In this document: in pieces, positions 1 to 64,000 of the stretch | How the letters are laid out: the number at the start of each line of letters is the position of its first letter | Position numbering within the stretch: the stretch's first letter is position 1 | Source: Actinobacteria bacterium casp-actino5 | Lineage (GTDB): Bacteria > Actinomycetota > Acidimicrobiia > Acidimicrobiales > Ilumatobacteraceae | DNA: 64,000 nucleotides | NCBI GenBank assembly: GCA_001510385.1 | Contig: LFFE01000015.1 | Coordinates: forward strand, 1 to 64,000 | Direction: 5' to 3' | Notes under the pieces: generated by a model | Databases searched by the model: none | The model's input: the letters and a program-made list of their open reading frames with translations, nothing else | What the model was told of the DNA's origin: nothing | Made by a program: the position numbers and the translations under genes

Positions 1-588
1 AACTCGAGGGGTGTCGGGAGCGATATCAAGTGGCTCATCTTCGAGCCAGGGTGCGATTTCTTCTTCACGAGGTTTTGCGCGATCTCCAAGCTTCTCGAGT
101 ACGACGTCAAGGAGGTCGCCAGCGCGACGTCCGTGTAGCGCGCTCACCGGCACTGGCTCGTTCAATCCAAGAGCGAGAAACTCCCACATTTCACGCTCGC
201 GAATGTCGTTATCTGCCTTGTTGGCCACCACAATGACGTCGACGCCCGAACGGCGAAGCCAGGCCGCAATCTCATCATCCTGCGATACGGTTCCCACGCT
301 CGCATCGACGACAAGAAGCACGAGGTCAGCAGTACTAACCGCTGATTCGACTTGTCGGCTGACCTTTTCATCAAGTTCATCGCCGCCAGGCATCCATCCG
401 CCGGTGTCAACGACAGTGAATGGGACTCCGAGCCATTCCGCTTCGAGCTCTTTACGGTCTCGAGTGATTCCGGGGCGATCTTCTGTAATCGCGACTTGCT
501 CGCCGGCAATGCGGTTGAAGAGCGTCGATTTTCCAACATTGGGGCGACCAACGATGACCACGGTGGGCAGTAATTGGTCTTCGGTCAT
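1..588 (-). CDS. der: GTPase Der (EngA), N-terminal part, cut by window edge
   Basis: Ribosome-assembly GTPase with two tandem G domains that acts on 50S subunit maturation. Only the first 196 codons are present and the gene runs off the left edge. The first G domain is complete: GRPNVGKST P-loop near residue 13, switch region with PGITRD, DTGG G3 motif near residue 61 and NKAD G4 motif near residue 124. The second G domain and the KH-like domain lie outside the window. The ATG at 586-588 overlaps the TGA of the upstream DUF512 gene as ATGA, which suggests translational coupling. No promoter of its own is visible. Identification is secure. Confidence 0.95.
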   Translation of the reverse strand, partial: MTEDQLLPTVVIVGRPNVGKSTLFNRIAGEQVAITEDRPGITRDRKELEAEWLGVPFTVVDTGGWMPGGDELDEKVSRQVESAVSTADLVLLVVDASVGTVSQDDEIAAWLRRSGVDVIVVANKADNDIREREMWEFLALGLNEPVPVSALHGRRAGDLLDVVLEKLGDRAKPREEEIAPWLEDEPLDIAPDTPRV

Positions 589-1997
589 GATTTCAGTCCT
601 AACGCCGCTCGAAGAGCATGGCCATGGGTTGGTACGACATCAACGGCGACGGGAAGGTCGTCTACAGACATTCCATCAAGAAACTGTCCCGAATCTGAAA
701 GACATACGTCAGGCAGAAGGTATCGACGTTGTGGATCGGCGGTCGCCAGGGCGACAGAGATATCGGTACCCGTAAGAAGTCCGGTTACTCCAGTGTTTCC
801 GCCGAAATAGTTATTGTCGATTGCGAGAATCTCGATATCGAGATGAGTGTCAGTGTGATCGAGGAGTGGACGAAGGACTTGTGCTCCGAGTGCTCCAGTG
901 ATGATCGTGATCGCTGTTGAGGCTGGCCGTTTCGTTCTTGACAGGGCCACAGGTGTTGATCGCAGCCCTGTGTATGCCGCAGGATTTTCTAACTGGCCCA
1001 CATCTACTGCGGCAAAGAAACCTCGTTGAGGGGCAGTCACTGAAGGCAGCAGGTCAAAAAATTCTTCCTTAAAAGTTGACGCCATACCGATGCCGTCCTC
1101 GTGCATATCGCAATTGCCGTAGTCCTTGAGGGGCGGGAAGTCTTTACCGGCCAGCAGAAAGTATTCGTCTGCAGCGAACACCATGGGATGACCAACAAGT
1201 TCGGTAAACAATTCTTGCCATTCCAGAACTGTTGCGAGAACGCTCACTGCCTCTTCCCCGGTATGCGGCCTCATTGCGGGCTCGCTGTTGAAGCGCGACA
1301 CGCCAAGTGGTACAACCGCTACCGACGCAAGATCAGAAAATGAGTCAGCAATTCCGAGCATGGTTCGTTCAAGTATCTCGCCGTCGTTCACGCCAGGGCA
1401 TACGACAATTTGTCCTCGCACCTCGATCCCTGCGTCGAGAATTGCTCGTAACCAGCGAAGACTCATTCCGCCGCGCGGATTCTTCAGCATGCGAGAGCGA
1501 TCAAACGGATCAATCGCATGAATGCTCACGTGCAGCGGAGAAAGTCGTTCGTCAATTACTCGTTCGAGGTCACTTTCGGTGAAGCGAGTGAGGGTGGTGA
1601 AATTTCCGAACAAAAAACTGAGCCGATAGTCGTCGTCTTTGAGGTACAGGCTCCGACGCATGCCCTTCGGAAGTTGATGAATGAAGCAAAATTCACAGTG
1701 GTTGTCGCAAGTGCGGACACGATCGAACACAGCGCTTTCGATCTCGATGCCGAGCTTGGTTCCCTCAGCCTTTGAAATTTCGAGGTCGACCTCAAGTCCG
1801 CCCCGGACGACAGAAATCACTGGGTCGTTTACATCAATTGCCCACTGCCACTCGATGATGTCACGCGGCATGACACCATCAACACCCGTGATCTCGTCAC
1901 CTACGAGCGCGCCAGCGATAGCGGCAGGAGAATCTGCAACGACCCCGGTGATCACGGGGCCTTCCGTTCGCAAGCGCGTTTGTGATGGCATTGACAT
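585..1997 (-). CDS. DUF512 / TIGR03279-type radical-SAM-like protein with N-terminal PDZ-like domain
   Basis: 470 residues. Residues 12-80 resemble a PDZ-like domain, followed by a radical-SAM-like cluster motif CX3CX2C (C97, C101, C104) and the C-terminal DUF512 region. The family is widely found beside der, as here, but its reaction is not established to my knowledge. The gene overlaps der by four bases, so the two are probably one transcript. A hexamer TAGCCT lies nine bases before the ATG (2007-2012, minus strand), which would give a leader of only about 2-3 bases. Confidence is high for the family and low for a function. Confidence 0.85.
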   Translation of the reverse strand: MSMPSQTRLRTEGPVITGVVADSPAAIAGALVGDEITGVDGVMPRDIIEWQWAIDVNDPVISVVRGGLEVDLEISKAEGTKLGIEIESAVFDRVRTCDNHCEFCFIHQLPKGMRRSLYLKDDDYRLSFLFGNFTTLTRFTESDLERVIDERLSPLHVSIHAIDPFDRSRMLKNPRGGMSLRWLRAILDAGIEVRGQIVVCPGVNDGEILERTMLGIADSFSDLASVAVVPLGVSRFNSEPAMRPHTGEEAVSVLATVLEWQELFTELVGHPMVFAADEYFLLAGKDFPPLKDYGNCDMHEDGIGMASTFKEEFFDLLPSVTAPQRGFFAAVDVGQLENPAAYTGLRSTPVALSRTKRPASTAITIITGALGAQVLRPLLDHTDTHLDIEILAIDNNYFGGNTGVTGLLTGTDISVALATADPQRRYLLPDVCLSDSGQFLDGMSVDDLPVAVDVVPTHGHALRAALGLKS

Positions 1998-2045
1998 AGC
2001 GAAAAGAGGCTACCTCTGAACGACCCCGGCTAGATTGAGGGCACC

Positions 2046-3101
2046 ATGCCAGTTGATCGCGTCCTGCTTGCTGAGCCCCGTGGCTTCTGCGCCGGCGTCG
2101 AGATGGCAATTAAAGCCTTGGCTTGGATGGTTCGTGCTTTTGAGCCTCCTGTGTACTGCTATCACGAGATCGTCCATAACCAGATTGTGGTTGATGCCTT
2201 TCGGTCTCAAGGTGTTCAGTTCGTTGATGACATTGAAGAAGTTCCTATTGGACGGCCCATCATGTTGTCGGCACATGGCTCTGCGCCCGAGGTGGTAGCG
2301 AGCGCTCGAACACGTGGTTCATTCGTCGTTGACTCTGTGTGTCCGTTAGTGACGAAAGTCCATCACGAGGTGAAGGTGCGGGCTGCAAAGGGTTATCGAA
2401 TTGTCTACGTCGGTCATGAGGGCCACGAAGAGGCTGTTGGAACGATGGCAGTTGCACCTGATGCAATTGATCGCGTGGAGAGTGTTGAAGAAGTCGACGC
2501 ACTTCCGGAAATCGACGGTGCGGTCGCTCTTCTCGCTCAAACAACCCTCTCCCACCGGGACTGGGAGGGCGTTGCGGTACGTGTGAAGCAACGCTTCCCG
2601 AATGTGTGGACGCCCGGCAGAAGTGATCTTTGCTTCGCGACGACGAACCGTCAAAGCTCCTTGCTCGCAATGGCTGAACGCTGTGACTCCATCGTTGTGA
2701 TCGGCTCTGCGAACTCATCAAATACCAAGGCGCTAGCTCGTCTCGCGTCTGATGCGGGGTGCTCGAATGTTGTTCGGATCAACACTGCCGAGGAATTACC
2801 ACAGGGACTCGTCGGGGTTGTGGGAGTGACGGCTGGGGCGTCTGCACCAGAGCAATTGGTCAGAGAGGTGCTGGAGCAGCTTTCACCGAAGAACGGAATT
2901 GAACTTGTTCGGGTAACGGAGGAGGACGAGTATTTCCCTCCCCCACGCAATATCAGAGACCTGCAGGCGGCAATCGAATGTGCCTCGACGGTACTTCTTG
3001 GGGGCGGCATGCTCGCCAGTCCCAAGATGGATGACCGATCACTATCTGCAAGCGTTGTGCTCGCAGCGCTGGACGGTACTCAACACAAAGGAACAATGTG
3101 A
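2046..3101 (+). CDS. ispH: 4-hydroxy-3-methylbut-2-enyl diphosphate reductase
   Basis: Last enzyme of the MEP isoprenoid pathway; it reduces HMBPP to IPP and DMAPP with an iron-sulfur cluster. 351 residues, normal for the family. The three cluster cysteines are visible at C15 (PRGFCAG), C99 (DSVCPLV) and C196 (DLCFATTNRQ), with the conserved histidines in YHEIVHN and SAHG. The ATG at 2046 is preceded by GAGGG at 2037-2041 and by a hexamer TAGATT (2031-2036) nine bases upstream. The divergent gap to the DUF512 gene is 48 bases. The last bases overlap the next GTG start (GTGA). Confidence 0.96.
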   Translation: MPVDRVLLAEPRGFCAGVEMAIKALAWMVRAFEPPVYCYHEIVHNQIVVDAFRSQGVQFVDDIEEVPIGRPIMLSAHGSAPEVVASARTRGSFVVDSVCPLVTKVHHEVKVRAAKGYRIVYVGHEGHEEAVGTMAVAPDAIDRVESVEEVDALPEIDGAVALLAQTTLSHRDWEGVAVRVKQRFPNVWTPGRSDLCFATTNRQSSLLAMAERCDSIVVIGSANSSNTKALARLASDAGCSNVVRINTAEELPQGLVGVVGVTAGASAPEQLVREVLEQLSPKNGIELVRVTEEDEYFPPPRNIRDLQAAIECASTVLLGGGMLASPKMDDRSLSASVVLAALDGTQHKGTM

Positions 3102-3514
3102 ATTCGCTCACCCCTGCGCTCGACACCCTACGTATTTCGCTACATCTCGCATCCGTTGCCGTTTGGGTTGGTGGACAGATCGTCATTGCCGCAATCGTTC
3201 CAGCGCTCCGATCTGAACATCGCTCCGCCCTGCCTCTCGTCGCAAAGGGATTCGCTCGGGTCGCATGGCCTGCATTTGCGGTATCGGTACTTACCGGCAT
3301 GTGGTCGATCATGACTGTTGATGTTGGCTCTACCTCTAGTGGTTATCAACTAGCAATGATGTTGAAAGTGCTCGCAGTTCTGCTCAGTGGTGGCGCTGCA
3401 GCAATTCACTCGGCTGGTTCATCGACGGCAGCAAAAGCGATTGGCGGATCACTTGGGTTGGTGTTTGCGCTCGCAGCGGTGGTGCTTGGAGTTCTAATTA
3501 GAACAGGGGCCTAA
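3098..3514 (+). CDS. Small integral membrane protein, CopD/DUF2269-like
   Basis: 138 residues with about four hydrophobic segments, near residues 12-34, 52-72, 84-102 and 113-135. The first helix has the histidine and glycine pattern of CopD-type four-helix membrane proteins (LHLASVAVWVGGQ). CopD-like domains are linked to copper or other membrane redox functions, but no metal ligand set can be assigned here. It starts at a GTG overlapping the ispH stop by four bases, so it is probably translated with ispH. Function unknown. Confidence 0.6.
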   Translation: MNSLTPALDTLRISLHLASVAVWVGGQIVIAAIVPALRSEHRSALPLVAKGFARVAWPAFAVSVLTGMWSIMTVDVGSTSSGYQLAMMLKVLAVLLSGGAAAIHSAGSSTAAKAIGGSLGLVFALAAVVLGVLIRTGA

Positions 3515-3517
3515 CTC

Positions 3518-4000
3518 ATGAGAGGTGCTTGGCGTTGGATTATTCTGATGACAGCCATTGGCTCTATCGGTATTGCATACCTGCGTGAGCAGCGCTCTGA
3601 TCCAGCAACCACTGAGTCGGCTTCGGCTGCCATGGATGTGGAAGTAACGACGACCGAGGTGTTCGAAGTGGTCGAACCAATACCTGAATGGTGCGAAAAG
3701 TTATTGACGATTGATGAGTCAACTCCATTCGATGTCGTGGCGCAGTTGTACTTTGAGGTCGCTGTTGTGGCTGGCGGCGTTGTCGAACGGGATCTCACGG
3801 CTGCGGCAATTGTGCTGTCGGGACAATCGACGGTGGAAGTCGCCCCCTTGAATTCCAGCGTGCCAACAATTGATGAGAATCTTGATGCCGAAGGAAGATA
3901 CATCGAAGATGATGCAGTACTACGTGCTGGTCAGCAGGTCGACGAAATCTGTAAACGGACGTCGCTGCAGGCGGCTCCGGCAGCAACTGCTCCGGAGTGA
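3518..4000 (+). CDS. Hypothetical secreted or membrane-anchored protein
   Basis: 160 residues, family not recognised. Residues 5-21 form a hydrophobic segment after a positively charged start (MRGAWRW), consistent with an N-terminal anchor or signal peptide. A low-complexity stretch rich in Ala, Thr, Glu and Val follows, then an acidic domain with two cysteines (WCEKL near 59, EICKR near 145) that could form a disulfide outside the membrane. It starts three bases after the preceding stop, so it belongs to the ispH transcription unit. Confidence 0.6.
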   Translation: MRGAWRWIILMTAIGSIGIAYLREQRSDPATTESASAAMDVEVTTTEVFEVVEPIPEWCEKLLTIDESTPFDVVAQLYFEVAVVAGGVVERDLTAAAIVLSGQSTVEVAPLNSSVPTIDENLDAEGRYIEDDAVLRAGQQVDEICKRTSLQAAPAATAPE

Positions 4001-4044
4001 GGCCGTCCCACTCGGTGCGTTTCGGCGCAACGATGGTGACGTAC

Positions 4045-4050
4045 TAGGTT
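4045..4050 (+). promoter_or_regulatory. Leaderless -10 hexamer TAGGTT for the acyl-CoA synthetase gene
   Basis: TAGGTT is followed by six bases and then the ATG at 4057. This fits the TANNNT promoter type in which transcription begins on the start codon. No Shine-Dalgarno sequence is visible before this ATG. Supported by the recurrence of the same layout at fourteen other genes in the window; not experimentally shown. Confidence 0.6.
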
Positions 4051-4056
4051 TCGTGC

Positions 4057-5607
4057 ATGTTCCCCGGATCACATATCGCCATCCAACCCGACAAGCCCGC
4101 TCTCGTCATGGCGGGAACTGGGCAGGTTCAAACATTCGCGGAACTTGACGCAGCCGCTAATCGCCTGAGCCGTGTCCTTCGTGATGCAGGAATTCAAGCC
4201 GGAGATCATGTCGCGATTTGTATGGAGAACAATCCACATTTTCTAGAAGTGCTCTGGGGTTGCCATTACGCAGGAGTGGTGTACACGGCTGCTTCATCTC
4301 GGCTCACCTCGGATGAACTCGCTTACATCATGAATGACTGTGGAGCAAAAGCGTTCATCACTTCGATGTACAAGGCAGAACAAGCCGCAGAGGTCCGTGA
4401 TGGGACGCCACATGTGACGTTGCGTTTGATGATCGATGGAACAATTGAAGGACACGGGTCCTATGAAGACGCAGTGGCCGCGGCAAGCAGTGATCCATTG
4501 CCTAATCGGATCGCCGGTCGAGACATGCTGTACTCCTCTGGCACAACAGGCCGCCCCAAAGGCGTGTTCCCATCGCTTCCCGAGGTGCCGCTTGAAGAAT
4601 GGTCGAGCAGCATCGAAGGACTTCAGCAGCTGCTGTTTGGAATGGACGCGAGCAAGGTGTACCTCTCCCCTGCTCCGATGTACCACGCAGCTCCTCTTCG
4701 CTTCTGCCTTGCGACCCAGGCGATCGGTGCAACGGTCGTGCTGATGGAGCATTTCGACGCAGAGGACTACCTCAAATATGTCGATCAGTACAAAGTCACT
4801 CACTCGCAGCTTGTGCCGACAATGTTCGTTCGGATGTTGAAACTTGGTGACGATGTTCGAGCCAAATATGACGTGTCGACGATTGAAGCCGCTGTACATG
4901 CAGCGGCGCCGTGCCCAGTGACCGTGAAACAGCAGATGATCGACTGGTGGGGCCCAGTAATTCATGAGTACTACGCCGGAACCGAAGGAAACGGTTTCGT
5001 CTACTGCAATAGTGAGGGCTGGCTTGCTCACCCGGGAACAGTTGGGTCTCCACTGAACTGTGTTGTTCACATCGTGGGCGAGGACGGCGAGGAAGTACCA
5101 ACTGGTGAATCGGGAACGATTTACTTCGAAGCGGGAGGAACGTTCGAATATCACAACGATCCAGAGAAGACTGCAGGGTCCCGTCACCCAAAGGGTTGGA
5201 GCACGCTCGGTGACGTCGGCTACCTCGATGAGGACGGATTTGTCTTTCTCACCGATCGCAAGGCGTACATGATCATCACTGGTGGTGTGAATGTGTACCC
5301 GCAGGAGTCGGAGAATCTCCTCGTGACTCATCCGGCAGTTATCGACGTCGCCGTATTTGGAATCCCAAATGACGACTTTGGCGAGGAGGTGAAAGCCGTT
5401 GTTCAGCCCGCTGAGATGCCCGCTGATGCAACAACGGCTGGCGAACTAGAACGTGAGCTGATTCGTTTCTGCCGAGAGCATCTTGCTGATGTCAAGTGCC
5501 CACGATCAATCGACTTTCGCGAGGAGTTGCCTCGGCACCCGACGGGCAAGCTGTACAAGCGTCTGTTGAAGGACGAGTACTGGGCTGCCGCTGGTCGAGC
5601 TATTTAA
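4057..5607 (+). CDS. Acyl-CoA synthetase (AMP-forming, fatty-acid CoA ligase family)
   Basis: 516 residues. Adenylate-forming enzyme that activates a carboxylic acid to acyl-AMP and then acyl-CoA. Visible motifs are the P-loop YSSGTTGRPKG (about 159-169), the YYAGTE motif near 305, GDVGYLDEDGF near 388, the DRK hinge and the C-terminal PTGK lysine near 496. The substrate cannot be read from sequence; the FadD-like architecture suggests a medium or long acyl chain. The gene has its own apparent leaderless promoter, and its TAA overlaps the next ATG (TAATG), so the downstream phosphodiesterase is coupled. Confidence 0.9.
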   Translation: MFPGSHIAIQPDKPALVMAGTGQVQTFAELDAAANRLSRVLRDAGIQAGDHVAICMENNPHFLEVLWGCHYAGVVYTAASSRLTSDELAYIMNDCGAKAFITSMYKAEQAAEVRDGTPHVTLRLMIDGTIEGHGSYEDAVAAASSDPLPNRIAGRDMLYSSGTTGRPKGVFPSLPEVPLEEWSSSIEGLQQLLFGMDASKVYLSPAPMYHAAPLRFCLATQAIGATVVLMEHFDAEDYLKYVDQYKVTHSQLVPTMFVRMLKLGDDVRAKYDVSTIEAAVHAAAPCPVTVKQQMIDWWGPVIHEYYAGTEGNGFVYCNSEGWLAHPGTVGSPLNCVVHIVGEDGEEVPTGESGTIYFEAGGTFEYHNDPEKTAGSRHPKGWSTLGDVGYLDEDGFVFLTDRKAYMIITGGVNVYPQESENLLVTHPAVIDVAVFGIPNDDFGEEVKAVVQPAEMPADATTAGELERELIRFCREHLADVKCPRSIDFREELPRHPTGKLYKRLLKDEYWAAAGRAI

Positions 5608-6365
5608 TGACAACAGGTCGCCCGAGGGCTCCTCACCCGTTTCTTGAGTGGGATGGCGTCCTTGCGTTCGCCCATCGGGGCGGAGTGAGCGAAGCGCCTG
5701 AAAATACGCTCGCTGCATTTCAACATTCTGTTGATCTCGGATACACCTTCCTTGAGACCGACGTTCACCTCACCAGCGACGGCGTACTGGTTGCGTTCCA
5801 CGATCCCGATCTCGAACGAACGTGCGGAATCAAGGGAAAGATCAATGATCTGAGCTGGGATGAGGTGCGACAAGCGCGGGTCGAGGGAACACACCCGATT
5901 CCACAGTTCACTGATCTACTCGATGCATTCACTCACGCCCGCATCAATGTTGACTGCAAGTCAGATGAAGCACTTCAACCACTTATCTCTCTGCTTAGCG
6001 AGCGTGATTGTCTCGATCGGATATGTGTTGGTAGCTTCAGCGATCGTCGCCTTCGAGCAGTTCGCAAGGCCTTCGGTAATCGGGTGTGTACGATTCTGGG
6101 GCCAGTCGAGACGACTCGACTCACTGCTGGAGCTCCTATTCCCAAGGGAGCGTTCGCTGCGCAAGTTCCACCGACCGCTGGAAAGCTCCCGTTGGTGACA
6201 GAGCGTTTTGTCTCGAGAACTCACCGACGTGGCCTTCAGGTACATGTCTGGACGATCGATGATGTCGATGAAATGAATCGCCTCCTCGATCTCGGTGTCG
6301 ACGGACTGATGACGGATCAACCCGCGGTCCTGAAGGCGGTGCTCGAAGCGCGTGGCCAGTGGTGA
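5607..6365 (+). CDS. Glycerophosphodiester phosphodiesterase family protein
   Basis: 252 residues from the ATG at 5607, which overlaps the preceding stop as TAATG. Upstream in-frame codons belong to the acyl-CoA synthetase region and are not part of this gene. GDPD motifs: AHRGG with catalytic His near residue 23, PENT, LETDVHLTSDG and FHDPDLERT with the second catalytic His, and the C-terminal VHVWTIDD. The family hydrolyses glycerophosphodiesters to glycerol 3-phosphate plus alcohol. No signal peptide is seen, so it is probably cytoplasmic. It sits with an acyl-CoA synthetase, suggesting lipid turnover. Confidence 0.88.
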   Translation: MTTGRPRAPHPFLEWDGVLAFAHRGGVSEAPENTLAAFQHSVDLGYTFLETDVHLTSDGVLVAFHDPDLERTCGIKGKINDLSWDEVRQARVEGTHPIPQFTDLLDAFTHARINVDCKSDEALQPLISLLSERDCLDRICVGSFSDRRLRAVRKAFGNRVCTILGPVETTRLTAGAPIPKGAFAAQVPPTAGKLPLVTERFVSRTHRRGLQVHVWTIDDVDEMNRLLDLGVDGLMTDQPAVLKAVLEARGQW

Positions 6366-6388
6366 CTGACTCAACAGCACATCAGAAA

Positions 6389-7357
6389 TCAGTGATGGTC
6401 AAATAACCGTCCAACGCGTTCGACGTAGTCGCGCTGGTCCTGCATTTCAAACACGGGAATCATGAATTCACTCAACATGTGAGTCTCAACTAGCTCGGTC
6501 AACTGTGCCCTGCACTCATCCTCAGTGCCATGAATGACGAATGGCAATACCCAGTCATCCGAAACGTATTGTGCCGCAACATGGAGACCATCTGCCATGG
6601 CATTCCGAATTCGCTCGACATCTTCATCTGTCATGCCAATCTGCTCGCGAATGTCAGTTGGAGAGTCGCACAGCCGATACGTCATATGTGGCCGAACGGC
6701 TTCAAGATCGCCGTCGGTCATCACAATAGATGTTGAGTACGACAGGTCGACCGAGTTGCCAGAAATGGCTGCCCCTTTGCGAACGGTGTCAACCGACGCC
6801 GAAAGAGTTGTCTCGTGGAGGAAATCGAGAATCACGCCATCGGCTAACTCACCCCCGAGAGTTAGCACGCGAGGTCCACGTCCAGCCAGCCATATCGGAA
6901 TATCTTGATATGGGCGAGCCATGGTGGCCTGGTGAAGACGCACCGTCTCACCCTCAAAATCAACTTGCTCCCCTGACCACAATCCCCTGCACACTCTGAT
7001 GAGTTCTCGCAGCGACACCACCGGGCGTGAGCGCGACAGGCCAAGTGCGTCGAGAGTGAGGGAGCCACCGGCTCCAAAGCCGGCTACAGCGCGCCCTCCA
7101 CTCAATTCTGCGAGGCTCGCATGGGCGACAGCGGTTTGTCCAGGGTGCCGGGTGAAGGGATTGGTGATTCCAGGGCCCACCAACATGTTCGAGGTCGCTA
7201 AGGCAACCGCACTTGAGACCACATACACATCATGAGTGGCGAGCCCCTCGTCATATAGGCGGCATGTGCTGTAGCCCGAGTTCTCAGCGACTTGAACAAG
7301 TTCGATCACCTCTTCAATGGGGCCATCAGGAATGATGTTTAGCGCTAACGAGACCAC
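6389..7357 (-). CDS. LLM-class (luciferase-like) F420-type oxidoreductase
   Basis: 322 residues with the TIM-barrel pattern of the luciferase-like monooxygenase superfamily: N-terminal LALNIIPDG strand, GPGITNPFTRHP, GFGAGG and the IPIWLAGRGPRVLTLGGE substrate-side loop. In actinobacteria these usually use coenzyme F420, but the cofactor (F420 or FMN) and substrate cannot be read here. It is the last gene of the minus-strand catabolic array. The start is GTG at 7357, with hexamer TAGCGT built on the yqeC stop codon six bases upstream. It converges on the phosphodiesterase gene with 23 bases between stops and no terminator. Confidence 0.82.
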   Translation of the reverse strand: MVSLALNIIPDGPIEEVIELVQVAENSGYSTCRLYDEGLATHDVYVVSSAVALATSNMLVGPGITNPFTRHPGQTAVAHASLAELSGGRAVAGFGAGGSLTLDALGLSRSRPVVSLRELIRVCRGLWSGEQVDFEGETVRLHQATMARPYQDIPIWLAGRGPRVLTLGGELADGVILDFLHETTLSASVDTVRKGAAISGNSVDLSYSTSIVMTDGDLEAVRPHMTYRLCDSPTDIREQIGMTDEDVERIRNAMADGLHVAAQYVSDDWVLPFVIHGTEDECRAQLTELVETHMLSEFMIPVFEMQDQRDYVERVGRLFDHH

Positions 7358-7363
7358 ACCGAA

Positions 7364-7369
7364 ACGCTA
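7364..7369 (-). promoter_or_regulatory. Leaderless -10 hexamer TAGCGT overlapping the yqeC stop codon
   Basis: On the minus strand TAGCGT is followed by six bases and the GTG of the LLM gene at 7357. The first three bases of the hexamer are the TAG stop of yqeC. The distance fits transcription beginning on the GTG. Confidence 0.55.
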
Positions 7370-8098
7370 CTTAACCTGTTCGAATTCAATCAATACGACT
7401 TCGTGGCTAGGGGTGAGGGCGTCTACCAATTCTTCAACCAAGTGAAATGTGGTCTGGTCTTCCTCTTGCAACGGTACTTTGGTGATGACGACTACTTTTC
7501 GGGCGTCTGCCGCACACCCCTTGAACGAACCATGCGGTGACGAAAGAACCGTTGCAGCTCGAGCCGGCGTGAGGCGTTCGTAGGGGCTGCAGCCAGCGAC
7601 TGCTGCGACTCTCAACGGACGATGGCATTGATCAGCAATGACTCGGCCGAGTGCGTCGGCTCCGATGACTGAGAGAACAGTCGTAGTCTGAACGGGAAGC
7701 ACCGGCTCGAAGTTCGCAGGGGCTTTGAATGGCCGATGTCGAGCACCATCGGCCTCAACGAGAACGAAATCGCAGAGAGAGTCGTCGCTAAACCATTCGT
7801 CGCAGACAGATGGAGGCACGCCGATGGACTTGTGTCCTTTGACTCCAGAGCGAACGAACACCGGTGAACTTCCGTTCCACGACGCAAGGGGTTGCTCAAA
7901 CGGTGCTTCGATCACGTCAAGATTTCCCGTTTGGTGCTCCCCCATCTTGGTTGTTGTCGTCACGATCGTGCGCCTGTTCATCGTCTGCGCGAGCTGAAAC
8001 AACAGGGTTGATTTGCCTCCTCCTCCGACGAGCGCAAGAAGTTCCCGCCGATCAAGATTGAGGGCAGTAGCCAGTCTCCCGCTCGGGATGGGGATCAT
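7367..8098 (-). CDS. yqeC: Selenium-dependent hydroxylase accessory protein YqeC
   Basis: 243 residues with an N-terminal P-loop GGGGKST (25-31), a TTTTKMG segment near 47 and LVEADGARHRPFKAP near 113. These fit the YqeC family of NTP-binding proteins. Comparative genomics by others associates this family, with YqeB, with selenium-dependent molybdenum hydroxylases; the biochemical step is unresolved to my knowledge. The ATG at 8098 overlaps the yqeB stop by four bases. Next to XdhD-like and XdhC-like genes, it supports a Se-dependent molybdenum enzyme, although no selenium donor genes lie in the window. Confidence 0.85.
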   Translation of the reverse strand: MIPIPSGRLATALNLDRRELLALVGGGGKSTLLFQLAQTMNRRTIVTTTTKMGEHQTGNLDVIEAPFEQPLASWNGSSPVFVRSGVKGHKSIGVPPSVCDEWFSDDSLCDFVLVEADGARHRPFKAPANFEPVLPVQTTTVLSVIGADALGRVIADQCHRPLRVAAVAGCSPYERLTPARAATVLSSPHGSFKGCAADARKVVVITKVPLQEEDQTTFHLVEELVDALTPSHEVVLIEFEQVK

Positions 8099-8913
8099 GA
8101 CCTGGTGCTCAGCCGGTGCAACGCTTCAACGACTCCCCCACCAACTGCGAGCGCTTTATCAGAAATCTGAACGCACGCCTCTGGGTCGTGTCGGGGGTCA
8201 ATATCGGCAATCTTCAGCCCTACAGAGACCTGCGAACCGGGAGCGATAAGTCCTCGCACCATTCCAGTAAATGGCGCATGGACATGCATTGATGTCTCCC
8301 CGGCGACTTCGCCAAGCACCGTTCCCTCTTTGACAAAGTCACCTATTTCTGACGACCACGTTATGCAACCACGCAAGGGTGCCCGTATGACTCTCTCTGC
8401 AGATTTCCCTTCGATTTCGCCGGGGCTCCCAGTATTGGGCTCAGCCATGCCTGAAAACAGGGCTCGTCCAAGGCGATGACCTCGCATCGTCTCTATGACG
8501 GCATGGCAGTGCGTTCCAACTGAAAACCCTGGACCGAGTGCAATCACGATTTCAGCGTCGTTCATCGATGAATCGAGAGGCTGTTTTGCAAGTCGGCAGT
8601 CAATGATGCTGCTCATTGGCTGTGACATCGGCACATCACCAATCGTTGGTGCGACGACAACCGGAATTTCGCCGAGGTTCCAACACGTGCGAACCGATTG
8701 TTCATCATCGCATCGCCGAGCAGCGAGACCCTCGATATCGATATGACCTGATGTGACCGCTGAAGAAACCGCGACCGTGCGACGAATGGTGAGCGGATGA
8801 GGAAGCTCAGCTACGAGCACTCGGAATCCGGCGTGGTGGAGCCGCCACACCACGCCAGTTGCGATATCTCCACCGCCTCTAACAAGGACGATCTCATCTG
8901 GTGCTGGTTGCAC
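8095..8913 (-). CDS. yqeB: Selenium-dependent molybdenum hydroxylase maturation protein YqeB (EF2563 family)
   Basis: 272 residues from the GTG at 8913, chosen because GAGG lies six bases before it and the product then begins just ahead of LVRGGGDIATGV, as in the family. A longer TTG start at 8943 has no ribosome-binding site. The N-terminal half has a Rossmann-like glycine motif; the middle has ALGPGFSVGTHCHAVIE and PNTG; the C-terminal half resembles a lipoyl or biotinyl-like barrel (FVKEGTVLGEVAG). The family is used as a genomic marker of selenium-dependent molybdenum hydroxylases. It overlaps the XdhC-like gene by 20 bases. Confidence 0.85.
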   Translation of the reverse strand: MQPAPDEIVLVRGGGDIATGVVWRLHHAGFRVLVAELPHPLTIRRTVAVSSAVTSGHIDIEGLAARRCDDEQSVRTCWNLGEIPVVVAPTIGDVPMSQPMSSIIDCRLAKQPLDSSMNDAEIVIALGPGFSVGTHCHAVIETMRGHRLGRALFSGMAEPNTGSPGEIEGKSAERVIRAPLRGCITWSSEIGDFVKEGTVLGEVAGETSMHVHAPFTGMVRGLIAPGSQVSVGLKIADIDPRHDPEACVQISDKALAVGGGVVEALHRLSTRS

Positions 8914-9664
8914 GAACGACCTCAGCCATGATGCTGATCGCAATCTGCTCAGGAGTTTCGGCGCCGATTTCTAGACCGATCGGCGTGGAAACTCTCGCGA
9001 TCTCATTTTCATTGCATCCTGCATTGAGCAGAAGTTCTTTTGTTGTCGACCATCTGCGAGCACTGCCCATTAGGCCGATGTAAGCCGCAGGTTGCTTCAC
9101 GACGGCGGGGATGAGTTCAACATCAAGAGGAACGTTCCGGGTGACCATCACGATGGCTGATCGCGCGTCGAGGGGAATGTCGACAAGGGCCTGAGTCAGC
9201 TCTCCACTGTAGGAATGAACAGCGTCATCGAATACCTCGAGCTGCTCGGGTCGGTCGTCCCAGATATGAACGTCCCATCCGCTCCATTGCGCAAGCTCGC
9301 AGACGGCACGTCCAACATGACCTGCTCCGATGATGAGAAGTGATGCGGTATTCATATATGGCTCAACGTAGACGTCCATCTCGCCTCCGCACACACCAGG
9401 ATCTCCAGTGGAGGGGTCGACGAGCCGATATGACAGCAAGCGAGGTTGGCCATCAGACATTGCATCAAGTGCAACATCAACCACTCTCGATTCCATTTCG
9501 CCCCCGCCAACGGTTCCCGTCCGGCTTCCATCGTCGCGAATGAGCATTGCTGCACCTATCCGGCGAGGAACCGATCGGTCAGTGCGGACAACTGTCGCTA
9601 TTGCTGCTTTGCCGCCGGCTGAAGCGGCGTTGAGCGCCAGTCGAATCAGGTCTAACGACCCCAT
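8894..9664 (-). CDS. xdhC: XdhC/CoxI family molybdenum-cofactor insertion chaperone
   Basis: 256 residues. The N-terminal XdhC/CoxI domain has the signature SVPRRIGAAM near residue 31 and GTVGGGEME near 50, then PGVCGGEMDVYVEP. The C-terminal Rossmann domain has IIGAGHVGRAV near 113, YIGLMGSARR and PIGLEIGAETPEQIAISI. XdhC proteins bind sulfurated molybdenum cofactor and deliver it to xanthine dehydrogenase-type apoenzymes; this one has the usual two-domain form. It sits between yqeB and the SsnA-like gene, overlapping the latter by 13 bases. The likely client is the XdhD-like subunit, or both hydroxylases of the window. Confidence 0.88.
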   Translation of the reverse strand: MGSLDLIRLALNAASAGGKAAIATVVRTDRSVPRRIGAAMLIRDDGSRTGTVGGGEMESRVVDVALDAMSDGQPRLLSYRLVDPSTGDPGVCGGEMDVYVEPYMNTASLLIIGAGHVGRAVCELAQWSGWDVHIWDDRPEQLEVFDDAVHSYSGELTQALVDIPLDARSAIVMVTRNVPLDVELIPAVVKQPAAYIGLMGSARRWSTTKELLLNAGCNENEIARVSTPIGLEIGAETPEQIAISIMAEVVRATSTR

Positions 9665-10956
9665 AGCCGACCCGCTTCCTCATTCACCCGGGCACGTGCT
9701 CGCTCAACATCAATTCCGAGAACTTCGCCATTTCGCACGCGCCACTGTCCGTCAACCATGACATCGCGAACATGGTGACCACTTCTCCACAGCACAAGTT
9801 GGTCAGCGATAGTGGAAGCATCAATCGGTGTGGGCAAGTCAAGGTTGACAACTTGAAGATCGGCAATCCAGCCAGGCTCAAGGCGACCCAGATTTTTTAT
9901 CCCTAGTGCTGCAGCTCCACCTTCGGTCGCCATGTGCAGAACCTGGTGTGCCGGCGTTGTCGATGGATCAAGCCGCCGTGCCTTCTGCAGCCAGAATGCG
10001 CCGCGCATGACCTCGTACATGTCATTGACATACCCATCTGACCCGAGACCAACTGTGACATCCCTGTCGAGGAGGTCAGCGATTGGCGCAATTCCTCCAC
10101 CCACCTCGCAGTTCGATAGTGGCATGTGGCTGACTCGAGTCCCACTCGTTGAGATGACCTCAAGCTCATCATCAGTCATCTGCACACACTGACTTGCGAG
10201 AAACGATGAACTCGCTATTCCGATATCTCTGTAGAAGGCCATCGTGTCAGCACCCAGGTTCTCTCGGGCCCAGTTTCCCTCGTGTATTCCCTCGTTGCAA
10301 TGTGCGTGGAACCACGTGTTGCGAGCCAGCGCTTCATTCGCCGCTCGTTCAATAAATGACCGAGAGCATGTGAACACGGTGTGCCATGACATTGCTCCAG
10401 AGACCAACGAGTCGTGTTGGTGCTGATCGATGAAGTCAAGATTCTCGAGAAGCGAGAGTTCAGCGATTTCTGCTCCCGCGCGCTCGGTGGCCTCGAAGCT
10501 GAAAATTCCTCGAATGCCAGCGAGACGGGACTGTTCCGCTTCTGCTTCGAGTACCCCACTAAGTGCTCCAGGTGCCTCACATATGTCGAAGAAGGTGGTT
10601 GTTCCGGTCCGCAACATTTCGGCACTGACCCAAGCCGACGCTGCTGAGATCATCTGGCGGTCGAGCCTGTCCTCAACTTGGGGCCACCAGTAGTCATCGA
10701 GAAAGCTTGCGAATCCAGTTGGAGGCGATTCGATGACTATTCCGTGCGCGAGGGTTCCGTATAGATGCACATGTGAATTGACAAACCCTGGCAGCACTGC
10801 GCACCCCGCAGCCTCGACCACTTCATCATCAGGAAATTCGGCGATGAGTGCCGCCGAACTGCCAGTTGCGTGTACTAGGCCATCATGAATACGGATTGCT
10901 GCCGATCGCTCAACCTGTTCAGCAGAGATCAACAGCCAGTCGGGACAAATAATCAT
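9652..10956 (-). CDS. SsnA-like amidohydrolase with an altered active site
   Basis: 434 residues, AtzA/SsnA-type amidohydrolase. Metal motif HVH at 62 and 64, WFHAHCNEG with H219 and E222, and GSDG with D307. The FEATER and DMYEVMRGAF segments resemble E. coli SsnA, which as I recall lies beside xdhD and ygfM; this gene likewise follows the XdhD-like gene with an ATGA overlap. Oddity: the strand-6 histidine, seen as LAHAVW in the paralogue at 14621-15994, is here ASQCVQ, giving Gln256. This could mean a changed reaction or loss of deaminase activity. Substrate unknown; a purine-derived compound is inferred from context. Confidence 0.82.
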   Translation of the reverse strand: MIICPDWLLISAEQVERSAAIRIHDGLVHATGSSAALIAEFPDDEVVEAAGCAVLPGFVNSHVHLYGTLAHGIVIESPPTGFASFLDDYWWPQVEDRLDRQMISAASAWVSAEMLRTGTTTFFDICEAPGALSGVLEAEAEQSRLAGIRGIFSFEATERAGAEIAELSLLENLDFIDQHQHDSLVSGAMSWHTVFTCSRSFIERAANEALARNTWFHAHCNEGIHEGNWARENLGADTMAFYRDIGIASSSFLASQCVQMTDDELEVISTSGTRVSHMPLSNCEVGGGIAPIADLLDRDVTVGLGSDGYVNDMYEVMRGAFWLQKARRLDPSTTPAHQVLHMATEGGAAALGIKNLGRLEPGWIADLQVVNLDLPTPIDASTIADQLVLWRSGHHVRDVMVDGQWRVRNGEVLGIDVERARARVNEEAGRLWGR

Positions 10957-13907
10957 TGCTGTGACTGGTTAACGGCTGAATTCATTGCCCGCCACACCCG
11001 CTCTGGTGTGAATGGAAGCTCGTTAATTGAGACTCCGACAGCGTTCTGAATAGCGTGGCGCAGGGCGGGTGCGACTCCGTCCTTGGGAATTTCCGCAACG
11101 GCCTTGGCGCCAAATGGTCCACTGTCTTCCATCGTCTGAACGAGGTAGACAGCTGTCTCGGGCATTTCATCGGCTCGATAGATGTGGTACGGGCCGAAGG
11201 AGTCATTGAGCATTTTGCCATTCTCATCAAAGGCGTATTCTTCGCAATGCGCGTATCCCAACGCTTGCAACATTCCGCCTTCGACCTGGCCGGACGCAGT
11301 GACAGGGTTAATGGCAACACCGCAATCGACCGCCATTGCCATCTTCATAATGGTGACCTGGCCAGTATCGACATCGACTTCAATCTCGATCACTTGTGCG
11401 GCGAAGGGTGGAGGGCACTCAGGAGACACGTACGAGGCGGTGCCCATTATTTGCTCCTGCTCCTGGGTGTGAAGTGAGTCGAGGGCAATGTCCTCCATTG
11501 AAACTGAGCGGCCGTCGGGAGCGTACGCGCGACGATCCCGTAACTCAATCGAACAAGGTTGTTCAACCCCGAGCAGCATCGCTGCGCGCTCTTTAATCCG
11601 TTCACGCGCCACTTCGGCAGCTCGGAGTGCAGCGGTGCCGGAGATATACGTGGTCGATGACGCGTAAGCCCCGGTGTCGAAAGGCGTCATGTCGGTGTCG
11701 CTTGAGTACACCTTGATGTCGTCAAGGTGTACTCCAAGAACCTCAGCCGCAATTTGGCCGAGAACCGTGTCGGCACCGGTACCGAGATCGGTGGCGCCAA
11801 CAAGCATATTGAACGAGCCATCATCATTCAGTTTGATTGAGCAGCCGCCCATATCGAGGAAAGGAATTGCAGTTCCATGCATGCAGTACGCAAACCCAAG
11901 ACCTCGCCGAATATTCGGTCGATCGGCTGGCTGTCGCCACTCGGGATCGTCACGGCGGTGCCAGCCAATCTCACGAAGTGCTTGAGCGACGCACTCCTCT
12001 AGGCCTGTTGACAGCACACGTGGGTACTCGTCAAGTTCTTCGTCGCTTGCGGCACGTTCACCGAGATGCGGAGCGATATTAAGTTCATCGCCAAGTCGCA
12101 ACCAGTTTTTGCGCTTGAACTCAATCGAGTCGTATCCAAGTTGTGCCGCGATGTCGTCCATATGGGCTTCGAGCGCAAATTCTGCTTGAGGTGCTCCATA
12201 ACCTCGGTATGCGCCCGGAACCGGAATGTTCGTGTAGACAACGTCGCAGCGGAAGCGTTTGTTTGGGGCGTTGTATTGGGTGAGTCCACGCAATCCGGCA
12301 ACTGTCTGCACGGTGTAGCCGTGGGTGCCGTAAGGGCCCGTATTTCCAATGATGTAAAGATCTTGAGAGACGAGTTTGCCGTCGCTGTCGACCACAGTGG
12401 TGAAGGTGAGTGTCTGCGGGTGGCGAGTTCGACTGCCGATGAACTCCTCTGACCGATCGAGTTCTAGCCGGACCGGGCGACGTGTCGCTTGAGCGAGATG
12501 TCCAACAATGTCCTCGATCAACATCTCTTGTTTGGCGCCAAATCCCCCGCCGATACGGGGCTTAACGACCCTGATGTCTTTGATATCGCGATCGAGGAGC
12601 GGTGCCACCATGCGGCGAGCATGAAATGGCACTTGGGTTGCTGTTCGAATGACGAGACGCTCGTCCTCGTCGAGCCATGCGATCGAAATATGGGGCTCAA
12701 TTGGGCACTGTTGAACCTGATGAACTCGGAAGGTTTGGGTGAATACGTGATGACCGTTGTCGTGCGCACGTTTGACTGCCTCATCTGGATCATTGCGGCG
12801 AGCGGTTATGTGATGGACGATATTGCGGTCACGGTTATGGATTTCGAGTGTGTCGGGCTCGTCATGAATGACAACTGCACCGTCTGCCATTGAGTCTCGT
12901 TCATCAAAAATGGCTGGAAGCAATTCATAGCTGACATCGATGAGCGAACAAGCATGCGCAGCGATTTCGGGAGTTTCCGCTGCAACCACCGCTACACGAT
13001 CTCCGACATGGCGAACTTTGTCGTCAAAACTCACTTGATCGTGAGGATGAGGATTTGGCCACGATTGCCCACCCGAGGCGTATTTGATACGTGGTGTGTT
13101 CTTATAGTGCAATACCTCGTGGACGCCGGGAAGTTGACGTGCTGCAGCGTCATCAATGTCAAGAATTCGCGCATGCGCGTGCGGGCTTCGAAGAACCTTT
13201 GCATAGAGCATGTTACGAAGCTCAATGTCATCGGTGAAGGCAGGATTTCCTTTTGCGAGTCGAACGGCGTCCACCTTGATCTCAGGCTTTCCAACAACTG
13301 CCATTTCTGGCACATCCTTCGAGGGAATAAGTCGCGGCACCGCGGCAGGGGCAGAAGGTGGGTTGTCGCTCGGGTCGTGCTCAACTGGTTCGCCCTGTTG
13401 AGTAAGAGAAGGCAGAATGACGGGAGTGAAAGGAGCAGTCTGTTCCCCTCGCAGAACTGCTGCCGCTCGATGTATCGCCTCAACCGGCTTTACGTAAGCC
13501 GTTTCTCGGTCGAGAATTCCTGACAGCATGTCGCGGATTTGTTCATCGGTAGGTGATGGATGCTCCTCGAGTAGCGCAAGAGCCCCAAGCACCATCGCAC
13601 CGGCCGAATATCCCGATTGGAACGCGCCCGTAGCAACAAACGCTGCCTGAATCGGGTGCAGCTCGGGGCTGGTGTTTAACGACTCAACCGTCGTGATGGT
13701 GTGCCCGTTGGCCTGGGCAGCAAGGATGACGTCGCTACTGGCGAGGCGACCGTCAAAGAGCACAGCAGCAGCCCCGGTCTCGCCGCTATCCGATCCGTAG
13801 TGGACACTAAACATTCCTTGAGAACGAAGGAATGTTCTCAGCGTGTCATGCGGTTCGATTTGCCCGGTGACAACGCGGCCATTGAGGGTGATGGTGATCG
13901 GAATCAT
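10953..13907 (-). CDS. XdhD-like molybdenum hydroxylase with degenerate iron-sulfur domain
   Basis: 984 residues. Residues 1-165 align in layout with the two-domain [2Fe-2S] module of xanthine dehydrogenases, but all eight cluster cysteine positions are other residues (for example SGETGAAAVL and QSGYSAGA). The molybdopterin-binding part follows (about 210-975): LRSPHAHARILDID, QQCPIEPH, GGGFGAKQ, GAYRGYGAPQ, DLGTGADT, and GPFGAKAVAEI with the presumed catalytic glutamate. Length and pattern match E. coli XdhD, which as I recall is also cysteine-free in this domain. It overlaps the FAD-subunit gene and the SsnA-like gene by four bases each. Substrate unknown; a purine or related heterocycle is inferred. 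Confidence 0.85.
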   Translation of the reverse strand: MIPITITLNGRVVTGQIEPHDTLRTFLRSQGMFSVHYGSDSGETGAAAVLFDGRLASSDVILAAQANGHTITTVESLNTSPELHPIQAAFVATGAFQSGYSAGAMVLGALALLEEHPSPTDEQIRDMLSGILDRETAYVKPVEAIHRAAAVLRGEQTAPFTPVILPSLTQQGEPVEHDPSDNPPSAPAAVPRLIPSKDVPEMAVVGKPEIKVDAVRLAKGNPAFTDDIELRNMLYAKVLRSPHAHARILDIDDAAARQLPGVHEVLHYKNTPRIKYASGGQSWPNPHPHDQVSFDDKVRHVGDRVAVVAAETPEIAAHACSLIDVSYELLPAIFDERDSMADGAVVIHDEPDTLEIHNRDRNIVHHITARRNDPDEAVKRAHDNGHHVFTQTFRVHQVQQCPIEPHISIAWLDEDERLVIRTATQVPFHARRMVAPLLDRDIKDIRVVKPRIGGGFGAKQEMLIEDIVGHLAQATRRPVRLELDRSEEFIGSRTRHPQTLTFTTVVDSDGKLVSQDLYIIGNTGPYGTHGYTVQTVAGLRGLTQYNAPNKRFRCDVVYTNIPVPGAYRGYGAPQAEFALEAHMDDIAAQLGYDSIEFKRKNWLRLGDELNIAPHLGERAASDEELDEYPRVLSTGLEECVAQALREIGWHRRDDPEWRQPADRPNIRRGLGFAYCMHGTAIPFLDMGGCSIKLNDDGSFNMLVGATDLGTGADTVLGQIAAEVLGVHLDDIKVYSSDTDMTPFDTGAYASSTTYISGTAALRAAEVARERIKERAAMLLGVEQPCSIELRDRRAYAPDGRSVSMEDIALDSLHTQEQEQIMGTASYVSPECPPPFAAQVIEIEVDVDTGQVTIMKMAMAVDCGVAINPVTASGQVEGGMLQALGYAHCEEYAFDENGKMLNDSFGPYHIYRADEMPETAVYLVQTMEDSGPFGAKAVAEIPKDGVAPALRHAIQNAVGVSINELPFTPERVWRAMNSAVNQSQQ

Positions 13908-14611
13908 GACAACGCTCCGAGCACTCGTTGGCTAAGTTTCACTGCCAAGTGGTGGCGGTATTCGCTACTTCCCCGAAAATCGCTGAACGGTATGAGTTGC
14001 TCCACCTCGTCTAGTGACCGAGCCAACTCAGGAACGGAAGAAACACCAGTAATGGCGAGGATGGGCCCGCTGCTAGAACGCCGACCAGCTACCGCCACGA
14101 TCGGAGTATCCATCGGAGTTCGACCGGTGTGTTCGAACGCCCAGTCTGTCGACGTGTGTAGTTCAACTGTTGTGATGAGCCCGCTTGGCGATCGCAGAAA
14201 CTCATCAAGAGGAGTCGATTTGCCATCAGCCGTCGTCACCGTTGCAGAGGAAGCGAGTAGTGCAGCCAACAACAGGCTTTCTTGACCCGCTGCTGCGACT
14301 GCTCCTCCAATAGTGCCGATCGTTCTCAGCGTTGACGGCAACTCCCTTCGTGCAGCCACACCAAGTAAGTCGTGAGGAAAGGTGTGCTCAATATCCGCCA
14401 CTCGAACCATCGCTCCAATGGAGGCGGAAGAGCCCTCGAACTGGATGTTGTTGAGGCCGAGGGATTGAAGATCAACTCCCACATATCCTGACCGGTGACG
14501 ATCAGCGTTGATCACTGTCCCACCAGCGAGTGGAATGTGTTGGGGCTGACTCAGCAGGGCTACTGCCTCGTCTAAGGTCTCAGGTCGATGGTATCCAGCA
14601 AGTAGCGGCAC
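13904..14611 (-). CDS. YgfM-like FAD-binding subunit of molybdenum hydroxylase
   Basis: 235 residues, shorter than the usual 280-300 of CoxM-type subunits but near E. coli YgfM. The N-terminal half has the FAD-binding signature AGGTVINA near residue 28, IGAMVRVAD near 66 and TIGGAVAAAGQESLLL near 99. The C-terminal CO-dehydrogenase flavoprotein domain is short. It starts with GTG at 14611, nine bases after the preceding stop, and overlaps the XdhD-like gene as ATGA, so the two subunits are probably made together. A TAATTT hexamer overlapping the upstream stop codon gives it a possible promoter of its own. Confidence 0.82.
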   Translation of the reverse strand: MPLLAGYHRPETLDEAVALLSQPQHIPLAGGTVINADRHRSGYVGVDLQSLGLNNIQFEGSSASIGAMVRVADIEHTFPHDLLGVAARRELPSTLRTIGTIGGAVAAAGQESLLLAALLASSATVTTADGKSTPLDEFLRSPSGLITTVELHTSTDWAFEHTGRTPMDTPIVAVAGRRSSSGPILAITGVSSVPELARSLDEVEQLIPFSDFRGSSEYRHHLAVKLSQRVLGALS

Positions 14612-14617
14612 AATTCC

Positions 14618-14623
14618 AAATTA
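14618..14623 (-). promoter_or_regulatory. Leaderless -10 hexamer TAATTT overlapping an amidohydrolase stop codon
   Basis: TAATTT on the minus strand, then six bases, then the GTG of the YgfM-like gene at 14611. The TAA of the upstream amidohydrolase forms the first half of the hexamer. Confidence 0.55.
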
Positions 14624-15994
14624 GCCGAGCCGAGACCGAATCCCTGCCCGCTGGAATAGCGATGCTGCTGCTGCCTTGGCTGATGCAATGACTTCCGAAG
14701 AATTTACTGCTCGATGAAAGCCATTTCTAATGACGGGCTCACCTTGAACAAAGACATCGCGGACCTGTTGCGGTGAGCAGTTAAAGACGAGCGCACTGGG
14801 TATCCGGTGAACTGGCGCAACGGCTGGGTGGTCGAGATTGACGATGACGAGGTCAGCGGCACGACCAACTTCTATCCGACCGAGTCGATCGGGCTCACCA
14901 AATGCTCGTGCTCCACCAGCGCATGCCATTTCGATTGCGTCTTCAGGTTGAAGAGCCATGGCGTTGAGATGGTGAACCTTCTGAAGGAGAACGGACATTT
15001 TCATTGCTTCGAAGAGGTCCTGTCGATTATTTGAGCCCGACCCGTCACTTGCAAGAGCAACCGTGATACCGAGTTCACGCATCTCAAGAATTCGAGCTAC
15101 GCCTGACGCCAGATACATATTTGAGACCGGGCAGTGCACCACGACCGAGTCGGCTTGCGCAATCGATTGCAACTCGTCGTCGTCGAGCCACACAGCGTGT
15201 GCGAGTTGAACGTCCGAAGCGAGGGAGCCAACACTTTCCAACCATGGGACATGCCGCAAACCTCTCTCAGAGATGCTCATCTCGACCTCCACAGCAGTTT
15301 CTGCGCAGTGAACGTGAGTACCGCGACCCCACGACCGAGCAGCCTCAATCGTTTCAACCATTGCTTCGTCGGAACAACCCCATGGGATAAGTGGACCAAG
15401 TTCGATCTTGATTCTGCCCTCGTGGCCATCCCAACGATCGAATGTTTGCTTTGCTCTACGAATCGCGGTTGCAGAATCCTCGACGAGCGGCTCATGGTAA
15501 TTGCGATCCGCCCAGCCGTGAGCAAGAAGAAGTCGTAATCCGAGTTCATCCGCAGCTCGGCACACCGCATCGTCAATGAGGTCGCCATCGATGCCGGGGT
15601 GGACATATTGGTGATCGATAACACTCGTACATCCGCTCATTAAGTTCTCGAGCAGACCAATGCGAGCCGCGTGATACGCGATGTCGGGAGTTATGTGTTC
15701 AGCCGCAGGCCAGATGCACTCTCGTAACCAATCGAGAAGTGGTCGGTCATCTGCAAGACCTCTAAAAAACGACTGGAAGAGATGTGTGTGCGCATTTGTC
15801 ATCCCCGGCATGACGGCGCAGCCAGCAGCTGAGACCACTTCGTCGACCGAAGTCTCCAATGCTGAAGGCGACTCGCCTCTACCGATGTCAGTAATGACAC
15901 CATTGGTGATCAAAATCCAACCCGGGTCGAGCACGTCGTGATCTTGGTTGACGGTGACAATTGCTCCACCATGAATAAGTCTCGTGTTACTCAT
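14621..15994 (-). CDS. AtzA/TrzF-type amidohydrolase (8-oxoguanine deaminase-like)
   Basis: 457 residues from the ATG at 15994, which overlaps the upstream LLM stop by eight bases. A longer in-frame start at 16039 would overlap far more and adds an atypical leader. Full metal site: NAHTHL near 73, HVHCAE near 242, LAHAVW near 280 and ASDGSG near 332. This set and the [15 protein letters not shown] segment resemble hydrolases that deaminate 8-oxoguanine or other purine and triazine rings. Substrate is inferred only from family and from neighbouring xanthine-dehydrogenase-like genes. It is followed after nine bases by the YgfM-like gene. Confidence 0.82.
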
Positions 15995-17015
15995 GTGGCG
16001 CCCAGTGAGCAAAGGCATCAATAACTGGCTTGATGTCATCCATCATTGGATACAAAATCGGACACGTCACTCCCGCGTCGATGTACTCGGCAACTTTCTC
16101 TTGGCACTCGCGGGTGGTTCCGACCGCCATGAGTGAACGAACTAAATCATCTGGGATGAGGTGTGCTGCTTTTCGGTAATCGGCTTCTGTTGCCGGCCAA
16201 CCAACAACCTCCTTCACTCTCTTCACAAGATCTGGGTCCGCTCCACTTGCCTCCATGATGTGAGGCTCGGTACCGAGGTAATACGCGACGAGCGACTTTC
16301 CGGTAAGTAATGCCTCTTGCGGGTCATCATCTGAAAGTGAGCACACGAGGAGCTCAGGGCGATCTACTTGTTCGATCGTTTTACCGGCGCGTTGAGCACC
16401 CGTTTCAACTCGTTTAACCGCTGAGCGGATGTAGTCAGTTGAGACGACATAGTTAAGAACAACGCCGTCACAGGTCTCCCCTGTGAGTTCAAGCATTTTT
16501 GGACCTGTTGCGCCGATGTAGATCGGAATGTTTCTCGGAGAGGCATCTCCATATGCGACATCAAGTCGTACACGATCAAGTTGAACGATCTCACCCTCGT
16601 AGGTGACTTCCTCCATAGTGAACAATGCACGCAGTGCCTCAACGTGCTCGCGCATCGCTCGTAGTGGAAGTCGACGATTCTCACCAACACGGCTCGCAAT
16701 TGGCTCCCACCATGCGCCAATGCCGCACATCACACGACTTTCACCTTCTACGAGACCACCCAGTTCCCACATGGTGCTCCAGGTTGCTGCGATGACTGCC
16801 GGGTTGCGGGTCCAAATGGGCAACACACCTGATCCGATTCGCAGGCGCTTTGTCTCGGTGAGCAGAGCACTCATCAAGACGACGCAGTCTCGTGCGAGGC
16901 GAGTGTCGGCCTGCCAGATTTCAGAGAACCCCTTCGACTCCGCATACTTCGCCATTTCAATTTCGTAGGCGATTGGGTGTTTGTCTTGGAGGTATAGGGC
17001 CATGCGTTGAGCCAT
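15987..17015 (-). CDS. LLM-class F420-type oxidoreductase (second copy type)
   Basis: 342 residues. Luciferase-like TIM barrel: [19 protein letters not shown] start, [42 protein letters not shown] and [18 protein letters not shown], as in methylenetetrahydromethanopterin reductase-like F420 enzymes. Only distantly similar to the other LLM gene at 6389-7357, so not a recent duplicate. Cofactor and substrate are not proven. Its ATG follows the CodA-like gene by ten bases and is preceded by a TAGTCT hexamer overlapping that gene's stop codon. It overlaps the downstream amidohydrolase by eight bases. Confidence 0.84.
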
Positions 17016-17022
17016 GGCGCCG

Positions 17023-17028
17023 AGACTA
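17023..17028 (-). promoter_or_regulatory. Leaderless -10 hexamer TAGTCT overlapping the CodA-like stop codon
   Basis: TAGTCT on the minus strand, seven bases, then the ATG of the LLM gene at 17015. The TAG is also the stop codon of the CodA-like gene (17026-17028). Confidence 0.55.
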
Positions 17029-18270
17029 CGGGATTACCGGCGGCAACTCACTTATTACCGATGTTCGAGCAACAACTCGTCCACCCTTCATGACGATTCG
17101 ATCGGCTGGTGCCTCGGCAATTGCCTGACGGGTCGAACCTGCCCGCACGGCAAGGAGGTCTGCGGGTTGGCCAACTTCGATCGAGACTTCAGGCATCCCG
17201 AGGGCTTTTCGTGGATTAGAGGAAATTGTTGCAAACGCGTCGATTGGGAGCATGTGGCCTGCCATCACCATCAAGGCAGCTGTCTCGAATGGATCGTTCC
17301 TTCCCACAAAGTTGAAGGGATCTTGGGCGTTGTCCGCACCGGCCACGAGGTTCACTCCGGCTGCCAGCAACGCATGAATGGCGGTGAGACCTCGAGGTGT
17401 CGCCACCGGGTCGTCGCGCCCTTGTAGAAACAGGTTGGTTTGTGGCAACGCAACGATGGAGACTTCCGCTGCGGCGACGTTCTCGGCGAGCGACTGAACC
17501 TGATCGACGGGAAGCATTCCGAGGCTCACGCAGTGACTTGCGGTGGTCAAAATCCCAGAGCCACGCGAGTATCGAACGACATCATTGATCGTCAGCGCTG
17601 TGGGGTCGAGAGTCTCATCAACATGCAGATCAACTTTGCATTGATGGCGCTCAGCGAGTTCGAACACTTTCGAAACACACGAGCCAGAATCAGGCTCGAG
17701 GTGAGGGCACCCACCGATGACCTCCACTCCTAGTTCGATTGCGTCGTTGAGTGCCGTGAGGTTGATGTCACTCCCCTCGCCGCTCATCGGCATGTACGTC
17801 AGTGCAACAAACTCAATGTCCATACGCTGCCTGAACGTTGCTGCGGCTTCGATAGCGGCGACGAGGTAACGGGTCGAGACCGGTCCACCAACATTGATGT
17901 GACTTCGAACCGCAGTGACCCCGCTTGCGAGCAACATCTCCAGTGAGCGGCGGATTCGAGCAACCATTTCTTCGTGACCAATTACTCCCGCAGCTTCAGC
18001 GTCTCGCCACCCATGGATTGCCCCCATCAAGTCGCCCTTCGGGTTAGGTACGACGTCCGCGGTGAGCGATTTGTCGAGATGTGCATGAGGTTCGACTAAT
18101 GAGGGGACTATCAGACGTCCATCGAGATCAATGTGATTGACGTTCTCACTCGAGACATCACCTACTCGCTCCGATACCTCAATGATGCGACCATCGCGAT
18201 CAACAAGGATGTGTGGTGTTGAGCCATCCTCGAGGAAGCCGCCGGAGATAAGGGTTCGAGGTTGGGTCAT
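17026..18270 (-). CDS. CodA-like amidohydrolase (cytosine deaminase family)
   Basis: 414 residues. Motifs of the cytosine deaminase group: [13 protein letters not shown] near residue 60 with the HxHxDK pattern, the DLHVDET metal-histidine segment near 212, TASHCVSLG near 242 and [12 protein letters not shown] near 310 with the metal aspartate. The order fits CodA-type enzymes that deaminate cytosine, isoguanine or creatinine-like rings; exact substrate unknown. It is the first gene of the minus-strand array and starts at an ATG 35 bases from the divergent creatininase ATG, with a near-ideal leaderless -10. Confidence 0.85.
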
Positions 18271-18276
18271 GTGAGC

Positions 18277-18282
18277 ATCATA
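18277..18282 (-). promoter_or_regulatory. Leaderless -10 hexamer TATGAT for the CodA-like gene
   Basis: TATGAT on the minus strand, six bases, then ATG at 18270. The intergenic space is too short for a leader with a ribosome-binding site and none is visible. Confidence 0.65.
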
Positions 18283-18292
18283 TTGTTCGGCG

Positions 18293-18298
18293 TAGATT
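18293..18298 (+). promoter_or_regulatory. Leaderless -10 hexamer TAGATT for the creatininase-family gene
   Basis: TAGATT, seven bases, then ATG at 18306. It favours the second of two in-frame ATG codons (18300 and 18306) as the start, because an ATG at 18300 would sit only one base after the hexamer. Confidence 0.55.
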
Positions 18299-18305
18299 CA
18301 TGGTT

Positions 18306-19088
18306 ATGAACGCGAACGAAAGCCGTCGATACGCCGACATCGTAGGTCCAGACATTGGTGATGTCATTTCAGAAGAATCCATCATCGTGTTGCCGGTCGG
18401 AGCCGTCGAGCAGCACGGCCCGCACTTGCCAATGTCGGTCGACGACGTCATCGCGACTGAAACGACGACTGAGGTCGTGCGACGGTTCGGTGGCGATCTT
18501 GATCTGTGGCAACTGCCCTCGCTATCGATATCGAAGTCAAATGAGCACGCCTGGAGTGCAGGCACTCTGTGGTATTCGGCTGAGACCATGATGTCGGTGC
18601 TGCACGACATCGGCCGTTCAATTTCAACTACTCAGGCCGAGCGACTTGTGCTCCTCAACGGCCATGGCGGTAACACCACGTTGCTCAACACCGCGTTACG
18701 CGAACTTCGGCTGGCGTTCGGACTGAAGACGTTCCTTGTTCATCCATCCCTCCCTCCTGCTTACGGGGGCTCGTCCACCGAAGATGAGTTGGGAATGGGT
18801 ATTCACGGCGGCCTTAACGAAACGTCAGTGTTTATGCATCTTCGTCCTGAACTTGTCGATCTCAGTCGCGCAGAACGAAAGGTTCCTGAGGCGTTAGACC
18901 AGAATCAACATGTGAAGTTCGGAGGGTCGGTTGCGTTCGGTTGGCTGTCGAACGACTTCGATGAGGCTGGCTATATCGGTGATCCGACAGGAGCGAACGC
19001 TGAGCGTGGCGCCGAGTTGTTCAATCATGCGGTCGAACGCATTGGTGAGCAGATGGCGGAAATCCGGGAATTCAATTTTGGCCGATGA
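18306..19088 (+). CDS. Creatininase-family amidohydrolase
   Basis: 260 residues from the ATG at 18306; the ATG at 18300 is the alternative. Creatininase/MftE-type metal hydrolase fold: VGAVEQHGPHLPM near residue 32 with metal ligands E and H, DDVIATE, NEHAWSAGTLWYS near 80 and NGHGGN near 118. The family includes creatininase, 3-dehydro-scyllo-inosose hydrolase, the FAPy deformylase ArfB and the mycofactocin peptidase MftE. A role in ring opening or amide hydrolysis of the same heterocyclic pathway as the divergent CodA-like gene is inferred from position. Substrate unknown. Confidence 0.85.
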   Translation: MNANESRRYADIVGPDIGDVISEESIIVLPVGAVEQHGPHLPMSVDDVIATETTTEVVRRFGGDLDLWQLPSLSISKSNEHAWSAGTLWYSAETMMSVLHDIGRSISTTQAERLVLLNGHGGNTTLLNTALRELRLAFGLKTFLVHPSLPPAYGGSSTEDELGMGIHGGLNETSVFMHLRPELVDLSRAERKVPEALDQNQHVKFGGSVAFGWLSNDFDEAGYIGDPTGANAERGAELFNHAVERIGEQMAEIREFNFGR

Positions 19089-19134
19089 TGTCCGCTGCTC
19101 GGTTGGCGTCGGTTCGTTGACGCTCGGTCTGCAA

Positions 19135-19140
19135 TAGTAT
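19135..19140 (+). promoter_or_regulatory. Leaderless -10 hexamer TAGTAT for the phosphodiesterase gene
   Basis: TAGTAT, seven bases, ATG at 19148; no Shine-Dalgarno sequence in the spacer. Confidence 0.6.
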
Positions 19141-19147
19141 TTCGGCC

Positions 19148-19957
19148 ATGCTGGTTGCACATCTCAGTGACCCCCACATTTTCGCTCGAGGCGAATTGAT
19201 GGAGGGTGTGGTCGACACCGCAGCTAATCTTTCTCTTGCATTGGCGTCACTTAAAGAGCTCGCTCCAACGCCTGAGTTTGTCGTTCTGACCGGCGATTTG
19301 GTCAACGATGGCCAGCCCGACCAATACGACCATCTCAAGAAAGTACTGGGCAGCAGCCTCGATTCATTTATCGTCGTTGCGGGAAATCACGATGACCGTG
19401 CTGGCCTTCGGGCCTTGTTCCCCCAGCTTTCCGTAGTGGGTTCCGGTGATGACCCAATCGATTACGTGATTGATGCCGAACGAGACGGCCGCTCGCTCTC
19501 TCTAATCGTCCTCGACACCACCGTCCCAGGCGAACATGCCGGTGCACTCGATGCGACCCAGCTGGAATGGCTTGATCGTCAACTTGCTGAACGACGTGAC
19601 CGAGAGATTCTCATCGTTCAGCACCATCCCCCGTTTCGGAGCGGCATCGGCTTCATGGATGCCTACGGGCTGCGGGGTGCTGTGGCGGAGGCTGCAATCG
19701 TCGCGAAGTATGCAAACATCGCTGCGGTGATTTCAGGCCACCTACATCGGCCCGCAACCGCTGCGTGGGGTGGAACGGTGGCGTTCGCCTCCCCATCGAC
19801 TGCCGCTCAAGTCTCTCTATCATTCAACGGCGAGACCACTTCATATACAGACGAACCCGGCATGATGTCGCTTCATTGGTGGACTAAAACTGGAGTTGCA
19901 TCTCACGTTCAACCAATTGGCGACAGCGGACGGTGGGTCCCCGCATGGGCGAAGTAG
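19148..19957 (+). CDS. Calcineurin-like metallophosphoesterase (CpdA-type)
   Basis: 269 residues with the full class III phosphodiesterase metal site: SDPHI near residue 8, TGDLVNDG near 56, AGNHDDR near 82, QHHPP near 158 and SGHLHRP near 198. The architecture matches CpdA-type cyclic-nucleotide phosphodiesterases and glycerophosphodiesterases. No signal peptide or membrane segment, so cytoplasmic. Substrate undetermined; hydrolysis of a cyclic nucleotide or another nucleotide would fit the purine-related context but is inference. It has its own apparent leaderless promoter. Confidence 0.85.
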   Translation: MLVAHLSDPHIFARGELMEGVVDTAANLSLALASLKELAPTPEFVVLTGDLVNDGQPDQYDHLKKVLGSSLDSFIVVAGNHDDRAGLRALFPQLSVVGSGDDPIDYVIDAERDGRSLSLIVLDTTVPGEHAGALDATQLEWLDRQLAERRDREILIVQHHPPFRSGIGFMDAYGLRGAVAEAAIVAKYANIAAVISGHLHRPATAAWGGTVAFASPSTAAQVSLSFNGETTSYTDEPGMMSLHWWTKTGVASHVQPIGDSGRWVPAWAK

Positions 19958-19999
19958 TTGACGGCTAACTCAAAGACTTCTCCTCGGTCGGACAGTGCT

Positions 20000-20030
20000 T
20001 TGTGAACATTTATGGAAAGTTAAGTAAAAT
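20000..20030 (+). promoter_or_regulatory. Candidate promoter for the NitT/TauT-type ABC operon
   Basis: TTGTGA at 20000-20005 and TAAAAT at 20025-20030, spacer 19 bases. A second candidate -10 (TATGTT, 20078-20083) lies closer to the gene, so the start of transcription is uncertain. The 159-base gap here is the longest in the window and holds only these elements and the palindrome at 20063. Confidence 0.4.
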
Positions 20031-20045
20031 CCGTATGAATGGGCC

Positions 20046-20074
20046 CCGTTTATTCCGTTTAGGGTTTGCAAACC
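20046..20074. promoter_or_regulatory. Candidate operator: CCGTTTA direct repeat and 12-bp palindrome
   Basis: CCGTTTA occurs twice in the same orientation (20046-20052 and 20055-20061, nine bases apart). It is followed by the perfect palindrome GGTTTGCAAACC (20063-20074). The position between or over the two candidate promoters suggests binding of a dimeric regulator that controls the importer. No regulator gene is adjacent. Confidence 0.45.
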
Positions 20075-20116
20075 GACTATGTTCGTAAACGTGATTCGAT
20101 TCCTAGGCGGCCAACA

Positions 20117-20890
20117 ATGACAGCGGCTGAAAGTTCCGTCCAGACAAGTGGAGTGGGGGCACCAGTCCTTTCGTTTGACCACACCCAAATGACGTTTCCT
20201 GACGGCACAGAAGCCGTACGTGATGTGAGTCTGGATATTTCTCCGGGAGAGTTCGTGACGATCGTTGGTCCATCTGGCTGCGGTAAGTCGACGTTGTTAA
20301 AGATTGCATCAGGTCTGTTAGACGCGACGGGCGGAGAGGTCGCTGTCGACAGGGACCGCTTGGGCTATGTGTTTCAGGATGCGACTCTGCTCCCTTGGCG
20401 AACGGTTCAGGGCAACGTTGAGTTGCTCGCTGAGTTGCATGACATTCCGAAGGCTGAACGTCGGCAGTTGGCTCGCGAGGCGATTGAAACCGTTGGACTT
20501 TCGGGCTTCGTGAATCACTACCCTCGTTCACTCTCAGGTGGCATGAAGATGAGAGCGTCGCTAGCTCGCACCCTTACGCTGAAGCCTCCGGTGTTTCTCT
20601 TTGACGAGCCGTTCGGTGCGGTTGATGAGATCACTCGAGAACATCTCAATGACGAGACGCAACGACTTTTCCAGTCAGAGGGTTTTGCAGGTCTCTTCAT
20701 CACCCACTCCATTGCGGAGGCGGTCTTCATGTCGACGAGGGTGATGGTCATGAGCGCCCGACCCGGACGCATTGTTGCTGAATTTGATGTGCCATTCGAC
20801 TACCCTCGCAAGCCAGACCTGCGGTTTGACCCCGAATTTGCTGCGCTGAGCGGCGAAATTTCTCGCGAGTTGAGAGGTTCCCACCAATGA
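20117..20890 (+). CDS. ABC transporter ATP-binding protein, NitT/TauT type
   Basis: 257 residues from the ATG at 20117, preceded by AGGCGG; an in-frame start at 20066 lies inside the control region and is less likely. Walker A GPSGCGKST near residue 52, Q-loop GYVFQDATLLPW, signature SLSGGMKMRASLAR, Walker B VFLFDEPFGAVD, and the switch histidine in THSIAEA. The PWRTVQGNV and EAVFMSTRV segments are typical of nitrate/taurine/sulfonate and hydroxymethylpyrimidine-type importers. The stop overlaps the permease ATG by four bases. Confidence 0.88.
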   Translation: MTAAESSVQTSGVGAPVLSFDHTQMTFPDGTEAVRDVSLDISPGEFVTIVGPSGCGKSTLLKIASGLLDATGGEVAVDRDRLGYVFQDATLLPWRTVQGNVELLAELHDIPKAERRQLAREAIETVGLSGFVNHYPRSLSGGMKMRASLARTLTLKPPVFLFDEPFGAVDEITREHLNDETQRLFQSEGFAGLFITHSIAEAVFMSTRVMVMSARPGRIVAEFDVPFDYPRKPDLRFDPEFAALSGEISRELRGSHQ

Positions 20891-21786
20891 GCATTACACA
20901 AGACAACGAGCAGCAGCAGATTTCAACCGTTGATGACGGTGCAGATACGGATTCTGGCGCGCCGGTCTTAGGCGGCAAGAAGCGACGTCGCACCGCTGCC
21001 GATATCGCTCGGCAGTTTCTGCCACCTCTCTTTTTGGGTGCACTCATCGTGGGGGCCTGGTACTACGTGTCATACGGGTTGCTCACTGAAGAGCGGCGGT
21101 TCTTGCTTCGTCCTCCGCATGAGATCCTTCAGGTGGGATTTTTAGATTGGGATCACTTCTCTGAAATCCTGCAAGCACTGTGGAGCTCGACTCGAGTCGC
21201 CCTTATCGGTCTTACGATCTCGATCACTATCGGATTCTTTCTCTCAACCATCATGAGCCAGACGAAGATCGTCGAGCGAGCAATCTTCCCTTACATGGTG
21301 ATGCTGCAGGCAATTCCAATCCTCGCCATCGTTCCTCTGATCGGATTTTGGTGGGGTTACGGAACGACCTCCCGTATTGCGGTGTGTGTCATCATTTCTC
21401 TATTCCCCATCATCGTGAACACCTTGTTCGGGCTGCAGTCTGCCGAACGTGGGCTCCATGATTTATTCACCTTGCACCATGCATCTCGTTTAACCCGATT
21501 ACGTAAGTTGATGTTCCCCGCTGCTCGTCCAGCAATCTTCGCCGGTCTCCGCATTTCGGCCGGACTCTCGGTGATTGGAGCAATCGTCGGTGACTACTTC
21601 TTCGGCCAAGGAGCAGTAGGAATCGGGCAACTTCTCAAGCGTTACTCGAGCCGACTTGAAGGAGAAGAGCTCCTCGCTGCTGTCATCATGTCCTCAGCGC
21701 TCGGTGTCGTCGTCTTCTTGTTCTTTGGTTGGCTGCAAAACGTTGCCATTGGAAAATGGCACGAATCATCAGGTGCAGATTCCTAA
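20887..21786 (+). CDS. ABC transporter permease, NitT/TauT type
   Basis: 299 residues. A polar N-terminus of about 40 residues precedes roughly six membrane helices. The cytoplasmic coupling loop (HHASRLTRLRKLMFPAARPAI, near residues 197-217) replaces the usual EAA-type motif. It belongs to the BPD_transp_1 superfamily and pairs with the upstream ATPase and the downstream lipoprotein. Confidence 0.87.
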   Translation: MSITQDNEQQQISTVDDGADTDSGAPVLGGKKRRRTAADIARQFLPPLFLGALIVGAWYYVSYGLLTEERRFLLRPPHEILQVGFLDWDHFSEILQALWSSTRVALIGLTISITIGFFLSTIMSQTKIVERAIFPYMVMLQAIPILAIVPLIGFWWGYGTTSRIAVCVIISLFPIIVNTLFGLQSAERGLHDLFTLHHASRLTRLRKLMFPAARPAIFAGLRISAGLSVIGAIVGDYFFGQGAVGIGQLLKRYSSRLEGEELLAAVIMSSALGVVVFLFFGWLQNVAIGKWHESSGADS

Positions 21787-21844
21787 CTTCCTAGTCCCTA
21801 CCAACACACCCACCCACAACCACAATCCAAGGGGGAGAACCTTG

Positions 21845-23029
21845 ATGATTACATCAACCCGAAAGAAATCCTTGAGAACACTGTTAGCTCTCGCTACCGC
21901 CGTGTCTCTCGTCGCCGCTTGCGGCAGCGACGACGACGATGGCGATGCAGCGGAAGATCCAGCGGCCGAAGAGGAATCAACTACCGCTACTCCCGTAGCG
22001 GAAGCCGGTGTCCTAACCGATATTTGTCCTGATCCGTTGGTGATTCAGACTGACTGGCATACAGAGTCTGAGCATGGAGCGTTGTACAACTTGCTTGGTG
22101 ATGATTACACCGTTGACAAGGGTCGCAGCGCGACGGTTGGCCCGATGACACTTGATGGCGTCGATCTTGGCATCGATTTTGAGATCCGTGAGGGCGGCCC
22201 GGCGATCGGGTTCTCCTCACCTTCATCAATTATCTATAGCGATGATTCAGTGCACTTGGCGTACGCCAATACAGATGCGCAGATTCTGACCTACGAAGAC
22301 ACACCAATGTTGTCAGTGGTTGCTCCGTTGGAGAAGAACCCACAGATGATCATGTGGGACCCAGCGACGTACCCAGATGCTGAAGATCTTGAAGATCTGA
22401 GAGATCTTGGCGTCACGATCAACATCTTCGCTGGTCAAACCTACGCAGACATTTTCGTTGCTCAAGGTGTGCTGACGGAAGATCAGATTGATCCTTCTTA
22501 CGATGCAACCCCTGCCCGCTTCATTGCAGAACAGGGTGCAATCGCTCAGCAGGGGTTCGCTTCTTCTGAGCCATACGCATATAAGAACACCTACGAAGAA
22601 TGGGGCAAGGACGTTGCCTTCACATTGTTGAACGACAACGGCTTCCCGATCTACAGCCAGACCATCGCTATCAAGCCTTCCATGAAGGATGAGATGGATG
22701 CCTGCTTGACCGAGATCGTTCCAATCTTCCAGCAATCAGTGGTGAGCTACCACGGAGACCCCGCCCGCACCAACGCAATGATCGTTGACATCAACGAGCA
22801 ATACGATGACGGATGGGTATACACCGCAGGTAACGCAGAGTTCGCTGCAGGAGCGATGGCCGAATTCGGCCTCGTCGGCAACGGCCCAGACGACATCGTC
22901 GGCAACATGGATACAGACCGCATCCAAGAAATGATCGACGCCGTCGCAGAGGCCGGCCTCAGTGAGACAAGCCTCACCCCAGCCGACCTCGTCACCAACG
23001 AGTACATCGACACCTCAATCGGCTTCTGA
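21845..23029 (+). CDS. ABC transporter substrate-binding lipoprotein (NMT1/THI5-like)
   Basis: 394 residues from the ATG at 21845 with GGGGGAG eight bases upstream. Lipoprotein signal: basic N-terminus (TRKKSLRTLL), hydrophobic stretch and lipobox VAAC near residue 24, followed by an acidic linker rich in D, E and A. The mature part, starting near ICPDPLVIQTDW, has the NMT1/THI5-like solute-binding layout. Ligands in the family include pyrimidines, riboflavin, nitrate and sulfonates. The link to the nearby nucleobase-type enzymes makes a nucleobase or related heterocycle plausible, but this is inference. Followed directly by a strong terminator. Confidence 0.85.
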   Translation: MITSTRKKSLRTLLALATAVSLVAACGSDDDDGDAAEDPAAEEESTTATPVAEAGVLTDICPDPLVIQTDWHTESEHGALYNLLGDDYTVDKGRSATVGPMTLDGVDLGIDFEIREGGPAIGFSSPSSIIYSDDSVHLAYANTDAQILTYEDTPMLSVVAPLEKNPQMIMWDPATYPDAEDLEDLRDLGVTINIFAGQTYADIFVAQGVLTEDQIDPSYDATPARFIAEQGAIAQQGFASSEPYAYKNTYEEWGKDVAFTLLNDNGFPIYSQTIAIKPSMKDEMDACLTEIVPIFQQSVVSYHGDPARTNAMIVDINEQYDDGWVYTAGNAEFAAGAMAEFGLVGNGPDDIVGNMDTDRIQEMIDAVAEAGLSETSLTPADLVTNEYIDTSIGF

Positions 23030-23040
23030 TTGATGTATTG

Positions 23041-23077
23041 AAAAGGGGTGGGTGTCTTATGGCGCCCACCCCTTTTT
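23041..23077. terminator. Strong bidirectional intrinsic terminator
   Basis: AAAAGGGGTGGG (23041-23052) pairs perfectly with CCCACCCCTTTT (23065-23076), loop 12 bases, with a T run to 23077 on the plus strand. The A run at the 5' side makes it usable on the minus strand as well. It lies between the stop of the substrate-binding protein gene and the convergent CrtI-like gene. Confidence 0.9.
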
Positions 23078-23121
23078 GCTTTATACGGAGGCGTTCGACA
23101 CCCGACGGACTATCCCTTCGT

Positions 23122-24696
23122 CTATTGCCTCATTTGGTTCAGCACTCGATGGGCAGCGTTGCGCCCTGCTCCCCCAAAAATTCCCGCCCCTGGAAATGCT
23201 GCGGCTCCAGCTAGATGTAATCCGTCGATAGGGCCAGAGTGTCGAGTGAGGTCTTTTGGTGTTCCCTTCAGGGTCGACCATGGAGAGCCTGAAAATGCAG
23301 GGGTGTGACCGCGTGGCATGAAGAATTCGCTTTCGTAACGATCAGGGGTCATGGCCCGCCAACGCTTCACGTTCAGCGTGCCTGGCTCACAGAGCGAATC
23401 GAGTATCTGTAGCCAGCGCTCTGGTTCCGTTGACCGTTCCCAATCATGTTGGTACGGGGTGAAGAGGACCTCCAAACTCAGTACGTGTTCGTTGGGGTCG
23501 AGTTGCATCGAGTGGTCGAGGTTTGTGGGAATGTTGATCAGAAGGCTTGGGTGATCTGCAACTTTGGCCTCCGCTCGCCGCCGGTGTGCCTCATCGAGAT
23601 CACTCGGTGACGGCGAGACAACCGTGGTTGGCGAGTGCAAGTCAGATTCTCCAACGACCGAACGAAGTTGACGTTCAAATTTGTAGACCGGGAGACCTTC
23701 AAGCACCACGTCCAACTTCGACTCGTAACCGTCGTGAGCTTCTTGCTGCCGCCATTTTACGATTTCTGGGAAAGTATTTGCCGTAGAGTCATCTAGCCAC
23801 CGAGTGAAGATTTGTTGTGGATCACTCGAGACCAACACGTGACGCGCTTCGATGAAGCGGCCATCAGCGAGTTGGACGCCGTGAACCCGTTGATGTTTCG
23901 TGAGAAGTTTAGTTACCCGTGAACCGGTGAGTGTTCTACCACCCGCCGCTAGGAAGGAACGCTCAATCGCATCAGTCAACGCGCCGCTACCGCCTTCAGG
24001 TCTTGCGGTTCGAATTAGGTGCTTTGTGGCGTAGAGGGCTCCAGCAAGTCCAGTTCCTGGTGTTGCAGGGTGAACACCCCATACCGTCGGCCCTGTGACA
24101 ACAGCGGGCATCCACGCTCGCCAATCAGTGAAATAGGTCTGAAAGACGTCCAGCGCACTCTTTTGGCTCCAAGCAAGAAGACGCCGCGCACCCCTCCCCT
24201 TCACCGTCGCAAGACCTTGTAAGAAATGCATCCCCGATGGCGTTGACCGTGCCATCTCGAGGACCAGTTTGGCAACCGGAATTGCATCATCGAGGTAGCG
24301 CTGATACGACTTCACCCATTGCGGATGTGTTACCGCCATGGTGTCGAGGTGCTCATCGACGTTGTGGCGAAAGACCCAGGTGTCATCGAGTGCATATGTC
24401 GAATGAATTGATGAGAACTCTGACTCCAAGTATCGGAGTCCATGACGTGCAAGGTCGAGGTCGTCGATGATTGGCAGGGCGCGAATCATCGTGTGGTCGC
24501 AATTGCAGATGTTGAATCGGGCCCCGAGATCTGTGACGGTCGAAGCACAGCCCCCGACCTGATCCCTCGCCTCGACGAGCAATGTTGCAACACCCGCCCT
24601 CGCCAGGTAGGCGGCGGCGATGAGGCCGTTGTGTCCACCTCCAACGACGACCGCGTCAACGGTTAGGTTGTCAATGTGGTGTTCGGCACTACTCAC
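23122..24696 (-). CDS. FAD-dependent phytoene-desaturase-like (CrtI/NAD(P)-binding) oxidoreductase
   Basis: 524 residues. N-terminal dinucleotide-binding motif VVVGGGHNGLIAAAYLARAG (near 16-35) with LVEARDQVGGCAST, and a C-terminal FAD segment LHLAGAAAFPGAGIFGGAGRNAA near 492. This is the COG1233 group that includes carotenoid desaturases, isomerases and pyranose-type or all-trans-retinol saturase-like enzymes. No carotenoid genes are adjacent, so a carotenoid role is not supported by context. The GTG at 24696 is 22 bases from the divergent GTG of the dipeptidase gene, with a leaderless -10. Confidence 0.8.
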   Translation of the reverse strand: MSSAEHHIDNLTVDAVVVGGGHNGLIAAAYLARAGVATLLVEARDQVGGCASTVTDLGARFNICNCDHTMIRALPIIDDLDLARHGLRYLESEFSSIHSTYALDDTWVFRHNVDEHLDTMAVTHPQWVKSYQRYLDDAIPVAKLVLEMARSTPSGMHFLQGLATVKGRGARRLLAWSQKSALDVFQTYFTDWRAWMPAVVTGPTVWGVHPATPGTGLAGALYATKHLIRTARPEGGSGALTDAIERSFLAAGGRTLTGSRVTKLLTKHQRVHGVQLADGRFIEARHVLVSSDPQQIFTRWLDDSTANTFPEIVKWRQQEAHDGYESKLDVVLEGLPVYKFERQLRSVVGESDLHSPTTVVSPSPSDLDEAHRRRAEAKVADHPSLLINIPTNLDHSMQLDPNEHVLSLEVLFTPYQHDWERSTEPERWLQILDSLCEPGTLNVKRWRAMTPDRYESEFFMPRGHTPAFSGSPWSTLKGTPKDLTRHSGPIDGLHLAGAAAFPGAGIFGGAGRNAAHRVLNQMRQ

Positions 24697-24702
24697 ACCA
24701 TA

Positions 24703-24708
24703 AAGGTA
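24703..24708 (-). promoter_or_regulatory. Leaderless -10 hexamer TACCTT for the CrtI-like gene
   Basis: TACCTT on the minus strand, six bases, GTG at 24696. It overlaps by two bases the opposite-strand hexamer at 24707-24712. Confidence 0.6.
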
Positions 24709-24712
24709 GCGT
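24707..24712 (+). promoter_or_regulatory. Leaderless -10 hexamer TAGCGT for the dipeptidase gene
   Basis: TAGCGT, six bases, GTG at 24719. It overlaps the divergent hexamer at 24703-24708, so the two promoters share bases and cannot easily be occupied together. Confidence 0.6.
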
Positions 24713-24718
24713 TCGAGT

Positions 24719-25453
24719 GTGCCAAGTTTCGATCAAGGTCATCTGACAGCGTCCCCCTCTGACCTTCACGCCGATTGGATGAGCCTGCTGCCGATTGGTA
24801 ACCCGCTACCGCAACTGGTTGAGCCATCAGCCATGTCGCCGGTGACGTCGGACTGCGGAGAGCCACTTGTAGACGTGACTGACACCTTCACCTGTCTTGA
24901 GGCGTACCGGCTGGCGAATTGGACGCATAGTCGAACTGGCACCTTTCTTCGAGAAGGAGTCACGCATCGACTTCTGGCAGTTAATGCGTTATTGCCAAGA
25001 GGCTTTGCCCTCGTCATTTTCGATGGCTGGCGTTCTCCCGAGCTCCAGTCAGAGCTATTTCATGCTGCTTACGGCGACCCATTGCTTCCACCTGGATTTC
25101 TAGCGCCTCCCTCTGACAATGACCAACTGCCCTCGCCCCATGTGAGCGGTGGAACCGTTGACCTCACACTTTCATTTGACGGCGCTGCTCTGGAACTCGG
25201 TACGCCATTTGATGACTTTACGGAAACTGCTGCCACTGCTGCATTTGAGGACGTAGATAGTCCAGTGAGGAGACTGCGGCGAATGTTGTGCGAAGCGATG
25301 TGGGCGCAAGATTTCGTCGTGTATCGGGGTGAATGGTGGCATTTCGAGTTCGGTACTCCACGGTGGGCGTCGATCTTGAAGCGGGAAGGCATCTACCAAC
25401 GGGCATCGCTGAATGATGAGCAACAATTTGGTTCTGAGGTAGCTCTGCGATGA
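24719..25453 (+). CDS. D-alanyl-D-alanine dipeptidase-like protein (M15D, VanX/DdpX family)
   Basis: 244 residues. Zinc-site motifs of the VanX family: FDGWRSPELQ near residue 102 with the conserved arginine, SPHVSGGTVDLTL near 139 supplying His and Asp ligands, and GEWWHFEFG near 204 supplying the catalytic Glu and third His. These enzymes cleave D-Ala-D-Ala or related dipeptides in cell-wall turnover. No van resistance genes are nearby, so a recycling role is more likely than resistance. No signal peptide is seen. It overlaps the M50 gene by four bases. Confidence 0.82.
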   Translation: MPSFDQGHLTASPSDLHADWMSLLPIGNPLPQLVEPSAMSPVTSDCGEPLVDVTDTFTCLEAYRLANWTHSRTGTFLREGVTHRLLAVNALLPRGFALVIFDGWRSPELQSELFHAAYGDPLLPPGFLAPPSDNDQLPSPHVSGGTVDLTLSFDGAALELGTPFDDFTETAATAAFEDVDSPVRRLRRMLCEAMWAQDFVVYRGEWWHFEFGTPRWASILKREGIYQRASLNDEQQFGSEVALR

Positions 25454-26505
25454 CCTTGTCACTTGGTCGTATTGCTGGTATTCCTGTTCGGCTTCACTGG
25501 AGTGCCCTGCTCGGAGCTGCGTACCTCGCGTACTCGCTGGGCGCGATGGTCTCGCTCGTGGCTACGGCCGTCGGCGTAGCTTGTTTTGGGCTGTCTATTT
25601 TGGTTCACGAACTCGGACATGCATTGATGGCTTCTCGCTGCGGGGTGACAACAACATCGATTGATCTTTGGGCATTAGGGGGTGTGGCCCGATTGGCAAC
25701 TGAGGCTCCTGCACCCAAGGCGGAGGCATTGATTGCTGTGGCTGGTCCCTCTTCAAGCGCTCTCGCTGCAGTGATCTGCAGCACTGCCTGGTGGTTACTT
25801 CCCCTTGAGGGAATTGTTGGCGAAATTGGTCGGGTGATGTTGTGGTTGGCCTACCTCAACACTGCGCTCGCTATTTTCAACATGTTGCCTGGTTCCCCGC
25901 TTGACGGCGGTCGTGTACTTCGTGCGGCGAGATGGAAGCTTCACGGCGACCGACTGCGTGCATCGCGTGAAGCCGCACGTTCAGGGGTTGTTATTGGATC
26001 GCTGATTGTCCTTACAGCGATCGTGGTTAGTCTGCGTGGGAACTCGCAGTTGTCACTACTTCTTGTCGGTTTCTTCGTGCTTGGGAACGCGAGGGCCGAG
26101 GTCGCGTTTGCCGACATGCAACAACGTTCGATATCAACGCAAGTGGGTTCGCTCGCGTGGCGATTTCTTGCTGAGTTTGATAAGCGAACGACAGTTGGAT
26201 CGATGCTCAACGAAGTTGCGCGACTTGGCCAAGCCGAAGCATTGATTGCAACTAACGGAGATGAGCAAGTCGGTCTCGTTCTACTTGAACACGCGTTGCG
26301 CATCCCCGAGGAAGAGCGTGATGGCACGATTCTGGGCGATATTGTTCGACCCTTTTCGGCATTCCCGCACGCACACTCAAATGAAAACATTTCAGATGTT
26401 CTCTCGGCACTCGACCCGATTGAGCCGTTGATTCTGTTAATCGAAAGCGGCGGCGTTGAGGGAATTGTTCCTCCCACGAGGCTTCGAAATCTGCTTGGAA
26501 TCTAA
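25450..26505 (+). CDS. Site-2-protease family (M50) membrane metalloprotease
   Basis: 351 residues. Zinc motif HELGH near residue 54 in a membrane segment and the second ligand motif in NMLPGSPLDGGRVLRA near 147-162, as in Rip3/SpoIVFB-type proteases. About six hydrophobic helices in residues 10-215. The C-terminal 130 residues look like a degenerate CBS-type module (GSMLNEVARLGQAEALIATNGDEQVG), which in relatives senses ligands. Targets unknown. Coupled to the dipeptidase gene by an ATGA overlap. Convergent with the phosphoribosyltransferase gene, nine bases between stops. Confidence 0.85.
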   Translation: MTLSLGRIAGIPVRLHWSALLGAAYLAYSLGAMVSLVATAVGVACFGLSILVHELGHALMASRCGVTTTSIDLWALGGVARLATEAPAPKAEALIAVAGPSSSALAAVICSTAWWLLPLEGIVGEIGRVMLWLAYLNTALAIFNMLPGSPLDGGRVLRAARWKLHGDRLRASREAARSGVVIGSLIVLTAIVVSLRGNSQLSLLLVGFFVLGNARAEVAFADMQQRSISTQVGSLAWRFLAEFDKRTTVGSMLNEVARLGQAEALIATNGDEQVGLVLLEHALRIPEEERDGTILGDIVRPFSAFPHAHSNENISDVLSALDPIEPLILLIESGGVEGIVPPTRLRNLLGI

Positions 26506-26514
26506 AGGATGCGC

Positions 26515-27012
26515 TTACGCGTCAGCCACGATCCCTTCACGATCAACAACCGGTGGCTTGTCGCTCCAGGGGAAATTGATCCAGAGATCAGTTCTCCGCC
26601 AGACATAATCGCATTGCACCACTGAATGGGGTTTCTCATAGATCACTGCAGTGCGGACCTCACCCACTTTTCCGGCACAGAATTCGTGGACACTCTTGAG
26701 AGTGTGACCTGTGTCAGCGACATCGTCGACAATAAGCAACTTGGCGTCCGCGAGGTCGACGAAGTCTGGCGCAGGAGGAAGGATACGAGGCACCTCAAGT
26801 CGTTCATCAACTCCGGTATAGAACTCCACGTTCATGGTGTAGGTGTTCTTTACTGCAAGCGCATAGCCGAGCGCTCCACCAATCAGCAGACCTCCCCGGG
26901 CGATTGAAAGAATCATTTCTGGCTCGTAACCATCATTAGCGATCATTGTCGCTAAATCACGAGAAGCAGATCCAAATAATTCCCAACTAAGAATCTCACG
27001 CTCTTCGGCCAT
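26515..27012 (-). CDS. Phosphoribosyltransferase, purine type (COG2236-like)
   Basis: 165 residues. PRPP-binding motif LLIVDDVADTGHTL near 94-107, ILSIARGGLLIGG near 35 and a C-terminal WINFPWSDKPPV. Such enzymes convert hypoxanthine, guanine or xanthine plus PRPP to the nucleotide. Base specificity cannot be read. Lying just downstream of the three-subunit molybdenum hydroxylase, it suggests that the hydroxylase substrate or product is a salvageable purine. The ATG at 27012 has a TAACCT hexamer overlapping the stop codon of the molybdenum-subunit gene. Confidence 0.82.
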   Translation of the reverse strand: MAEEREILSWELFGSASRDLATMIANDGYEPEMILSIARGGLLIGGALGYALAVKNTYTMNVEFYTGVDERLEVPRILPPAPDFVDLADAKLLIVDDVADTGHTLKSVHEFCAGKVGEVRTAVIYEKPHSVVQCDYVWRRTDLWINFPWSDKPPVVDREGIVADA

Positions 27013-27019
27013 GGCTTGG

Positions 27020-27025
27020 AGGTTA
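27020..27025 (-). promoter_or_regulatory. Leaderless -10 hexamer TAACCT overlapping the molybdenum-subunit stop codon
   Basis: TAACCT on the minus strand, seven bases, then ATG at 27012. The TAA at 27023-27025 is the stop codon of the preceding gene. Confidence 0.55.
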
Positions 27026-29341
27026 GTCGCGAAGGTTCGAATTCACCGCTTTTGCGATGTCGGAAGGTCGAATTGGCACTCTCGTGAGATGCGTATCGGC
27101 TCCCCCGCTGCGGTTCATGGCATTCTGGATTGCACTGATGATGGCCGGAGTCGAACTAATCGTTGGTGGCTCACCGACCCCTTTTGCTCCCATCGGAGCC
27201 TGTGGGTCGGGGATCTCGATCAATTGCGCTACGACCGGTGGCATATCGGCGATCGTTGGAATGAGGTAATCGGTGAACGACGGGTTCATGATCCGCCCGT
27301 CACGTTGAATGATCTCCTCCATGAGAGCGAGTCCTAATCCTTGCGCGATACCACCCTCGATCTGGCCGGTTACTGATAACGGATTAAGAGCTCTTCCGAC
27401 ATCTTGAACGGTTGCGATTTCAACAACTCTCACGAGACCGAGTTCGACGTCGACGTCCACAACCGCCCGATGGCCTACGAATGCAAAAGCGGTGTGACAG
27501 TCTCCTTGACCGTTTTCATCCAACGGGACCGTCGGTCGGTGTCTGAACTCAACCTCTTCATCAATTACGAGTCCCGACACGATCTGTAACATCGGCCAAC
27601 GCTGGCCGTTCGTCGTGTTCACCAATGTGTCGCCCTCAATGACAAGAGCGAACGCGTCACCACCTGTTGTCGCCGCGACATGTTCGAAAATGAGTTGTCG
27701 AACCTTGAGGCACGCTGCCTCGACGGCGCCTCCACTCATCCAGGTCTGGCGAGAGGCAGAGGTCGAGCCAGCTGAGCCGACGCCGGTATCTATGGGGTCC
27801 AGACGAACATCTTCAAGCCCGAGCGTAGAACGTGCAATCTGCGCCGCAATCGTGATGAAACCCTGCCCTACCTCGGCGGTGGCAAACTTGAGAGTAATCA
27901 CCCCGTCGTCGAGTCGGCATCGCGCTGTGCTGTAATCATCAAACGCTTCGGAGTACATCAAATTCTTGATTGCCAAGCCATAGCCAACCCCTCGGACGAC
28001 ATCGCTTGAGCGAGTGGTATTTCCCGCCCCACCCGGAAGCCCGTAAGGGTGACCGTTCGAATGCAGCGTCTCAGATGGTTCTGGGATTGCGGCTAGCCCT
28101 GCGATGATCTCACGAACAGGAGCAACGCTCTCAACAGTTTGACCAGTGATGAGCCGATCGCCTGTCGCCATTGCATTTCTTCGCCGAATTTCGAGCGGCT
28201 CTAGGTTGCACTTTTGAGCAAGGAGATCCATTTGTCGCTCATGAGCGAAACACGCTTGAACCACACCAAATCCGCGCATCGCCCCACATGGGAGATTGTT
28301 CGTGCGTACCGCAACTCCCCGAACGTAGGCGTTATCGCACTTGTACGGACCTTGAGTGTGGGTAACTGCGTTGACGAGAACGGCTGAGGATGTTGACGCA
28401 TATGCCCCGCCGTCGAAGATGAACTCGGCTTCTATTTTGACGATACGACCGTCCTGCGTGGCGTGATGCCTCATCCAAATTTCTGCAGGATGGCGATGAA
28501 CGTGACCTAAGAAGCTCTCACTCCGCGAGTAGTGCATCTTGACTGGTCGTCCCGTGGCAAGAGCCAACAGGCAAACATGAACCTGCAACGAGATGTCCTC
28601 TCGACCTCCAAATGCCCCGCCGACCCCTCCTAGAACCATCCGAATTGCGGTCTCTGGAAGGTCGAGACAGGCAGCGATCTGGGCGAGGTCTTCATGTAGC
28701 CATTGTGTAGCGACGTGACACTCAACTCCTGCGCCGTCGGCATCAGGGATGGCGAGTGCGGCTTCGAGCCCGAGAAACGCCTGATCCTGCATGCCGATGG
28801 TGTAGCGGTCCTCGACAATGACATCTCCGACAACTGAGAGGTCACCGCAGACCACATTCTGCTCACGAATGACGTTCCCATCAGGGTGGATTTCCATCGA
28901 CTCCGGATCAGCAGCAAACCGGGCGTCAGTAAGTGCAGGCAGTGTTTCGTACACGACATCAATCGCAGCAATTGCTCGCGCACAAATGTCCTCATCGTCC
29001 GCAACCACTGCCGCTATGGGTTCACCGATATACCGAACCACCTCGCCTGCAAATACGGGCTGATCTGAGGAGATCAAACCGTAGGTTGGTTTTCCTGGGA
29101 CGTCGTCCGCCGTGATGACGGTATGGACGCCTTGCATCGCAAGTGCTTTCGACGTATCAATACTGAGTATTCGAGCGTGTTGATGTGGTGATCGAAGGGT
29201 TTTCCCGATGAGCATGTTGTCAGCAGAAAGGTCTGACGAGAATAAATAGGAACCTTCTGCCTTCGAAACGCCGTCAGGCCGCAACGGTGATTGTCCAATA
29301 CCTCCGCGAACGACAGATTCACGAATTTCGAGATCACTCAC
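27023..29341 (-). CDS. Molybdenum-binding large subunit of a xanthine dehydrogenase-family enzyme
   Basis: 772 residues. Aldehyde oxidase/xanthine dehydrogenase a/b hammerhead (GKTLRSPHQHARILSID), then the molybdopterin domain with GGVGGAFGGRED, GAMRGFGVVQ, AEVGQGFITI and the terminal PMGAKGVGEPP carrying the catalytic glutamate. Length is normal for a separate large subunit. It overlaps the iron-sulfur subunit gene by four bases, giving the order FAD, Fe-S, Mo along the transcript. It is distinct from the XdhD-like enzyme at 10953-13907, which carries its own degenerate Fe-S domain. Substrate: purine inferred from the adjacent phosphoribosyltransferase; aldehyde, nicotinate or CO-type oxidation not excluded. 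Confidence 0.88.
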   Translation of the reverse strand: MSDLEIRESVVRGGIGQSPLRPDGVSKAEGSYLFSSDLSADNMLIGKTLRSPHQHARILSIDTSKALAMQGVHTVITADDVPGKPTYGLISSDQPVFAGEVVRYIGEPIAAVVADDEDICARAIAAIDVVYETLPALTDARFAADPESMEIHPDGNVIREQNVVCGDLSVVGDVIVEDRYTIGMQDQAFLGLEAALAIPDADGAGVECHVATQWLHEDLAQIAACLDLPETAIRMVLGGVGGAFGGREDISLQVHVCLLALATGRPVKMHYSRSESFLGHVHRHPAEIWMRHHATQDGRIVKIEAEFIFDGGAYASTSSAVLVNAVTHTQGPYKCDNAYVRGVAVRTNNLPCGAMRGFGVVQACFAHERQMDLLAQKCNLEPLEIRRRNAMATGDRLITGQTVESVAPVREIIAGLAAIPEPSETLHSNGHPYGLPGGAGNTTRSSDVVRGVGYGLAIKNLMYSEAFDDYSTARCRLDDGVITLKFATAEVGQGFITIAAQIARSTLGLEDVRLDPIDTGVGSAGSTSASRQTWMSGGAVEAACLKVRQLIFEHVAATTGGDAFALVIEGDTLVNTTNGQRWPMLQIVSGLVIDEEVEFRHRPTVPLDENGQGDCHTAFAFVGHRAVVDVDVELGLVRVVEIATVQDVGRALNPLSVTGQIEGGIAQGLGLALMEEIIQRDGRIMNPSFTDYLIPTIADMPPVVAQLIEIPDPQAPMGAKGVGEPPTISSTPAIISAIQNAMNRSGGADTHLTRVPIRPSDIAKAVNSNLRD

Positions 29342-29826
29342 AACTTGTTTCGCTTTCTCCCGTCGACAGCAACCTGAACAGCATCAAGTATTCGCCCGTA
29401 GCCCGTGCAGCGACATAAGTTTCCTGCGAGGGCTTCCCGGACGTCATCCACATCCGGATCGGGATTGCGGTCAAGCAGATTAGTTGCAGCCATGACGAGG
29501 CCTGGTGAACAGAAGCCACACTGGATCGCGCCACATTCAACGAAGGCTTGTTGCACGTCTGTTGCACCGCCAAGACCTTCGATGGTCACGATAGATGATT
29601 GGGTTACTGATGCTGCGAGCACTAAGCACGAGCACACGAGATTGCCGTCGAGAAGCACCGAGCAAGACCCGCACTCGCCCTCTTCGCATGCGCCTTTCGA
29701 ACCAGTCATTCCAATGTGATCGCGAAGCACAGAAAGAAGACTGGCCCCGAGAAAACTGTCCTTCACTTGATGTTTGGAGCCGTTTACCGTCAATTCGAAG
29801 TGTTTTTCGTCGCTGGTGTAGGTCAT
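29338..29826 (-). CDS. [2Fe-2S] small subunit of xanthine dehydrogenase-family enzyme
   Basis: 162 residues. All eight cluster cysteines are present: C47, C52, C55 and C67 for the plant-ferredoxin-like cluster, and C103, C106, C138 and C140 for the helical-domain cluster (QCGFC and CRCTGY). It transfers electrons from the molybdenum centre to FAD. It overlaps both neighbours by four bases. It is the only intact Fe-S subunit of this family in the window, and so a possible partner for the cysteine-free XdhD-like enzyme (inference). Confidence 0.93.
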   Translation of the reverse strand: MTYTSDEKHFELTVNGSKHQVKDSFLGASLLSVLRDHIGMTGSKGACEEGECGSCSVLLDGNLVCSCLVLAASVTQSSIVTIEGLGGATDVQQAFVECGAIQCGFCSPGLVMAATNLLDRNPDPDVDDVREALAGNLCRCTGYGRILDAVQVAVDGRKRNKL

Positions 29827-30695
29827 ACCGACTCCTTGATCGAACGCAGACCTTGCTCAATGAGTCTCTTCACAAGAACTCCAACAGCGTGAGTACGGTA
29901 CGACGCCGTCGAACGATGGTCATTGATGGGCGATGCAGACTCTCGGACGAGTTGTACGACTTGGTCTAGGTCGTCTGTTGAAACTGATGACGTGTTCCAG
30001 TCGATCGCAGTAGTCGCAAACGATGAAGCCGAATCCGCCGCGATGATGGTTGGGCCGACAGATCCCAAGGCGATGCGGCAGATCTGTGAATCTGGCGAAA
30101 GCACCACTGCTGCGCCTGCAACGGAAATCACCATTGCGTTCCTTGTTCCAATTTTTGAGTAACCCTGCCAGCCGTTCACAATTGGCACATCAATGCGCTC
30201 AATGAACTCGTCTTTTTCAATGACAGTTGTCTTTGGCCCGGTGGCAAAGTCCCGTACGGCCACATTTCGCTGACCGCGATGAGAGGTCAATACGACACTT
30301 GCGTCAAGTGCCACCAGAGCGCATACGCCATCCCCAGCTGGGCTCGCGGTCGCGACATTTCCACCGATCGTTCCCGCGGTGCGGATTTGATGGCTGCCAA
30401 CTGTGCGAGCCGATTGGCTTAAACAAGGTGCGGCATCTTCAATGGGGCCACTGAGTAAATCGTTCCAACGGACACCAGCACCAAGACGTAACATCTTGCT
30501 TCGATAGTCAAGTTCGACTGTCGATAGTTCGGCCACGGATCGAAGATCAACAATGAGGTGATCGCTCTCGAGTCGTGTTGACCCATGGTTGAGGCCGACC
30601 ATGAAATCAGTCCCGCCTGCAAGCAACACAATTGAGGTGTCGGCCCGAAGTATCTCTTTCAAGTCTTCGATGGAGTCCGGATGCGCAATTGGCAC
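29823..30695 (-). CDS. FAD-binding subunit of xanthine dehydrogenase-family enzyme
   Basis: 290 residues, normal length. FAD motifs LLAGGTDFMVGLNHG near residue 24, LGAGVRWNDL near 71 and TAGTIGGNVATASPAGDG near 108, then the CO-dehydrogenase flavoprotein C-terminal domain. First gene of the three-subunit operon. The start is GTG at 30695 with a leaderless -10 and no ribosome-binding site. Confidence 0.92.
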   Translation of the reverse strand: MPIAHPDSIEDLKEILRADTSIVLLAGGTDFMVGLNHGSTRLESDHLIVDLRSVAELSTVELDYRSKMLRLGAGVRWNDLLSGPIEDAAPCLSQSARTVGSHQIRTAGTIGGNVATASPAGDGVCALVALDASVVLTSHRGQRNVAVRDFATGPKTTVIEKDEFIERIDVPIVNGWQGYSKIGTRNAMVISVAGAAVVLSPDSQICRIALGSVGPTIIAADSASSFATTAIDWNTSSVSTDDLDQVVQLVRESASPINDHRSTASYRTHAVGVLVKRLIEQGLRSIKESV

Positions 30696-30702
30696 AAATC
30701 CA

Positions 30703-30708
30703 ATCTTA
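30703..30708 (-). promoter_or_regulatory. Leaderless -10 hexamer TAAGAT for the three-subunit hydroxylase operon
   Basis: TAAGAT on the minus strand, seven bases, GTG at 30695. Confidence 0.6.
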
Positions 30709-30755
30709 TGAGTCGCGAACGAATGAGTTGATACTTATCTCGCCGCCACAACCAT

Positions 30756-30783
30756 TTGCAGGGAAAGAACGGTCGACTATAAA
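30756..30783 (+). promoter_or_regulatory. Candidate sigma-70-type promoter for the P450 locus
   Basis: TTGCAG at 30756-30761 and TATAAA at 30778-30783, spacer 16 bases, about 46 bases before the P450 ATG. Unlike most genes here, this locus has a leader and a Shine-Dalgarno sequence. Confidence 0.5.
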
Positions 30784-30807
30784 TAATCCAAATTGCAGTG
30801 AAACTGA

Positions 30808-30820
30808 CAACACGGTGTTG
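30808..30820. promoter_or_regulatory. Inverted repeat CAACAC-G-GTGTTG before the P450 start
   Basis: Six-base arms around one base, ending at the GGAG ribosome-binding site (30820-30823). It could be an operator for a dimeric repressor or a weak hairpin that hides the ribosome-binding site. Confidence 0.4.
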
Positions 30821-30828
30821 GAGCGCCT

Positions 30829-32040
30829 ATGGCCTATGAGAATGCACAGCTTGATGACCAACCAGTAACCGACTGGTTAAACGATTGGGATTGGCTTGAT
30901 CCTGCGTGGGGGGAACACGCCATCTCGATTTGGAATGAGATTCGTGACCAGTGCCCAATCGCGAGTACCGAAAGGTACGGGCGAGCGTTTCTTCCTGTAA
31001 CGATGGAAAGCGTTTAGGCGATCGCTCACGACACTGAGCATTTTTCATCTTGGCGAGTTTCGGTTGCACGGCCCGATGCACCGCCACGTGCTGCACCGCC
31101 AATCACTTCGGATCCTCCGGATCATCATGGGCATCGCCGGTTGTTATTGCCGTCGTGTAACCCGAAGGCCATCTCTGGCATGGAGCAGGACATGCGCGAG
31201 TTCTGTCGGAGGCTCATCGCCGAAATTGGTGACGCTTCGTCAGCAGATGCCGCAGAGCAGTACAGCCAGCACATTCCGGTTCATGGGATTTGTTCAATGC
31301 TCGGTGTACCCGAATCTGATGCCGACATGTTTCGCGATTGGATCTATCGGAACTTCCAACTTGCTCCGAAAGACCTCCAGGAACGGCTGCGAGTAATTGC
31401 TGAAATGGTGGAATATGCGTCGGCTGCCCTTGCCGATCGGCGACGGGAGCCAAAAGATGACTTACTCACTCTGATTGCCCACGCCGAAATCGACGGAGTA
31501 CCGGTCTCGCAGGATCTTCAAGTCGGGTATGTCCAACTGATGGTGCTCGCAGGAATTGATACGACTTGGAGCGCAATCGGATCAGGGCTATGGCACTTTG
31601 CACAGCACCCAGATCAGCGAGCCCGTCTCTGCTCGGTTGAAAATAACGATGTGCTCTGGGTACAAGCTGTTGAAGAGGTACTTCGCTTTTATGCACCGGT
31701 GACAATGGCACGACAGGTCATCGGCGAAACTGATGTAGCGGGCTGTCCGATGCATCCCGGCGATCAGACCTTGGTCACGTTCCCCGCCGCGAATCATGAT
31801 CCTGCTGCCTTTGATCATCCCGAGATTTTCGATTTAGATCGCGAACGGAATCGCCATGTTGCATTTGGGCTCGGCATCCATCGATGCCTTGGATCAAATT
31901 TGGCCCGACTCGAACTAACTGTCGCACTCCAGGAATGGATACGAGCGTTTCCCAACTATCGGTTGGACCCAGGCGGCAGCACAACTTGGGCTAGTGGCCA
32001 AGTACGTGGTCCAAGAAATATTCCAGTCATTTTGAGCTGA
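30829..32040 (+). pseudogene. Cytochrome P450 interrupted by one in-frame TAG
   Basis: One reading frame of 403 sense codons plus stop, broken only by TAG at 31015-31017 (codon 63); no frameshift. The ATG has GGAG six bases upstream. After the TAG the frame continues as AIAHDTEHFSS, the usual P450 N-terminal segment, then PPITSDPPDHHGHRRLL, the I-helix AGIDTTW, the ExxR motif EEVLRF and the heme loop FGLGIHRCLG with the cysteine ligand. The part after a possible internal ATG (31183) lacks the N-terminal third and would not fold as a P450. Nonsense mutation, sequence error or stop readthrough are the options; pseudogene is the default call. Substrate unknown. Confidence 0.85.
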
Positions 32041-32071
32041 CGTCGTCGCTTCCAGGGCACAATGGCCGGCG

Positions 32072-32806
32072 GTGGAATTTCCCGTTCTCTCTGAACTTGT
32101 CCCCGTGGTTCTCATCGTGGGAATCGCAGCGTGCATTTACATGGTTGCGGGCTTCGGATTTGCTCTGTTTGCCGTTCCGTCGATCAGTTTGTTGATGCCG
32201 GTAACAGAATCGGTGGCGATGATTGCTCTGCTCGGACTAGCGAGCGTGCTCCGGCAATCAATTGCTCTCAGGAACTCTGTCGAACGCCAGAGCGCAGTCA
32301 GATTCTCTGTTTGGGCTGTTGCTGGTATGCCCGTGGGTTTTTGGATTGTCGCTGCAGTATCTGATCAGGCCCTACGTCTGTTCCTTGGCGTGAGCACGAT
32401 CGTTGCAACCGGTGTGCTCATGCGGCGCACAGAACAAATGAGTTCCCATACCGTGGTAGAGAATCTATTTGCATTCATTTCGGGAGTGCTGAACACGTCA
32501 ATTGGAACCAATGGGTCGCCTCTGGTGTTTGCCTTGCAGGGTCGGGGACTCACACCAGATCGATTTCGAGGAACGATTGCCGTGATCTTTGCTGTCAGCG
32601 GAATGGTCACGACTTCGCTGTTCGCAATCGATGGTCGGTACACCTCAAGACTTCTTGCGCTCATTTGCTGCTCATTTCCAACCTGGTATGTCGGCACCGC
32701 GATTGGTCGCCGTCTTGCCACTCGTATTGACTCTGAGCAGTTTCGAAAAGTCGTGTTACTGCTGCTCGCCGTGACAGGTATTTCAACACTTATTTCGGCG
32801 CTGTAG
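32072..32806 (+). CDS. TSUP-family (TauE/SafE-like) membrane transporter
   Basis: 244 residues, almost wholly hydrophobic with seven to eight membrane segments. The repeated AGFGFALFAVPSISLL near 27 and GVLNTSIGTNGSPLVFALQ near 138 are the inverted-repeat signature of the sulfite/anion exporter family. Members move sulfite, sulfoacetate, taurine-derived anions or other small organic anions. The start is taken as GTG at 32072, with no clear ribosome-binding site, so the N-terminus is uncertain. It lies 31 bases after the P450 locus. Confidence 0.78.
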   Translation: MEFPVLSELVPVVLIVGIAACIYMVAGFGFALFAVPSISLLMPVTESVAMIALLGLASVLRQSIALRNSVERQSAVRFSVWAVAGMPVGFWIVAAVSDQALRLFLGVSTIVATGVLMRRTEQMSSHTVVENLFAFISGVLNTSIGTNGSPLVFALQGRGLTPDRFRGTIAVIFAVSGMVTTSLFAIDGRYTSRLLALICCSFPTWYVGTAIGRRLATRIDSEQFRKVVLLLLAVTGISTLISAL

Positions 32807-32892
32807 TTACTTCGGAAAGTTTGTTGCGAAATGGTTTGCGGTCAACGACCTCCGCAATGTACATTTCGTACACCATCTCCGGTCGGAGTGAG

Positions 32893-34020
32893 ATGGTCAC
32901 CAGAGGGATCTCCGGCTTCGAGGGGGTTAGTTTGTCGTCACACGACTCTGGTTCAGCGACGTTGCTGTCTGTGCGGAACCTTCGAACGTACTTCCACGTT
33001 GGTGGTCACCCCGTCAAGGCTGTCGATGGAGTGTCGTTCGATGTGGGTGTGGGGACAACTCTTGGCATCGTGGGTGAATCAGGAAGTGGCAAGACAGTAC
33101 TTTCTCGTTCGATAATGGGAATCAACACTGCGGGCAACGCCACGACCACAGGTTCGGTGCAGTACAACGGCAGTGAACTCATCGGCAAAACTAGGCGAGA
33201 GCTCCGGCATTTCTGGGGCGAAGAAATGGCGATGGTTTTTCAGGACCCCATGACATCGCTTAATCCTGTTGTTCGAATTGGGCGCCAGTTGACCGAGCAT
33301 TTGCGGGCTCATAAGAACATGTCGAAAGCAGAGGCGGAAGAAGTCGCAATTCAGCTGCTCACATGGGTACGTATACCCGAGCCAAAGCAGCGGCTGGCGA
33401 ACTATCCGCATCAAATGTCTGGTGGAATGCGTCAGCGAGTCTGCATTGCGATTGCACTTGCATGTTCCCCGCAACTGCTCTTCGCGGATGAGCCGACCAC
33501 GGCGCTGGATGTCACCGTTCAGCATCAGATTCTCAACCTTTTGAGCCAACAGCAAGTCGAGCGAAAGATGGCTATGGTGCTTGTCACTCACGACCTTGGT
33601 GTGGTTGCGACTCGCACAGATGAAATCGCTGTGATCTATGCCGGGAAAATTGTTGAGAAAGCGCCAACGGCCTCGCTCTTCAGTGAGATGCGCCATCCCT
33701 ACACTCAGTCGTTGTTCTGGTCGATACCAAAGACCTCTGAGCCGAAACATACAAGGCTGAGTGCGATCATTGGTCGTCCACCAAACCTCGCCGCGCTGCC
33801 GGTTGGTTGCTCTTTCGCAGATCGCTGTCCTTACGTGCAACCGATTTGTCGAGAAGTCGAACCCGATCTCCAATCAGACGGAGGACACGCATTCGCATGT
33901 CACTTACCTGTTGGCAGCGCAGCCGCGGATGTAGCTCTTTCGGAAAACGCTGCGGCAGGTCTCGCTCAATCGCAGTCGGCAGCTGCTCGCCGGGAATCGA
34001 ATGCAGGAGTGTCGTCGTAA
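32893..34020 (+). CDS. Peptide-type ABC transporter ATP-binding protein (DppD/OppD-like)
   Basis: 375 residues from the ATG at 32893, with CGGAG four bases upstream; earlier in-frame starts (TTG 32821, ATG 32857) lack one. Walker A GESGSGKT, Q-loop VFQDPMTSLNP, signature MSGGMRQRV, Walker B LLFADEPTTALD, switch histidine in THDLG, and the oligopeptide C-terminal domain with cysteines (CSFADRCPY, CREVEPD, CHLP) that in relatives bind a [4Fe-4S] cluster. A low-complexity Ala/Ser tail of about 30 residues follows. The TAA overlaps the next ATG (TAATG). Confidence 0.9.
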   Translation: MVTRGISGFEGVSLSSHDSGSATLLSVRNLRTYFHVGGHPVKAVDGVSFDVGVGTTLGIVGESGSGKTVLSRSIMGINTAGNATTTGSVQYNGSELIGKTRRELRHFWGEEMAMVFQDPMTSLNPVVRIGRQLTEHLRAHKNMSKAEAEEVAIQLLTWVRIPEPKQRLANYPHQMSGGMRQRVCIAIALACSPQLLFADEPTTALDVTVQHQILNLLSQQQVERKMAMVLVTHDLGVVATRTDEIAVIYAGKIVEKAPTASLFSEMRHPYTQSLFWSIPKTSEPKHTRLSAIIGRPPNLAALPVGCSFADRCPYVQPICREVEPDLQSDGGHAFACHLPVGSAAADVALSENAAAGLAQSQSAAARRESNAGVSS

Positions 34021-35024
34021 TGGCCGGTTCAGGGACTGCGCATCTTCGTGACAATGACGACATGGTGCTGCGCGTCGAGGGACTTACCGTTGAATTTCCG
34101 GCTAAGGGGGGAAATGTCGTGCATGCGGTGAGCGGAATCAGTTTTGATGTCATGCGCGGTGAAACACTCGGCGTCGTCGGTGAATCTGGTTGTGGTAAAT
34201 CAACGACTGGTAGGGCGCTTCTGCAATTGCCACCTCCAACTGGGGGGTCAGTGAAACTTAATGGAGAAGAGTTGACCGCATTGAGTCGTTCAGCGATGAC
34301 GGCGCGCCGCACCGATATTCAAATGATCTTTCAGGATCCAATTTCTTCCCTAAATCCTCGACGAACAATCGGCAAGATTGTTGCCGAACCCCTCGATGTC
34401 TGGGGCCCGAAGGCAGAGGATGAACAATGGAAACTCGTCTCCGAGATGTTGGACGCTGTTGGAATCGACCCGGGCGGCGCAAAATACAAGAGACCACACG
34501 AATACTCCGTTGGACAATGCCAGCGCATTTCAATTGCAAGGGCACTTGTCATGGAGCCGAAGGTGATCATTTGCGATGAGCCGGTTTCATCCCTTGACGT
34601 TTCGGTTCAAGCACAGATTCTTAACATGCTTGAAGATCTCAAGGCCAAGTACGGCTTAACGTTGGTGTTCATCGCACATGATCTTGCGGTTGTCAAGAAC
34701 ATTAGCGATCGCGTGGCGGTGATGTATCTCGGCAAAATGTGCGAAATCTCAGAATCTGACGAGTTATACGCTCGGCCTGCTCATCCGTACACACGCCTAT
34801 TGATGGATTCACATCCGGAACCGAATCCTGATGCTGTGATTGACGATGAGGTCGTGCTCGGAGGAGAAATCCCGAGTCCGATCAGCCCGCCATCGGGGTG
34901 TAGGTTCCGAACAAGATGTGAATTTGCTGATGAACGCTGTGCAAGCGAGGAGCCGCAAATGGCAATGGTCTCCGACGGTCACTTTGTCGCCTGCCATCAT
35001 CCGTTAGTCGAGGTGCAAGCATGA
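34020..35024 (+). CDS. Peptide-type ABC transporter ATP-binding protein (DppF/OppF-like) with altered signature
   Basis: 334 residues from the ATG at 34020, overlapping the previous TAA by one base; in-frame codons upstream belong to the previous gene region. Walker A GESGCGKST, Q-loop IFQDPISSLNP, Walker B VIICDEPVSSLD, switch histidine AHDLAVV, and the C-terminal cysteine-rich domain (CRFRTRCEFA, CHHP). The ABC signature is YSVGQCQR, where the usual form is SGGQCQR: the first glycine is valine. This could lower ATPase activity at one composite site, or be tolerated. Second ATPase of the heterodimer. Confidence 0.9.
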   Translation: MAGSGTAHLRDNDDMVLRVEGLTVEFPAKGGNVVHAVSGISFDVMRGETLGVVGESGCGKSTTGRALLQLPPPTGGSVKLNGEELTALSRSAMTARRTDIQMIFQDPISSLNPRRTIGKIVAEPLDVWGPKAEDEQWKLVSEMLDAVGIDPGGAKYKRPHEYSVGQCQRISIARALVMEPKVIICDEPVSSLDVSVQAQILNMLEDLKAKYGLTLVFIAHDLAVVKNISDRVAVMYLGKMCEISESDELYARPAHPYTRLLMDSHPEPNPDAVIDDEVVLGGEIPSPISPPSGCRFRTRCEFADERCASEEPQMAMVSDGHFVACHHPLVEVQA

Positions 35025-35087
35025 CCAGAAGCGCATCCGTTAACTTGCAAATACATAATTGTCGCTGTGGTGAAATACCACTTCGAT

Positions 35088-35112
35088 CCGCAATGAATCC
35101 CGAACATTGCGG
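35088..35112 (+). other. 8-bp perfect hairpin in the leader of the substrate-binding protein gene
   Basis: CCGCAATG (35088-35095) pairs with CATTGCGG (35105-35112), loop nine bases. No T run follows, so it is not an intrinsic terminator. A weaker stem GTGGT/ACCAC lies at 35067-35081. Likely an mRNA-stabilising or processing element that raises binding-protein expression over the ATPases, or an operator. Confidence 0.5.
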
Positions 35113-35153
35113 AGACAACAACATCCATGGGAACCAAAATGGGGGTAACTGCA

Positions 35154-36971
35154 ATGAGACGTAAAAGTCTGTACCGCGCAGTCGCATTACTCGCCGCCGC
35201 TGGCCTTATTGCTGGCGCTTGCGGAGGAAGCGATGACAGCGCACCCGCCGACACATCTGAGGAGACTTCCGAGGAAGCCGCCGCTGAGGAGCCAGCTGTT
35301 GAGGCTGGCGACGAGGCCGAAGGTGATGTCGACACCGCAATTGAAGAAGAAGAGAGCGCCGTCAACTACGGCGGTTCGATTTCGGTCGGAGTTGAGGCCG
35401 AAGCCACTGGTCTTCGGCCATGGGAGGACACCTGTTCATCACCTTGCTACAACATGATGATCGCTGTGTATGACAAGTTGATGGAACAAGATGTCAACGG
35501 TGCGTATACGCCGTACCTGGCTGAGAGCATCACTCCAAACGAGGACTTCACTGTTTGGACGATGACCCTCCGCTCGGGTGTGACATTCCACAACGGTGTT
35601 GAGCTGACCGCTCAGACCATCGCGGACATGTTCCTCATTCAGCAAGCCGGTGCAGCAGGATCCAGCACCGTCTCCGCAGCAAACCTGGTCTCTGTTGAAG
35701 CAACTGGAGATCTCGAAGTGACGTACACACTGTCGCAGGGTGGCTCAGCCTTCCCGGCTTCGTTGTCCCGTGCAGCGCTTGGAATGGTCTTCGAACCAGC
35801 AGCAGCTGCAGCAGATTCAGAGGGGTATTCAATGGCTCCAATTGGAACGGGACCATTCGTCATCGACTCTCGTGACCTTGATAACGAGACCACGTTTGTG
35901 CGTAATGATTCGTATTGGGCAACTGACCCGGATGGAAATGCGTTGCCGTATCTTGACTCGATTTCATTCCGTCCAATTCCCGATGAGGGAACCCGTCTCG
36001 ATGCCTTGTTGTCAGGAACAGTGAATGCGATGCAGACGCTCCGTCAGGGAACCATCCGCGACGCCCGTGCAGCACGTGACGACGATGGTGCCGCTATCAC
36101 CCTGTACGAGTTCCAGGGCAACAACGTTGGCGGCGGCATGTTCAATACCGCAGTGCCACCATTCGATGACGTTCGCGTCCGCCGTGCCCTTGTCCTGATG
36201 AATAGTCAGGAGCAGGTCATTGAGGCCCTAGGTGGCACCGGCATTTCGCTTCCTGGTACGCAGTGGTTCAGCCCTGATTCAGTGTGGTGGAGCGAGAAGG
36301 TTGCAGAAGCATGGCCACAGTTTGATTTCGAGGCTGGCGTTGAGACGCTCACGGAATATGTCAATGACCCAGAACGCTCAGACGGCAAAGCAGTTGGGGA
36401 ACCAATTGACGCTGAGCTTTCCTGTCCTCCAGATCCAACACTCATTGCATCAATGCAGGTTCTTGAGCAGGCCTACACCGCTAGCGGTTTGGTCAATGTC
36501 ACAATGACGAACTACGACCAGCAGACGCACATCAATAACGCCCTCGGAATGGACAACGGCTTCATCGGAAGTCACCAGGTTCATTGCTGGCGTTGGGGCG
36601 ATGACGCCGACCCGTCGGTTCCCCTCAACCCTGCGTTGGCTCCGCCAACGGCCGAAGTTGCGGAAGCAATTGGTCTGCCAGGCGTCGTCTCGCCGTTGAA
36701 CTTCCCGAACTGGTTCAGCCCAACAGCCTTCCAAGCTGCTGTTGCTGCGACCAAGACGGATGACTTCGCAACCCGTTACGGGCTATACGAGGCAATCATG
36801 CTTGAGATCGCAGATCAGGTACCGGTGTACTACTCCGGCCATACTGCGACTGCAATCGCCACTGAGAGCAACATTTTTGGTCTCAATAGCTGGCACGTAC
36901 CTTCCGGTGAACTTGGTATCGGATTCCCGAATGCTGAGGGCCGCTGGTCAGAAGTGTTCATCGCTTCGTAA
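35154..36971 (+). CDS. Peptide-type ABC substrate-binding lipoprotein (SBP_bac_5 family)
   Basis: 605 residues from the ATG at 35154, chosen because GGGGGT lies seven bases upstream and the product then starts with a compact signal peptide (MRRKSLYRAV). In-frame ATGs at 35127 and 35139 are possible. Lipoprotein cysteine in LIAGAC near residue 24, then a long acidic Ala/Glu/Asp linker to about residue 68. The family-5 domain follows (GGSISVGVEAEATGLRPWED, LAESITPNEDFTVWTMTLRSG near 130). Binds a peptide or other small ligand outside the membrane. It lies between the two ATPases and the two permeases. Confidence 0.9.
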   Translation: MRRKSLYRAVALLAAAGLIAGACGGSDDSAPADTSEETSEEAAAEEPAVEAGDEAEGDVDTAIEEEESAVNYGGSISVGVEAEATGLRPWEDTCSSPCYNMMIAVYDKLMEQDVNGAYTPYLAESITPNEDFTVWTMTLRSGVTFHNGVELTAQTIADMFLIQQAGAAGSSTVSAANLVSVEATGDLEVTYTLSQGGSAFPASLSRAALGMVFEPAAAAADSEGYSMAPIGTGPFVIDSRDLDNETTFVRNDSYWATDPDGNALPYLDSISFRPIPDEGTRLDALLSGTVNAMQTLRQGTIRDARAARDDDGAAITLYEFQGNNVGGGMFNTAVPPFDDVRVRRALVLMNSQEQVIEALGGTGISLPGTQWFSPDSVWWSEKVAEAWPQFDFEAGVETLTEYVNDPERSDGKAVGEPIDAELSCPPDPTLIASMQVLEQAYTASGLVNVTMTNYDQQTHINNALGMDNGFIGSHQVHCWRWGDDADPSVPLNPALAPPTAEVAEAIGLPGVVSPLNFPNWFSPTAFQAAVAATKTDDFATRYGLYEAIMLEIADQVPVYYSGHTATAIATESNIFGLNSWHVPSGELGIGFPNAEGRWSEVFIAS

Positions 36972-37004
36972 TTAGGTAACTAGTCGGAACCGGGAAGGAG
37001 AGTT

Positions 37005-37958
37005 GTGGGAAAGGTCATTGCATCGAGACTCGCACGCTTAGTGGCGACACTGCTTGCGGTCACGTTCTTGACATTCTCAATGACAGCTCTCCTTCCCGGA
37101 GATCCGGTGAATGCGATTCTTGGGGTCGAGGCGGTGCGGGACCCAGAGGTGGTCGCGAAGATTCGAGCTGACCTCGGTCTAGACGATCCGTTTTTCCTCC
37201 GATATGCAAATTGGCTCAAGGACGCTGCGACGGGCGACCTTGGTCAGAGCTACATCACTGATCAAGATGTTCTCACCACCATCACCCAGCGATTGCCGGT
37301 TACTGCACAACTCGCTTTTATGGCGATTGTGATGGCGCTCATCCTTGCGATCCCGATTGGTGTACTCGGTGCATACAAGCAAGGGAAGTGGCAAGACAGC
37401 AGCACCTCGGCTGGTGTTCAGATCGCGCTGTCAATCCCCAACTTCATTGTTGGAATCTTTCTCATCTGGTTGTTTTCGGTACGGCTAGGTTGGCTCCCCG
37501 CGTCCAACTGGAATCGAATAACGACTGAAGGTCTCATTCAAAACCTGAAGACAGCGATACTTCCTGCGTCAGCACTCGCCATGACCCAAATGGCCATTTT
37601 TTCACGACTTGTCCGTTCTGACATGATTGCCACTCTTCAAGAGGACTACATTCTCGCGGCGAGGTCGAAAGGGCTTTCGGACCGCTTTATTTTGCTCCGT
37701 CACGCACTCCGGCCATCATCCCTCAGCTTGATGACGATTGTCGGTATCAATTTTGGTGCTCTCCTTGGTGGCACCGTGATCATTGAGTATTTGTTTGCAA
37801 TCCCCGGAGTCGGCTTTCGACTCATCAACGCGATTTTTCAGCGAGACATCATCGTGATTCAGGGAATTACCGTCTTCATCGCTACCGCATATGTGGTGAT
37901 TAACACCATCGTCGATTTGTTGTACGCGGTCGTTGATCCTCGGATTCGTAAGGGATAG
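37005..37958 (+). CDS. Peptide-type ABC transporter permease (DppB-like)
   Basis: 317 residues starting at GTG 37005 with AAGGAG four bases upstream. Six membrane helices. N-terminal FLTFSMTALLPGDPV and LGLDDPFFLRYANWL segments are typical of DppB, and the EAA-type coupling loop is near 210-225 (AARSKGLSDRFILLRHALR). Followed by the partner permease after two bases. Confidence 0.9.
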   Translation: MGKVIASRLARLVATLLAVTFLTFSMTALLPGDPVNAILGVEAVRDPEVVAKIRADLGLDDPFFLRYANWLKDAATGDLGQSYITDQDVLTTITQRLPVTAQLAFMAIVMALILAIPIGVLGAYKQGKWQDSSTSAGVQIALSIPNFIVGIFLIWLFSVRLGWLPASNWNRITTEGLIQNLKTAILPASALAMTQMAIFSRLVRSDMIATLQEDYILAARSKGLSDRFILLRHALRPSSLSLMTIVGINFGALLGGTVIIEYLFAIPGVGFRLINAIFQRDIIVIQGITVFIATAYVVINTIVDLLYAVVDPRIRKG

Positions 37959-37960
37959 CC

Positions 37961-38959
37961 ATGGAACACACAGACCTCGATAATAGGCTCCCAGAGTTTC
38001 CGAGGGACCGCCTCAGCAATGTGTCCGCATCGGTGACGACCGGAGTCGATGTCGCACCAAAGAAGGCCACATTTCAAGAAGTTGTGAGTTCAATGCCGCT
38101 GCGAGTCAAGTTCGCATCGTTGTGGATTGTGGTCGTGGTCGTTGGTGCTATCTACGCCAAAATCGACACCAGCTGGCTAGGCGGTTCACTCCCCTTGCAG
38201 GATCCAAACTTTCAAACGAATGGCTTTGATCGAGCAACAGGTTCTTTCGGTACTGGGGAGCCAATTGAAGGTATGTCGGCCGCGCATTGGCTTGGTACTG
38301 ATGCAATCGCTCGTGACACCTTTGCTCGCTTGGTGCACGGTGGATGGGTCTCGCTTGTTGTTGTCGTCGTGTCAGCGGCTTGCGGAGTCATTATTGGTGG
38401 CTTTCTCGGATCCCTTGTCGGATTTGTGCGTGGACGAACCGAGACCGTCATCATGGCAACGGTTGATGTCATTTTGGCCTTCCCGGCGCTAGTGCTGCTC
38501 CTTGCACTTGTCTCAATTTTTGAGGTTCGCAACCTTTTCGTCATAAGTACTGTGATCGGGGTTCTGTCGATTCCTGCGTACACACGGGTTGCCCGAGCGA
38601 ATGCTCTCGCAATTTCCTCCCGACAATTTGTAACAGCTGCCAGAGCAATCGGAACCAAACCGAGTCGGATCCTCTTCAGGGAGGTCATTCCAAACGTGCT
38701 TCCAACCCTTCTCGCCTACGCAATGGTCGCCGCCGCATTTGTCGTCGTCGTTGAAGGATCACTGTCATTTCTAGGATTAAGTGTCCAATTGCCGACCCCA
38801 ACCTGGGGAAACATGATCAACCAAGCCCGGCGAGACATCAAACTCAACGTCGCTCAGGTAATCTGGCCATCGCTTGCGCTGTCGATCACTGTGCTGTCGT
38901 TAAATCAAGTCGGCGATTTCTTCCAGCAACGACGTGCGGTCAAGGGTTCGAACCTTTAA
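37961..38959 (+). CDS. Peptide-type ABC transporter permease (DppC-like)
   Basis: 332 residues. An N-terminal cytoplasmic stretch of about 45 residues, one helix, the HWLGTDAIARDTFARLVHGG motif typical of DppC near 108, then five helices and an EAA-type loop (AARAIGTKPSRILFREVIP). The GGATAG before its ATG overlaps the end of the partner gene, so translation is coupled. It ends seven bases from the convergent aroA stop, without a terminator. Confidence 0.9.
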   Translation: MEHTDLDNRLPEFPRDRLSNVSASVTTGVDVAPKKATFQEVVSSMPLRVKFASLWIVVVVVGAIYAKIDTSWLGGSLPLQDPNFQTNGFDRATGSFGTGEPIEGMSAAHWLGTDAIARDTFARLVHGGWVSLVVVVVSAACGVIIGGFLGSLVGFVRGRTETVIMATVDVILAFPALVLLLALVSIFEVRNLFVISTVIGVLSIPAYTRVARANALAISSRQFVTAARAIGTKPSRILFREVIPNVLPTLLAYAMVAAAFVVVVEGSLSFLGLSVQLPTPTWGNMINQARRDIKLNVAQVIWPSLALSITVLSLNQVGDFFQQRRAVKGSNL

Positions 38960-38966
38960 GAAAGGG

Positions 38967-40223
38967 TCACGTCATCATGGTCATCGCTGCAAGATCATCC
39001 CAATAGGCAGGCCAACTTTTCGCCACAACCTCAGCATCGTGAATTGTGACATCGGGGATGCAAGCACCAACGATTGAGAACGCCATCGCTAAGCGATGGT
39101 CATCATGTGTATCAACTGCAGCGCCGTGAAGGGTGCTCGGCAAGACGGAAAGGCCGTCGTCGTGTTCCTCAATTTGAGCGCCAAACTTGCGGAGCTCATG
39201 AGCAAGGTCGCCAATACGATCGCTCTCTTTGGCCCTGATGAATCCAACACCTCGGATCCGAGTTGCCGTATTCGCAAGGCACGCGAGGGCGGCGACTGTT
39301 GGTACGAGATCTGAAACCTCTGACATGTCGATGTCGACTCCGCTCAATGGCGAGTCTCCATCTCGTGAAACTGTTGTCGTTGATTCAGAAGATAAGACAG
39401 TTGCGCCCATCATCTTGAGAATTTCGACAATGAACACGTCCCCTTGATGTGACGTCGTTCCAAAGCCTTCAATAGTGACTGTGGAGCCGGTGGCCGCAGC
39501 AATCGCTAGAGGGTATGAAGCTGACGATGCATCAGCCTCAATGTTGACCTCCGCAGCCGTATACGACTGCTCGGAAATAACGATTTGGGTTGATGAAAGT
39601 TCTACGTAAACACCAAACATCTTCATCACCAAGGTCGTGAGTTCAACATATGGCCGAGAAATCATCTCGCCGTGTAGAGACATCTTCAGTCCCCCATCAA
39701 GTGTCGGTCCGACCATCATGAGTGATGAGATGAACTGACTTGACATGGTTGCGTCAACTTGAAGTGTTCCCCCGCGCAATGGGCCACGAATGGTGAGAGG
39801 GAGGCCCCCATTTGAATCTTGGATATCTGCACCTAACGAGCGAAGTGCGTTGATGAGAGGGCCAAATGGACGCTGACGTAGGCGCTCTCTGCCGTCAATC
39901 TGAATTTCACGATCACCGGTAGCAACGAGTGCGGTGAGGAAACGAGATGTTGTTCCAGCCAGACCTGCGTCGAGGCCAGCTGATTGCAGCGGTTGCCGGC
40001 GGGTGATCTCCACGCCGGTGCCTGTTCGTTCAACTGTGAGGCCGAGATCCCAAAGGGCGGTCAACATAGCCTCGGTGTCATCTCCTGATGGCAAATTTGT
40101 GAGAGTTGAAGTACCAGAACTCAGCGCCGCGCAGATGAGCGCTCGGTTGGCAACGCTCTTAGATCCTGGAACCTCAATAGTTGAGCGGAATGGTTGCTCA
40201 ATCGGCGTGCAGCTATAGATCAT
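38967..40223 (-). CDS. aroA: 3-phosphoshikimate 1-carboxyvinyltransferase (EPSP synthase)
   Basis: 418 residues. Shikimate-pathway enzyme joining shikimate 3-phosphate and PEP. Motifs: PGSKSVANRAL near residue 19 with the catalytic lysine, GLAGTTSRFL near 88 (PEP-site glycine retained), RQRPFGPL near 115, SDLVPTVAALA with the catalytic aspartate near 310, FIRAKESDR and DDHRLAMAFS. Last gene of the scpA-scpB-rluB-tyrA-aroA series; its ATG overlaps the tyrA stop as ATGA. Confidence 0.96.
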   Translation of the reverse strand: MIYSCTPIEQPFRSTIEVPGSKSVANRALICAALSSGTSTLTNLPSGDDTEAMLTALWDLGLTVERTGTGVEITRRQPLQSAGLDAGLAGTTSRFLTALVATGDREIQIDGRERLRQRPFGPLINALRSLGADIQDSNGGLPLTIRGPLRGGTLQVDATMSSQFISSLMMVGPTLDGGLKMSLHGEMISRPYVELTTLVMKMFGVYVELSSTQIVISEQSYTAAEVNIEADASSASYPLAIAAATGSTVTIEGFGTTSHQGDVFIVEILKMMGATVLSSESTTTVSRDGDSPLSGVDIDMSEVSDLVPTVAALACLANTATRIRGVGFIRAKESDRIGDLAHELRKFGAQIEEHDDGLSVLPSTLHGAAVDTHDDHRLAMAFSIVGACIPDVTIHDAEVVAKSWPAYWDDLAAMTMMT

Positions 40224-41293
40224 GTCAATGTCGAAACGGTTGGACGGAATCCGCGCGCAATCAAGCCACCGCGAAACATGTCGACAACCAAAGAATCTAC
40301 GAGGACTACAGCGACGCCGCGATTTCCTTCTGCTAGGTGCACGACTTCAAAGTTCGCAATATTCACGCCGAGTTCTGCTGCAAGCGTAAACACTTCTGCA
40401 GCCGCGCCTGTTCGGTCAGGGATACGAATACGGACCTCTGAGAGTGAAGCCGGGTCGGTGACGCGGCCTGGCAAATTGGCACGAGCCTCACGAGCCTTTT
40501 GCAACATCGATTTAAGCGGCATCCGCTCGTCAGCTGAGATGAGGTTCCGAACGTTGGTCAACGCCGCGTTCAGGTCATCGATCGCTTCGATAATTGCAAT
40601 GCGATTCTCGTGGCAGATGTCAATCCAAATGTTTGGTGATCCACTTGCAATACGAGTCATATCTCTGAATCCACCAGCGGCAAGCCTGAGCAAAGATGCG
40701 TGCTCCTCAGACCGATCTTTCGCAAGAGACATCAGTGATGCCGCAGTAAGGTGCGGGAGATGGCTGACCACGGCGACGAGACGGTCATGCTCAGTTGGGT
40801 CAAGGGCAACAACTTCTGACCCCAACTCTCGAATTATCCCGGCAATGCCAGCGAAGAGATCATCATCGACATCGCTCCCCGGAGTAAGAACCCAGATAGC
40901 ACCGTCAAACATCTGCGGATCTGCACCATCAAGACCTTCAAGTTCGCTACCAGCCATTGGATGCCCACCGATAAATCGAGGGTCAGAAATGGCATCGCAA
41001 ATGGGTCCTTTGACGGAGCCCACATCTGTTACGAGCCCAGTTGTCGTCGCCAACATCTCCTCCACCACGTCGACGCTAGATCTCACCGGAACTGCAACAA
41101 AGGTGACCTGTGCATCAAGGTTCAAATCTCGACTCGTGATGACGTGTTCTGCCAGAGCTCGCTCGACGACGTCGTCATTCACATCGCTACCACAAACACT
41201 CCAACCTCGTGCCTGCAGTGCCGACGCGATGGAACCTCCGATGAGGCCGAGGCCCACCACATTTGCGATAAGAGGTTGTGCGAGTTGACTCAC
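40220..41293 (-). CDS. tyrA: Prephenate dehydrogenase with C-terminal ACT domain
   Basis: 357 residues. N-terminal Rossmann domain with VGLGLIGGS near residue 13, the GGHPMAGSE motif near 109 with the catalytic histidine, and the HDRLVAVVSHLPHL helix near 168. A C-terminal ACT domain (about 285-355, RIRIPDRTGAAAEVFTLA) suggests feedback control by tyrosine. Oxidatively decarboxylates prephenate to 4-hydroxyphenylpyruvate. Overlaps rluB and aroA by four bases each. Confidence 0.93.
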   Translation of the reverse strand: MSQLAQPLIANVVGLGLIGGSIASALQARGWSVCGSDVNDDVVERALAEHVITSRDLNLDAQVTFVAVPVRSSVDVVEEMLATTTGLVTDVGSVKGPICDAISDPRFIGGHPMAGSELEGLDGADPQMFDGAIWVLTPGSDVDDDLFAGIAGIIRELGSEVVALDPTEHDRLVAVVSHLPHLTAASLMSLAKDRSEEHASLLRLAAGGFRDMTRIASGSPNIWIDICHENRIAIIEAIDDLNAALTNVRNLISADERMPLKSMLQKAREARANLPGRVTDPASLSEVRIRIPDRTGAAAEVFTLAAELGVNIANFEVVHLAEGNRGVAVVLVDSLVVDMFRGGLIARGFRPTVSTLT

Positions 41294-42063
41294 GGGCGTT
41301 GAGCGTACCGTTCTAGACCGCAGGCTTTACTGAGTTCGATCACTTCCGAGGTGTTAAGAACCCGCCACTCGCCCGGTGACAGTGTGTTATCACGAATTGG
41401 ACCTATGCGGATGCGCACAAGACGCTGAACGGGATGCCCAACGGAGTCAAACATTCTACGAACCTGACGATTTCGTCCCTCATGTATCACGATACGAATG
41501 ATTCCGGGATCAGGTTGCGACACCTTTGCTGGAGCGGTGAGGCCATCATCGAGGTCCACGCCCTCGCGTAATTGGCGTAGTGCTCCCGATGACAGTGATG
41601 ATCCGACCTGCACGAGGTATTCCTTCTCAACACCCTTCGAGGGGTGGGTTACAGCATGCGTGAGGTTGCCATCATTGGTGATAATGAGGAGTCCCTCTGT
41701 TTGTAGATCCAGCCGACCAACAGTGTGCAGACCTGCATGTTCGGGAACAAGATCAAATACTGTCTCGCGACCCTGTGGATCTGACGCCGTGGTAACTACT
41801 CCCTCGGGTTTGTTGAGCAGCATGTACTTCAGGTCAGGCTTGATGCCGATCGGTGCGGCGTCAACACAAACGAGGTCAGTTTCGACGTTGACTCGCCGAC
41901 CGAGTTGCGCGACCTCACCGTTTACCGTGACCCGCGCTTCAGAAATGAGGATCTCACACGCTCGCCGACTCCCCCAGCCGCGTTGGGCAAGAACTTTCTG
42001 CAGACGCTCGCCCTCAGACATTGATTCGGCGTCGTCGAGGTACCAGGGAATATCGTCGGGCAT
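41290..42063 (-). CDS. rluB: 23S rRNA pseudouridine synthase of the RsuA/RluB family
   Basis: 257 residues. S4 RNA-binding domain near 18-65 (ERLQKVLAQRGWGSRRACE), catalytic aspartate motif GRLDLQTEGLLIIT near 116, and the KEYLVQV and EGRNRQVRRM motifs. The scpA-scpB-rluB order is the conserved bacterial one. The start overlaps the scpB stop by one base. Confidence 0.93.
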   Translation of the reverse strand: MPDDIPWYLDDAESMSEGERLQKVLAQRGWGSRRACEILISEARVTVNGEVAQLGRRVNVETDLVCVDAAPIGIKPDLKYMLLNKPEGVVTTASDPQGRETVFDLVPEHAGLHTVGRLDLQTEGLLIITNDGNLTHAVTHPSKGVEKEYLVQVGSSLSSGALRQLREGVDLDDGLTAPAKVSQPDPGIIRIVIHEGRNRQVRRMFDSVGHPVQRLVRIRIGPIRDNTLSPGEWRVLNTSEVIELSKACGLERYAQRP

Positions 42064-42659
42064 TAGGTGGCGGTGGGTTCTACGGGAGGTTCGATGCGAA
42101 GACCATGCTCGAGCGCCTCCACAACGTCAGCATCGGGAATGAACTCAGCGATCGGAGGAAGCTCATCGAGGTTCGCTATCCCGAGCTTTTCACAGAAGGT
42201 GGCAGTCGTCCCATAAAGGATCGCCTGACCAGGACCATCATCGATACCGACAGCATCGATATAGCCCCTGGCCATCAACGTCCGCAGGACACCATCAGGG
42301 TCAACACCACGGATTGACGCTATTTGGCCCCTACTAATCGGCTGCTTATAGGCGATGATTGCAAGAGTTTCTAACGCTGCTCCAGAAAGCCGAGCCCGCT
42401 GCTCGTCAAGCAAGAAGCGCTCGACGTAGGGGGCAAACTCAGCAGCTGATTGATAGCGAAAACCTCCTGCGACCTCAACTAACTCAAATCCTGAATGACG
42501 CGAGCGGTACTCCGCTGCTAATTCATCGCAGGCCAACTCAATCTCGGCAAGGGGTTTCTCGAGCAGCTGCGCAAGCAACTCCGTCGAAACGGGCTCTACC
42601 GCCACCATCACAATCGCCTCAATTGCGCCGTGAGCGCTCTGTTGCTGTCCTTCAGTCAT
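42063..42659 (-). CDS. scpB: Chromosome segregation and condensation protein ScpB
   Basis: 198 residues. Two winged-helix domains, with IEAIVMVAVEPVSTELLA near residue 13 and the central SGAALETLAIIAYKQPISRGQI with RGVDPDGVLRTL. Binds ScpA and SMC in the condensin-like complex. Starts two bases after the scpA stop. Confidence 0.94.
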   Translation of the reverse strand: MTEGQQQSAHGAIEAIVMVAVEPVSTELLAQLLEKPLAEIELACDELAAEYRSRHSGFELVEVAGGFRYQSAAEFAPYVERFLLDEQRARLSGAALETLAIIAYKQPISRGQIASIRGVDPDGVLRTLMARGYIDAVGIDDGPGQAILYGTTATFCEKLGIANLDELPPIAEFIPDADVVEALEHGLRIEPPVEPTAT

Positions 42660-42661
42660 GT

Positions 42662-43438
42662 TTACCCTTCGTAGTCATCAATCGCGAGAATGGAGAGTTC
42701 GGTCTCCGCATCGCCGATCCATACGACATCAATTTCGCCAAATTGGGTGAACTGCTCGATTTCGACAATCCCTTGCTTAAACAATTCAAGTACTGCAAGA
42801 AATCTGACAATGATCTCAACCCTTTCGACTAGATCGGCTGTCAGTCGCTTAAAGTTAATACGACCAAGAATCGGAAGCTCAGCGAGCAACTCAGCAACAG
42901 CCTCTGCCACTGTGACACGAATCGGCGAAACGTGAAAAAGATCGACAAACGGTTCAGGTTTGGGTGTGAGAGCTCTGATTGCAGCACTTTGGAGCCGCTT
43001 GATCGACGTACCTTCGAGCAAGTCGGGCATGAGACCGGCAAAACGCTCGTCTGCACCAGTTCGTCGCGGAAAACACAGGTCAGCCTGTTCCGATAGAGCG
43101 TTTAGTACTTTTGCTACATCTTTAAAGGTTTTGCACTCAAGCAGCCGAGCGAGCAGCAAATCACGTTCAGACCACAACGCAAGTTCCTCATCAAGATCAC
43201 CATCGTCGTGCCCAGGGAGGAGCCGCCGAGTCTTCAATTCAACGAGAGTGGCGGCAATGAGTAGGAATTCGGTTGCCACCTCCAGGTCAAGGGCCTGTAA
43301 CCGCTCAACTTCAGCGAGGTACGCATCGACAATTTGAGCAAGATCAACCTCGTAGAGGTCGATTTGCTCTTTCAAAATGAGCTGCAGCAAGAGGTCAAAC
43401 GGACCCTCGTACACCGGAATTTCAACGGCAAATCCCAC
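42662..43438 (-). CDS. scpA: Chromosome segregation and condensation protein ScpA (kleisin)
   Basis: 258 residues. The N-terminal YEGPFDLLLQLI kleisin motif near 9-20 binds SMC, followed by EFLLIAATLVELKTRRLLP near 58. The acidic linker and C-terminal winged helix (VERVEIIVRFLAVLELFKQG) are complete. GTG start at 43438 with a leaderless -10. It opens the scpA-scpB-rluB-tyrA-aroA unit, in which every junction overlaps or nearly abuts. Confidence 0.94.
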   Translation of the reverse strand: MGFAVEIPVYEGPFDLLLQLILKEQIDLYEVDLAQIVDAYLAEVERLQALDLEVATEFLLIAATLVELKTRRLLPGHDDGDLDEELALWSERDLLLARLLECKTFKDVAKVLNALSEQADLCFPRRTGADERFAGLMPDLLEGTSIKRLQSAAIRALTPKPEPFVDLFHVSPIRVTVAEAVAELLAELPILGRINFKRLTADLVERVEIIVRFLAVLELFKQGIVEIEQFTQFGEIDVVWIGDAETELSILAIDDYEG

Positions 43439-43444
43439 GTCTCT

Positions 43445-43450
43445 ACGCTA
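43445..43450 (-). promoter_or_regulatory. Leaderless -10 hexamer TAGCGT for scpA
   Basis: TAGCGT on the minus strand, six bases, GTG at 43438. The same hexamer and spacing occur before the LLM gene at 7357 and the dipeptidase gene at 24719. Confidence 0.65.
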
Positions 43451-43488
43451 GTACCCAAACCTATTCCTTTACTGCGACCCTTCACCGA

Positions 43489-43494
43489 TAACCT
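43489..43494 (+). promoter_or_regulatory. Leaderless -10 hexamer TAACCT for trpS
   Basis: TAACCT, seven bases, GTG at 43502. It supports the short trpS start over an in-frame start upstream at 43334 that would run through scpA. Confidence 0.65.
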
Positions 43495-43501
43495 GACGAA
43501 T

Positions 43502-44488
43502 GTGACCAGGGTTCTTTCGTGCATCCAGCCGACCGGAGAAGTGCATCTGGGAAACTATTTAGGGGCTCTTCGCAACTGGGTGAGTGGCCAGCACGACAAG
43601 GACGTTTACCACGGAATTGTCGACCTCCACGCCCTGACGGTCACGACTCAGTCAGGTGTTGTCGGAGAATCGACAGTCAGCCTCGCTGCCATGTTGTTTG
43701 CAATTGGTCTCGATCCTGAGGTAGCAACGATCTTTGTTCAAAGTCACGTTCCTGAGCATTCCCAGCTGGGTTGGGTCATGGAATGCACGGTGTCATATGG
43801 CGAACTCTCTCGTATGACGCAGTTCAAAGACAAGTCCGCAAAACGAGAAACAGATTTTGTGGCCGCCGGACTCTTCACATATCCCGCTCTGCAAGCAGCA
43901 GATATTTTGCTCTACGACGCCAATGAGGTGCCTGTTGGTGACGATCAGCGACAGCACATTGAGATCACACGCGATATCGCAATGAGGTTCAACAGCCGTT
44001 TTGGCGAGACATTTGTTATTCCAGAGGCAGTCACTCCGGCTGCCGGTGCTCGGGTAATGGACCTTCAGGCACCAACCTCAAAGATGTCGAAATCGGCAGA
44101 TTCTGACGCAGGTTGCGTCTTTTTGTTAGATGACCCAAAGGACATTGAGAAGAAATTTAAGCGTGCGGTGACAGACTCTGATTCGGAAGTTCGATATGAC
44201 GTCGCTCAAAAACCTGGTGTGTCAAATCTCCTTGACATTCTTGCAGCGGCAGGTGGTGGAAGCCCAGGAAATCTCGCGGACACCTATACGCAGTATGGGC
44301 CGTTGAAGGCTGATGCCGCCAATGCCGTGATCTCAATGCTCGAACCAATCCAGCAGCGCTACCGTGAGCTGATGGGTGATCCTGGCGAACTTCAGCGGCT
44401 TCTCAACGTTGGAGCGCAACGGGCACAGGAACAAGCCTCTGCAACCTTGCACCGGGCATACGAGGCCATCGGGCTTCTTGCTCGCTGA
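43502..44488 (+). CDS. trpS: Tryptophan-tRNA ligase
   Basis: 328 residues from the GTG at 43502, which puts the class I signature QPTGEVHLGNY at residues 9-19, as in the family. The second signature, KMSKSADSD, is near 197. The AGLFTYPALQAADILLYDANEVPVGDDQRQHIE region forms the Trp site. Charges tRNA-Trp in the cytoplasm. Divergent from scpA across 63 bases; followed after seven bases by the MATE exporter gene, so probably co-transcribed with it. Confidence 0.95.
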   Translation: MTRVLSCIQPTGEVHLGNYLGALRNWVSGQHDKDVYHGIVDLHALTVTTQSGVVGESTVSLAAMLFAIGLDPEVATIFVQSHVPEHSQLGWVMECTVSYGELSRMTQFKDKSAKRETDFVAAGLFTYPALQAADILLYDANEVPVGDDQRQHIEITRDIAMRFNSRFGETFVIPEAVTPAAGARVMDLQAPTSKMSKSADSDAGCVFLLDDPKDIEKKFKRAVTDSDSEVRYDVAQKPGVSNLLDILAAAGGGSPGNLADTYTQYGPLKADAANAVISMLEPIQQRYRELMGDPGELQRLLNVGAQRAQEQASATLHRAYEAIGLLAR

Positions 44489-44495
44489 GCACGAA

Positions 44496-45806
44496 ATGTC
44501 AACGGCCGAGCGTAAACGTGTCGACCGAACCCTTTTTCGCCTGGCAGTACCAGCACTCGGCACCCTCGCAGTTGAACCGTTGTACGTGGCGACCGACACG
44601 GCCATCATTGGTCGTGTCGGGTCCAAAGAATTAGCCGGACTCGCCGCTGCAGCGACGGTGTTAGCGCTCGTCGTGGCTGGAACGAACTTCCTTGCGTACG
44701 GTACGACTGAGCGCGTTGCAAACGCGCGAGGGGCAGGCGATGTCAATCGTTCGACCTCATTCGCCCGACATGCACTGATCCTGGGAGCATTAATTGGCAC
44801 CTCTGCATGTCTTGTTCTTTTCTTGTTCGCAGACAACCTGATCGCGCTGTTGGGTGCTGGCGAGGAGGTATCCGGACATGGCACTCGCTATCTCACCATC
44901 GCAGCATTCGGCCTGCCCGCTGTGGTGATCATGATTGCAGCTCAAGGCATTTTGCGCGGCCACTCTGATTACCGCCGTCCGTTCATGGTGCTCATGGTGA
45001 GCAATATTCTGAATGCAGTCATCGAGATTCCCCTCGTCTTTTGGGCAGGTTGGTCGATTGCGGGATCCGCTATCTCAACAGTGATTGCTCAGTACATCGG
45101 AGCAATTTGGCTTCTGGCGATGTGTCGCCCGCACCTTGGTGGCAACCGTCTGCTTGGCTTTCAACACGACATCGCAATTGACCTGTTGCGGGTTGGTCGT
45201 GACCTCGGAATTCGGGTCGGTTCGATGCTGACAATCTTCACAGCCTCGACGGTTCTTGCTGCACGAAGTGGTGACGATGTACTGGCTGCACATCAAATCG
45301 TGAATGGCACATTTCTCCTACTTGCACTGTGTCTTGATGCAATCTCCATTCCCGCTCATACCTTGCTCGGTGAGTCCCGCGGATCTGGAGAGCATTCGTC
45401 GCAGTTACTCATTGCCAATCGCGTGTATTACTGGAGCGCGACGATCGGGCTGGGAATCGCACTCTTGGTGTTTATATTTGCCGGGCAACTGCCCCAGCTA
45501 TTTACTTCTGATGACATCGTTCGTGACGCTGCATCCGGTGGGCTCCGACTCCTCGCTATTGCTCTTGTACCAGGGGCAATTGCATTCGGTGGTGATGGAA
45601 TTCTGATAGGGCTGTCTGACAACCGTTTCTTAGGCCTTGCAGCATTCGCTCACACCGTCTTGATGGCCGGCACGTTACTTTTTGCGGCGGTCCGCCAAGG
45701 CCCTGGGCTTGCGGTTATTTGGGGTCTACTCGCAGGCTGGATGACGATTCGCGCGATCACCGTCTTCATTCGAAGTCGAATGTTGATGAATGTGGAAACT
45801 CCCTAG
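44496..45806 (+). CDS. MATE-family efflux transporter (DinF-like)
   Basis: 436 residues from the ATG at 44496, seven bases after trpS; upstream in-frame codons are inside trpS. Twelve hydrophobic helices in two similar halves, with LAVPALGTLAVEPLYVATDTAIIGRVG at the start, as in DinF/NorM-type Na+ or H+ antiporters. Exports cationic drugs or organic compounds; substrate unknown. The TAG stop shares the tetranucleotide CTAG with the TAG of the convergent HD gene. Confidence 0.9.
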   Translation: MSTAERKRVDRTLFRLAVPALGTLAVEPLYVATDTAIIGRVGSKELAGLAAAATVLALVVAGTNFLAYGTTERVANARGAGDVNRSTSFARHALILGALIGTSACLVLFLFADNLIALLGAGEEVSGHGTRYLTIAAFGLPAVVIMIAAQGILRGHSDYRRPFMVLMVSNILNAVIEIPLVFWAGWSIAGSAISTVIAQYIGAIWLLAMCRPHLGGNRLLGFQHDIAIDLLRVGRDLGIRVGSMLTIFTASTVLAARSGDDVLAAHQIVNGTFLLLALCLDAISIPAHTLLGESRGSGEHSSQLLIANRVYYWSATIGLGIALLVFIFAGQLPQLFTSDDIVRDAASGGLRLLAIALVPGAIAFGGDGILIGLSDNRFLGLAAFAHTVLMAGTLLFAAVRQGPGLAVIWGLLAGWMTIRAITVFIRSRMLMNVETP

Positions 45807-46243
45807 AGTTGATCGGCACGTCGAAGGTGCCATCCCCATTCGCCCTCTCCGCATGCAGTGCGAACTGTCTCGGGAGAACTTTGTGCCGAAACGAGGAGCT
45901 CTCTGCCGATCAATTCATGATCGTGGTACAGCTTGAAACGCGTCGTCCGTGGACCAACAAGCGTTGCAATCACGCGCTGCACCGTATTGAGGCTCGATGA
46001 AATCTTGCCGACATCATGAAGTAGCGCTCCTGCGAGGGCGTCATCGGGAGCGTCCGGTGCAGAAACGCAAAATCGGCGTAACACGGTTAACGAATGGGCC
46101 TTATCAGCGGGACACATTCGATTCCACAGGTCATATTCATCGTTTGTGAGAATGGTTCGTACCCGGTTGAGCTCATCGTCAGAAACTGGTGTTGGACGAA
46201 GTGCAAACCATGTTCGGCGCGCGAGATGAATGAATTTCTTCAC
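45803..46243 (-). CDS. Small HD-domain protein
   Basis: 146 residues. HD-type metal motif: H in KAHSLTVLRRF near 49, HD in LAGALLHDVGKISSS near 77, and H in HDHELIGRELL near 108. This fits metal-dependent phosphohydrolases of the HD superfamily acting on nucleotides or phosphoesters. No second domain. GTG start overlapping the xerD stop by four bases. Substrate unknown. Confidence 0.8.
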   Translation of the reverse strand: MKKFIHLARRTWFALRPTPVSDDELNRVRTILTNDEYDLWNRMCPADKAHSLTVLRRFCVSAPDAPDDALAGALLHDVGKISSSLNTVQRVIATLVGPRTTRFKLYHDHELIGRELLVSAQSSPETVRTACGEGEWGWHLRRADQL

Positions 46244-47169
46244 GAAGCGCGCCTTGCCCGAGGATGCGCTAAGAGGTAAGCCTCCCAGAGTCGTTCTTGA
46301 CTCACCCGTGTATACAACTGTGTGGTGGAAATCGTTGCGTGACCGAGGATCTCCTGAACGACCCGTAAATCAGCGCCGTGATCGAGCATATGAGTCGCAC
46401 ACGAATGGCGCAGCACATGAGGAGAAAGGTGACCAGTGATGCCGGCGCGCTCCCCCGCTTGTTTAATGACAAGCCAGATTCCTTGACGAGAAATCCGTCC
46501 ACCCCGACGATTAAGAAACACAGCCTCGGCATCATCACGATGCCGCCACTGACGCGGGACGAGGAGTTGCCGACCCTGCGGTCCGTACCAGTCCTCAAGC
46601 GCCATCAAAGAGGATGAACCGAACGGAACGATTCTCTCTTTTTGACCTTTTCCGAAGAGGCGTACTAGTTGAGCGTCAAAATCGATATCAGAGGTTGAGA
46701 GGGTGACGATTTCGCTCACTCGTGCGCCAGTTGCGTACATCAATTCGAGAATGGCCCTATCGCGCCGCGACAACGGATCTCCCCCCGAACATGACTCGAT
46801 CAGTTGGACAACTGAATCCTCATCGAGAGGTTTTGGAATACCTGACGGAACTTTTACGCCATCGAGACGGCCAGTCGGATCATCGGATCTGATTCCTTCG
46901 CTGACAAGGAACCGGTGGAACATGCGAACTGCGGCAAGGTTACGCGCCACAGAACTTGCTGCAGCGCCCTCGGCCTCGCGAGCACGTACAAAGCTGGTGA
47001 TTCGATCGTCATCGACGTTATGAATCGTTTCCTCGCATCGCTGGAGAAACTTGACGTATCTCAGAAGATCCCGACGATACGCCACCACCGTATGAGGAGT
47101 TCGGCCACGTTCAGACGTCAACCAAAGCAGAAAGTCCTCTACCTCGAGGGGAAGGGCTGAATCAACCAC
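46240..47169 (-). CDS. xerD: Site-specific tyrosine recombinase XerD
   Basis: 309 residues. N-terminal SAM-like core-binding domain (1-95). Catalytic residues: R in ATGARVSEI near 153, K in GKGQKERIVPF near 176, H-x-x-R in LSPHVLRHSCATHML near 250, H in LGHATIST near 276 and nucleophile Y in QLYTRVS near 284. Resolves chromosome dimers with XerC at dif. The place after pyrG and the nudix gene is the usual actinobacterial one, so this is housekeeping, not an element integrase. GTG start at 47169 with AGGAG upstream. Confidence 0.92.
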   Translation of the reverse strand: MVDSALPLEVEDFLLWLTSERGRTPHTVVAYRRDLLRYVKFLQRCEETIHNVDDDRITSFVRAREAEGAAASSVARNLAAVRMFHRFLVSEGIRSDDPTGRLDGVKVPSGIPKPLDEDSVVQLIESCSGGDPLSRRDRAILELMYATGARVSEIVTLSTSDIDFDAQLVRLFGKGQKERIVPFGSSSLMALEDWYGPQGRQLLVPRQWRHRDDAEAVFLNRRGGRISRQGIWLVIKQAGERAGITGHLSPHVLRHSCATHMLDHGADLRVVQEILGHATISTTQLYTRVSQERLWEAYLLAHPRARRAS

Positions 47170-47180
47170 GTTGAGTGCTC

Positions 47181-47753
47181 CTACCCAGTTACAGAATCTT
47201 GATGTGTCATCATCCGATCGGCAAGAAGGAGGAGGACAACCGACTTAGCATCATTGACTTCGCCACTGTCAATCATTGAGAGTGCATCTCGGAGAGGAAT
47301 GTGATGGGTTTCCATGAATTCCTCTTCTGGCCCCTGACGGTCAGGCTGTCCCTTCACGCAATCGGTCGCGATAAATAACTCGGTGACGGCATCGGTCATT
47401 CCAGGTGAGGGCCTCAACGAAAACACATGCTTGAGTTGGCCAGCGATAAGTCCTACTTCTTCGATGAGTTCACGATGTGCTGTTTGTTCAATTGACTCGC
47501 CAGGAATATCTCGCATGCCAGCAGGAACCTCGTAAAGGTACTCACCGTATGTTGGGCGAAACTGCCGGATCAGAATGACCGAAGGTACGCCCTCTGGATC
47601 GAATAACAAAGGAAGCGCCGCTACTGAGCCTGGCGATCTCACGACATCTCTTGTGAATTCAGTTCCGTCTGGGTCGACGAACGAACCAACGACAACATTC
47701 CAGACACCACCCTCGTGTACAAGATGGTCTCGTATATGACGGAACTCCGCCAT
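47181..47753 (-). CDS. NUDIX hydrolase, ADP-ribose pyrophosphatase type
   Basis: 190 residues. The Nudix box GESIEQTAHRELIEEVGLIAG near 104-124 is complete. The upstream LIRQFRPTYGEYLYEVPAGMRD near 82-100 is typical of ADP-ribose and related sugar-nucleotide diphosphatases. It overlaps the pyrG stop by one base, as in the conserved actinobacterial order. Confidence 0.9.
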   Translation of the reverse strand: MAEFRHIRDHLVHEGGVWNVVVGSFVDPDGTEFTRDVVRSPGSVAALPLLFDPEGVPSVILIRQFRPTYGEYLYEVPAGMRDIPGESIEQTAHRELIEEVGLIAGQLKHVFSLRPSPGMTDAVTELFIATDCVKGQPDRQGPEEEFMETHHIPLRDALSMIDSGEVNDAKSVVLLLLADRMMTHQDSVTG

Positions 47754-49381
47754 TAGCTCACGCTCGCAGAACTCTTTTCGACTCGCTCAGAGCGGTCAAT
47801 CGCCGCACCAATCAGATCTCGGAATAATGGATGCGGGCGATCGGGCCGACTCTTGAATTCAGGATGAGCTTGGGTCGCCACCCAGAAGGGGTGATCCGGA
47901 AGTTCAATGAACTCAACGAGACGCCGATCGGGCGATACGCCACTGCATACCAGGCCCGCTTCTTCGAGACGCGACCGATACACAGGGTTAAATTCATATC
48001 GATGCCGGTGACGTTCGCTCACCACTGGCTCGCCGTATGTGGCATGCACCTTTGAACCGGGTGTCAGCACTGCGTAGTACGCTCCCAGACGCATTGTTCC
48101 ACCCATTTCGGTGACTTCTCGCTGATCATGCATCAAGTCAATAACAGGGTGGCGTGTTGATGCCTCAAACTCGGTCGAGTGCGCCTCTTCGAGACCGGCG
48201 ACATCACGTGCAAATTCAACCGTCATCGCGTGTAAACCAAGGCACAGTCCAAGGCACGGAATGTTGTGTTCCCTCGCATGACGAGCAGCCGCGATTTTGC
48301 CTTCAAAGCCCCGTGCTCCAAACCCGCCTGGAATAACCAGCCCATCAACATCTGAGAGCCGTCCCTGACCGAGAAGCCCTTCCACATCTTCAGCCTGAAT
48401 CCAATCGATTTCGACCTTCGCACCATGATGGAATCCTGCATGCTTGAGACTTTCCACAACCGAGAGATAGGCATCTTGCAATTGGACGTATTTTCCAATC
48501 AATCCGATACGAACCGGCTTTGTCGCCGCTTCGACGGTTTGAACAAGCCCATTCCATGAACTGAGATCGATTTCGGCGTTATCAACTCGAAGAATGTCGA
48601 GGCACACCGAGTCCAAGCCCTCATCGTGTAACAGCAGCGGAAGTTCGTATATGTTGCCCACATCAAAGGCATTGACAACTGCACGTTCATCGACATCGCA
48701 CAGATGGGAGATTTTGTGCTTGAGTTCGGTTGAGAGTGGAGCTTCACTGCGACAAACAATGACGTCAGGTTGAATGCCGCGGCTGCGGATTTCTGTTACC
48801 GAATGCTGGGTCGGCTTGGTCTTCTGCTCTCCTGCAGGTCCGATGAATGGAACCAATGTCACGTGGATGTAGCAGACGTTGTCGCGACCAGCATCCTTTC
48901 GGAATTGTCGTATTGCTTCGAGGAACGGAAGAATTTCAATGTCACCGACCGTGCCACCAACTTCGGTGATGACGACGTCAACGTCGTCGGTTGACACTCG
49001 CTCAATACGACGTTTGATCTCATCGGTGATATGCGGAATGACCTGCACTGTCTTGCCGAGATAATCGCCTTTGCGCTCTGCAGCCATCACCGCTTGGTAA
49101 ATCGAACCAGTTGTTGCATTCGAGCTACGCGTGAGCGGTTCGTCAATGAAGCGCTCGTAATGGCCTAGGTCAAGGTCAGTTTCACCGCCATCATCGGTGA
49201 CAAACACCTCACCATGCTCGTACGGATTCATCGTCCCTGGATCAAGGTTGATGTAGGGATCAAGTTTTTGCATAGTGACACGCAGGCCACGCATCTTTAG
49301 AAGACGACCGAGCGAACTCGCGGTCAAACCCTTACCGAGCGAACTGACCACACCACCCGTGACAAAAATATGTTTGGGCAA
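47753..49381 (-). CDS. pyrG: CTP synthase
   Basis: 542 residues from a TTG at 49381. This start has GGAGG five bases upstream and places [16 protein letters not shown] at residues 3-18, as in CTP synthases. The upstream in-frame GTG (49408) adds nine residues and lacks such a site. Amidoligase domain to about 265. Class I glutamine amidotransferase domain with nucleophile in GLCLGLH (Cys near 382) and ATQAHPEF with the His/Glu pair. The residue after CLGL is H where most relatives have Q. A TATGGT hexamer (minus strand, 49430-49435) could be the -10. Confidence 0.94.
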
Positions 49382-49464
49382 TTGGTCCTCCGTCCCTATC
49401 GAGCCCACACTCGTTGCTGACGGAATAACACCATACCTCGGATGCAGCGCCTACAGCGACAATC

Positions 49465-51033
49465 TCATTGGTTGAGCAGTCGACGTGCAACAGAAACAGA
49501 CTGATCGTCGTCAGAGCCCGTCAGCATTCGTGCAATCTCATGTTCGCGAGCTGGTCCGTCGACATACGACAGAGTGGAGATGGGGTGTTCGCTTCGGTGT
49601 TCCTTTGTCACCACGAGATGCGTATCAGCCGATGCAGCAACTGTGGCGAGATGAGTCACCACGAGAATCTGGCGGCCCACCGACGCCTCTCGTATCGCCG
49701 CTGCGATTGAATCACCCGCTGAAGCGTCCACACCCGAGTCAATTTCATCGAACATGACGCAACCGGTGCTGTGTCGGTGCCCGATCGCGAGATCAAGAGC
49801 AAGCATGCACCGAGCGGTTTCTCCTCCCGACGCTATTTTCCCAAGAGTTCGCATTTCATCAGTGCCATTTGGCGCAAAGACAAAATCAACATCTCCCCCA
49901 TCAATCCCCTCTACGCGTGTATCAAATCGAGCGAACGGCATTCCCAACGATGAAAGGTGATCCGTCACCGCCTCAGACAGTTGCGGAGCCCATTCACGGC
50001 GCTGTCCTTTCAGATCAGCTGCGGCTGTTGCGTATTCCGCTTCAGCCGTTTTGAGTGAAGATTCGAGCGATTGATACCGCTCATCGTGTTGTCGTAGCCG
50101 CTCTATCTCTCGCACAAGGTTGTCTCGAAAGGACAACACGTCAGGAAGCGTCTCTCCGTACTTCCGACACAGCGCCCGAAGTTCGCTGATTCTCTCGCGC
50201 ACACGCGTCAGTCGCGTCGGATCGTCATCGATCGTAGACACCATGTCTCGAACAGATCTGGAAACGTCGTCTAGCTCTGCTAGAACGCCATCAAGTCGGC
50301 GTGCCAACTCGGTAAAGGTCTCGATCTGTTGGAAATCCCTCATTAGCGTCCGGAGGTGTTCGTCGTTGGCAAGTGTTGCTAACGCTTGGTTAGCCAAGTT
50401 GTGGATCTTGTCAACGTCGCTCAACAGCAATTCTTCGCTTATGAGGTCATCAAGTTCGCAGTCGCTAGGTGAGACTGAGTCGATCTCTTGCAGTTGATAC
50501 TCCAAATAATCCAACTCGCGCTCTCGTTCTGCCGCACTCCCGCCGAGAGCGAGCATTTCAGCTTTCACCGCAGCCACCTCACCAGCACAATGGTCGACTG
50601 TCTCTCGAGCGAGCCCGCCAAAACCATCGAGCAGATCAGAACGCACTCGTGTGCTTCCAAGCTTATGTTGCTCGTGTTGTCCATGGATCTCGACCGAGGC
50701 CCCTGCGATCTCCGCTAGGGCGTGAGCGGTTGAAGGCCGACCGTCGACATATGCTCGCGATCTCCCTTCTCTTGGGATGACCCGCGAGAGGACATGTTCA
50801 GAAACCAGACCATCGGCATCTCGCATCTCTATGCGCAGGTCAACACGAGCCTCGTCACAACCGGTACGTACAACGTCAACCTCGCTGCGCGCCCCGCAGG
50901 CCAACGAGAGCGCCGACAGCAAGACACTCTTACCGGCACCGCTTGCACCCGTAATCGCAGTAACTCCAGATTCAAACAACACTGTTGCTCGTTCAATGAC
51001 AACAAAGTTCTCAATGTGAAGTTCGCGAATCAT
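49465..51033 (-). CDS. recN: DNA repair ATPase RecN
   Basis: 522 residues from the ATG at 51033, one base after the nadK stop; a TTG at 51045 would add four residues. SMC-like fold: IRELHIENFVVIERATV, Walker A GASGAGKSVLL near 33, HGQHEQHKL near 120, coiled coils in 150-350, signature LGKIASGGETAR near 405, Walker B VMFDEIDSGVD and THLATVAASAD. Acts in double-strand break repair. Conserved tlyA-nadK-recN order. Confidence 0.93.
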   Translation of the reverse strand: MIRELHIENFVVIERATVLFESGVTAITGASGAGKSVLLSALSLACGARSEVDVVRTGCDEARVDLRIEMRDADGLVSEHVLSRVIPREGRSRAYVDGRPSTAHALAEIAGASVEIHGQHEQHKLGSTRVRSDLLDGFGGLARETVDHCAGEVAAVKAEMLALGGSAAERERELDYLEYQLQEIDSVSPSDCELDDLISEELLLSDVDKIHNLANQALATLANDEHLRTLMRDFQQIETFTELARRLDGVLAELDDVSRSVRDMVSTIDDDPTRLTRVRERISELRALCRKYGETLPDVLSFRDNLVREIERLRQHDERYQSLESSLKTAEAEYATAAADLKGQRREWAPQLSEAVTDHLSSLGMPFARFDTRVEGIDGGDVDFVFAPNGTDEMRTLGKIASGGETARCMLALDLAIGHRHSTGCVMFDEIDSGVDASAGDSIAAAIREASVGRQILVVTHLATVAASADTHLVVTKEHRSEHPISTLSYVDGPAREHEIARMLTGSDDDQSVSVARRLLNQ

Positions 51034-51034
51034 G

Positions 51035-51898
51035 TCATCGATCAAACAGACTGAATTTCTCTTTCAGAATTTGGTGATAACGATGATCACCAAACCGAAT
51101 AAATGAGGCTGTATGAGTCGCGGGTTGACAGGTCACGCGTGCCCCGTCGTCAAGATCTGCAACCGTCGTGCCATCCACCACGAGCGCAGCCGAGCGGTGC
51201 CCGGTCACCTCGATATCAACAACTTCTGATGGATCAAGTACGAGGCTCCGGTCGAACAGCATGTGCGGAGCCACGGGCGTGACAAGCATCGCGCGATGTC
51301 GCGGAGAAACGATCGGCCCACGCGCAGAAAGCGAGTATGCAGTTGACCCTGTGGGTGTTGAAACGATCAGACCATCAGCGGCGTACGAGGTAAATGCACT
51401 TCCATCGATAATGAGGGTGAGACGCACGGTGTTTCCGGACTGTCGCTTTTCTACGACCGCTTCATTTAAGACAGACCATGACCCAAGATCGGCGCCGTCG
51501 GCTGATCGTGCGGAGACAGACAACATCATGCGATGTTCCGCGCTCCACCCACCGCGCTCCGGCCCTTGAATGAAACGATCGAGGGCCCCTGACAGACCTT
51601 CTCCTTCGACCTCGGTGAGGTACCCTAAGGTACCGAGATTTACGCCGAGAATCGGCACTGGCGCACCCGCAAGCAGCCGGACCGCCCGCAAGACAGTGCC
51701 GTCTCCACCAAGGCACAGCACGAGATCAGCCTCCGAGGGATTACCGGCGAAGGGCGAAATTCCGCTTGCGGAAAGTGCATCGATATCGCTCTCACCGATA
51801 CCGCAGGTGTGACCTCGTTGCTCAAGCCAAGCAAATGCCTCTCGGGCCAACTCAATGGCACGAGGTTCTTGATGGTGGCCGGCGATCAGGACCCTCAT
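51035..51898 (-). CDS. nadK: NAD kinase
   Basis: 287 residues. GGDGT motif near 64-68 in LVLCLGGDGTVLRA, LGVNLGTLGYLTEVE near 84, LNEAVVEK near 143 and the TPTGSTAYSLSARGP motif near 180. Phosphorylates NAD to NADP. Shares one base with the tlyA stop and is separated from recN by one base. Confidence 0.95.
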   Translation of the reverse strand: MRVLIAGHHQEPRAIELAREAFAWLEQRGHTCGIGESDIDALSASGISPFAGNPSEADLVLCLGGDGTVLRAVRLLAGAPVPILGVNLGTLGYLTEVEGEGLSGALDRFIQGPERGGWSAEHRMMLSVSARSADGADLGSWSVLNEAVVEKRQSGNTVRLTLIIDGSAFTSYAADGLIVSTPTGSTAYSLSARGPIVSPRHRAMLVTPVAPHMLFDRSLVLDPSEVVDIEVTGHRSAALVVDGTTVADLDDGARVTCQPATHTASFIRFGDHRYHQILKEKFSLFDR

Positions 51899-52668
51899 CA
51901 GACGATCATCGCTCTATCGGGTGCCTCGAGAACGAGAAGAAACTCTCGGTTGCCGTCGGCGCCGTGAACAGGACAATCCATGACTCCTATCGTGTCACAG
52001 CCGAGCGCCTCAAAAGTGCTGCGAACGCGATCTAATGCCATTTGTCTGTCCTCATCACTTCCGACGACACCCTTGCCTGCAGACACGATCTCTCGAGCAA
52101 CTTCGAATTGCGGCTTGACAAGAAGCACCATTGGCGCCTCCGCGGCACATAACTTCACCAGCGCGGTTGCGACTGTCGTGAGAGAAATGAACGACAAATC
52201 AGCCACTAACAGATCAAACAACTCGCTCTCGTATTGATCGGCAAACTGCCGAATATCAGTCCGCTCAAGTGAGGTCACTCGAGTGTCAGCGAGTAGGCGT
52301 TGATGAAGTTGTCCCCGACCGACGTCAACCGAAAGAACCGATTGAGCACCATGTTGCAACAGACAATCCGTAAATCCTCCGGTGGAAGATCCGCAGTCGA
52401 TTGCCCGAGCGGACTTTGATGCATCAGCGAGAAATGGATGTGCTTCAAAAGCCGCCAGCAACTTCTCTCCTCCGCGTCCAACGAATCGGGCTGGCGGCCC
52501 CTCGATAGAAAGGGATTCACTTGGCGATACCAACCTTGAGGCCTTGTCGGCGACGGTTCCCGCGACACGCACCCGACCGGTCAAGATGGCCTCGGTTGCG
52601 GCGGCGCGGCTCGGAAGCAATCTACGACGAACCAACTCGCTATCAAGACGACGTCGCTGCTGAGCCAT
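51898..52668 (-). CDS. tlyA: TlyA-family 16S/23S rRNA 2'-O-methyltransferase
   Basis: 256 residues from the ATG at 52668; an adjacent ATG at 52671 is equally possible. N-terminal S4 domain (RRLDSELVRRRLLPSRAAATEAI), then an FtsJ-like methyltransferase with IDCGSSTGGFTDCLLQ SAM motif near 90 and VKPQFEV near 183. In mycobacteria it methylates cytidines in both rRNAs and affects capreomycin sensitivity. Overlaps the HAD gene stop by one to four bases. Confidence 0.92.
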   Translation of the reverse strand: MAQQRRRLDSELVRRRLLPSRAAATEAILTGRVRVAGTVADKASRLVSPSESLSIEGPPARFVGRGGEKLLAAFEAHPFLADASKSARAIDCGSSTGGFTDCLLQHGAQSVLSVDVGRGQLHQRLLADTRVTSLERTDIRQFADQYESELFDLLVADLSFISLTTVATALVKLCAAEAPMVLLVKPQFEVAREIVSAGKGVVGSDEDRQMALDRVRSTFEALGCDTIGVMDCPVHGADGNREFLLVLEAPDRAMIV

Positions 52669-53450
52669 CATCCTCGACCTGAAACGAACTGGAGTGCATC
52701 CGAGAGAAATGCAACTCGCTGCCACACCGGCACAGTGTGATCATCGGGAGAAACGCCGCTGGATACTGCCAGAAAACGGCACCCAAGCTGCAACGCGAAT
52801 TGGCCATCGGTGCTGTACCGATCGCCGATCATGAGCGTCTTCTCGGGGTCGAAGCCTCCACCGAGAACCTCTTTAACCGCAACCGCCATCGCCACATTTG
52901 GCTTGCCGGCGAGCACTGCCGCTACGCCTGAAGCCGCTTCGACGGCTGCCAAAATCGCCCCACCACCGGGTGCTTCGCCATCGTCAGTTGGGAATGTCAC
53001 ATCAGAATTAGTTCCAATGAGACGAGCTCCTTTTCGAACGGCCCTTGCGGCTCGATCGAGACGGTAGTAATCAAATTCCGTGTGCAAACCAACTATGACG
53101 GCATCAATCTCGTCAATGATTGGATCATCGTTATTTGCAACGGGAACCGCACCGGCCTTGATGACTGCCTCTTCGACTCCCGCCCCGGCACAAATGAGTA
53201 CTTTTTCACCGCTGTTGACGAGGGTCGCCGCAGCTTGAGCGCTGGTAATGAGGTGGTCATAATGTTCGACGCCAGCGTCTGCGAGGCGCTTCAGGTAGAA
53301 CGACGCCGGCTTATTGGAATTATTCGTGACAAACCAGATCGAACTACCCATGTCTTGGATTCGGCCGATTGCCTCGGCTGAGCCTTCAATGACCTTTGGC
53401 CCGCTCCACACCACGCCATCAAGGTCACAGATCACATGCTGAAATCTCAC
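52668..53450 (-). CDS. HAD-IIA family phosphatase (NagD/PGP-like)
   Basis: 260 residues from the GTG at 53450; a second GTG at 53453 is possible and codons further upstream are unlikely. HAD motifs: DLDGVVWSG near 7-15 (nucleophile D), FVTNNS near 43, GKP near 187 and IGDRYSTDG near 212. The cap type fits NagD and phosphoglycolate or 4-nitrophenyl phosphatases. It heads the tlyA-nadK-recN unit, as in mycobacteria. No clear ribosome-binding site; the promoter may be TACACA, a poor match, in the 61-base divergent gap. Confidence 0.85.
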   Translation of the reverse strand: MRFQHVICDLDGVVWSGPKVIEGSAEAIGRIQDMGSSIWFVTNNSNKPASFYLKRLADAGVEHYDHLITSAQAAATLVNSGEKVLICAGAGVEEAVIKAGAVPVANNDDPIIDEIDAVIVGLHTEFDYYRLDRAARAVRKGARLIGTNSDVTFPTDDGEAPGGGAILAAVEAASGVAAVLAGKPNVAMAVAVKEVLGGGFDPEKTLMIGDRYSTDGQFALQLGCRFLAVSSGVSPDDHTVPVWQRVAFLSDALQFVSGRG

Positions 53451-53511
53451 CACGTAACTTGTGTACCACGGAAAGAACGAAAAATCGCCATTCGCGTGGC
53501 AGAGTTGGTGT

Positions 53512-54702
53512 ATGCCAATTTTTCGTCCCTTTCGCGGACTCAGATTTGTTAGCGAACACTTCGCAGAATCCGTTGCTCCCCCATACGACGTACTCAGCAC
53601 CGATGACGTACGAAAGTTACGTGCCTCCGCATCGACCAATATCACTTGGATTGATGTCCCGCTCCCAGAGGATGGCGACGATCCATACCAAATTGCCGCA
53701 GAGACATTAACCACATGGTGCAGATCCGGGGTTCTGATACGTGACGATATGCAGGCGTTCACTATTTATCGAATGAGCTTCGCTGATGAATCGGGAACCC
53801 AACGCACAATCAGTGGAGTGATCGGTGCCCTTGAGGTTGTACCCGAGGGTGCTGGTGGCGTGCTTCCTCATGAGAGAACAACACCTAAAGCAAGCACCGA
53901 CCGATTAGAGCTCACCATCGCTACTAACGCAAACCTTTCGCCAGTGTGGGGTCTTTCGCGAGCCTCGGGCTTGAGCAGGCTCCTTGAAACACCAGGCGAA
54001 CACTTGGGGCGGGTGACGGTTGATGGCGTAACTCACACCGTCGAGCGGGTGAGCGAACCTGAGCGAGTTGCTGAGATTGAGAAGTTGGTGAGTGCCGCCG
54101 ATGTCCTCATTGCAGACGGGCATCACCGGTACGGCGTTGCACGTCAATTCCGCTCTCACGTCGATCAGCGTGAACTCAACCTGTCAACTGATGCGTCGAC
54201 GACAATGGTGTTCGTCAACGAGATGAGTCCCGAACAGTTGGCAATCGCAGCAATTCATCGCCTCTACACCAATGTGAACGCCAACGCACTGAGAGACACC
54301 CTATTGAAGTCATATGCATCGATCGCATCTATACCTGCGGACAAACATGTTCTCGAGGAAATGGCTCGCAGTGCCGCGATTGCATTGGTTACCGACTCCA
54401 GTGAAGTGGAACTATTTGTTCCCCGTGACGATGCCAACCTCGGTGATCGTGATTTAGACGGGGCTCGTTTGGAGCAGGCTTTCGCCTCTCTCGATCACAC
54501 CGTGGCATACCAGCACGGTGTCGAACATGTTGTGAAAGCGGTGCGCTCGGGCGAAGCGTCCGCAGGAATACTTATTCGTCCTGTTCCGTTTGATGAAATC
54601 GTAAGGACAGCAGAGCGAGGCGACCTTATGCCTCCAAAATCAACATTCTTCACACCAAAACTTCTCACCGGTCTAGTGATCCGTCAGATGGAACAGGACT
54701 GA
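53512..54702 (+). CDS. DUF1015 family protein
   Basis: 396 residues from the ATG at 53512. Family signatures: FRPFRGLRF near 4, VAPPYDV near 22, ADGHHRYGVA near 218 and MPPKSTFFTPKL near 375. The function of DUF1015 is not established to my knowledge. No ribosome-binding site or good -10 hexamer at the leaderless distance is visible; a TAACTT at 53455-53460 could give a leader of about 45 bases. Convergent with fda, eight bases between stops. Confidence 0.88.
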   Translation: MPIFRPFRGLRFVSEHFAESVAPPYDVLSTDDVRKLRASASTNITWIDVPLPEDGDDPYQIAAETLTTWCRSGVLIRDDMQAFTIYRMSFADESGTQRTISGVIGALEVVPEGAGGVLPHERTTPKASTDRLELTIATNANLSPVWGLSRASGLSRLLETPGEHLGRVTVDGVTHTVERVSEPERVAEIEKLVSAADVLIADGHHRYGVARQFRSHVDQRELNLSTDASTTMVFVNEMSPEQLAIAAIHRLYTNVNANALRDTLLKSYASIASIPADKHVLEEMARSAAIALVTDSSEVELFVPRDDANLGDRDLDGARLEQAFASLDHTVAYQHGVEHVVKAVRSGEASAGILIRPVPFDEIVRTAERGDLMPPKSTFFTPKLLTGLVIRQMEQD

Positions 54703-54710
54703 CGGTATCG

Positions 54711-55598
54711 CTAACTGCAAGAGGCTTGGAAAATACCCCCAATTGAGGAATCGAGCATTGCGTCGAACTCTCCATCGCTCTGCTCAGCGTGAAGACCCTC
54801 GGTGAGAGCACGCGAAAAGCTTGCAATTACGCCTCGATTTCTTCTTAGGCGTTCATTCGCTACGTCACGGCTGTATCCACCTGACAGGGCGACCACTCTC
54901 GCAACCGACGGATGATGAACGAATACGTCATAAAGGCCGTCAACCTCAGGGAGGGTCAACTTCAACATCACTGGTGACGCCGGGTCAACATCGTTGAGTT
55001 CTGTAAGAATCTCCTCACGCAGAAGTTCTTCGGCCGCTGCCTTATCTGAGGCATGTATGTCGACTTCCGGCTCGATAATTGGAACCAGTCCTGCTGAAAG
55101 AATTTGCCGGGCAACCTCAAACTGTTGGGAAACAACAGCCGATACACCCACTCGATCGGCATTCGCGATGACTGAACGCATCTTCGTCCCGAATATCCCA
55201 CCCGCTACTGCACGATCGAGTAGCGAAGCAAGATCAGGCATGGGTTTCATCATCTGAACCCCGTTGGAAACATCCGCAAGCCCCTTGTCAATCTTCAGAA
55301 ATGGAACGACGCGTTTCTGCTCCCACAGATAGGTAGCGGTGGGGAGACCGTCAACCTCGCGATCCATCGTCATCTCGAACAGGATCGCGCCGAGTACACG
55401 ATCTCCTGTAAATGACGATGACCTCACGATTCTCGACCGCATGGCATGCATCATGTCGAACATTTCAGCCTCGCTTGACCACGATCCGTCAGCGATTCCA
55501 TACAATCCGAGAGCCTTCGGTGTACTTCCGCCACTTTGATCTAGCGCCGCAATAAAGCCTTCATCTTCCCGAACACGTCGTAGTTGCTCTTGATGCAT
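54711..55598 (-). CDS. fda: Fructose-bisphosphate aldolase, class I
   Basis: 295 residues from the ATG at 55598, which has GGAG five to six bases upstream; the TTG at 55616 is a worse start. GFIAALDQSGGSTPKAL near residue 14, LKIDKGLADV near 101 and VMLKLTLPE near 211 with the Schiff-base lysine region, then ALSGGYSRDVAN near 238. This is the monomeric bacterial class I type known from Staphylococcus, not the zinc-dependent class II enzyme usual in actinobacteria. Follows aspS after 23 bases in the same direction. Confidence 0.92.
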   Translation of the reverse strand: MHQEQLRRVREDEGFIAALDQSGGSTPKALGLYGIADGSWSSEAEMFDMMHAMRSRIVRSSSFTGDRVLGAILFEMTMDREVDGLPTATYLWEQKRVVPFLKIDKGLADVSNGVQMMKPMPDLASLLDRAVAGGIFGTKMRSVIANADRVGVSAVVSQQFEVARQILSAGLVPIIEPEVDIHASDKAAAEELLREEILTELNDVDPASPVMLKLTLPEVDGLYDVFVHHPSVARVVALSGGYSRDVANERLRRNRGVIASFSRALTEGLHAEQSDGEFDAMLDSSIGGIFQASCS

Positions 55599-55621
55599 GA
55601 TTTCTCCAATTTTCAACGGTG

Positions 55622-57385
55622 TCAGTCGGCTCGTGGTAACACCCGAATGCCGAGATCGCTTAGAACTGTGTCGTCAACGGGCAACGGTGATTTTGTCATA
55701 GGATCCGCGCCACTTTGTGTCTTTGGATAGGCGATGACCTCTCGGATGTTGTCCTCACCAGCAAGAATTGCCGTCAGCCGATCAAGACCAAACGCGAAAC
55801 CTCCGTGTGGAGGAGCACCATAATCAAATGGTCGAAGGAAGAAACCGAACTTGTTGTCGGCCTCTTCCTCGCTGATACCCAGAGCTGTGAATACTCGGCG
55901 CTGCAGTTCAGGTTCATGAATTCGGATGGAACCCGATCCAAGTTCCCAACCGTTCAAGACAAGGTCATATGCAATAGAGCGAACAGAAAGCGGATCGGTC
56001 TCTATCCGGTCGATGTCTTCGGGATGAGGACGGGTGAACGGATGATGGCCCGGACGGGGCCTGCCAGTCACGGGATCCACGCCGACGAACAACGGAAATT
56101 CGACGACCCACACGTATTGGTATGGACCTTCGTGCACCGGTGGTCGACCGAGGTCATTCCGTAAGGTGCCAAGCACCTCGCACGTTGTTGCCCATTCATC
56201 CGCAACAATAAGAATCAGGTCGCCGTCAGACGCGCCCATTGAGTCACGAACACTCGTTGTCTCAGAGTCACTGAGGAACTTTGCGACCGGTGATTCAAAG
56301 CCATCTGGAGAGACCTTGAGCCAGACGAGACCCTTGGCACCAATTCCTTTTGCCCTGTCCGTCAGTTTGTCTAGTTGGTTGCGCCCATACTCAGACGCGG
56401 CTCCCTCAACGAGCATTCCCTTGATCGAGTCTGCACCAGCAAACGCCTTGAACTCGGTGTTCGAAAACACAGCCGTGAGATCAACCAACTCCATTCCAAA
56501 CCGGAGATCAGGTTTATCTACACCGAACCTGTTCATTGCGTCGTGCCATGTAATGCGCTCGATTGCAGGTGGACGCTCCCCGAGGACCGCTTCGGCTGCA
56601 GAGAGCACTGCGTCTCCTACTGCGTTGAGGACGTCATCTTGGTTGACGAATGACATCTCCATATCGAGTTGCATAAATTCGTATTGGCGATCAGCACGGA
56701 GATCTTCATCGCGTAGACATCGAGCAATTTGGTAGTACCGATCCGTGCCGCCAACCATGAGCAGTTGCTTGAATAACTGTGGCGACTGTGGGAGAGCATA
56801 AAACTCACCGGGCGACTTCCGGCTCGGGACAAGAAACTCACGAGCCCCTTCGGGGGTCGACGGCACCAGCATCGGCGTTTCGACCTCAACGAAGCCTTGT
56901 CGCTCCATCGAAGTTCGGACAGCACTATTCACCGTTGCTCGGATCCTGAGGTTGCGCTGCATGCGAGTCCGACGGAGATCTAGGTAGCGAAATTGAAGCC
57001 GCACATTTTCATCAACGTCATTTGCCCGTTCGTCAATAGAAAATGGTGGCGGGTCGGCACGCCGCAGAATTTCGACCTCACAGTCACCAATCTCAATTTC
57101 GCCGGTTGGAAGAGATTCGTTCACCGTTCCCTCAGGGCGAGCTCGGACGACTCCCGTAATTCTCACCACATATTCCGACCGGACATCAACGTTGTTATTG
57201 ATGACGCATTGCAAGATGCCACTGTGATCGCGAAGGTCGATGAAGGCAAGATGCTCACCATGTTCACGACGTCGGCCGACCCATCCGCATACCGATACCT
57301 GAGTCCCAATATCGGGGCTGCGAAGGTCTCCGCAAAGATGTGTTCGCATCGACGTGGCGCCGACACCTGTACTGGGGGTAGTCAT
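55622..57385 (-). CDS. aspS: Aspartate-tRNA ligase
   Basis: 587 residues. N-terminal OB anticodon-binding domain (to about 110). Class II catalytic core with RYLDLRR near 133, ETPMLVPSTPEGAREFLVPSR near 168 and RCLRDEDLRADRQYEF near 215. Bacterial-type GAD insertion in 300-415. Motif 3 in FGFFLRPFDYGAPPHGGFAFGLDRL near 520. The ATG overlaps the hisS TAA by one base. Confidence 0.95.
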   Translation of the reverse strand: MTTPSTGVGATSMRTHLCGDLRSPDIGTQVSVCGWVGRRREHGEHLAFIDLRDHSGILQCVINNNVDVRSEYVVRITGVVRARPEGTVNESLPTGEIEIGDCEVEILRRADPPPFSIDERANDVDENVRLQFRYLDLRRTRMQRNLRIRATVNSAVRTSMERQGFVEVETPMLVPSTPEGAREFLVPSRKSPGEFYALPQSPQLFKQLLMVGGTDRYYQIARCLRDEDLRADRQYEFMQLDMEMSFVNQDDVLNAVGDAVLSAAEAVLGERPPAIERITWHDAMNRFGVDKPDLRFGMELVDLTAVFSNTEFKAFAGADSIKGMLVEGAASEYGRNQLDKLTDRAKGIGAKGLVWLKVSPDGFESPVAKFLSDSETTSVRDSMGASDGDLILIVADEWATTCEVLGTLRNDLGRPPVHEGPYQYVWVVEFPLFVGVDPVTGRPRPGHHPFTRPHPEDIDRIETDPLSVRSIAYDLVLNGWELGSGSIRIHEPELQRRVFTALGISEEEADNKFGFFLRPFDYGAPPHGGFAFGLDRLTAILAGEDNIREVIAYPKTQSGADPMTKSPLPVDDTVLSDLGIRVLPRAD

Positions 57386-58656
57386 TACACTGCTCCTTGC
57401 AGGGACGACAAACGTGACTTCAACGTTGGCGCGAGGTTGGATCTGGAAACGGAAACCTGTTCGGCATCTGATCGGAGGTCGCGGATGACAGCGGTATCCG
57501 ACTGATCTTCATCTTCACCAATGATCACTGCGAATCGCGCGCCGCTTCTGTTGGCGGACTTCATTTGGGACTTCATGCTTCGGTCATCCCAGCTACGTTC
57601 AGTTCGGATCCCCAACGAACGCAACTCCGTGCAAATTTCGAGCGCAACACTCCCACCGCACACGTCGACTACGAAGACATCAGCAGATTGATCGGCTGCA
57701 GGGAAGACACCCTCGTCGTCACAGGCAAGCAATGTTCGTTCAAGACCGATAGCGAAACCGACACCCGGAGTCTCCGGACCCCCGAGATCAGCCACTAGCC
57801 CGTCATAGCGCCCGCCACCACCTAATGCATTTTGCGCAGAATCGAGGGTTCCGCCTCTGAATTCAAATGTTGTTCCACGGTAATAGTCGAGGCCACGAAC
57901 GAGTTTTAGATCAATGGTGTACGGCACTCCGACAGCGGTTAGTCCGTCGCAGACAGTTGAGAAGTGTGCCGCCGCCGTGTCTGACCAAAAACTATTTATC
58001 AACGGCGCATCAGCGATTACCGCTGCATCTTCGCTTCGTTTGCTGTCGAGGACTCGAAGGGGATTGCGCGTAAGTGTCTGCTGAGACTCGGGAGACAGTT
58101 CGTTGGTGCGCTCCAGAAAATAGGCGTTCAGCGCGGCAACGTAGCGTGCGCGATCATCTGGTTCGCCGAGCGAGTTAATTGCGAGCTCTACCCTTGAGAG
58201 ACCGAGAGATGCAAGAAACGACCAACCGAGTTGGACCACTTCAATGTCGACGTAAGGGTCTAGCGAGCCAAGGACCTCGACTCCAACTTGATCAAACTGG
58301 CGATAACGCCCACGCTGAGGCTTTTCGTACCTGAAATTGGGCCCCGAGTACCACGCCTTAAAGGGCGTGGTTGGCCGGTGTTGAACGAAACTGCGACAAA
58401 TGCTTGCTGTCTGTTCTGGGCGCAATGCCACATGTCGTTCACCCTTGTCCACGAAGTCATACATCTCTTTGGTGACCACATCGGTTGCTTCACCCAAACG
58501 GTTGAACACGCCAATGTCTTCCAGTAGCGGCGGGATCACGAGCTCGTAACCAGCTACACCAACTATCAACTCAAAGGAGTCGACAAAACGCCGCCATCTG
58601 GCTGATTCAGGCGAAACAATGTCGCGCATTCCTGGGCTCGTGCTGAATTCGGGCAC
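57385..58656 (-). CDS. hisS: Histidine-tRNA ligase
   Basis: 423 residues. Class II motifs: GMRDI near 9, LRPEQTASICR near 77, the GPNFRYEKPQRGRYRQFDQVGVE segment near 103, LVRGLDYYRGTTFEF near 257 and GGGGRYDGL near 283. C-terminal anticodon domain from about 330. GTG start at 58656 with a leaderless -10. hisS-aspS-fda form one unit. Confidence 0.95.
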   Translation of the reverse strand: MPEFSTSPGMRDIVSPESARWRRFVDSFELIVGVAGYELVIPPLLEDIGVFNRLGEATDVVTKEMYDFVDKGERHVALRPEQTASICRSFVQHRPTTPFKAWYSGPNFRYEKPQRGRYRQFDQVGVEVLGSLDPYVDIEVVQLGWSFLASLGLSRVELAINSLGEPDDRARYVAALNAYFLERTNELSPESQQTLTRNPLRVLDSKRSEDAAVIADAPLINSFWSDTAAAHFSTVCDGLTAVGVPYTIDLKLVRGLDYYRGTTFEFRGGTLDSAQNALGGGGRYDGLVADLGGPETPGVGFAIGLERTLLACDDEGVFPAADQSADVFVVDVCGGSVALEICTELRSLGIRTERSWDDRSMKSQMKSANRSGARFAVIIGEDEDQSDTAVIRDLRSDAEQVSVSRSNLAPTLKSRLSSLQGAV

Positions 58657-58662
58657 GTAGCG

Positions 58663-58668
58663 AGGTTA
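58663..58668 (-). promoter_or_regulatory. Leaderless -10 hexamer TAACCT for hisS
   Basis: TAACCT on the minus strand, six bases, GTG at 58656. Same hexamer as trpS and the phosphoribosyltransferase gene. Confidence 0.65.
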
Positions 58669-58707
58669 CCGGCCGAAGCAAGCGAGTACGTTGATCGTTC
58701 TGGAGTT

Positions 58708-60921
58708 CTAGCGGTCTGCGCCACCCGGGACGATTCGATACGCGTCGTAGACGGAATTAATCGACTTGATTCGGTGGATCACCGTGTCGAGTTGCATTAC
58801 GTTTAACAGTTCAAATTCAAATCTCATCTTTGCGACGCGGTCATCGCCTGTGAGCGTCTCACACGAGACAATGTTCACGTGATGGTCGCCGAGAGCGTTC
58901 GCTACATCGCGAAGAAGATTTGTGCGATCAAGGGCTACGACTTCGACGCCTGCGTTGACAAGACCTTGCACGCCCTCAGAGTCCCAATCCACATCGATTA
59001 AACGAGCGGACTGCTCCGCGCTCAAACCCAATGCGTTGGCGCAATCAGAACGATGGACGCTAATTCCACGCCCACGGGTCACAAATCCGACTATCTCGTC
59101 GCCTGGCACAGGAGTACAACAACTTGCGAGCCGCACGAGTAGGTCTTCAAGGCCTTCGACATGTACGCCTGACTCTGTTTCCCGCCTCAGCCGATGACGC
59201 AGAAACTCTTCCGGTGGGACCTCGATCCTGTCAGGATTGAATGCGATCGCCATCCGCAGGGCAACACTGCGAGCTGATTGATGACCCTCACCAATAGCGG
59301 CGAGAAAACTATCTAGATCACCTTGTGCAGTTTCTTCGACGATTCGAACAAATTCGTCATGTGTCCATACTTGCTGAAGCGGTACCCTCTCACGCCTGAA
59401 TTCGTCAGTTAATTCTTCGCGTCCGTCATCAATCGCATCAAGCCGTCGCTCACGACTAAACCACTGTCGAATCTTGTTACGCGCACGAGTAGAAACCACA
59501 AACGACAACCAGTCCTGTGAAGGCGCTGCATCATCTGACTTTGATGTGAGAATCTCGCACGAATCACCGCTTGCCAACTGACTGTCCAGCGCAACGAGGC
59601 GGCCATTTACCTTTGCTCCGTAGCATGCGTGACCCACCTCAGTGTGAACTGCATAGGCAAAATCAATAGGTGTTGACCCAATTGGCAACGCAACGACACG
59701 GCCATTGGGAGTGAATACGTACACCTCGTCCTGATCAAGATCCGTTTTGAGCGTCTCCATGAACTGCGAAGGATCGTTGAGGTCCGCCTGCCAATCAACG
59801 AGCCGATTCAGCCAATCGATATTGGAGTCATCACCGGCCCCCTTGTACGCCCAATGGGCAGCGACACCCCACTCAGCTCGACGATGCATTTCATCAGTGC
59901 GAATTTGAACCTCTATCGGGCGACCGTTGGCGCCAATCACCGTAGTGTGAAGACTTTGGTAGAGGTTGAATTTTGGCATTGCGATGTAGTCCTTGAAGCG
60001 ACCTGCGACGGGACGCCAGTTCCCGTGAATACTGCCAAGGGCTGCGTAACAGTCTTTGATGCTCGGAGCAATCACTCTTACAGCAACGATGTCGAAGATT
60101 TCGTCAAAATCACGACCCTTCACGACCATCTTTTCGTAAATGCTCCAGAGATGCTTTCCTCTCCCGCTCACCTCGCATGGAACACCTGCTTCAGCAAGAC
60201 TGGTTCGGACTCTCGCAACTGCCTGGGCAACGAAGATGTCTCGCTCTGGTGTTCGTTCTGAAACAAGATGGTCTAACTCAGCAAATCGCTTGGGGTGGAG
60301 AGCCGCGAAAGAGAGATCCTCCAGCTGTTGGCGAACCTCTTGAATGCCTAATCGATGAGCGAGCGGAGCATAAATATCAAGTGTTTCCTGAGCAATTCGG
60401 TGCTGGCGCTCGGGCGACATTGACGCAATGGTTCGCATGTTATGCAGGCGATCTGCAAGTTTGATGAGGAGTACTCGCAGGTCCTTCGCCATCGCAACAA
60501 GCATCTTGCGCATCGTCGCTGCCTGCTGTGCCTCCCTTGAATCGAACTGAAGTCGATCGAGCTTTGTGACACCGTCAACAATTGCTGCTACATCTTCTCC
60601 AAAATCTCGCCGAAGATCTTCAAGAGATAGTTCGGTGTCTTCGACTGCGTCATGCAGGAGGGCTGCCGCTAGCGAAACATCATCAAGACCAAATTCAGCG
60701 ACGATCTTCGCTACTGCTAGTGGATGGTGGATGTAGCTTTCACCACTTGAGCGTGTCTGAGTGCCGTGCGCCTCTGACGCGATCTCATAGGCACGGTGAA
60801 TCAACGCGGCCGACGTTTTTGGATGGTGCTTCCGGTAGGAGTCGACAACTGGGGAGAGATGCCCTTGTACAACTTGTTCGCTGTGGCGACGCCACGGTAG
60901 AACACGATCGACGGTTGCCAT
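58708..60921 (-). CDS. rel: Bifunctional (p)ppGpp synthetase/hydrolase
   Basis: 737 residues. HD hydrolase domain with HDAVED near 89, synthetase domain with EIFDIVAVRV and GRFKDYIAMPKFNLYQSLHTTV near 310, then TGS domain (VYVFTPNGRVVALP), helical region, cysteine-containing segment (ASCCTPVPGDEIVGFV) and C-terminal ACT domain. The RFKD motif is the bifunctional type, as opposed to EFDD of synthetase-only RelA. Makes and degrades the stringent-response alarmone. Start nine bases after apt; a TAAGAA six bases upstream, on the apt stop, is a near miss to the leaderless hexamer. Confidence 0.95.
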   Translation of the reverse strand: MATVDRVLPWRRHSEQVVQGHLSPVVDSYRKHHPKTSAALIHRAYEIASEAHGTQTRSSGESYIHHPLAVAKIVAEFGLDDVSLAAALLHDAVEDTELSLEDLRRDFGEDVAAIVDGVTKLDRLQFDSREAQQAATMRKMLVAMAKDLRVLLIKLADRLHNMRTIASMSPERQHRIAQETLDIYAPLAHRLGIQEVRQQLEDLSFAALHPKRFAELDHLVSERTPERDIFVAQAVARVRTSLAEAGVPCEVSGRGKHLWSIYEKMVVKGRDFDEIFDIVAVRVIAPSIKDCYAALGSIHGNWRPVAGRFKDYIAMPKFNLYQSLHTTVIGANGRPIEVQIRTDEMHRRAEWGVAAHWAYKGAGDDSNIDWLNRLVDWQADLNDPSQFMETLKTDLDQDEVYVFTPNGRVVALPIGSTPIDFAYAVHTEVGHACYGAKVNGRLVALDSQLASGDSCEILTSKSDDAAPSQDWLSFVVSTRARNKIRQWFSRERRLDAIDDGREELTDEFRRERVPLQQVWTHDEFVRIVEETAQGDLDSFLAAIGEGHQSARSVALRMAIAFNPDRIEVPPEEFLRHRLRRETESGVHVEGLEDLLVRLASCCTPVPGDEIVGFVTRGRGISVHRSDCANALGLSAEQSARLIDVDWDSEGVQGLVNAGVEVVALDRTNLLRDVANALGDHHVNIVSCETLTGDDRVAKMRFEFELLNVMQLDTVIHRIKSINSVYDAYRIVPGGADR

Positions 60922-60930
60922 TGTGTCTTC

Positions 60931-61455
60931 TTACACCCTCATCAGACTCTCAACACGACGAGAGCCGAGCTTTTTCCGACCGCCAAGCGCATCCAGTTCA
61001 AGTAGTACCGCTACACCTACTACTTCTCCACCAAGTGCTTCGACCAGCTTGCAGGTGGCTTCTGCGGTACCACCAGTTGCTAAGACATCGTCAACGACCA
61101 GCACACGCTCCCCTGGCCGAACTGCGTCACGATGGATCTCGAGGCGATCGGAGCCGTATTCGAGATCGTATTCCTCCCGGGCGACCGCCCAAGGAAGCTT
61201 TCCAGGCTTTCTTACTGGTATGAATCCTGCCCTTAGCCGATACGCAACAGGGGCGGCAAGGATAAAACCACGGGCCTCAACACCAACTACTGTCGAGATG
61301 CGCTCGTCATGCAACGTCGCCACAAGATCGTCGATAGCTCGTCCAAATGCAGCAGGGTGTTGAAGCAATGGTGTGATGTCCCGAAAGGTGACGCCCTCAA
61401 CTGGATAATCTTCAATTTCCCGAAGAAACGGGGTCATCCAGTCGGACGTCGTCAT
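60931..61455 (-). CDS. apt: Adenine phosphoribosyltransferase
   Basis: 174 residues. PRPP loop VLVVDDVLATGGTA near 118-131, EARGFILAAPVAYRLRAGFIPVRKPGKLPW near 60-89 and the VTFRDITPLL start. Salvages adenine to AMP. secF-apt-rel order is the conserved actinobacterial one. ATG with a leaderless -10. Confidence 0.95.
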   Translation of the reverse strand: MTTSDWMTPFLREIEDYPVEGVTFRDITPLLQHPAAFGRAIDDLVATLHDERISTVVGVEARGFILAAPVAYRLRAGFIPVRKPGKLPWAVAREEYDLEYGSDRLEIHRDAVRPGERVLVVDDVLATGGTAEATCKLVEALGGEVVGVAVLLELDALGGRKKLGSRRVESLMRV

Positions 61456-61461
61456 ACTGCG

Positions 61462-61467
61462 AGATTA
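61462..61467 (-). promoter_or_regulatory. Leaderless -10 hexamer TAATCT for apt
   Basis: TAATCT on the minus strand, six bases, ATG at 61455. Gives apt-rel a promoter independent of secDF. Confidence 0.65.
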
Positions 61468-61488
61468 TCGAATAACAGTCGCCCCAGG

Positions 61489-62637
61489 TTAGCGACGTCG
61501 CTTCTTTCTTGGGCGCGGTTCATGTTGTAGCACCGATGCCGCCGACGAAGACCCAGAAATCTGAGAAGCGGAATCCGTTGTAGATTCCCCTGAACGCGCT
61601 CGTCGAGACACAGAACCGCCAAGTACCAGCGTCCTGAGATCCTGTCCGGTTATGTGCGCAACACCGTCTCGCTTCCAAGCTTCTGACCAAATCTTCAGAG
61701 TGGCAAGGGTTGGTGCAGCAACAAACACCGATGAGTATGTGCCGGTCAACATCCCTATCAACAGCGCAATTGCAAACTCACTCAACGTCGACGCCCCAAG
61801 TACACCAGCGCCAATAATCAAGAGCGAGACCACCGGCAGTATCGACGAAATTGACGTGTTGGCGGAACGCATCATCACCTGATTCATTGACACATTGATG
61901 ACGTCGCCATAACCCACTCGGACTCCGGCAAAACGTGTTTCGTTCTCCCTCACACGATCGAATACGACAATCGTGTCGTACAACGAGTATCCGAGAATCG
62001 TCAAAAATGCGATAACAGTCGCAGGTGTAACGACAAAACCGAACAGCGAGTACAGCCCAACGCTGATCACTACGTCATGAATCATTGCCACAATTGCTGC
62101 TACTGCCATCCGCCACTCAAAACGAATTGAGATAAAAATTGCAACAACGATGAGAAAGATCACCAGAGCGCGAACCGCTTTATTCGTGATATCGCTGCCC
62201 CAACTGGCGCTCACGACGTTCACATTGATCTCGTCGACTGAGACACCAGCAACTTCTGCGAATTGACCGCTCAGCTCTCGCGCTTGAGCATCGCTAATTG
62301 CTCGAACTTGAACCTTCACAAAGGCGCCGCCATCAGAATCACGGAGTTGAATACGGGATCCCTCAGTGTCAATGCTGGAGGCCGTGAGAACCTCGTCGGC
62401 ATCGGCGACTGTGAATACGTTGGCCGGGACATCCCAAGATGTTCCGCCCTCAAAATCGATACCCAGGTTGAGACCTTGAGCAAATAGCGAAACAACCGTC
62501 ACCAGAAGCAATATTGAGGAGACAATTGCTCCAATGATTCTGCGTCCAAAGAAATCAATTGATGTTTGACCCAAGAACAGACGACGAGCGCCAGATGCTG
62601 CGATCTCGGCGGTGTGAGTTCCAGGTTGTTCACTCAT
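61489..62637 (-). CDS. secF: Protein translocase subunit SecF
   Basis: 382 residues. Six membrane helices; GIDFEGGTSWDV near 59 in the first periplasmic domain, LTILGYSLYDTIVVFDRVRENE near 213 and MRSANTSISSILPVV near 254. The C-terminal tail of about 60 residues is Ser/Ala rich and ends in RKKRRR. Forms the proton-driven SecDF complex that helps protein export. Overlaps secD by four bases. Confidence 0.95.
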   Translation of the reverse strand: MSEQPGTHTAEIAASGARRLFLGQTSIDFFGRRIIGAIVSSILLLVTVVSLFAQGLNLGIDFEGGTSWDVPANVFTVADADEVLTASSIDTEGSRIQLRDSDGGAFVKVQVRAISDAQARELSGQFAEVAGVSVDEINVNVVSASWGSDITNKAVRALVIFLIVVAIFISIRFEWRMAVAAIVAMIHDVVISVGLYSLFGFVVTPATVIAFLTILGYSLYDTIVVFDRVRENETRFAGVRVGYGDVINVSMNQVMMRSANTSISSILPVVSLLIIGAGVLGASTLSEFAIALLIGMLTGTYSSVFVAAPTLATLKIWSEAWKRDGVAHITGQDLRTLVLGGSVSRRARSGESTTDSASQISGSSSAASVLQHEPRPRKKRRR

Positions 62638-63977
62638 TTGGAGCCTCCCAGACCGAGAATGTTGCCCTGCTCAACAGCGACGCGCCGAGTGAACAGAATG
62701 GTGGCGGGTCGCGTAAAGAACCAGCAAACGACCAGGTCGCACAGCGTTGTCAGGCCGAGGTAGAGGGCGAAACCCTTTACTGAACCAACACTCAGCCAAA
62801 ACAAAATAGCCGACGCAAAAATCGACACTAGGTCAGCCGAGACGATCGTTCTCCACGTCGAGGCGAAGCTACGAGGACCAGAGTTCCTCGGTGATCGGCC
62901 TGAGCGAACTTCGTCCTTTAAACGCTCGAAGAGCACGAGATAACTGTCGACAGTGACACCAATTGCAACGATGATTCCGGTGATACCGGCGAGACTCAAT
63001 GCGTAGTTGGTGGACTGCGAGACCAGTGCGGAAAGAGAAAATACCAGCGCGCCCCACACGGCTAGTCCTGAAATAACGATGATGGCAATTGACCTGTAAT
63101 AGGCAATCAAGAACAGCAAAGTGGCAATAAGGCCAAAAGCCCCGGCGATGAACACAGCGCGAAGCGAATCTGCCCCGGCGGTGGCGGACACGGTTTCAAC
63201 ACGCTGCGCCTCAACCCCAACGGGGAACGCTCCACGATTGAGCACCCGCGCAAGAGAACGCACCTCATCTTCGGTGAAGGCTCCAGAGATCTCAACACCG
63301 GTCGAGAACGAAGGTTGGTTGACTGTTGGCGCAGACTGAATGATGTCGTCTAGAACAATTGCCAACTGCCGCGTTGGGCATGTCTCTGCTCCTGAGTAAC
63401 ACTCTGCAGCGAGTGAATTCCATCGCTGCTGGCCCTCCGATCGAAGGTCTACGGCAACAATCCACTGATTGGTGAGTTGATTGATTTGTGCTTCAGCACT
63501 TCCACGTTCAAAAACTTCGCCCGTTCCACCAGGTGGACCAACAACGCAGGTCTGCAACCCATCCGTCGTGATGAGGGCCTGAGCACCCACCAAAGCTTCT
63601 TCATCTATGTCGTTTGGTGTCACGCCAGCCTGACAGGCAAGCACCGGGCGAAGACTGACTATTCCAGCTACGTCAACTGCCTCTAGAGCCTGCGCCTGAT
63701 CTTTCACACCAGGAAGATCAACAACGATGTTGCTTCCTTCCACCCGAACATCTGGCTCTGCAATACCGAGCGTTTCTAGTTCGTCGCGAATGAGATCCTG
63801 AACGACAAGAAGATCATCTGCCGACGCTTCATCGGTGGACTGAAGAATGACCGACACTCCGCCTTGAAGATCGAGGCCGAGAATTGGCTGATTACCGAAT
63901 CCAAGATTTAACCCGAGCAACCCTGCTACAACGAGCACAAATCCGATCAGACCCCAACGGAGTCGTCGAGAACTCAC
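62634..63977 (-). CDS. secD: Protein translocase subunit SecD
   Basis: 447 residues. First helix at 8-26, GLDLQGGVSVIL near 34, a periplasmic P1 region shorter than in E. coli, RVLNRGAFPVGVE near 240, then helices with ITGIIVAIGVTVDSYLVLFERLKDE near 332. GTG start at 63977 overlapping the stop of an upstream gene. Confidence 0.95.
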   Translation of the reverse strand: MSSRRLRWGLIGFVLVVAGLLGLNLGFGNQPILGLDLQGGVSVILQSTDEASADDLLVVQDLIRDELETLGIAEPDVRVEGSNIVVDLPGVKDQAQALEAVDVAGIVSLRPVLACQAGVTPNDIDEEALVGAQALITTDGLQTCVVGPPGGTGEVFERGSAEAQINQLTNQWIVAVDLRSEGQQRWNSLAAECYSGAETCPTRQLAIVLDDIIQSAPTVNQPSFSTGVEISGAFTEDEVRSLARVLNRGAFPVGVEAQRVETVSATAGADSLRAVFIAGAFGLIATLLFLIAYYRSIAIIVISGLAVWGALVFSLSALVSQSTNYALSLAGITGIIVAIGVTVDSYLVLFERLKDEVRSGRSPRNSGPRSFASTWRTIVSADLVSIFASAILFWLSVGSVKGFALYLGLTTLCDLVVCWFFTRPATILFTRRVAVEQGNILGLGGSK

Positions 63978-64000
63978 GATTCGTCCGACTCAGCCTGTGC
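63974..64000 (-). CDS. C-terminal end of a gene upstream of secD (possibly yajC)
   Basis: Eight codons and a TGA (ending AQAESDES) read into the secD GTG as GTGA, the same coupling as other pairs here. By gene order in actinobacteria the gene would be yajC, and a polar acidic tail fits, but eight residues cannot prove it. Confidence 0.45.
   Translation of the reverse strand, partial: AQAESDES

Follow-up and report, generated by a model that had tools for sequence, protein, structure and literature searches.

Organization of the XdhD-like locus

Within the window, which here means the whole stretch of 64,000 nt that was analysed, the gene for an XdhD-like molybdenum hydroxylase (10953-13907) overlaps by 4 bp that of a YgfM-like FAD subunit (13904-14611), both being on the minus strand. 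The features of the locus are as follows.

6389-7357, minus: LLM/F420-type oxidoreductase 1 (LLM1), candidate yanthine reductase replacing YgfK; NCBIfam LLM/F420 models, all below cut-off; adjoins in relatives
7367-8098, minus: YqeC, selenium cofactor biosynthesis; TIGR03172, 163 bits (cut-off 73)
8095-8943, minus: YqeB, selenium-dependent Mo-cofactor maturation; TIGR03309, 309.5 bits (cut-off 220)
8894-9664, minus: XdhC-family Mo-cofactor maturation factor; NCBIfam/Pfam-type profile matches
9652-10956, minus: SsnA-like aminohydrolase; PRK07203, 252 bits, and TIGR03314, 239 bits, both below cut-off; adjoins in relatives
10953-13907, minus: XdhD-like molybdenum hydroxylase, 984 aa; open reading frame with Pfam Ald_Xan_dh_C, MoCoBD_1, MoCoBD_2 and Fer2_2
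10956-13301, minus: its hammerhead and Mo-cofactor domains, residues 203-984; Pfam, with Q281, E617 and E939 conserved
13452-13691, minus: its former Fer2_2 half, residues 73-152, four Cys sites now S, S, D, E; Fer2_2 match at 13470-13691 and alignment
13692-13907, minus: its former plant-type ferredoxin half (Fer2), residues 1-72, four Cys sites now S, T, A, D; alignment with intact subunits
13904-14611, minus: YgfM-like FAD subunit, 235 aa, GTG start; Pfam FAD_binding_5, E 1.6e-15
14621-16039, minus: amidohydrolase (8-oxoguanine/5'-deoxyadenosine deaminase-like), kept upstream of YgfM in relatives
15987-17015, minus: LLM/F420-type oxidoreductase 2 (LLM2), 75-79% identity and equivalent place in L047, L049, L050 and L063
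27023-30695, minus: second hydroxylase, with PucD-like Mo subunit (TIGR03196, 812 bits, cut-off 784), Fe-S subunit (29338-29826) and FAD subunit (29823-30695)

The order LLM2, amidohydrolase, YgfM, XdhD, SsnA-like, XdhC-like, YqeB, YqeC and LLM1 is conserved in relatives. SelD is encoded in the window genome together with YqeB and YqeC, giving it the gene set of a selenium-dependent molybdenum hydroxylase (SDMH); these three were proposed as the marker set of such enzymes (Haft and Self, PMC2276186). FbiC, for F420 synthesis, is also present. Among sampled Anaerolineae, YqeB scored above its cut-off in 24 of 24 genomes with an XdhD homolog, compared with 11 of 20 genomes without one.

All eight cluster cysteines are present in the Fe-S subunit at 29338-29826, and from its profile scores the trio at 27023-30695 is probably a xanthine dehydrogenase acting one step upstream of the XdhD-like enzyme. 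The window genome carries a second fused Fe-S/Mo enzyme of 860 aa on contig C7 (L014:8644-11226, genome G000), which has 8/8 cysteines and resembles selenium-dependent xanthine dehydrogenase. Beside the operon lies an ABC transporter (20066-23029; ATPase, permease and lipoprotein-type substrate-binding protein), a candidate substrate importer. A search of the window found no Rfam family.

Loss of the cluster cysteines

Alignment of the XdhD-like protein with intact Fe-S subunits shows S, T, A, D / S, S, D, E at the cluster positions (0/8 Cys), and residues 1-160 are entirely free of cysteine. This confirms the loss reported in the initial annotation, whose comparison motifs for the 29338-29826 subunit were also correct. 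The two [2Fe-2S] sites with eight cysteines that characterize the xanthine oxidase family are absent from the protein; Fer2_2 is still detectable at residues 73-146 (Pfam, E 3.4e-18), and the Mo-cofactor domain of the family is present with the catalytic residues Q281, F456 and E939 conserved. The best NCBIfam models were NF043082 and TIGR03313, both scoring below cut-off, and the match to the latter, which represents the E. coli-type XdhD, reached 628 bits against a curated cut-off of 1101.9.

Conservation and predicted fold of the cysteine-less domain

Of 199 related genomes searched, 25 had a homolog with an E value of 1e-100 or lower. The cluster cysteines are absent from every relative checked at the level of genus, family and order that was readable through the domain (L019-L040, 70-93% identity), and these share the nearly identical replacement motifs SVxYGSDSGETGAxAVL, QSGYSAGAM and LSGILDRETAYVKPVEA. 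The substitutes S, T, A, D, S, S, D, E are thereby conserved across the Acidimicrobiia checked, and, judging by the motifs that the relatives have in common, chance or sequencing error is excluded as the source of the loss. In pairs among L022, L023, L024 and L025 with unsaturated dS, the two halves of the domain gave dN/dS values of 0.02-0.17, somewhat higher than those of the Mo domain (0.01-0.02), yet clearly indicative of purifying selection. The AlphaFold model of the protein has a mean pLDDT of 90.1, residues 1-72 being mostly above 90, and VIA-align matched it to 1sij and 1dgj over 860-865 residues (Z 40.4, rmsd 2.2-2.3), from residue 1 to 977. Since this match spans the whole protein, the former Fe-S domain is predicted to keep both its fold and its place.

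The cysteine-less domain is maintained and is not decaying, because the replacements are conserved, dN/dS is low, and the model retains fold and position. The same evidence supports the proposal made in the initial annotation that the domain is kept under selection and has apparently become structural. The loss of a relay that is normally essential could be taken to mean that the gene is decaying and its protein has little or no activity, but the frame is open in all relatives, dN/dS is well below 1 in both the cysteine-less and the Mo domain, Q281, F456 and E939 are kept, and the operon is conserved, so that we regard decay as extremely improbable. Another reading considered was that the conserved D, E and S replacements might build a metal site. 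Selenocysteine at in-frame TGA codons, seen in three relatives, was rejected, as all of these codons are at the C-terminal end, where the normal stop belongs.

The FAD subunit

The presence of an FAD subunit gene next door to the XdhD-like gene, as first annotated, is well supported. The YgfM-like protein has the FAD_binding_5 fold of the family together with its AGG (29-31) and TIGG (100-103) motifs, and its model (pLDDT 90.4; Z 26.6 to the flavoprotein of CO dehydrogenase) predicts a normal flavoprotein-subunit fold. The loop after AGG, of low pLDDT, is about six residues shorter than that of the PucC-like subunit, and the score against TIGR03312 was 57 bits (cut-off 241.5). The electron chain of the window enzyme beyond the clusters is not being dismantled, as its FAD subunit keeps both motifs and fold.

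Adjacency of FAD subunits at related loci was scored only inside the fetched flanks. Rows without an intact cluster site had an adjacent FAD subunit in 42 cases and none, despite room in the flank, in 24; the corresponding figures were 63 and 25 for rows with both clusters, 9 and 10 where only Fer2 was lost, and 0 and 3 where only Fer2_2 was lost. Negatives at L031, L040 and L056 were artefacts of overlapping open reading frames, and all three do have the subunit. In the ST...CE subclade (1/8 Cys), 0 of 14 loci had an adjacent FAD subunit, the fetched flank being only about 1.5 kb for most, and none was found in the fetched flanks of L197, L198, L200, L210, L211 and L213. FAD subunits that lack AGG and/or TIGG occur beside XdhD-like genes at L132, L164, L165, L055 and L059. 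With FAD subunits non-adjacent or lacking their motifs, the rest of the electron chain would seem to have been dismantled as well in parts of the clade.

Search for an Fe-S partner

In agreement with the initial annotation, no Fe-S partner is encoded beside the XdhD-like and YgfM-like genes. Four Fer2_2 domains are found in the window genome (90.8% complete), and each is accounted for: one in the XdhD-like protein itself, one in a C14 subunit beside its own FAD subunit, one in the PucE-type subunit of the 27023-30695 trio, and one fused in the 860 aa enzyme of C7. This leaves none spare, and the possibility that an unlinked gene of this genome supplies a cysteine-bearing Fe-S subunit dedicated to the complex was rejected. 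YgfK was not found in the window genome, the best match being a partial one of 186 bits (cut-off 835), and of 11 genomes that carry related loci, most of them from Chloroflexota, the genome of L056 alone had a match above the cut-off.

Electrons had been suggested to pass from Mo to FAD by way of the intact Fe-S subunit of the second hydroxylase or of an unlinked YgfK-type protein. E. coli XdhD, isolated together with a partner of about 30 kDa, putatively YgfM, converted uric acid to yanthine with NADH (Li et al. 2025, PMC12507026), while YgfK was a separate yanthine reductase rather than the Fe-S subunit of XdhD, acting with SsnA one step later. The YgfK suggestion is therefore not supported, and the direction would be reversed: since the characterised relative works as a reductase, electrons would go to Mo. 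Borrowing of the 29338-29826 subunit, or of the CO-dehydrogenase-type one, as a relay seems very unlikely to us. Both are encoded in the genome and belong to the right family, and relatives checked have 3-7 Fer2_2 domains each. However, the N-domain of the XdhD-like protein is predicted to fill the place of the Fe-S subunit, the 27023-30695 trio is complete and scores as a xanthine dehydrogenase, relative G014 (genome 89% complete) is without a free-standing PucE-type subunit, and E. coli XdhD was reported active with only its ~30 kDa partner (PMC12507026, accessible text).

Repeated independent losses

An XdhD homolog at E 1e-180 or better was found in 228 of 396 sampled Anaerolineae genomes. 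The loci sampled were 80 named from GTDB genomes and 90 more from Anaerolineae genomes, most of the genomes compared being MAGs, and the eight positions were scored in each Fe-S domain, whether fused or adjacent. Five states were found. All eight cysteines are present in some loci. In a second group the Fer2 site is lost and the second kept (DSDGCCCC and similar: L057, L058, L060, L167, L171, L172, L177, L182, L183, L185-L187, L190, L191, L201, L206, L212, L214, L216, L217). The opposite intermediate, with the first cluster kept and all four Fer2_2 cysteines replaced (CCCCSESE), occurs in L210, L211 and L213 (G330, G310, G286). One cysteine is left in the STADSSCE type and in the DSDGCESD of L197, L198 and L200, and none in the window clade, the DTDQSNDE type and the DADSSNSD of E. 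coli, Serratia and Atlantibacter. Apparent losses at L098 and L106 were a domain-boundary effect, and both are intact. In L167, L171, L172, L177, L182, L183, L185-L187 and L190, all of the Fer2-lost group, precisely the former cluster loop region holds an insert that bears a conserved TP...SYRL-like motif.

Trees were built from the Mo domain, omitting the columns of the trait itself, and changes were counted by minimum parsimony on quick tree searches. The fewest changes required were 7 (Fer2) and 6 (Fer2_2) on the 90-row tree (LG+G4), and 6 and 5, respectively, on the 46-row tree (mixture model). We read these as losses rather than gains, because the regain of four cysteines at once is implausible. 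The E. coli clade was placed among intact relatives from Spirochaetota and Elusimicrobiota, and near it also falls an Ozemobacteraceae sequence with an intact second cluster site, the first half being cut off. Common ancestry of all cysteine-less forms was rejected by trees and AU tests, both for a single origin of the window-type and E. coli-type losses (p-AU 1e-54) and for one of the window-type and DTDQ-type losses (p-AU 6e-5). The N-terminal cluster has been lost independently at least six times and the second at least five, with one-cluster intermediates of both kinds still living. The cysteine losses of E. coli XdhD and of the window clade are separate events, which is new.

Likely reaction and route of electrons

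We consider it likely that the protein is a selenium-dependent hydroxylase of the XdhD kind, probably reductive on an oxidised purine, with a clusterless scaffold domain and a relay that has been discarded repeatedly. From homology and gene context it is probably a selenium-dependent purine dehydroxylase converting urate to yanthine, and a coherent pathway would run from xanthine to urate (Puc trio), to yanthine (XdhD-YgfM-like), then through F420-dependent reduction (LLM) to ring opening (SsnA-like). The substrate may differ from that of E. coli, as XdhD-like, YgfM and SsnA all fall below the curated models. E606 of E. coli XdhD, which a modelling proposal in the accessible text of PMC12507026 has orienting the substrate and conferring urate-to-yanthine specificity, corresponds to E617 here; it is present in every cysteine-loss row, whereas E. 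coli XdhA and PucD have a gap at this point of the alignment.

On sequence and model, a scaffold role for the former Fe-S domain appears to be the best-supported statement on mechanism. The domain would no longer bind clusters and would keep the YgfM-like FAD subunit placed relative to the Mo domain as in xanthine dehydrogenase, and the relay would have become dispensable in the clade, to be discarded time and again. With the relay discarded, electrons would either cross slowly and directly from the FAD subunit to Mo, be delivered to the Mo pocket by an external reductant, or not be needed at all, if the chemistry is redox-neutral. As the window enzyme has kept its FAD subunit, we infer that slow transfer from FAD ranks first for it. 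Against this, with no clusters in between an electron would have to cross from FAD to Mo in one step, which by ordinary tunnelling estimates would be very slow.

Redox-neutral chemistry, in which Mo moves oxygen between purine positions or molecules (e.g., transhydroxylation or isomerisation of the xanthine/yanthine type), would need neither external electrons nor a relay, and the repeated cluster losses and missing adjacent FAD subunits would be its evolutionary consequence. We judge it unlikely. It is favored by the 14 ST...CE loci and the six further loci without an adjacent FAD subunit, by the five FAD subunits that have lost AGG or TIGG, and by the assay section of Li et al. (PMC12507026, accessible text), which lists controls without enzyme and without substrate, none without NADH, and has DTT in the storage buffer. 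On the other hand, the window enzyme retains an FAD subunit with intact motifs, and basal members with intact clusters suggest that the ancestral enzyme was a redox one. Moreover, an E. coli xdhA mutant left xanthine unconsumed (PMC12507026, accessible text), so that in this organism XdhD does not isomerise it by itself.

A separate reductant might instead feed the Mo pocket directly. It could be one of the F420-type (LLM) proteins encoded on either side of the operon or, in a limited group of Chloroflexota, a flavoprotein resembling dihydroorotate dehydrogenase (DHODH-like). This we hold to be quite unlikely. Two LLM genes flank the operon in the window and relatives, FbiC is in the window genome, and in L052, L155, L160 and L162 the gene immediately upstream looks DHODH-like on visual inspection of its sequence. 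However, the usual hydride acceptors of LLM enzymes are small substrates, the DHODH-like gene is missing from most loci of the clade, and the accessible text of Li et al. (PMC12507026) proposes the F420 enzyme for another step, yanthine reduction. The same text describes Chloroflexota clusters in which an F420-type gene, proposed as a yanthine reductase, replaces YgfK or UacX. At L162:9046-10116 (minus) and L160:302-1426 (plus) the DHODH-like gene stands beside one-cysteine XdhD-like genes, and could be a UacX-type partner or a reductase.

Comparison with known systems

The relay from Mo through two Fe-S clusters to FAD is treated as a defining feature of xanthine oxidase-type enzymes. That it was dropped at least five times in a widespread clade and in E. 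coli, with one-cluster forms still living, challenges this rule and offers a natural mutant series with which to study the supply of electrons to Mo when urate is reduced; this step belongs to purine metabolism in the gut and has a link to gout. We know of no activity for any member from Acidimicrobiia or Chloroflexota, or outside the E. coli type itself. In the open-access literature, coverage of which was incomplete, we found no published description of the cysteine loss. It goes unmentioned in the accessible parts of PMC12507026, the main text of which has neither 'cysteine' nor '2Fe-2S', and of a 2025 commentary (PMC12990295), which describes YgfM as the electron-transfer module and does not mention the missing wire from YgfM to Mo.

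The closest fold is that of Desulfovibrio aldehyde oxidoreductase (Mop, 1sij/1dgj), with its Fe-S domain fused ahead of the Mo domains. That enzyme has both [2Fe-2S] clusters, no FAD subunit and an aldehyde substrate. By sequence profile, the nearest solved Mo subunit is that of 4-hydroxybenzoyl-CoA reductase (1rm6), a dehydroxylating reductase of the xanthine oxidase family that has all its clusters and an extra 4Fe-4S in the FAD subunit. The selenium-dependent hydroxylases on pNG700 of Haloarcula marismortui (Haft and Self 2008, PMC2276186) share about 42% identity and a SelD/YqeB/YqeC neighborhood with the window enzyme, whereas their Fe-S part stands apart as a subunit of its own and has 7 or 8 of the eight cluster cysteines. 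The subunit annotated as (2Fe-2S) at L017:14977-15552, in the locus on which orphan SelD was originally defined, has 7/8, the third being Ser.

The cysteine-less state is already known in kind, as XdhD (YgfN) of E. coli K-12 also has 0/8 cluster cysteines, a fact that the initial annotation had missed. Like the window enzyme, it has fused former Fe-S and Mo domains, an FAD gene (YgfM) directly upstream, SsnA nearby, YqeB and YqeC in the locus, and the shared glutamate (E606/E617). The two differ in that they are only 38% identical, lost their cysteines independently, and are separated by the NCBIfam cut-offs, below which the window protein falls; and in place of the YgfK of E. coli, the window genome has F420-type genes.

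Follow-up and report, generated by a model that had tools for sequence, protein, structure and literature searches.

Escherichia coli SsnA, the nearest characterised relative of the amidohydrolase studied here, works on the products of reductive urate metabolism. In passages of Li et al. 2025 (PMC12507026), urate is reduced with NADH to yanthine (2,8-dioxopurine) by E. coli XdhD with a co-purifying protein presumed to be YgfM, and YgfK together with SsnA converts yanthine to ureidomethyl-hydantoin and 5-ureido-dihydrouracil. In the same passages SsnA (b2879) is a ring-opening hydrolase on a reduced oxopurine, not a deaminase, and E606 of XdhD is a likely urate-orienting residue in a Boltz-1 model. 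In Chloroflexota a luciferase-family F420-type enzyme stands alongside SsnA in place of YgfK, and in C. difficile UacX adjoins SsnA (passages of PMC12507026). A commentary, in the part covered here, gives the same reductive outline for urate (PMC12990295).

For subtype III of the amidohydrolase superfamily, a passage of PMC12828455 describes an Asp that takes a proton from the metal-bound water and a bridging His that passes the proton to a Glu, and it calls this Asp-His-Glu relay highly conserved. Activity was undetectable in the His249Ala variant of AtzC, according to a passage of PMC4577212. In passages of PMC4356373, TrzN His274 hydrogen-bonds the zinc-bound water, while AtzA His276 binds the metal.

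A glutamine fixed in a sister clade of SsnA

The window, which is the whole stretch of 64,000 nucleotides that was analysed, encodes P0001, an amidohydrolase of 434 amino acids, at 9652-10956 on the minus strand. The first-pass annotation had claimed that Gln256 replaces the strand-6 histidine of this SsnA-like protein, and the translation confirmed it. Residue 256, at the usual strand-6 His position, is Gln, encoded by CAG within the segment SSSFLASQCVQMTDDELEV (core letters LASQCVQMTDDEL). The neighbouring segments that had been quoted for comparison were also correct, as P0002 (14621-16039, minus strand) has His at the matching place and the CodA-like P0003 has TASHCVS. H62, H64, H219, E222 and D307, the ligands said to remain, were all there. 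The features of P0001 are as follows.

9652-10956, minus strand: SsnA-like amidohydrolase of the Gln clade (P0001, 434 aa), from translation, profile scores, tree and AlphaFold2
10765-10773, minus strand: H62-V-H64, metal ligands on strand 1, from sequence and clade alignment
10744-10746, minus strand: His71, clade-specific, from clade comparison
10576-10578, minus strand: Glu127, clade-invariant, directly after strand 119-126, from the model and clade comparison
10291-10302, minus strand: metal ligand H219 and E222 (HxxE), strand 5, from sequence and clade alignment
10189-10191, minus strand: Gln256 codon (CAG), end of barrel strand 6, where SsnA and other relatives have His, from the model and alignment
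10105-10107, minus strand: Glu284, clade-invariant, where the helix that follows strand 274-277 ends, from the model and clade comparison
10036-10038, minus strand: D307, metal ligand or base on strand 8, from sequence and clade alignment

An AlphaFold2 model built on 17 sequences (mean pLDDT 94.4) placed Gln256 as the final residue of strand 252-256, at the C-terminal end of strand 6, which is the site of the catalytic His in relatives. The barrel fold is supported by this confidence score and by Foldseek TM values of about 0.9. The closest solved structures were methylthioadenosine/S-adenosylhomocysteine-type deaminases (4f0r, TM 0.91, 25% identity), and all five aligned PDB relatives have His opposite Gln256. 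Thus P0001 holds the subtype III set (HxH, His, Asp and the HxxE Glu) and lacks the strand-6 relay His. It is 26% identical to E. coli SsnA.

We compared relatives from four overlapping genome searches, which covered 61 relatives, 395 genomes of the class, 301 of Chloroflexota (the phylum of an Anaerolineales genome) and 268 of the order. The loci examined, to which the His and Gln counts apply, were the best matches of each search, at most 30 per search. Clade members were the listed matches above a score gap, which in the Chloroflexota search separated 418 bits or more from 315 bits or less. Gln256 was present in 39 of 39 members (the window protein and 38 loci), which span two phyla and reach down to 38% identity. 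Ser255, Glu127 and Glu284 were likewise found in all 39, H219, E222 and D307 in all members, and His71, H62 and H64 in every member that covers these positions, which two loci do not. The 38 loci include the partial L011 and L212 and are counted with duplicates merged: L033 to L038 are the same as L005, L007, L008, L006, L009 and L011, L040 is L012, L039 is L057, and L200, L201, L203 and L204 repeat earlier loci. Outside the clade, His occupied the column in 40/40 fetched loci and then in 34/34 further covering loci; L096, a non-clade locus, does not cover the column. Among 30 loci, the codon for Gln256 was CAG 17 times and CAA 13 times, a count that holds one gene twice (L039/L057) and precedes the last nine loci added to the clade.

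Comparison of P0001 with five genus mates gave dN values of 0.12-0.16 and dS values that were either saturated or no lower than 2.8; a closer pair (L007/L008) gave a dN of 0.035 and a dS of 0.448. These values indicate that purifying selection acts on the gene, and we conclude that selection keeps the glutamine. A Gln present in 39 of 39 members, written with two codons, in a gene with dN far below dS, is at odds with sequencing error, private mutation or decay; we found nothing in favour of such an origin, reject it, and allow it practically no probability. The first-pass annotation had argued for a preserved sequence rather than simple decay, and selection and the invariant ligands bear this out. 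It had also proposed aligning SsnA-type relatives near XdhD genes, and a His in near relatives sharing that context would have counted against it; Gln was fixed throughout the clade. A Gln-clade profile run against 299 Pseudomonadota genomes at 1e-75 gave 0 matches, an empty result that is uninformative since the run had no positive control.

A 73-row tree held 23 Gln proteins, which formed one branch with an SH-aLRT support of 100; His-type SsnA (SsnA-H, 29 rows including E. coli SsnA) formed its own branch with a support of 99, and the two were joined at 100 with 21 other amidohydrolases outside; this tree was made by a quick method with no bootstrap and a midpoint root, and its E. coli rows are long. 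It sampled 28 His-type and 19 other fetched loci along with E. coli SsnA, E. coli GuaD and P0002. P0001 scored 252.5 bits against NF005540 (cut-off 444) and 238.6 bits against TIGR03314 (cut-off 455.5), and because it falls below both curated SsnA cut-offs we do not count it as an SsnA. On sequence grounds, P0001 is a sister of SsnA, not a member, and belongs to a separate old clade that we call SsnA-Q. A single His-to-Gln change on the clade stem is sufficient to account for the distribution in this tree.

Other residues set the clade apart as well. In a comparison of 27 His-type and 18 other loci, again with E. coli SsnA, E. coli GuaD and P0002, column 256 was Gln in 29/29 clade rows and His in 28/28 SsnA-H and 20/20 other rows; fetched His-type and other loci left out of the tree and of this comparison all have His at 256. 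Column 71 was His in 29/29 clade rows and Arg in 28/28 SsnA-H and 19/20 others, and H71 is the sole invariant His specific to the Gln clade. Column 127 was an invariant Glu in the clade and Ala in 28/28 SsnA-H rows, and column 284 an invariant Glu in the clade and Asn in 26/28 SsnA-H rows. By AlphaFold2 secondary structure, positions 71, 127 and 284 come after strands 1, 2 and 7, and the post-strand side of this fold carries the active site. The co-changed residues look like remodelling, not decay. Separately, the protein at L198 (6745-8031, genome G810) has His256 and Arg71 but Glu127, and it adjoins the Gln clade with a support of 89 on a long branch; its sequence makes it a possible Gln/His intermediate.

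Gene context and a molybdenum subunit without cluster cysteines

The gene for P0001 lies in an operon in the order CodA-like, LLM1, deaminase-like P0002, FAD-subunit-like, XdhD-like, SsnA-Q, XdhC-like, YqeB, YqeC and LLM2, and it overlaps the XdhD-like gene by 4 bases. The other members are listed here.

17026-18270, minus strand: CodA-like cytosine-deaminase-family protein (P0003), below cut-off
15987-17015, minus strand: LLM1, luciferase-like oxidoreductase (P0007), F420-type by below-cut-off matches
14621-16039, minus strand: amidohydrolase with the strand-6 His (P0002), best matches all below cut-off
13904-14611, minus strand: FAD-binding-subunit-like protein (P0006, YgfM-like), below NCBIfam cut-offs
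10953-13907, minus strand: XdhD-like molybdenum subunit fused to a cluster-less [2Fe-2S] domain (P0004, 984 aa), with a Glu that aligns with E606
8894-9664, minus strand: XdhC-like Mo-cofactor maturation protein (P0005), below NCBIfam cut-offs
8095-8943, minus strand: YqeB, above the TIGR03309 cut-off
7367-8098, minus strand: YqeC, above the TIGR03172 cut-off
6389-7357, minus strand: LLM2, second luciferase-like oxidoreductase (P0010), F420-type by below-cut-off matches

The best matches of P0002 were 5'-deoxyadenosine deaminase, N-ethylammeline chlorohydrolase and 8-oxoguanine deaminase, all below cut-off. Among the ten operon and ten flanking proteins of the window, we found no HyuA, YgeW, YgeY or YgeX. 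A creatininase-family gene (18300-19088, plus strand; MftE-like below cut-off) has its divergent start about 30 bases from the operon, and genes for a phosphoesterase and for ABC transporters follow it.

We looked at wide regions around 14 of the 30 Gln loci from actinobacteria (L102, L103 continued in L104, L105-L115, and L161), three of which (L110, L114 and L115) are short on one side at a contig end. An XdhD-like gene, 69-93% identical, adjoined the SsnA-Q gene in all 14, with a gap of about 2.5 kb in L115, and the link to a hydroxylase gene suggested by the first-pass annotation therefore held across these regions. LLM1 was present in 11 of the 14 and LLM2 in 12, although the LLM2 of L108 is a match of only 39%, on the other strand and about 11 kb off. 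E. coli YgfK had no match in the 14 regions, where the LLM genes are found instead. Among relatives, the P0006-type FAD subunit diverges much faster (42-67% identity) than the adjoining XdhD-like protein (73-93% over its length).

P0004 carries none of the eight [2Fe-2S] cluster cysteines in its N-terminal domain (13443-13907, minus strand), and the same is true of eight relatives, across which the fused domain is nonetheless retained and well conserved. E. coli XdhD (L052, 9317-12187) is likewise without all eight. In 25 Chloroflexota XdhD homologs (L163-L187, one of them the gene of L158), both clusters were missing in 4, one of which (L166) retains one cysteine, cluster I alone was missing in 12 and cluster II alone in 1; all eight ligands were present in 4, and another 4 had seven with one a residue away. 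From these sequences, cluster loss looks repeated or stepwise. The same loss in E. coli XdhD and in four of the Chloroflexota homologs led us to reject the idea that it is peculiar to the window operon. NADH serves as the reductant for E. coli XdhD-YgfM, which means that electrons would have to get to Mo without these clusters; the main text of PMC12507026 nowhere uses the word cysteine.

In the XdhD-like proteins of the Gln regions, the column of E. coli XdhD E606 holds a Glu. This Glu is a weak marker of the XdhD type because the cysteine-bearing XDH-like protein of L160 has it too, a finding that slightly lowered our confidence in the ring-opening reading proposed below. In the window genome, selD is over its cut-off (G000:C11:56959-57864), and YqeB and YqeC also pass curated cut-offs; as all three pass, a P0004-type Mo enzyme may carry a selenium-type cofactor.

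Five of the genomes examined carry both a Gln-type and a His-type SsnA (the window genome, G338, G406, G788 and G967). The His-type protein of the window genome falls in the SsnA-H clade, scores 251.9 bits, below cut-off, and comes from a short frame of 353 amino acids with a short N-terminus. Its locus (L101, 13865-18142, G000:C6) encodes AllC (allantoate-amidohydrolase)-like, carbamoylase-like, SsnA-like and LLM1-like proteins, and LLM1 of the window is 49% identical to the luciferase-like protein that adjoins this His-type SsnA. In G338 (L161) and G406 (L109), the Gln-type cluster has a divergently oriented His-type cluster next to it, one that includes a cysteine-bearing XDH, and the XDH of G406 has no Glu at the E606 column. 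The two types of enzyme coexist, perhaps for different substrates or steps.

The Chloroflexota Gln loci have more varied neighbours. A gene like PreA and dihydroorotate dehydrogenase adjoins three of the eight (L155, L156 and L157). Against NF006183 (cut-off 335) the products of L155 and L157 scored 185 and 147.5 bits, both below, and the L156 protein is 38% identical to its L157 counterpart. These neighbours belong to PF01180, the family of UacX. L157 also encodes XDH subunits (FeS, whose cysteines are present, FAD and Mo), together with a hydantoinase-like protein, a PucR-like regulator and a YgeY that passes two NCBIfam cut-offs (411.7 against 321, and 387 against 321.5). By BLAST, 7 of 8 Chloroflexota Gln regions had no XdhD-like match nearby, L157 having its separate XDH, and we rejected the idea that Gln is tied to XdhD partnership alone, since most of these members lack such a match. 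In G788, about 18 kb separate the Gln gene from an XdhD-like gene that lacks the cysteines. In a non-exhaustive BLAST with operon and E. coli proteins, L150, L151, L152 and L154 gave no pathway partner, and L153 gave only XdhC-like and FAD-like genes, 2-6 kb off on the other strand. A ring-reducing-type oxidoreductase with an XdhD-type neighbour was thus not found for five of the eight Chloroflexota loci, which counts against a strict pathway link. At L155 (1993-7758) and L156 (4184-9838), SsnA-Q is near aldehyde-ferredoxin-oxidoreductase-family genes, joined in L155 by a UbiD-like decarboxylase, neighbours hinting at other heterocycles or aromatic acids.

A proposed ring-opening role and its rivals

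The first-pass annotation started from the idea of a deaminase, a premise that finds no support in the passages of PMC12507026 on E. coli SsnA, which opens the ring of a reduced oxopurine. Its suggestion that the protein may catalyse a different step stands in part, in that a non-deamination step fits. This step needs no special effect of Gln, because E. coli SsnA, with its His, is itself ring-opening in that source.

We hypothesize, with confidence somewhat above even, that SsnA-Q is an active metal-dependent ring-opening hydrolase without an Asp-His-Glu relay, which in the window serves an F420-linked XdhD route. The partner reductase would first remove the aromaticity of a nitrogen heterocycle and SsnA-Q would then open the ring. 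In the window, P0004 would be a dehydroxylase and the F420-type LLM enzyme a ring reductase, and the substrate would most likely be a dihydro-oxopurine on a route of the urate-to-yanthine type. It may differ from that of SsnA, because five genomes also have a His-type SsnA. The usual relay cannot run because residue 256 is Gln. Instead, Asp307 would activate the metal-bound water, Glu222 would protonate the leaving nitrogen, and Gln256 would hydrogen-bond the water or the oxyanion, replacing Asp-to-Glu proton transfer; Asp307 and Glu222 acting separately could serve the opening of an amide ring. The data show the fixed Gln, the clade, the selection, the ligands and the gene context; that the enzyme is active, what it acts on, whether F420 is used and what Gln256, His71, Glu127 and Glu284 do is our inference. 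An active hydrolase is favoured by Gln256 in 39/39 members with the ligands kept, in one clade, under purifying selection and with both codons. A role in a ring-opening pathway is favoured by the XdhD-like gene in 14/14 regions, LLM1 in 11/14, LLM2 in 12/14 and the E606-type Glu, and also by the PreA-like neighbours in L155-L157 and, in L157, the XDH, hydantoinase-like, PucR-like and YgeY genes. The need for the relay His in relatives weighs against an active hydrolase, as seen with AtzC His249Ala in the passage of PMC4577212. Against the pathway role stand the five Chloroflexota regions with little or no sign of partner genes, and the absence of HyuA, YgeW, YgeY and YgeX from the operon and flanking proteins of the window.

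It is also conceivable, though unlikely, that the metal site has been kept for a changed chemistry, such as tautomerisation, ring closure or elimination on the product of the XdhD and LLM enzymes. The change at 256 is accompanied by the clade-fixed H71, E127 and E284 after other strands, and a His-type SsnA coexists in the five genomes, both of which would suit such a shift, but E222 and D307 are invariant and the neighbours are like those of SsnA, including reductase-like, hydantoinase-like and YgeY genes in L157. We consider it still less probable that His71 or the new acidic residues restore the relay and leave the mechanism in effect unchanged. His71 is the only invariant clade-specific His (29/29) and changed on the same stem as 256; against its acting in a relay, it follows helix 65-70 after strand 1 in the AlphaFold2 model, and the AtzA pocket residues given in a passage of PMC4356373 include none at seven residues after the second ligand His.

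The first-pass annotation had further proposed pure substrate binding or partnership with the hydroxylase. A pseudoenzyme that binds substrate or serves as a structural partner of the Mo subunit could explain the 4-base overlap with the XdhD-like gene and their adjacency in 14/14 wide actinobacterial regions. The metal ligands and Glu222 are invariant wherever covered, which disfavours both forms of that proposal, and the 7 of 8 Chloroflexota regions without a nearby XdhD-like match speak against a partner-only role; we assign a pseudoenzyme little probability. Returning to the active ring-opening hydrolase, we put forward as a tentative possibility, held with clearly less confidence than the hydrolase itself, the joint reading of a relay-free Gln clade in an F420-linked reductive purine route whose Mo dehydroxylase has lost both FeS clusters, all under strong selection.

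If this joint reading is true, two textbook devices, one catalytic and one redox, have been dropped in one operon while the pathway is still strongly selected. The clade may also point to reductive purine clusters of a second, F420-linked type. A natural relay-less clade and an SsnA with an assigned reaction make a clean pair for probing the need for the histidine, and the question they pose is whether His serves deamination as against the opening of a cyclic amide. We regard SsnA-Q as a stable variant with chemistry that merits testing, and recognising the clade would help to fix automatic annotations of "deaminase" or "chlorohydrolase".

Comparison with known systems

In the titles, abstracts and passages covered, with few subscription papers among them, we found no description of the Gln clade or of a missing strand-6 His, and none of cluster-less XDH relatives. 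Within this literature, the SsnA-Q clade is without a published description.

The AHS subtype III deaminases (the MTA/SAH enzymes 4f0r and 4dyk, AtzC, CodA, AtzA and TrzN) share the fold and the mononuclear ligand set with P0001. The five aligned PDB relatives have His at the position, whereas the relay is broken in P0001. The Chloroflexota F420-type SsnA clusters, as described in passages of PMC12507026, resemble the window operon in that a luciferase-family oxidoreductase adjoins the hydrolase. The published family there is IPR017700, whereas the LLM proteins of the Gln clade fall below the related NCBIfam cut-offs, and the window carries two LLM genes, a CodA-like gene and a deaminase-like gene.

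SsnA is the closest comparison. The P0001 clade differs from it in having Gln256 for His, His71 for Arg, Glu127 for Ala and Glu284 mostly for Asn; P0001 is 26% identical to it and below both curated cut-offs, and YgfK is without a match in the 14 wide regions. The P0001 clade is nevertheless the sister of SsnA in the tree, has the same HxH/H/HxxE/D ligands, and, like SsnA, is found near XdhD-like genes and ring-reducing-type oxidoreductases.
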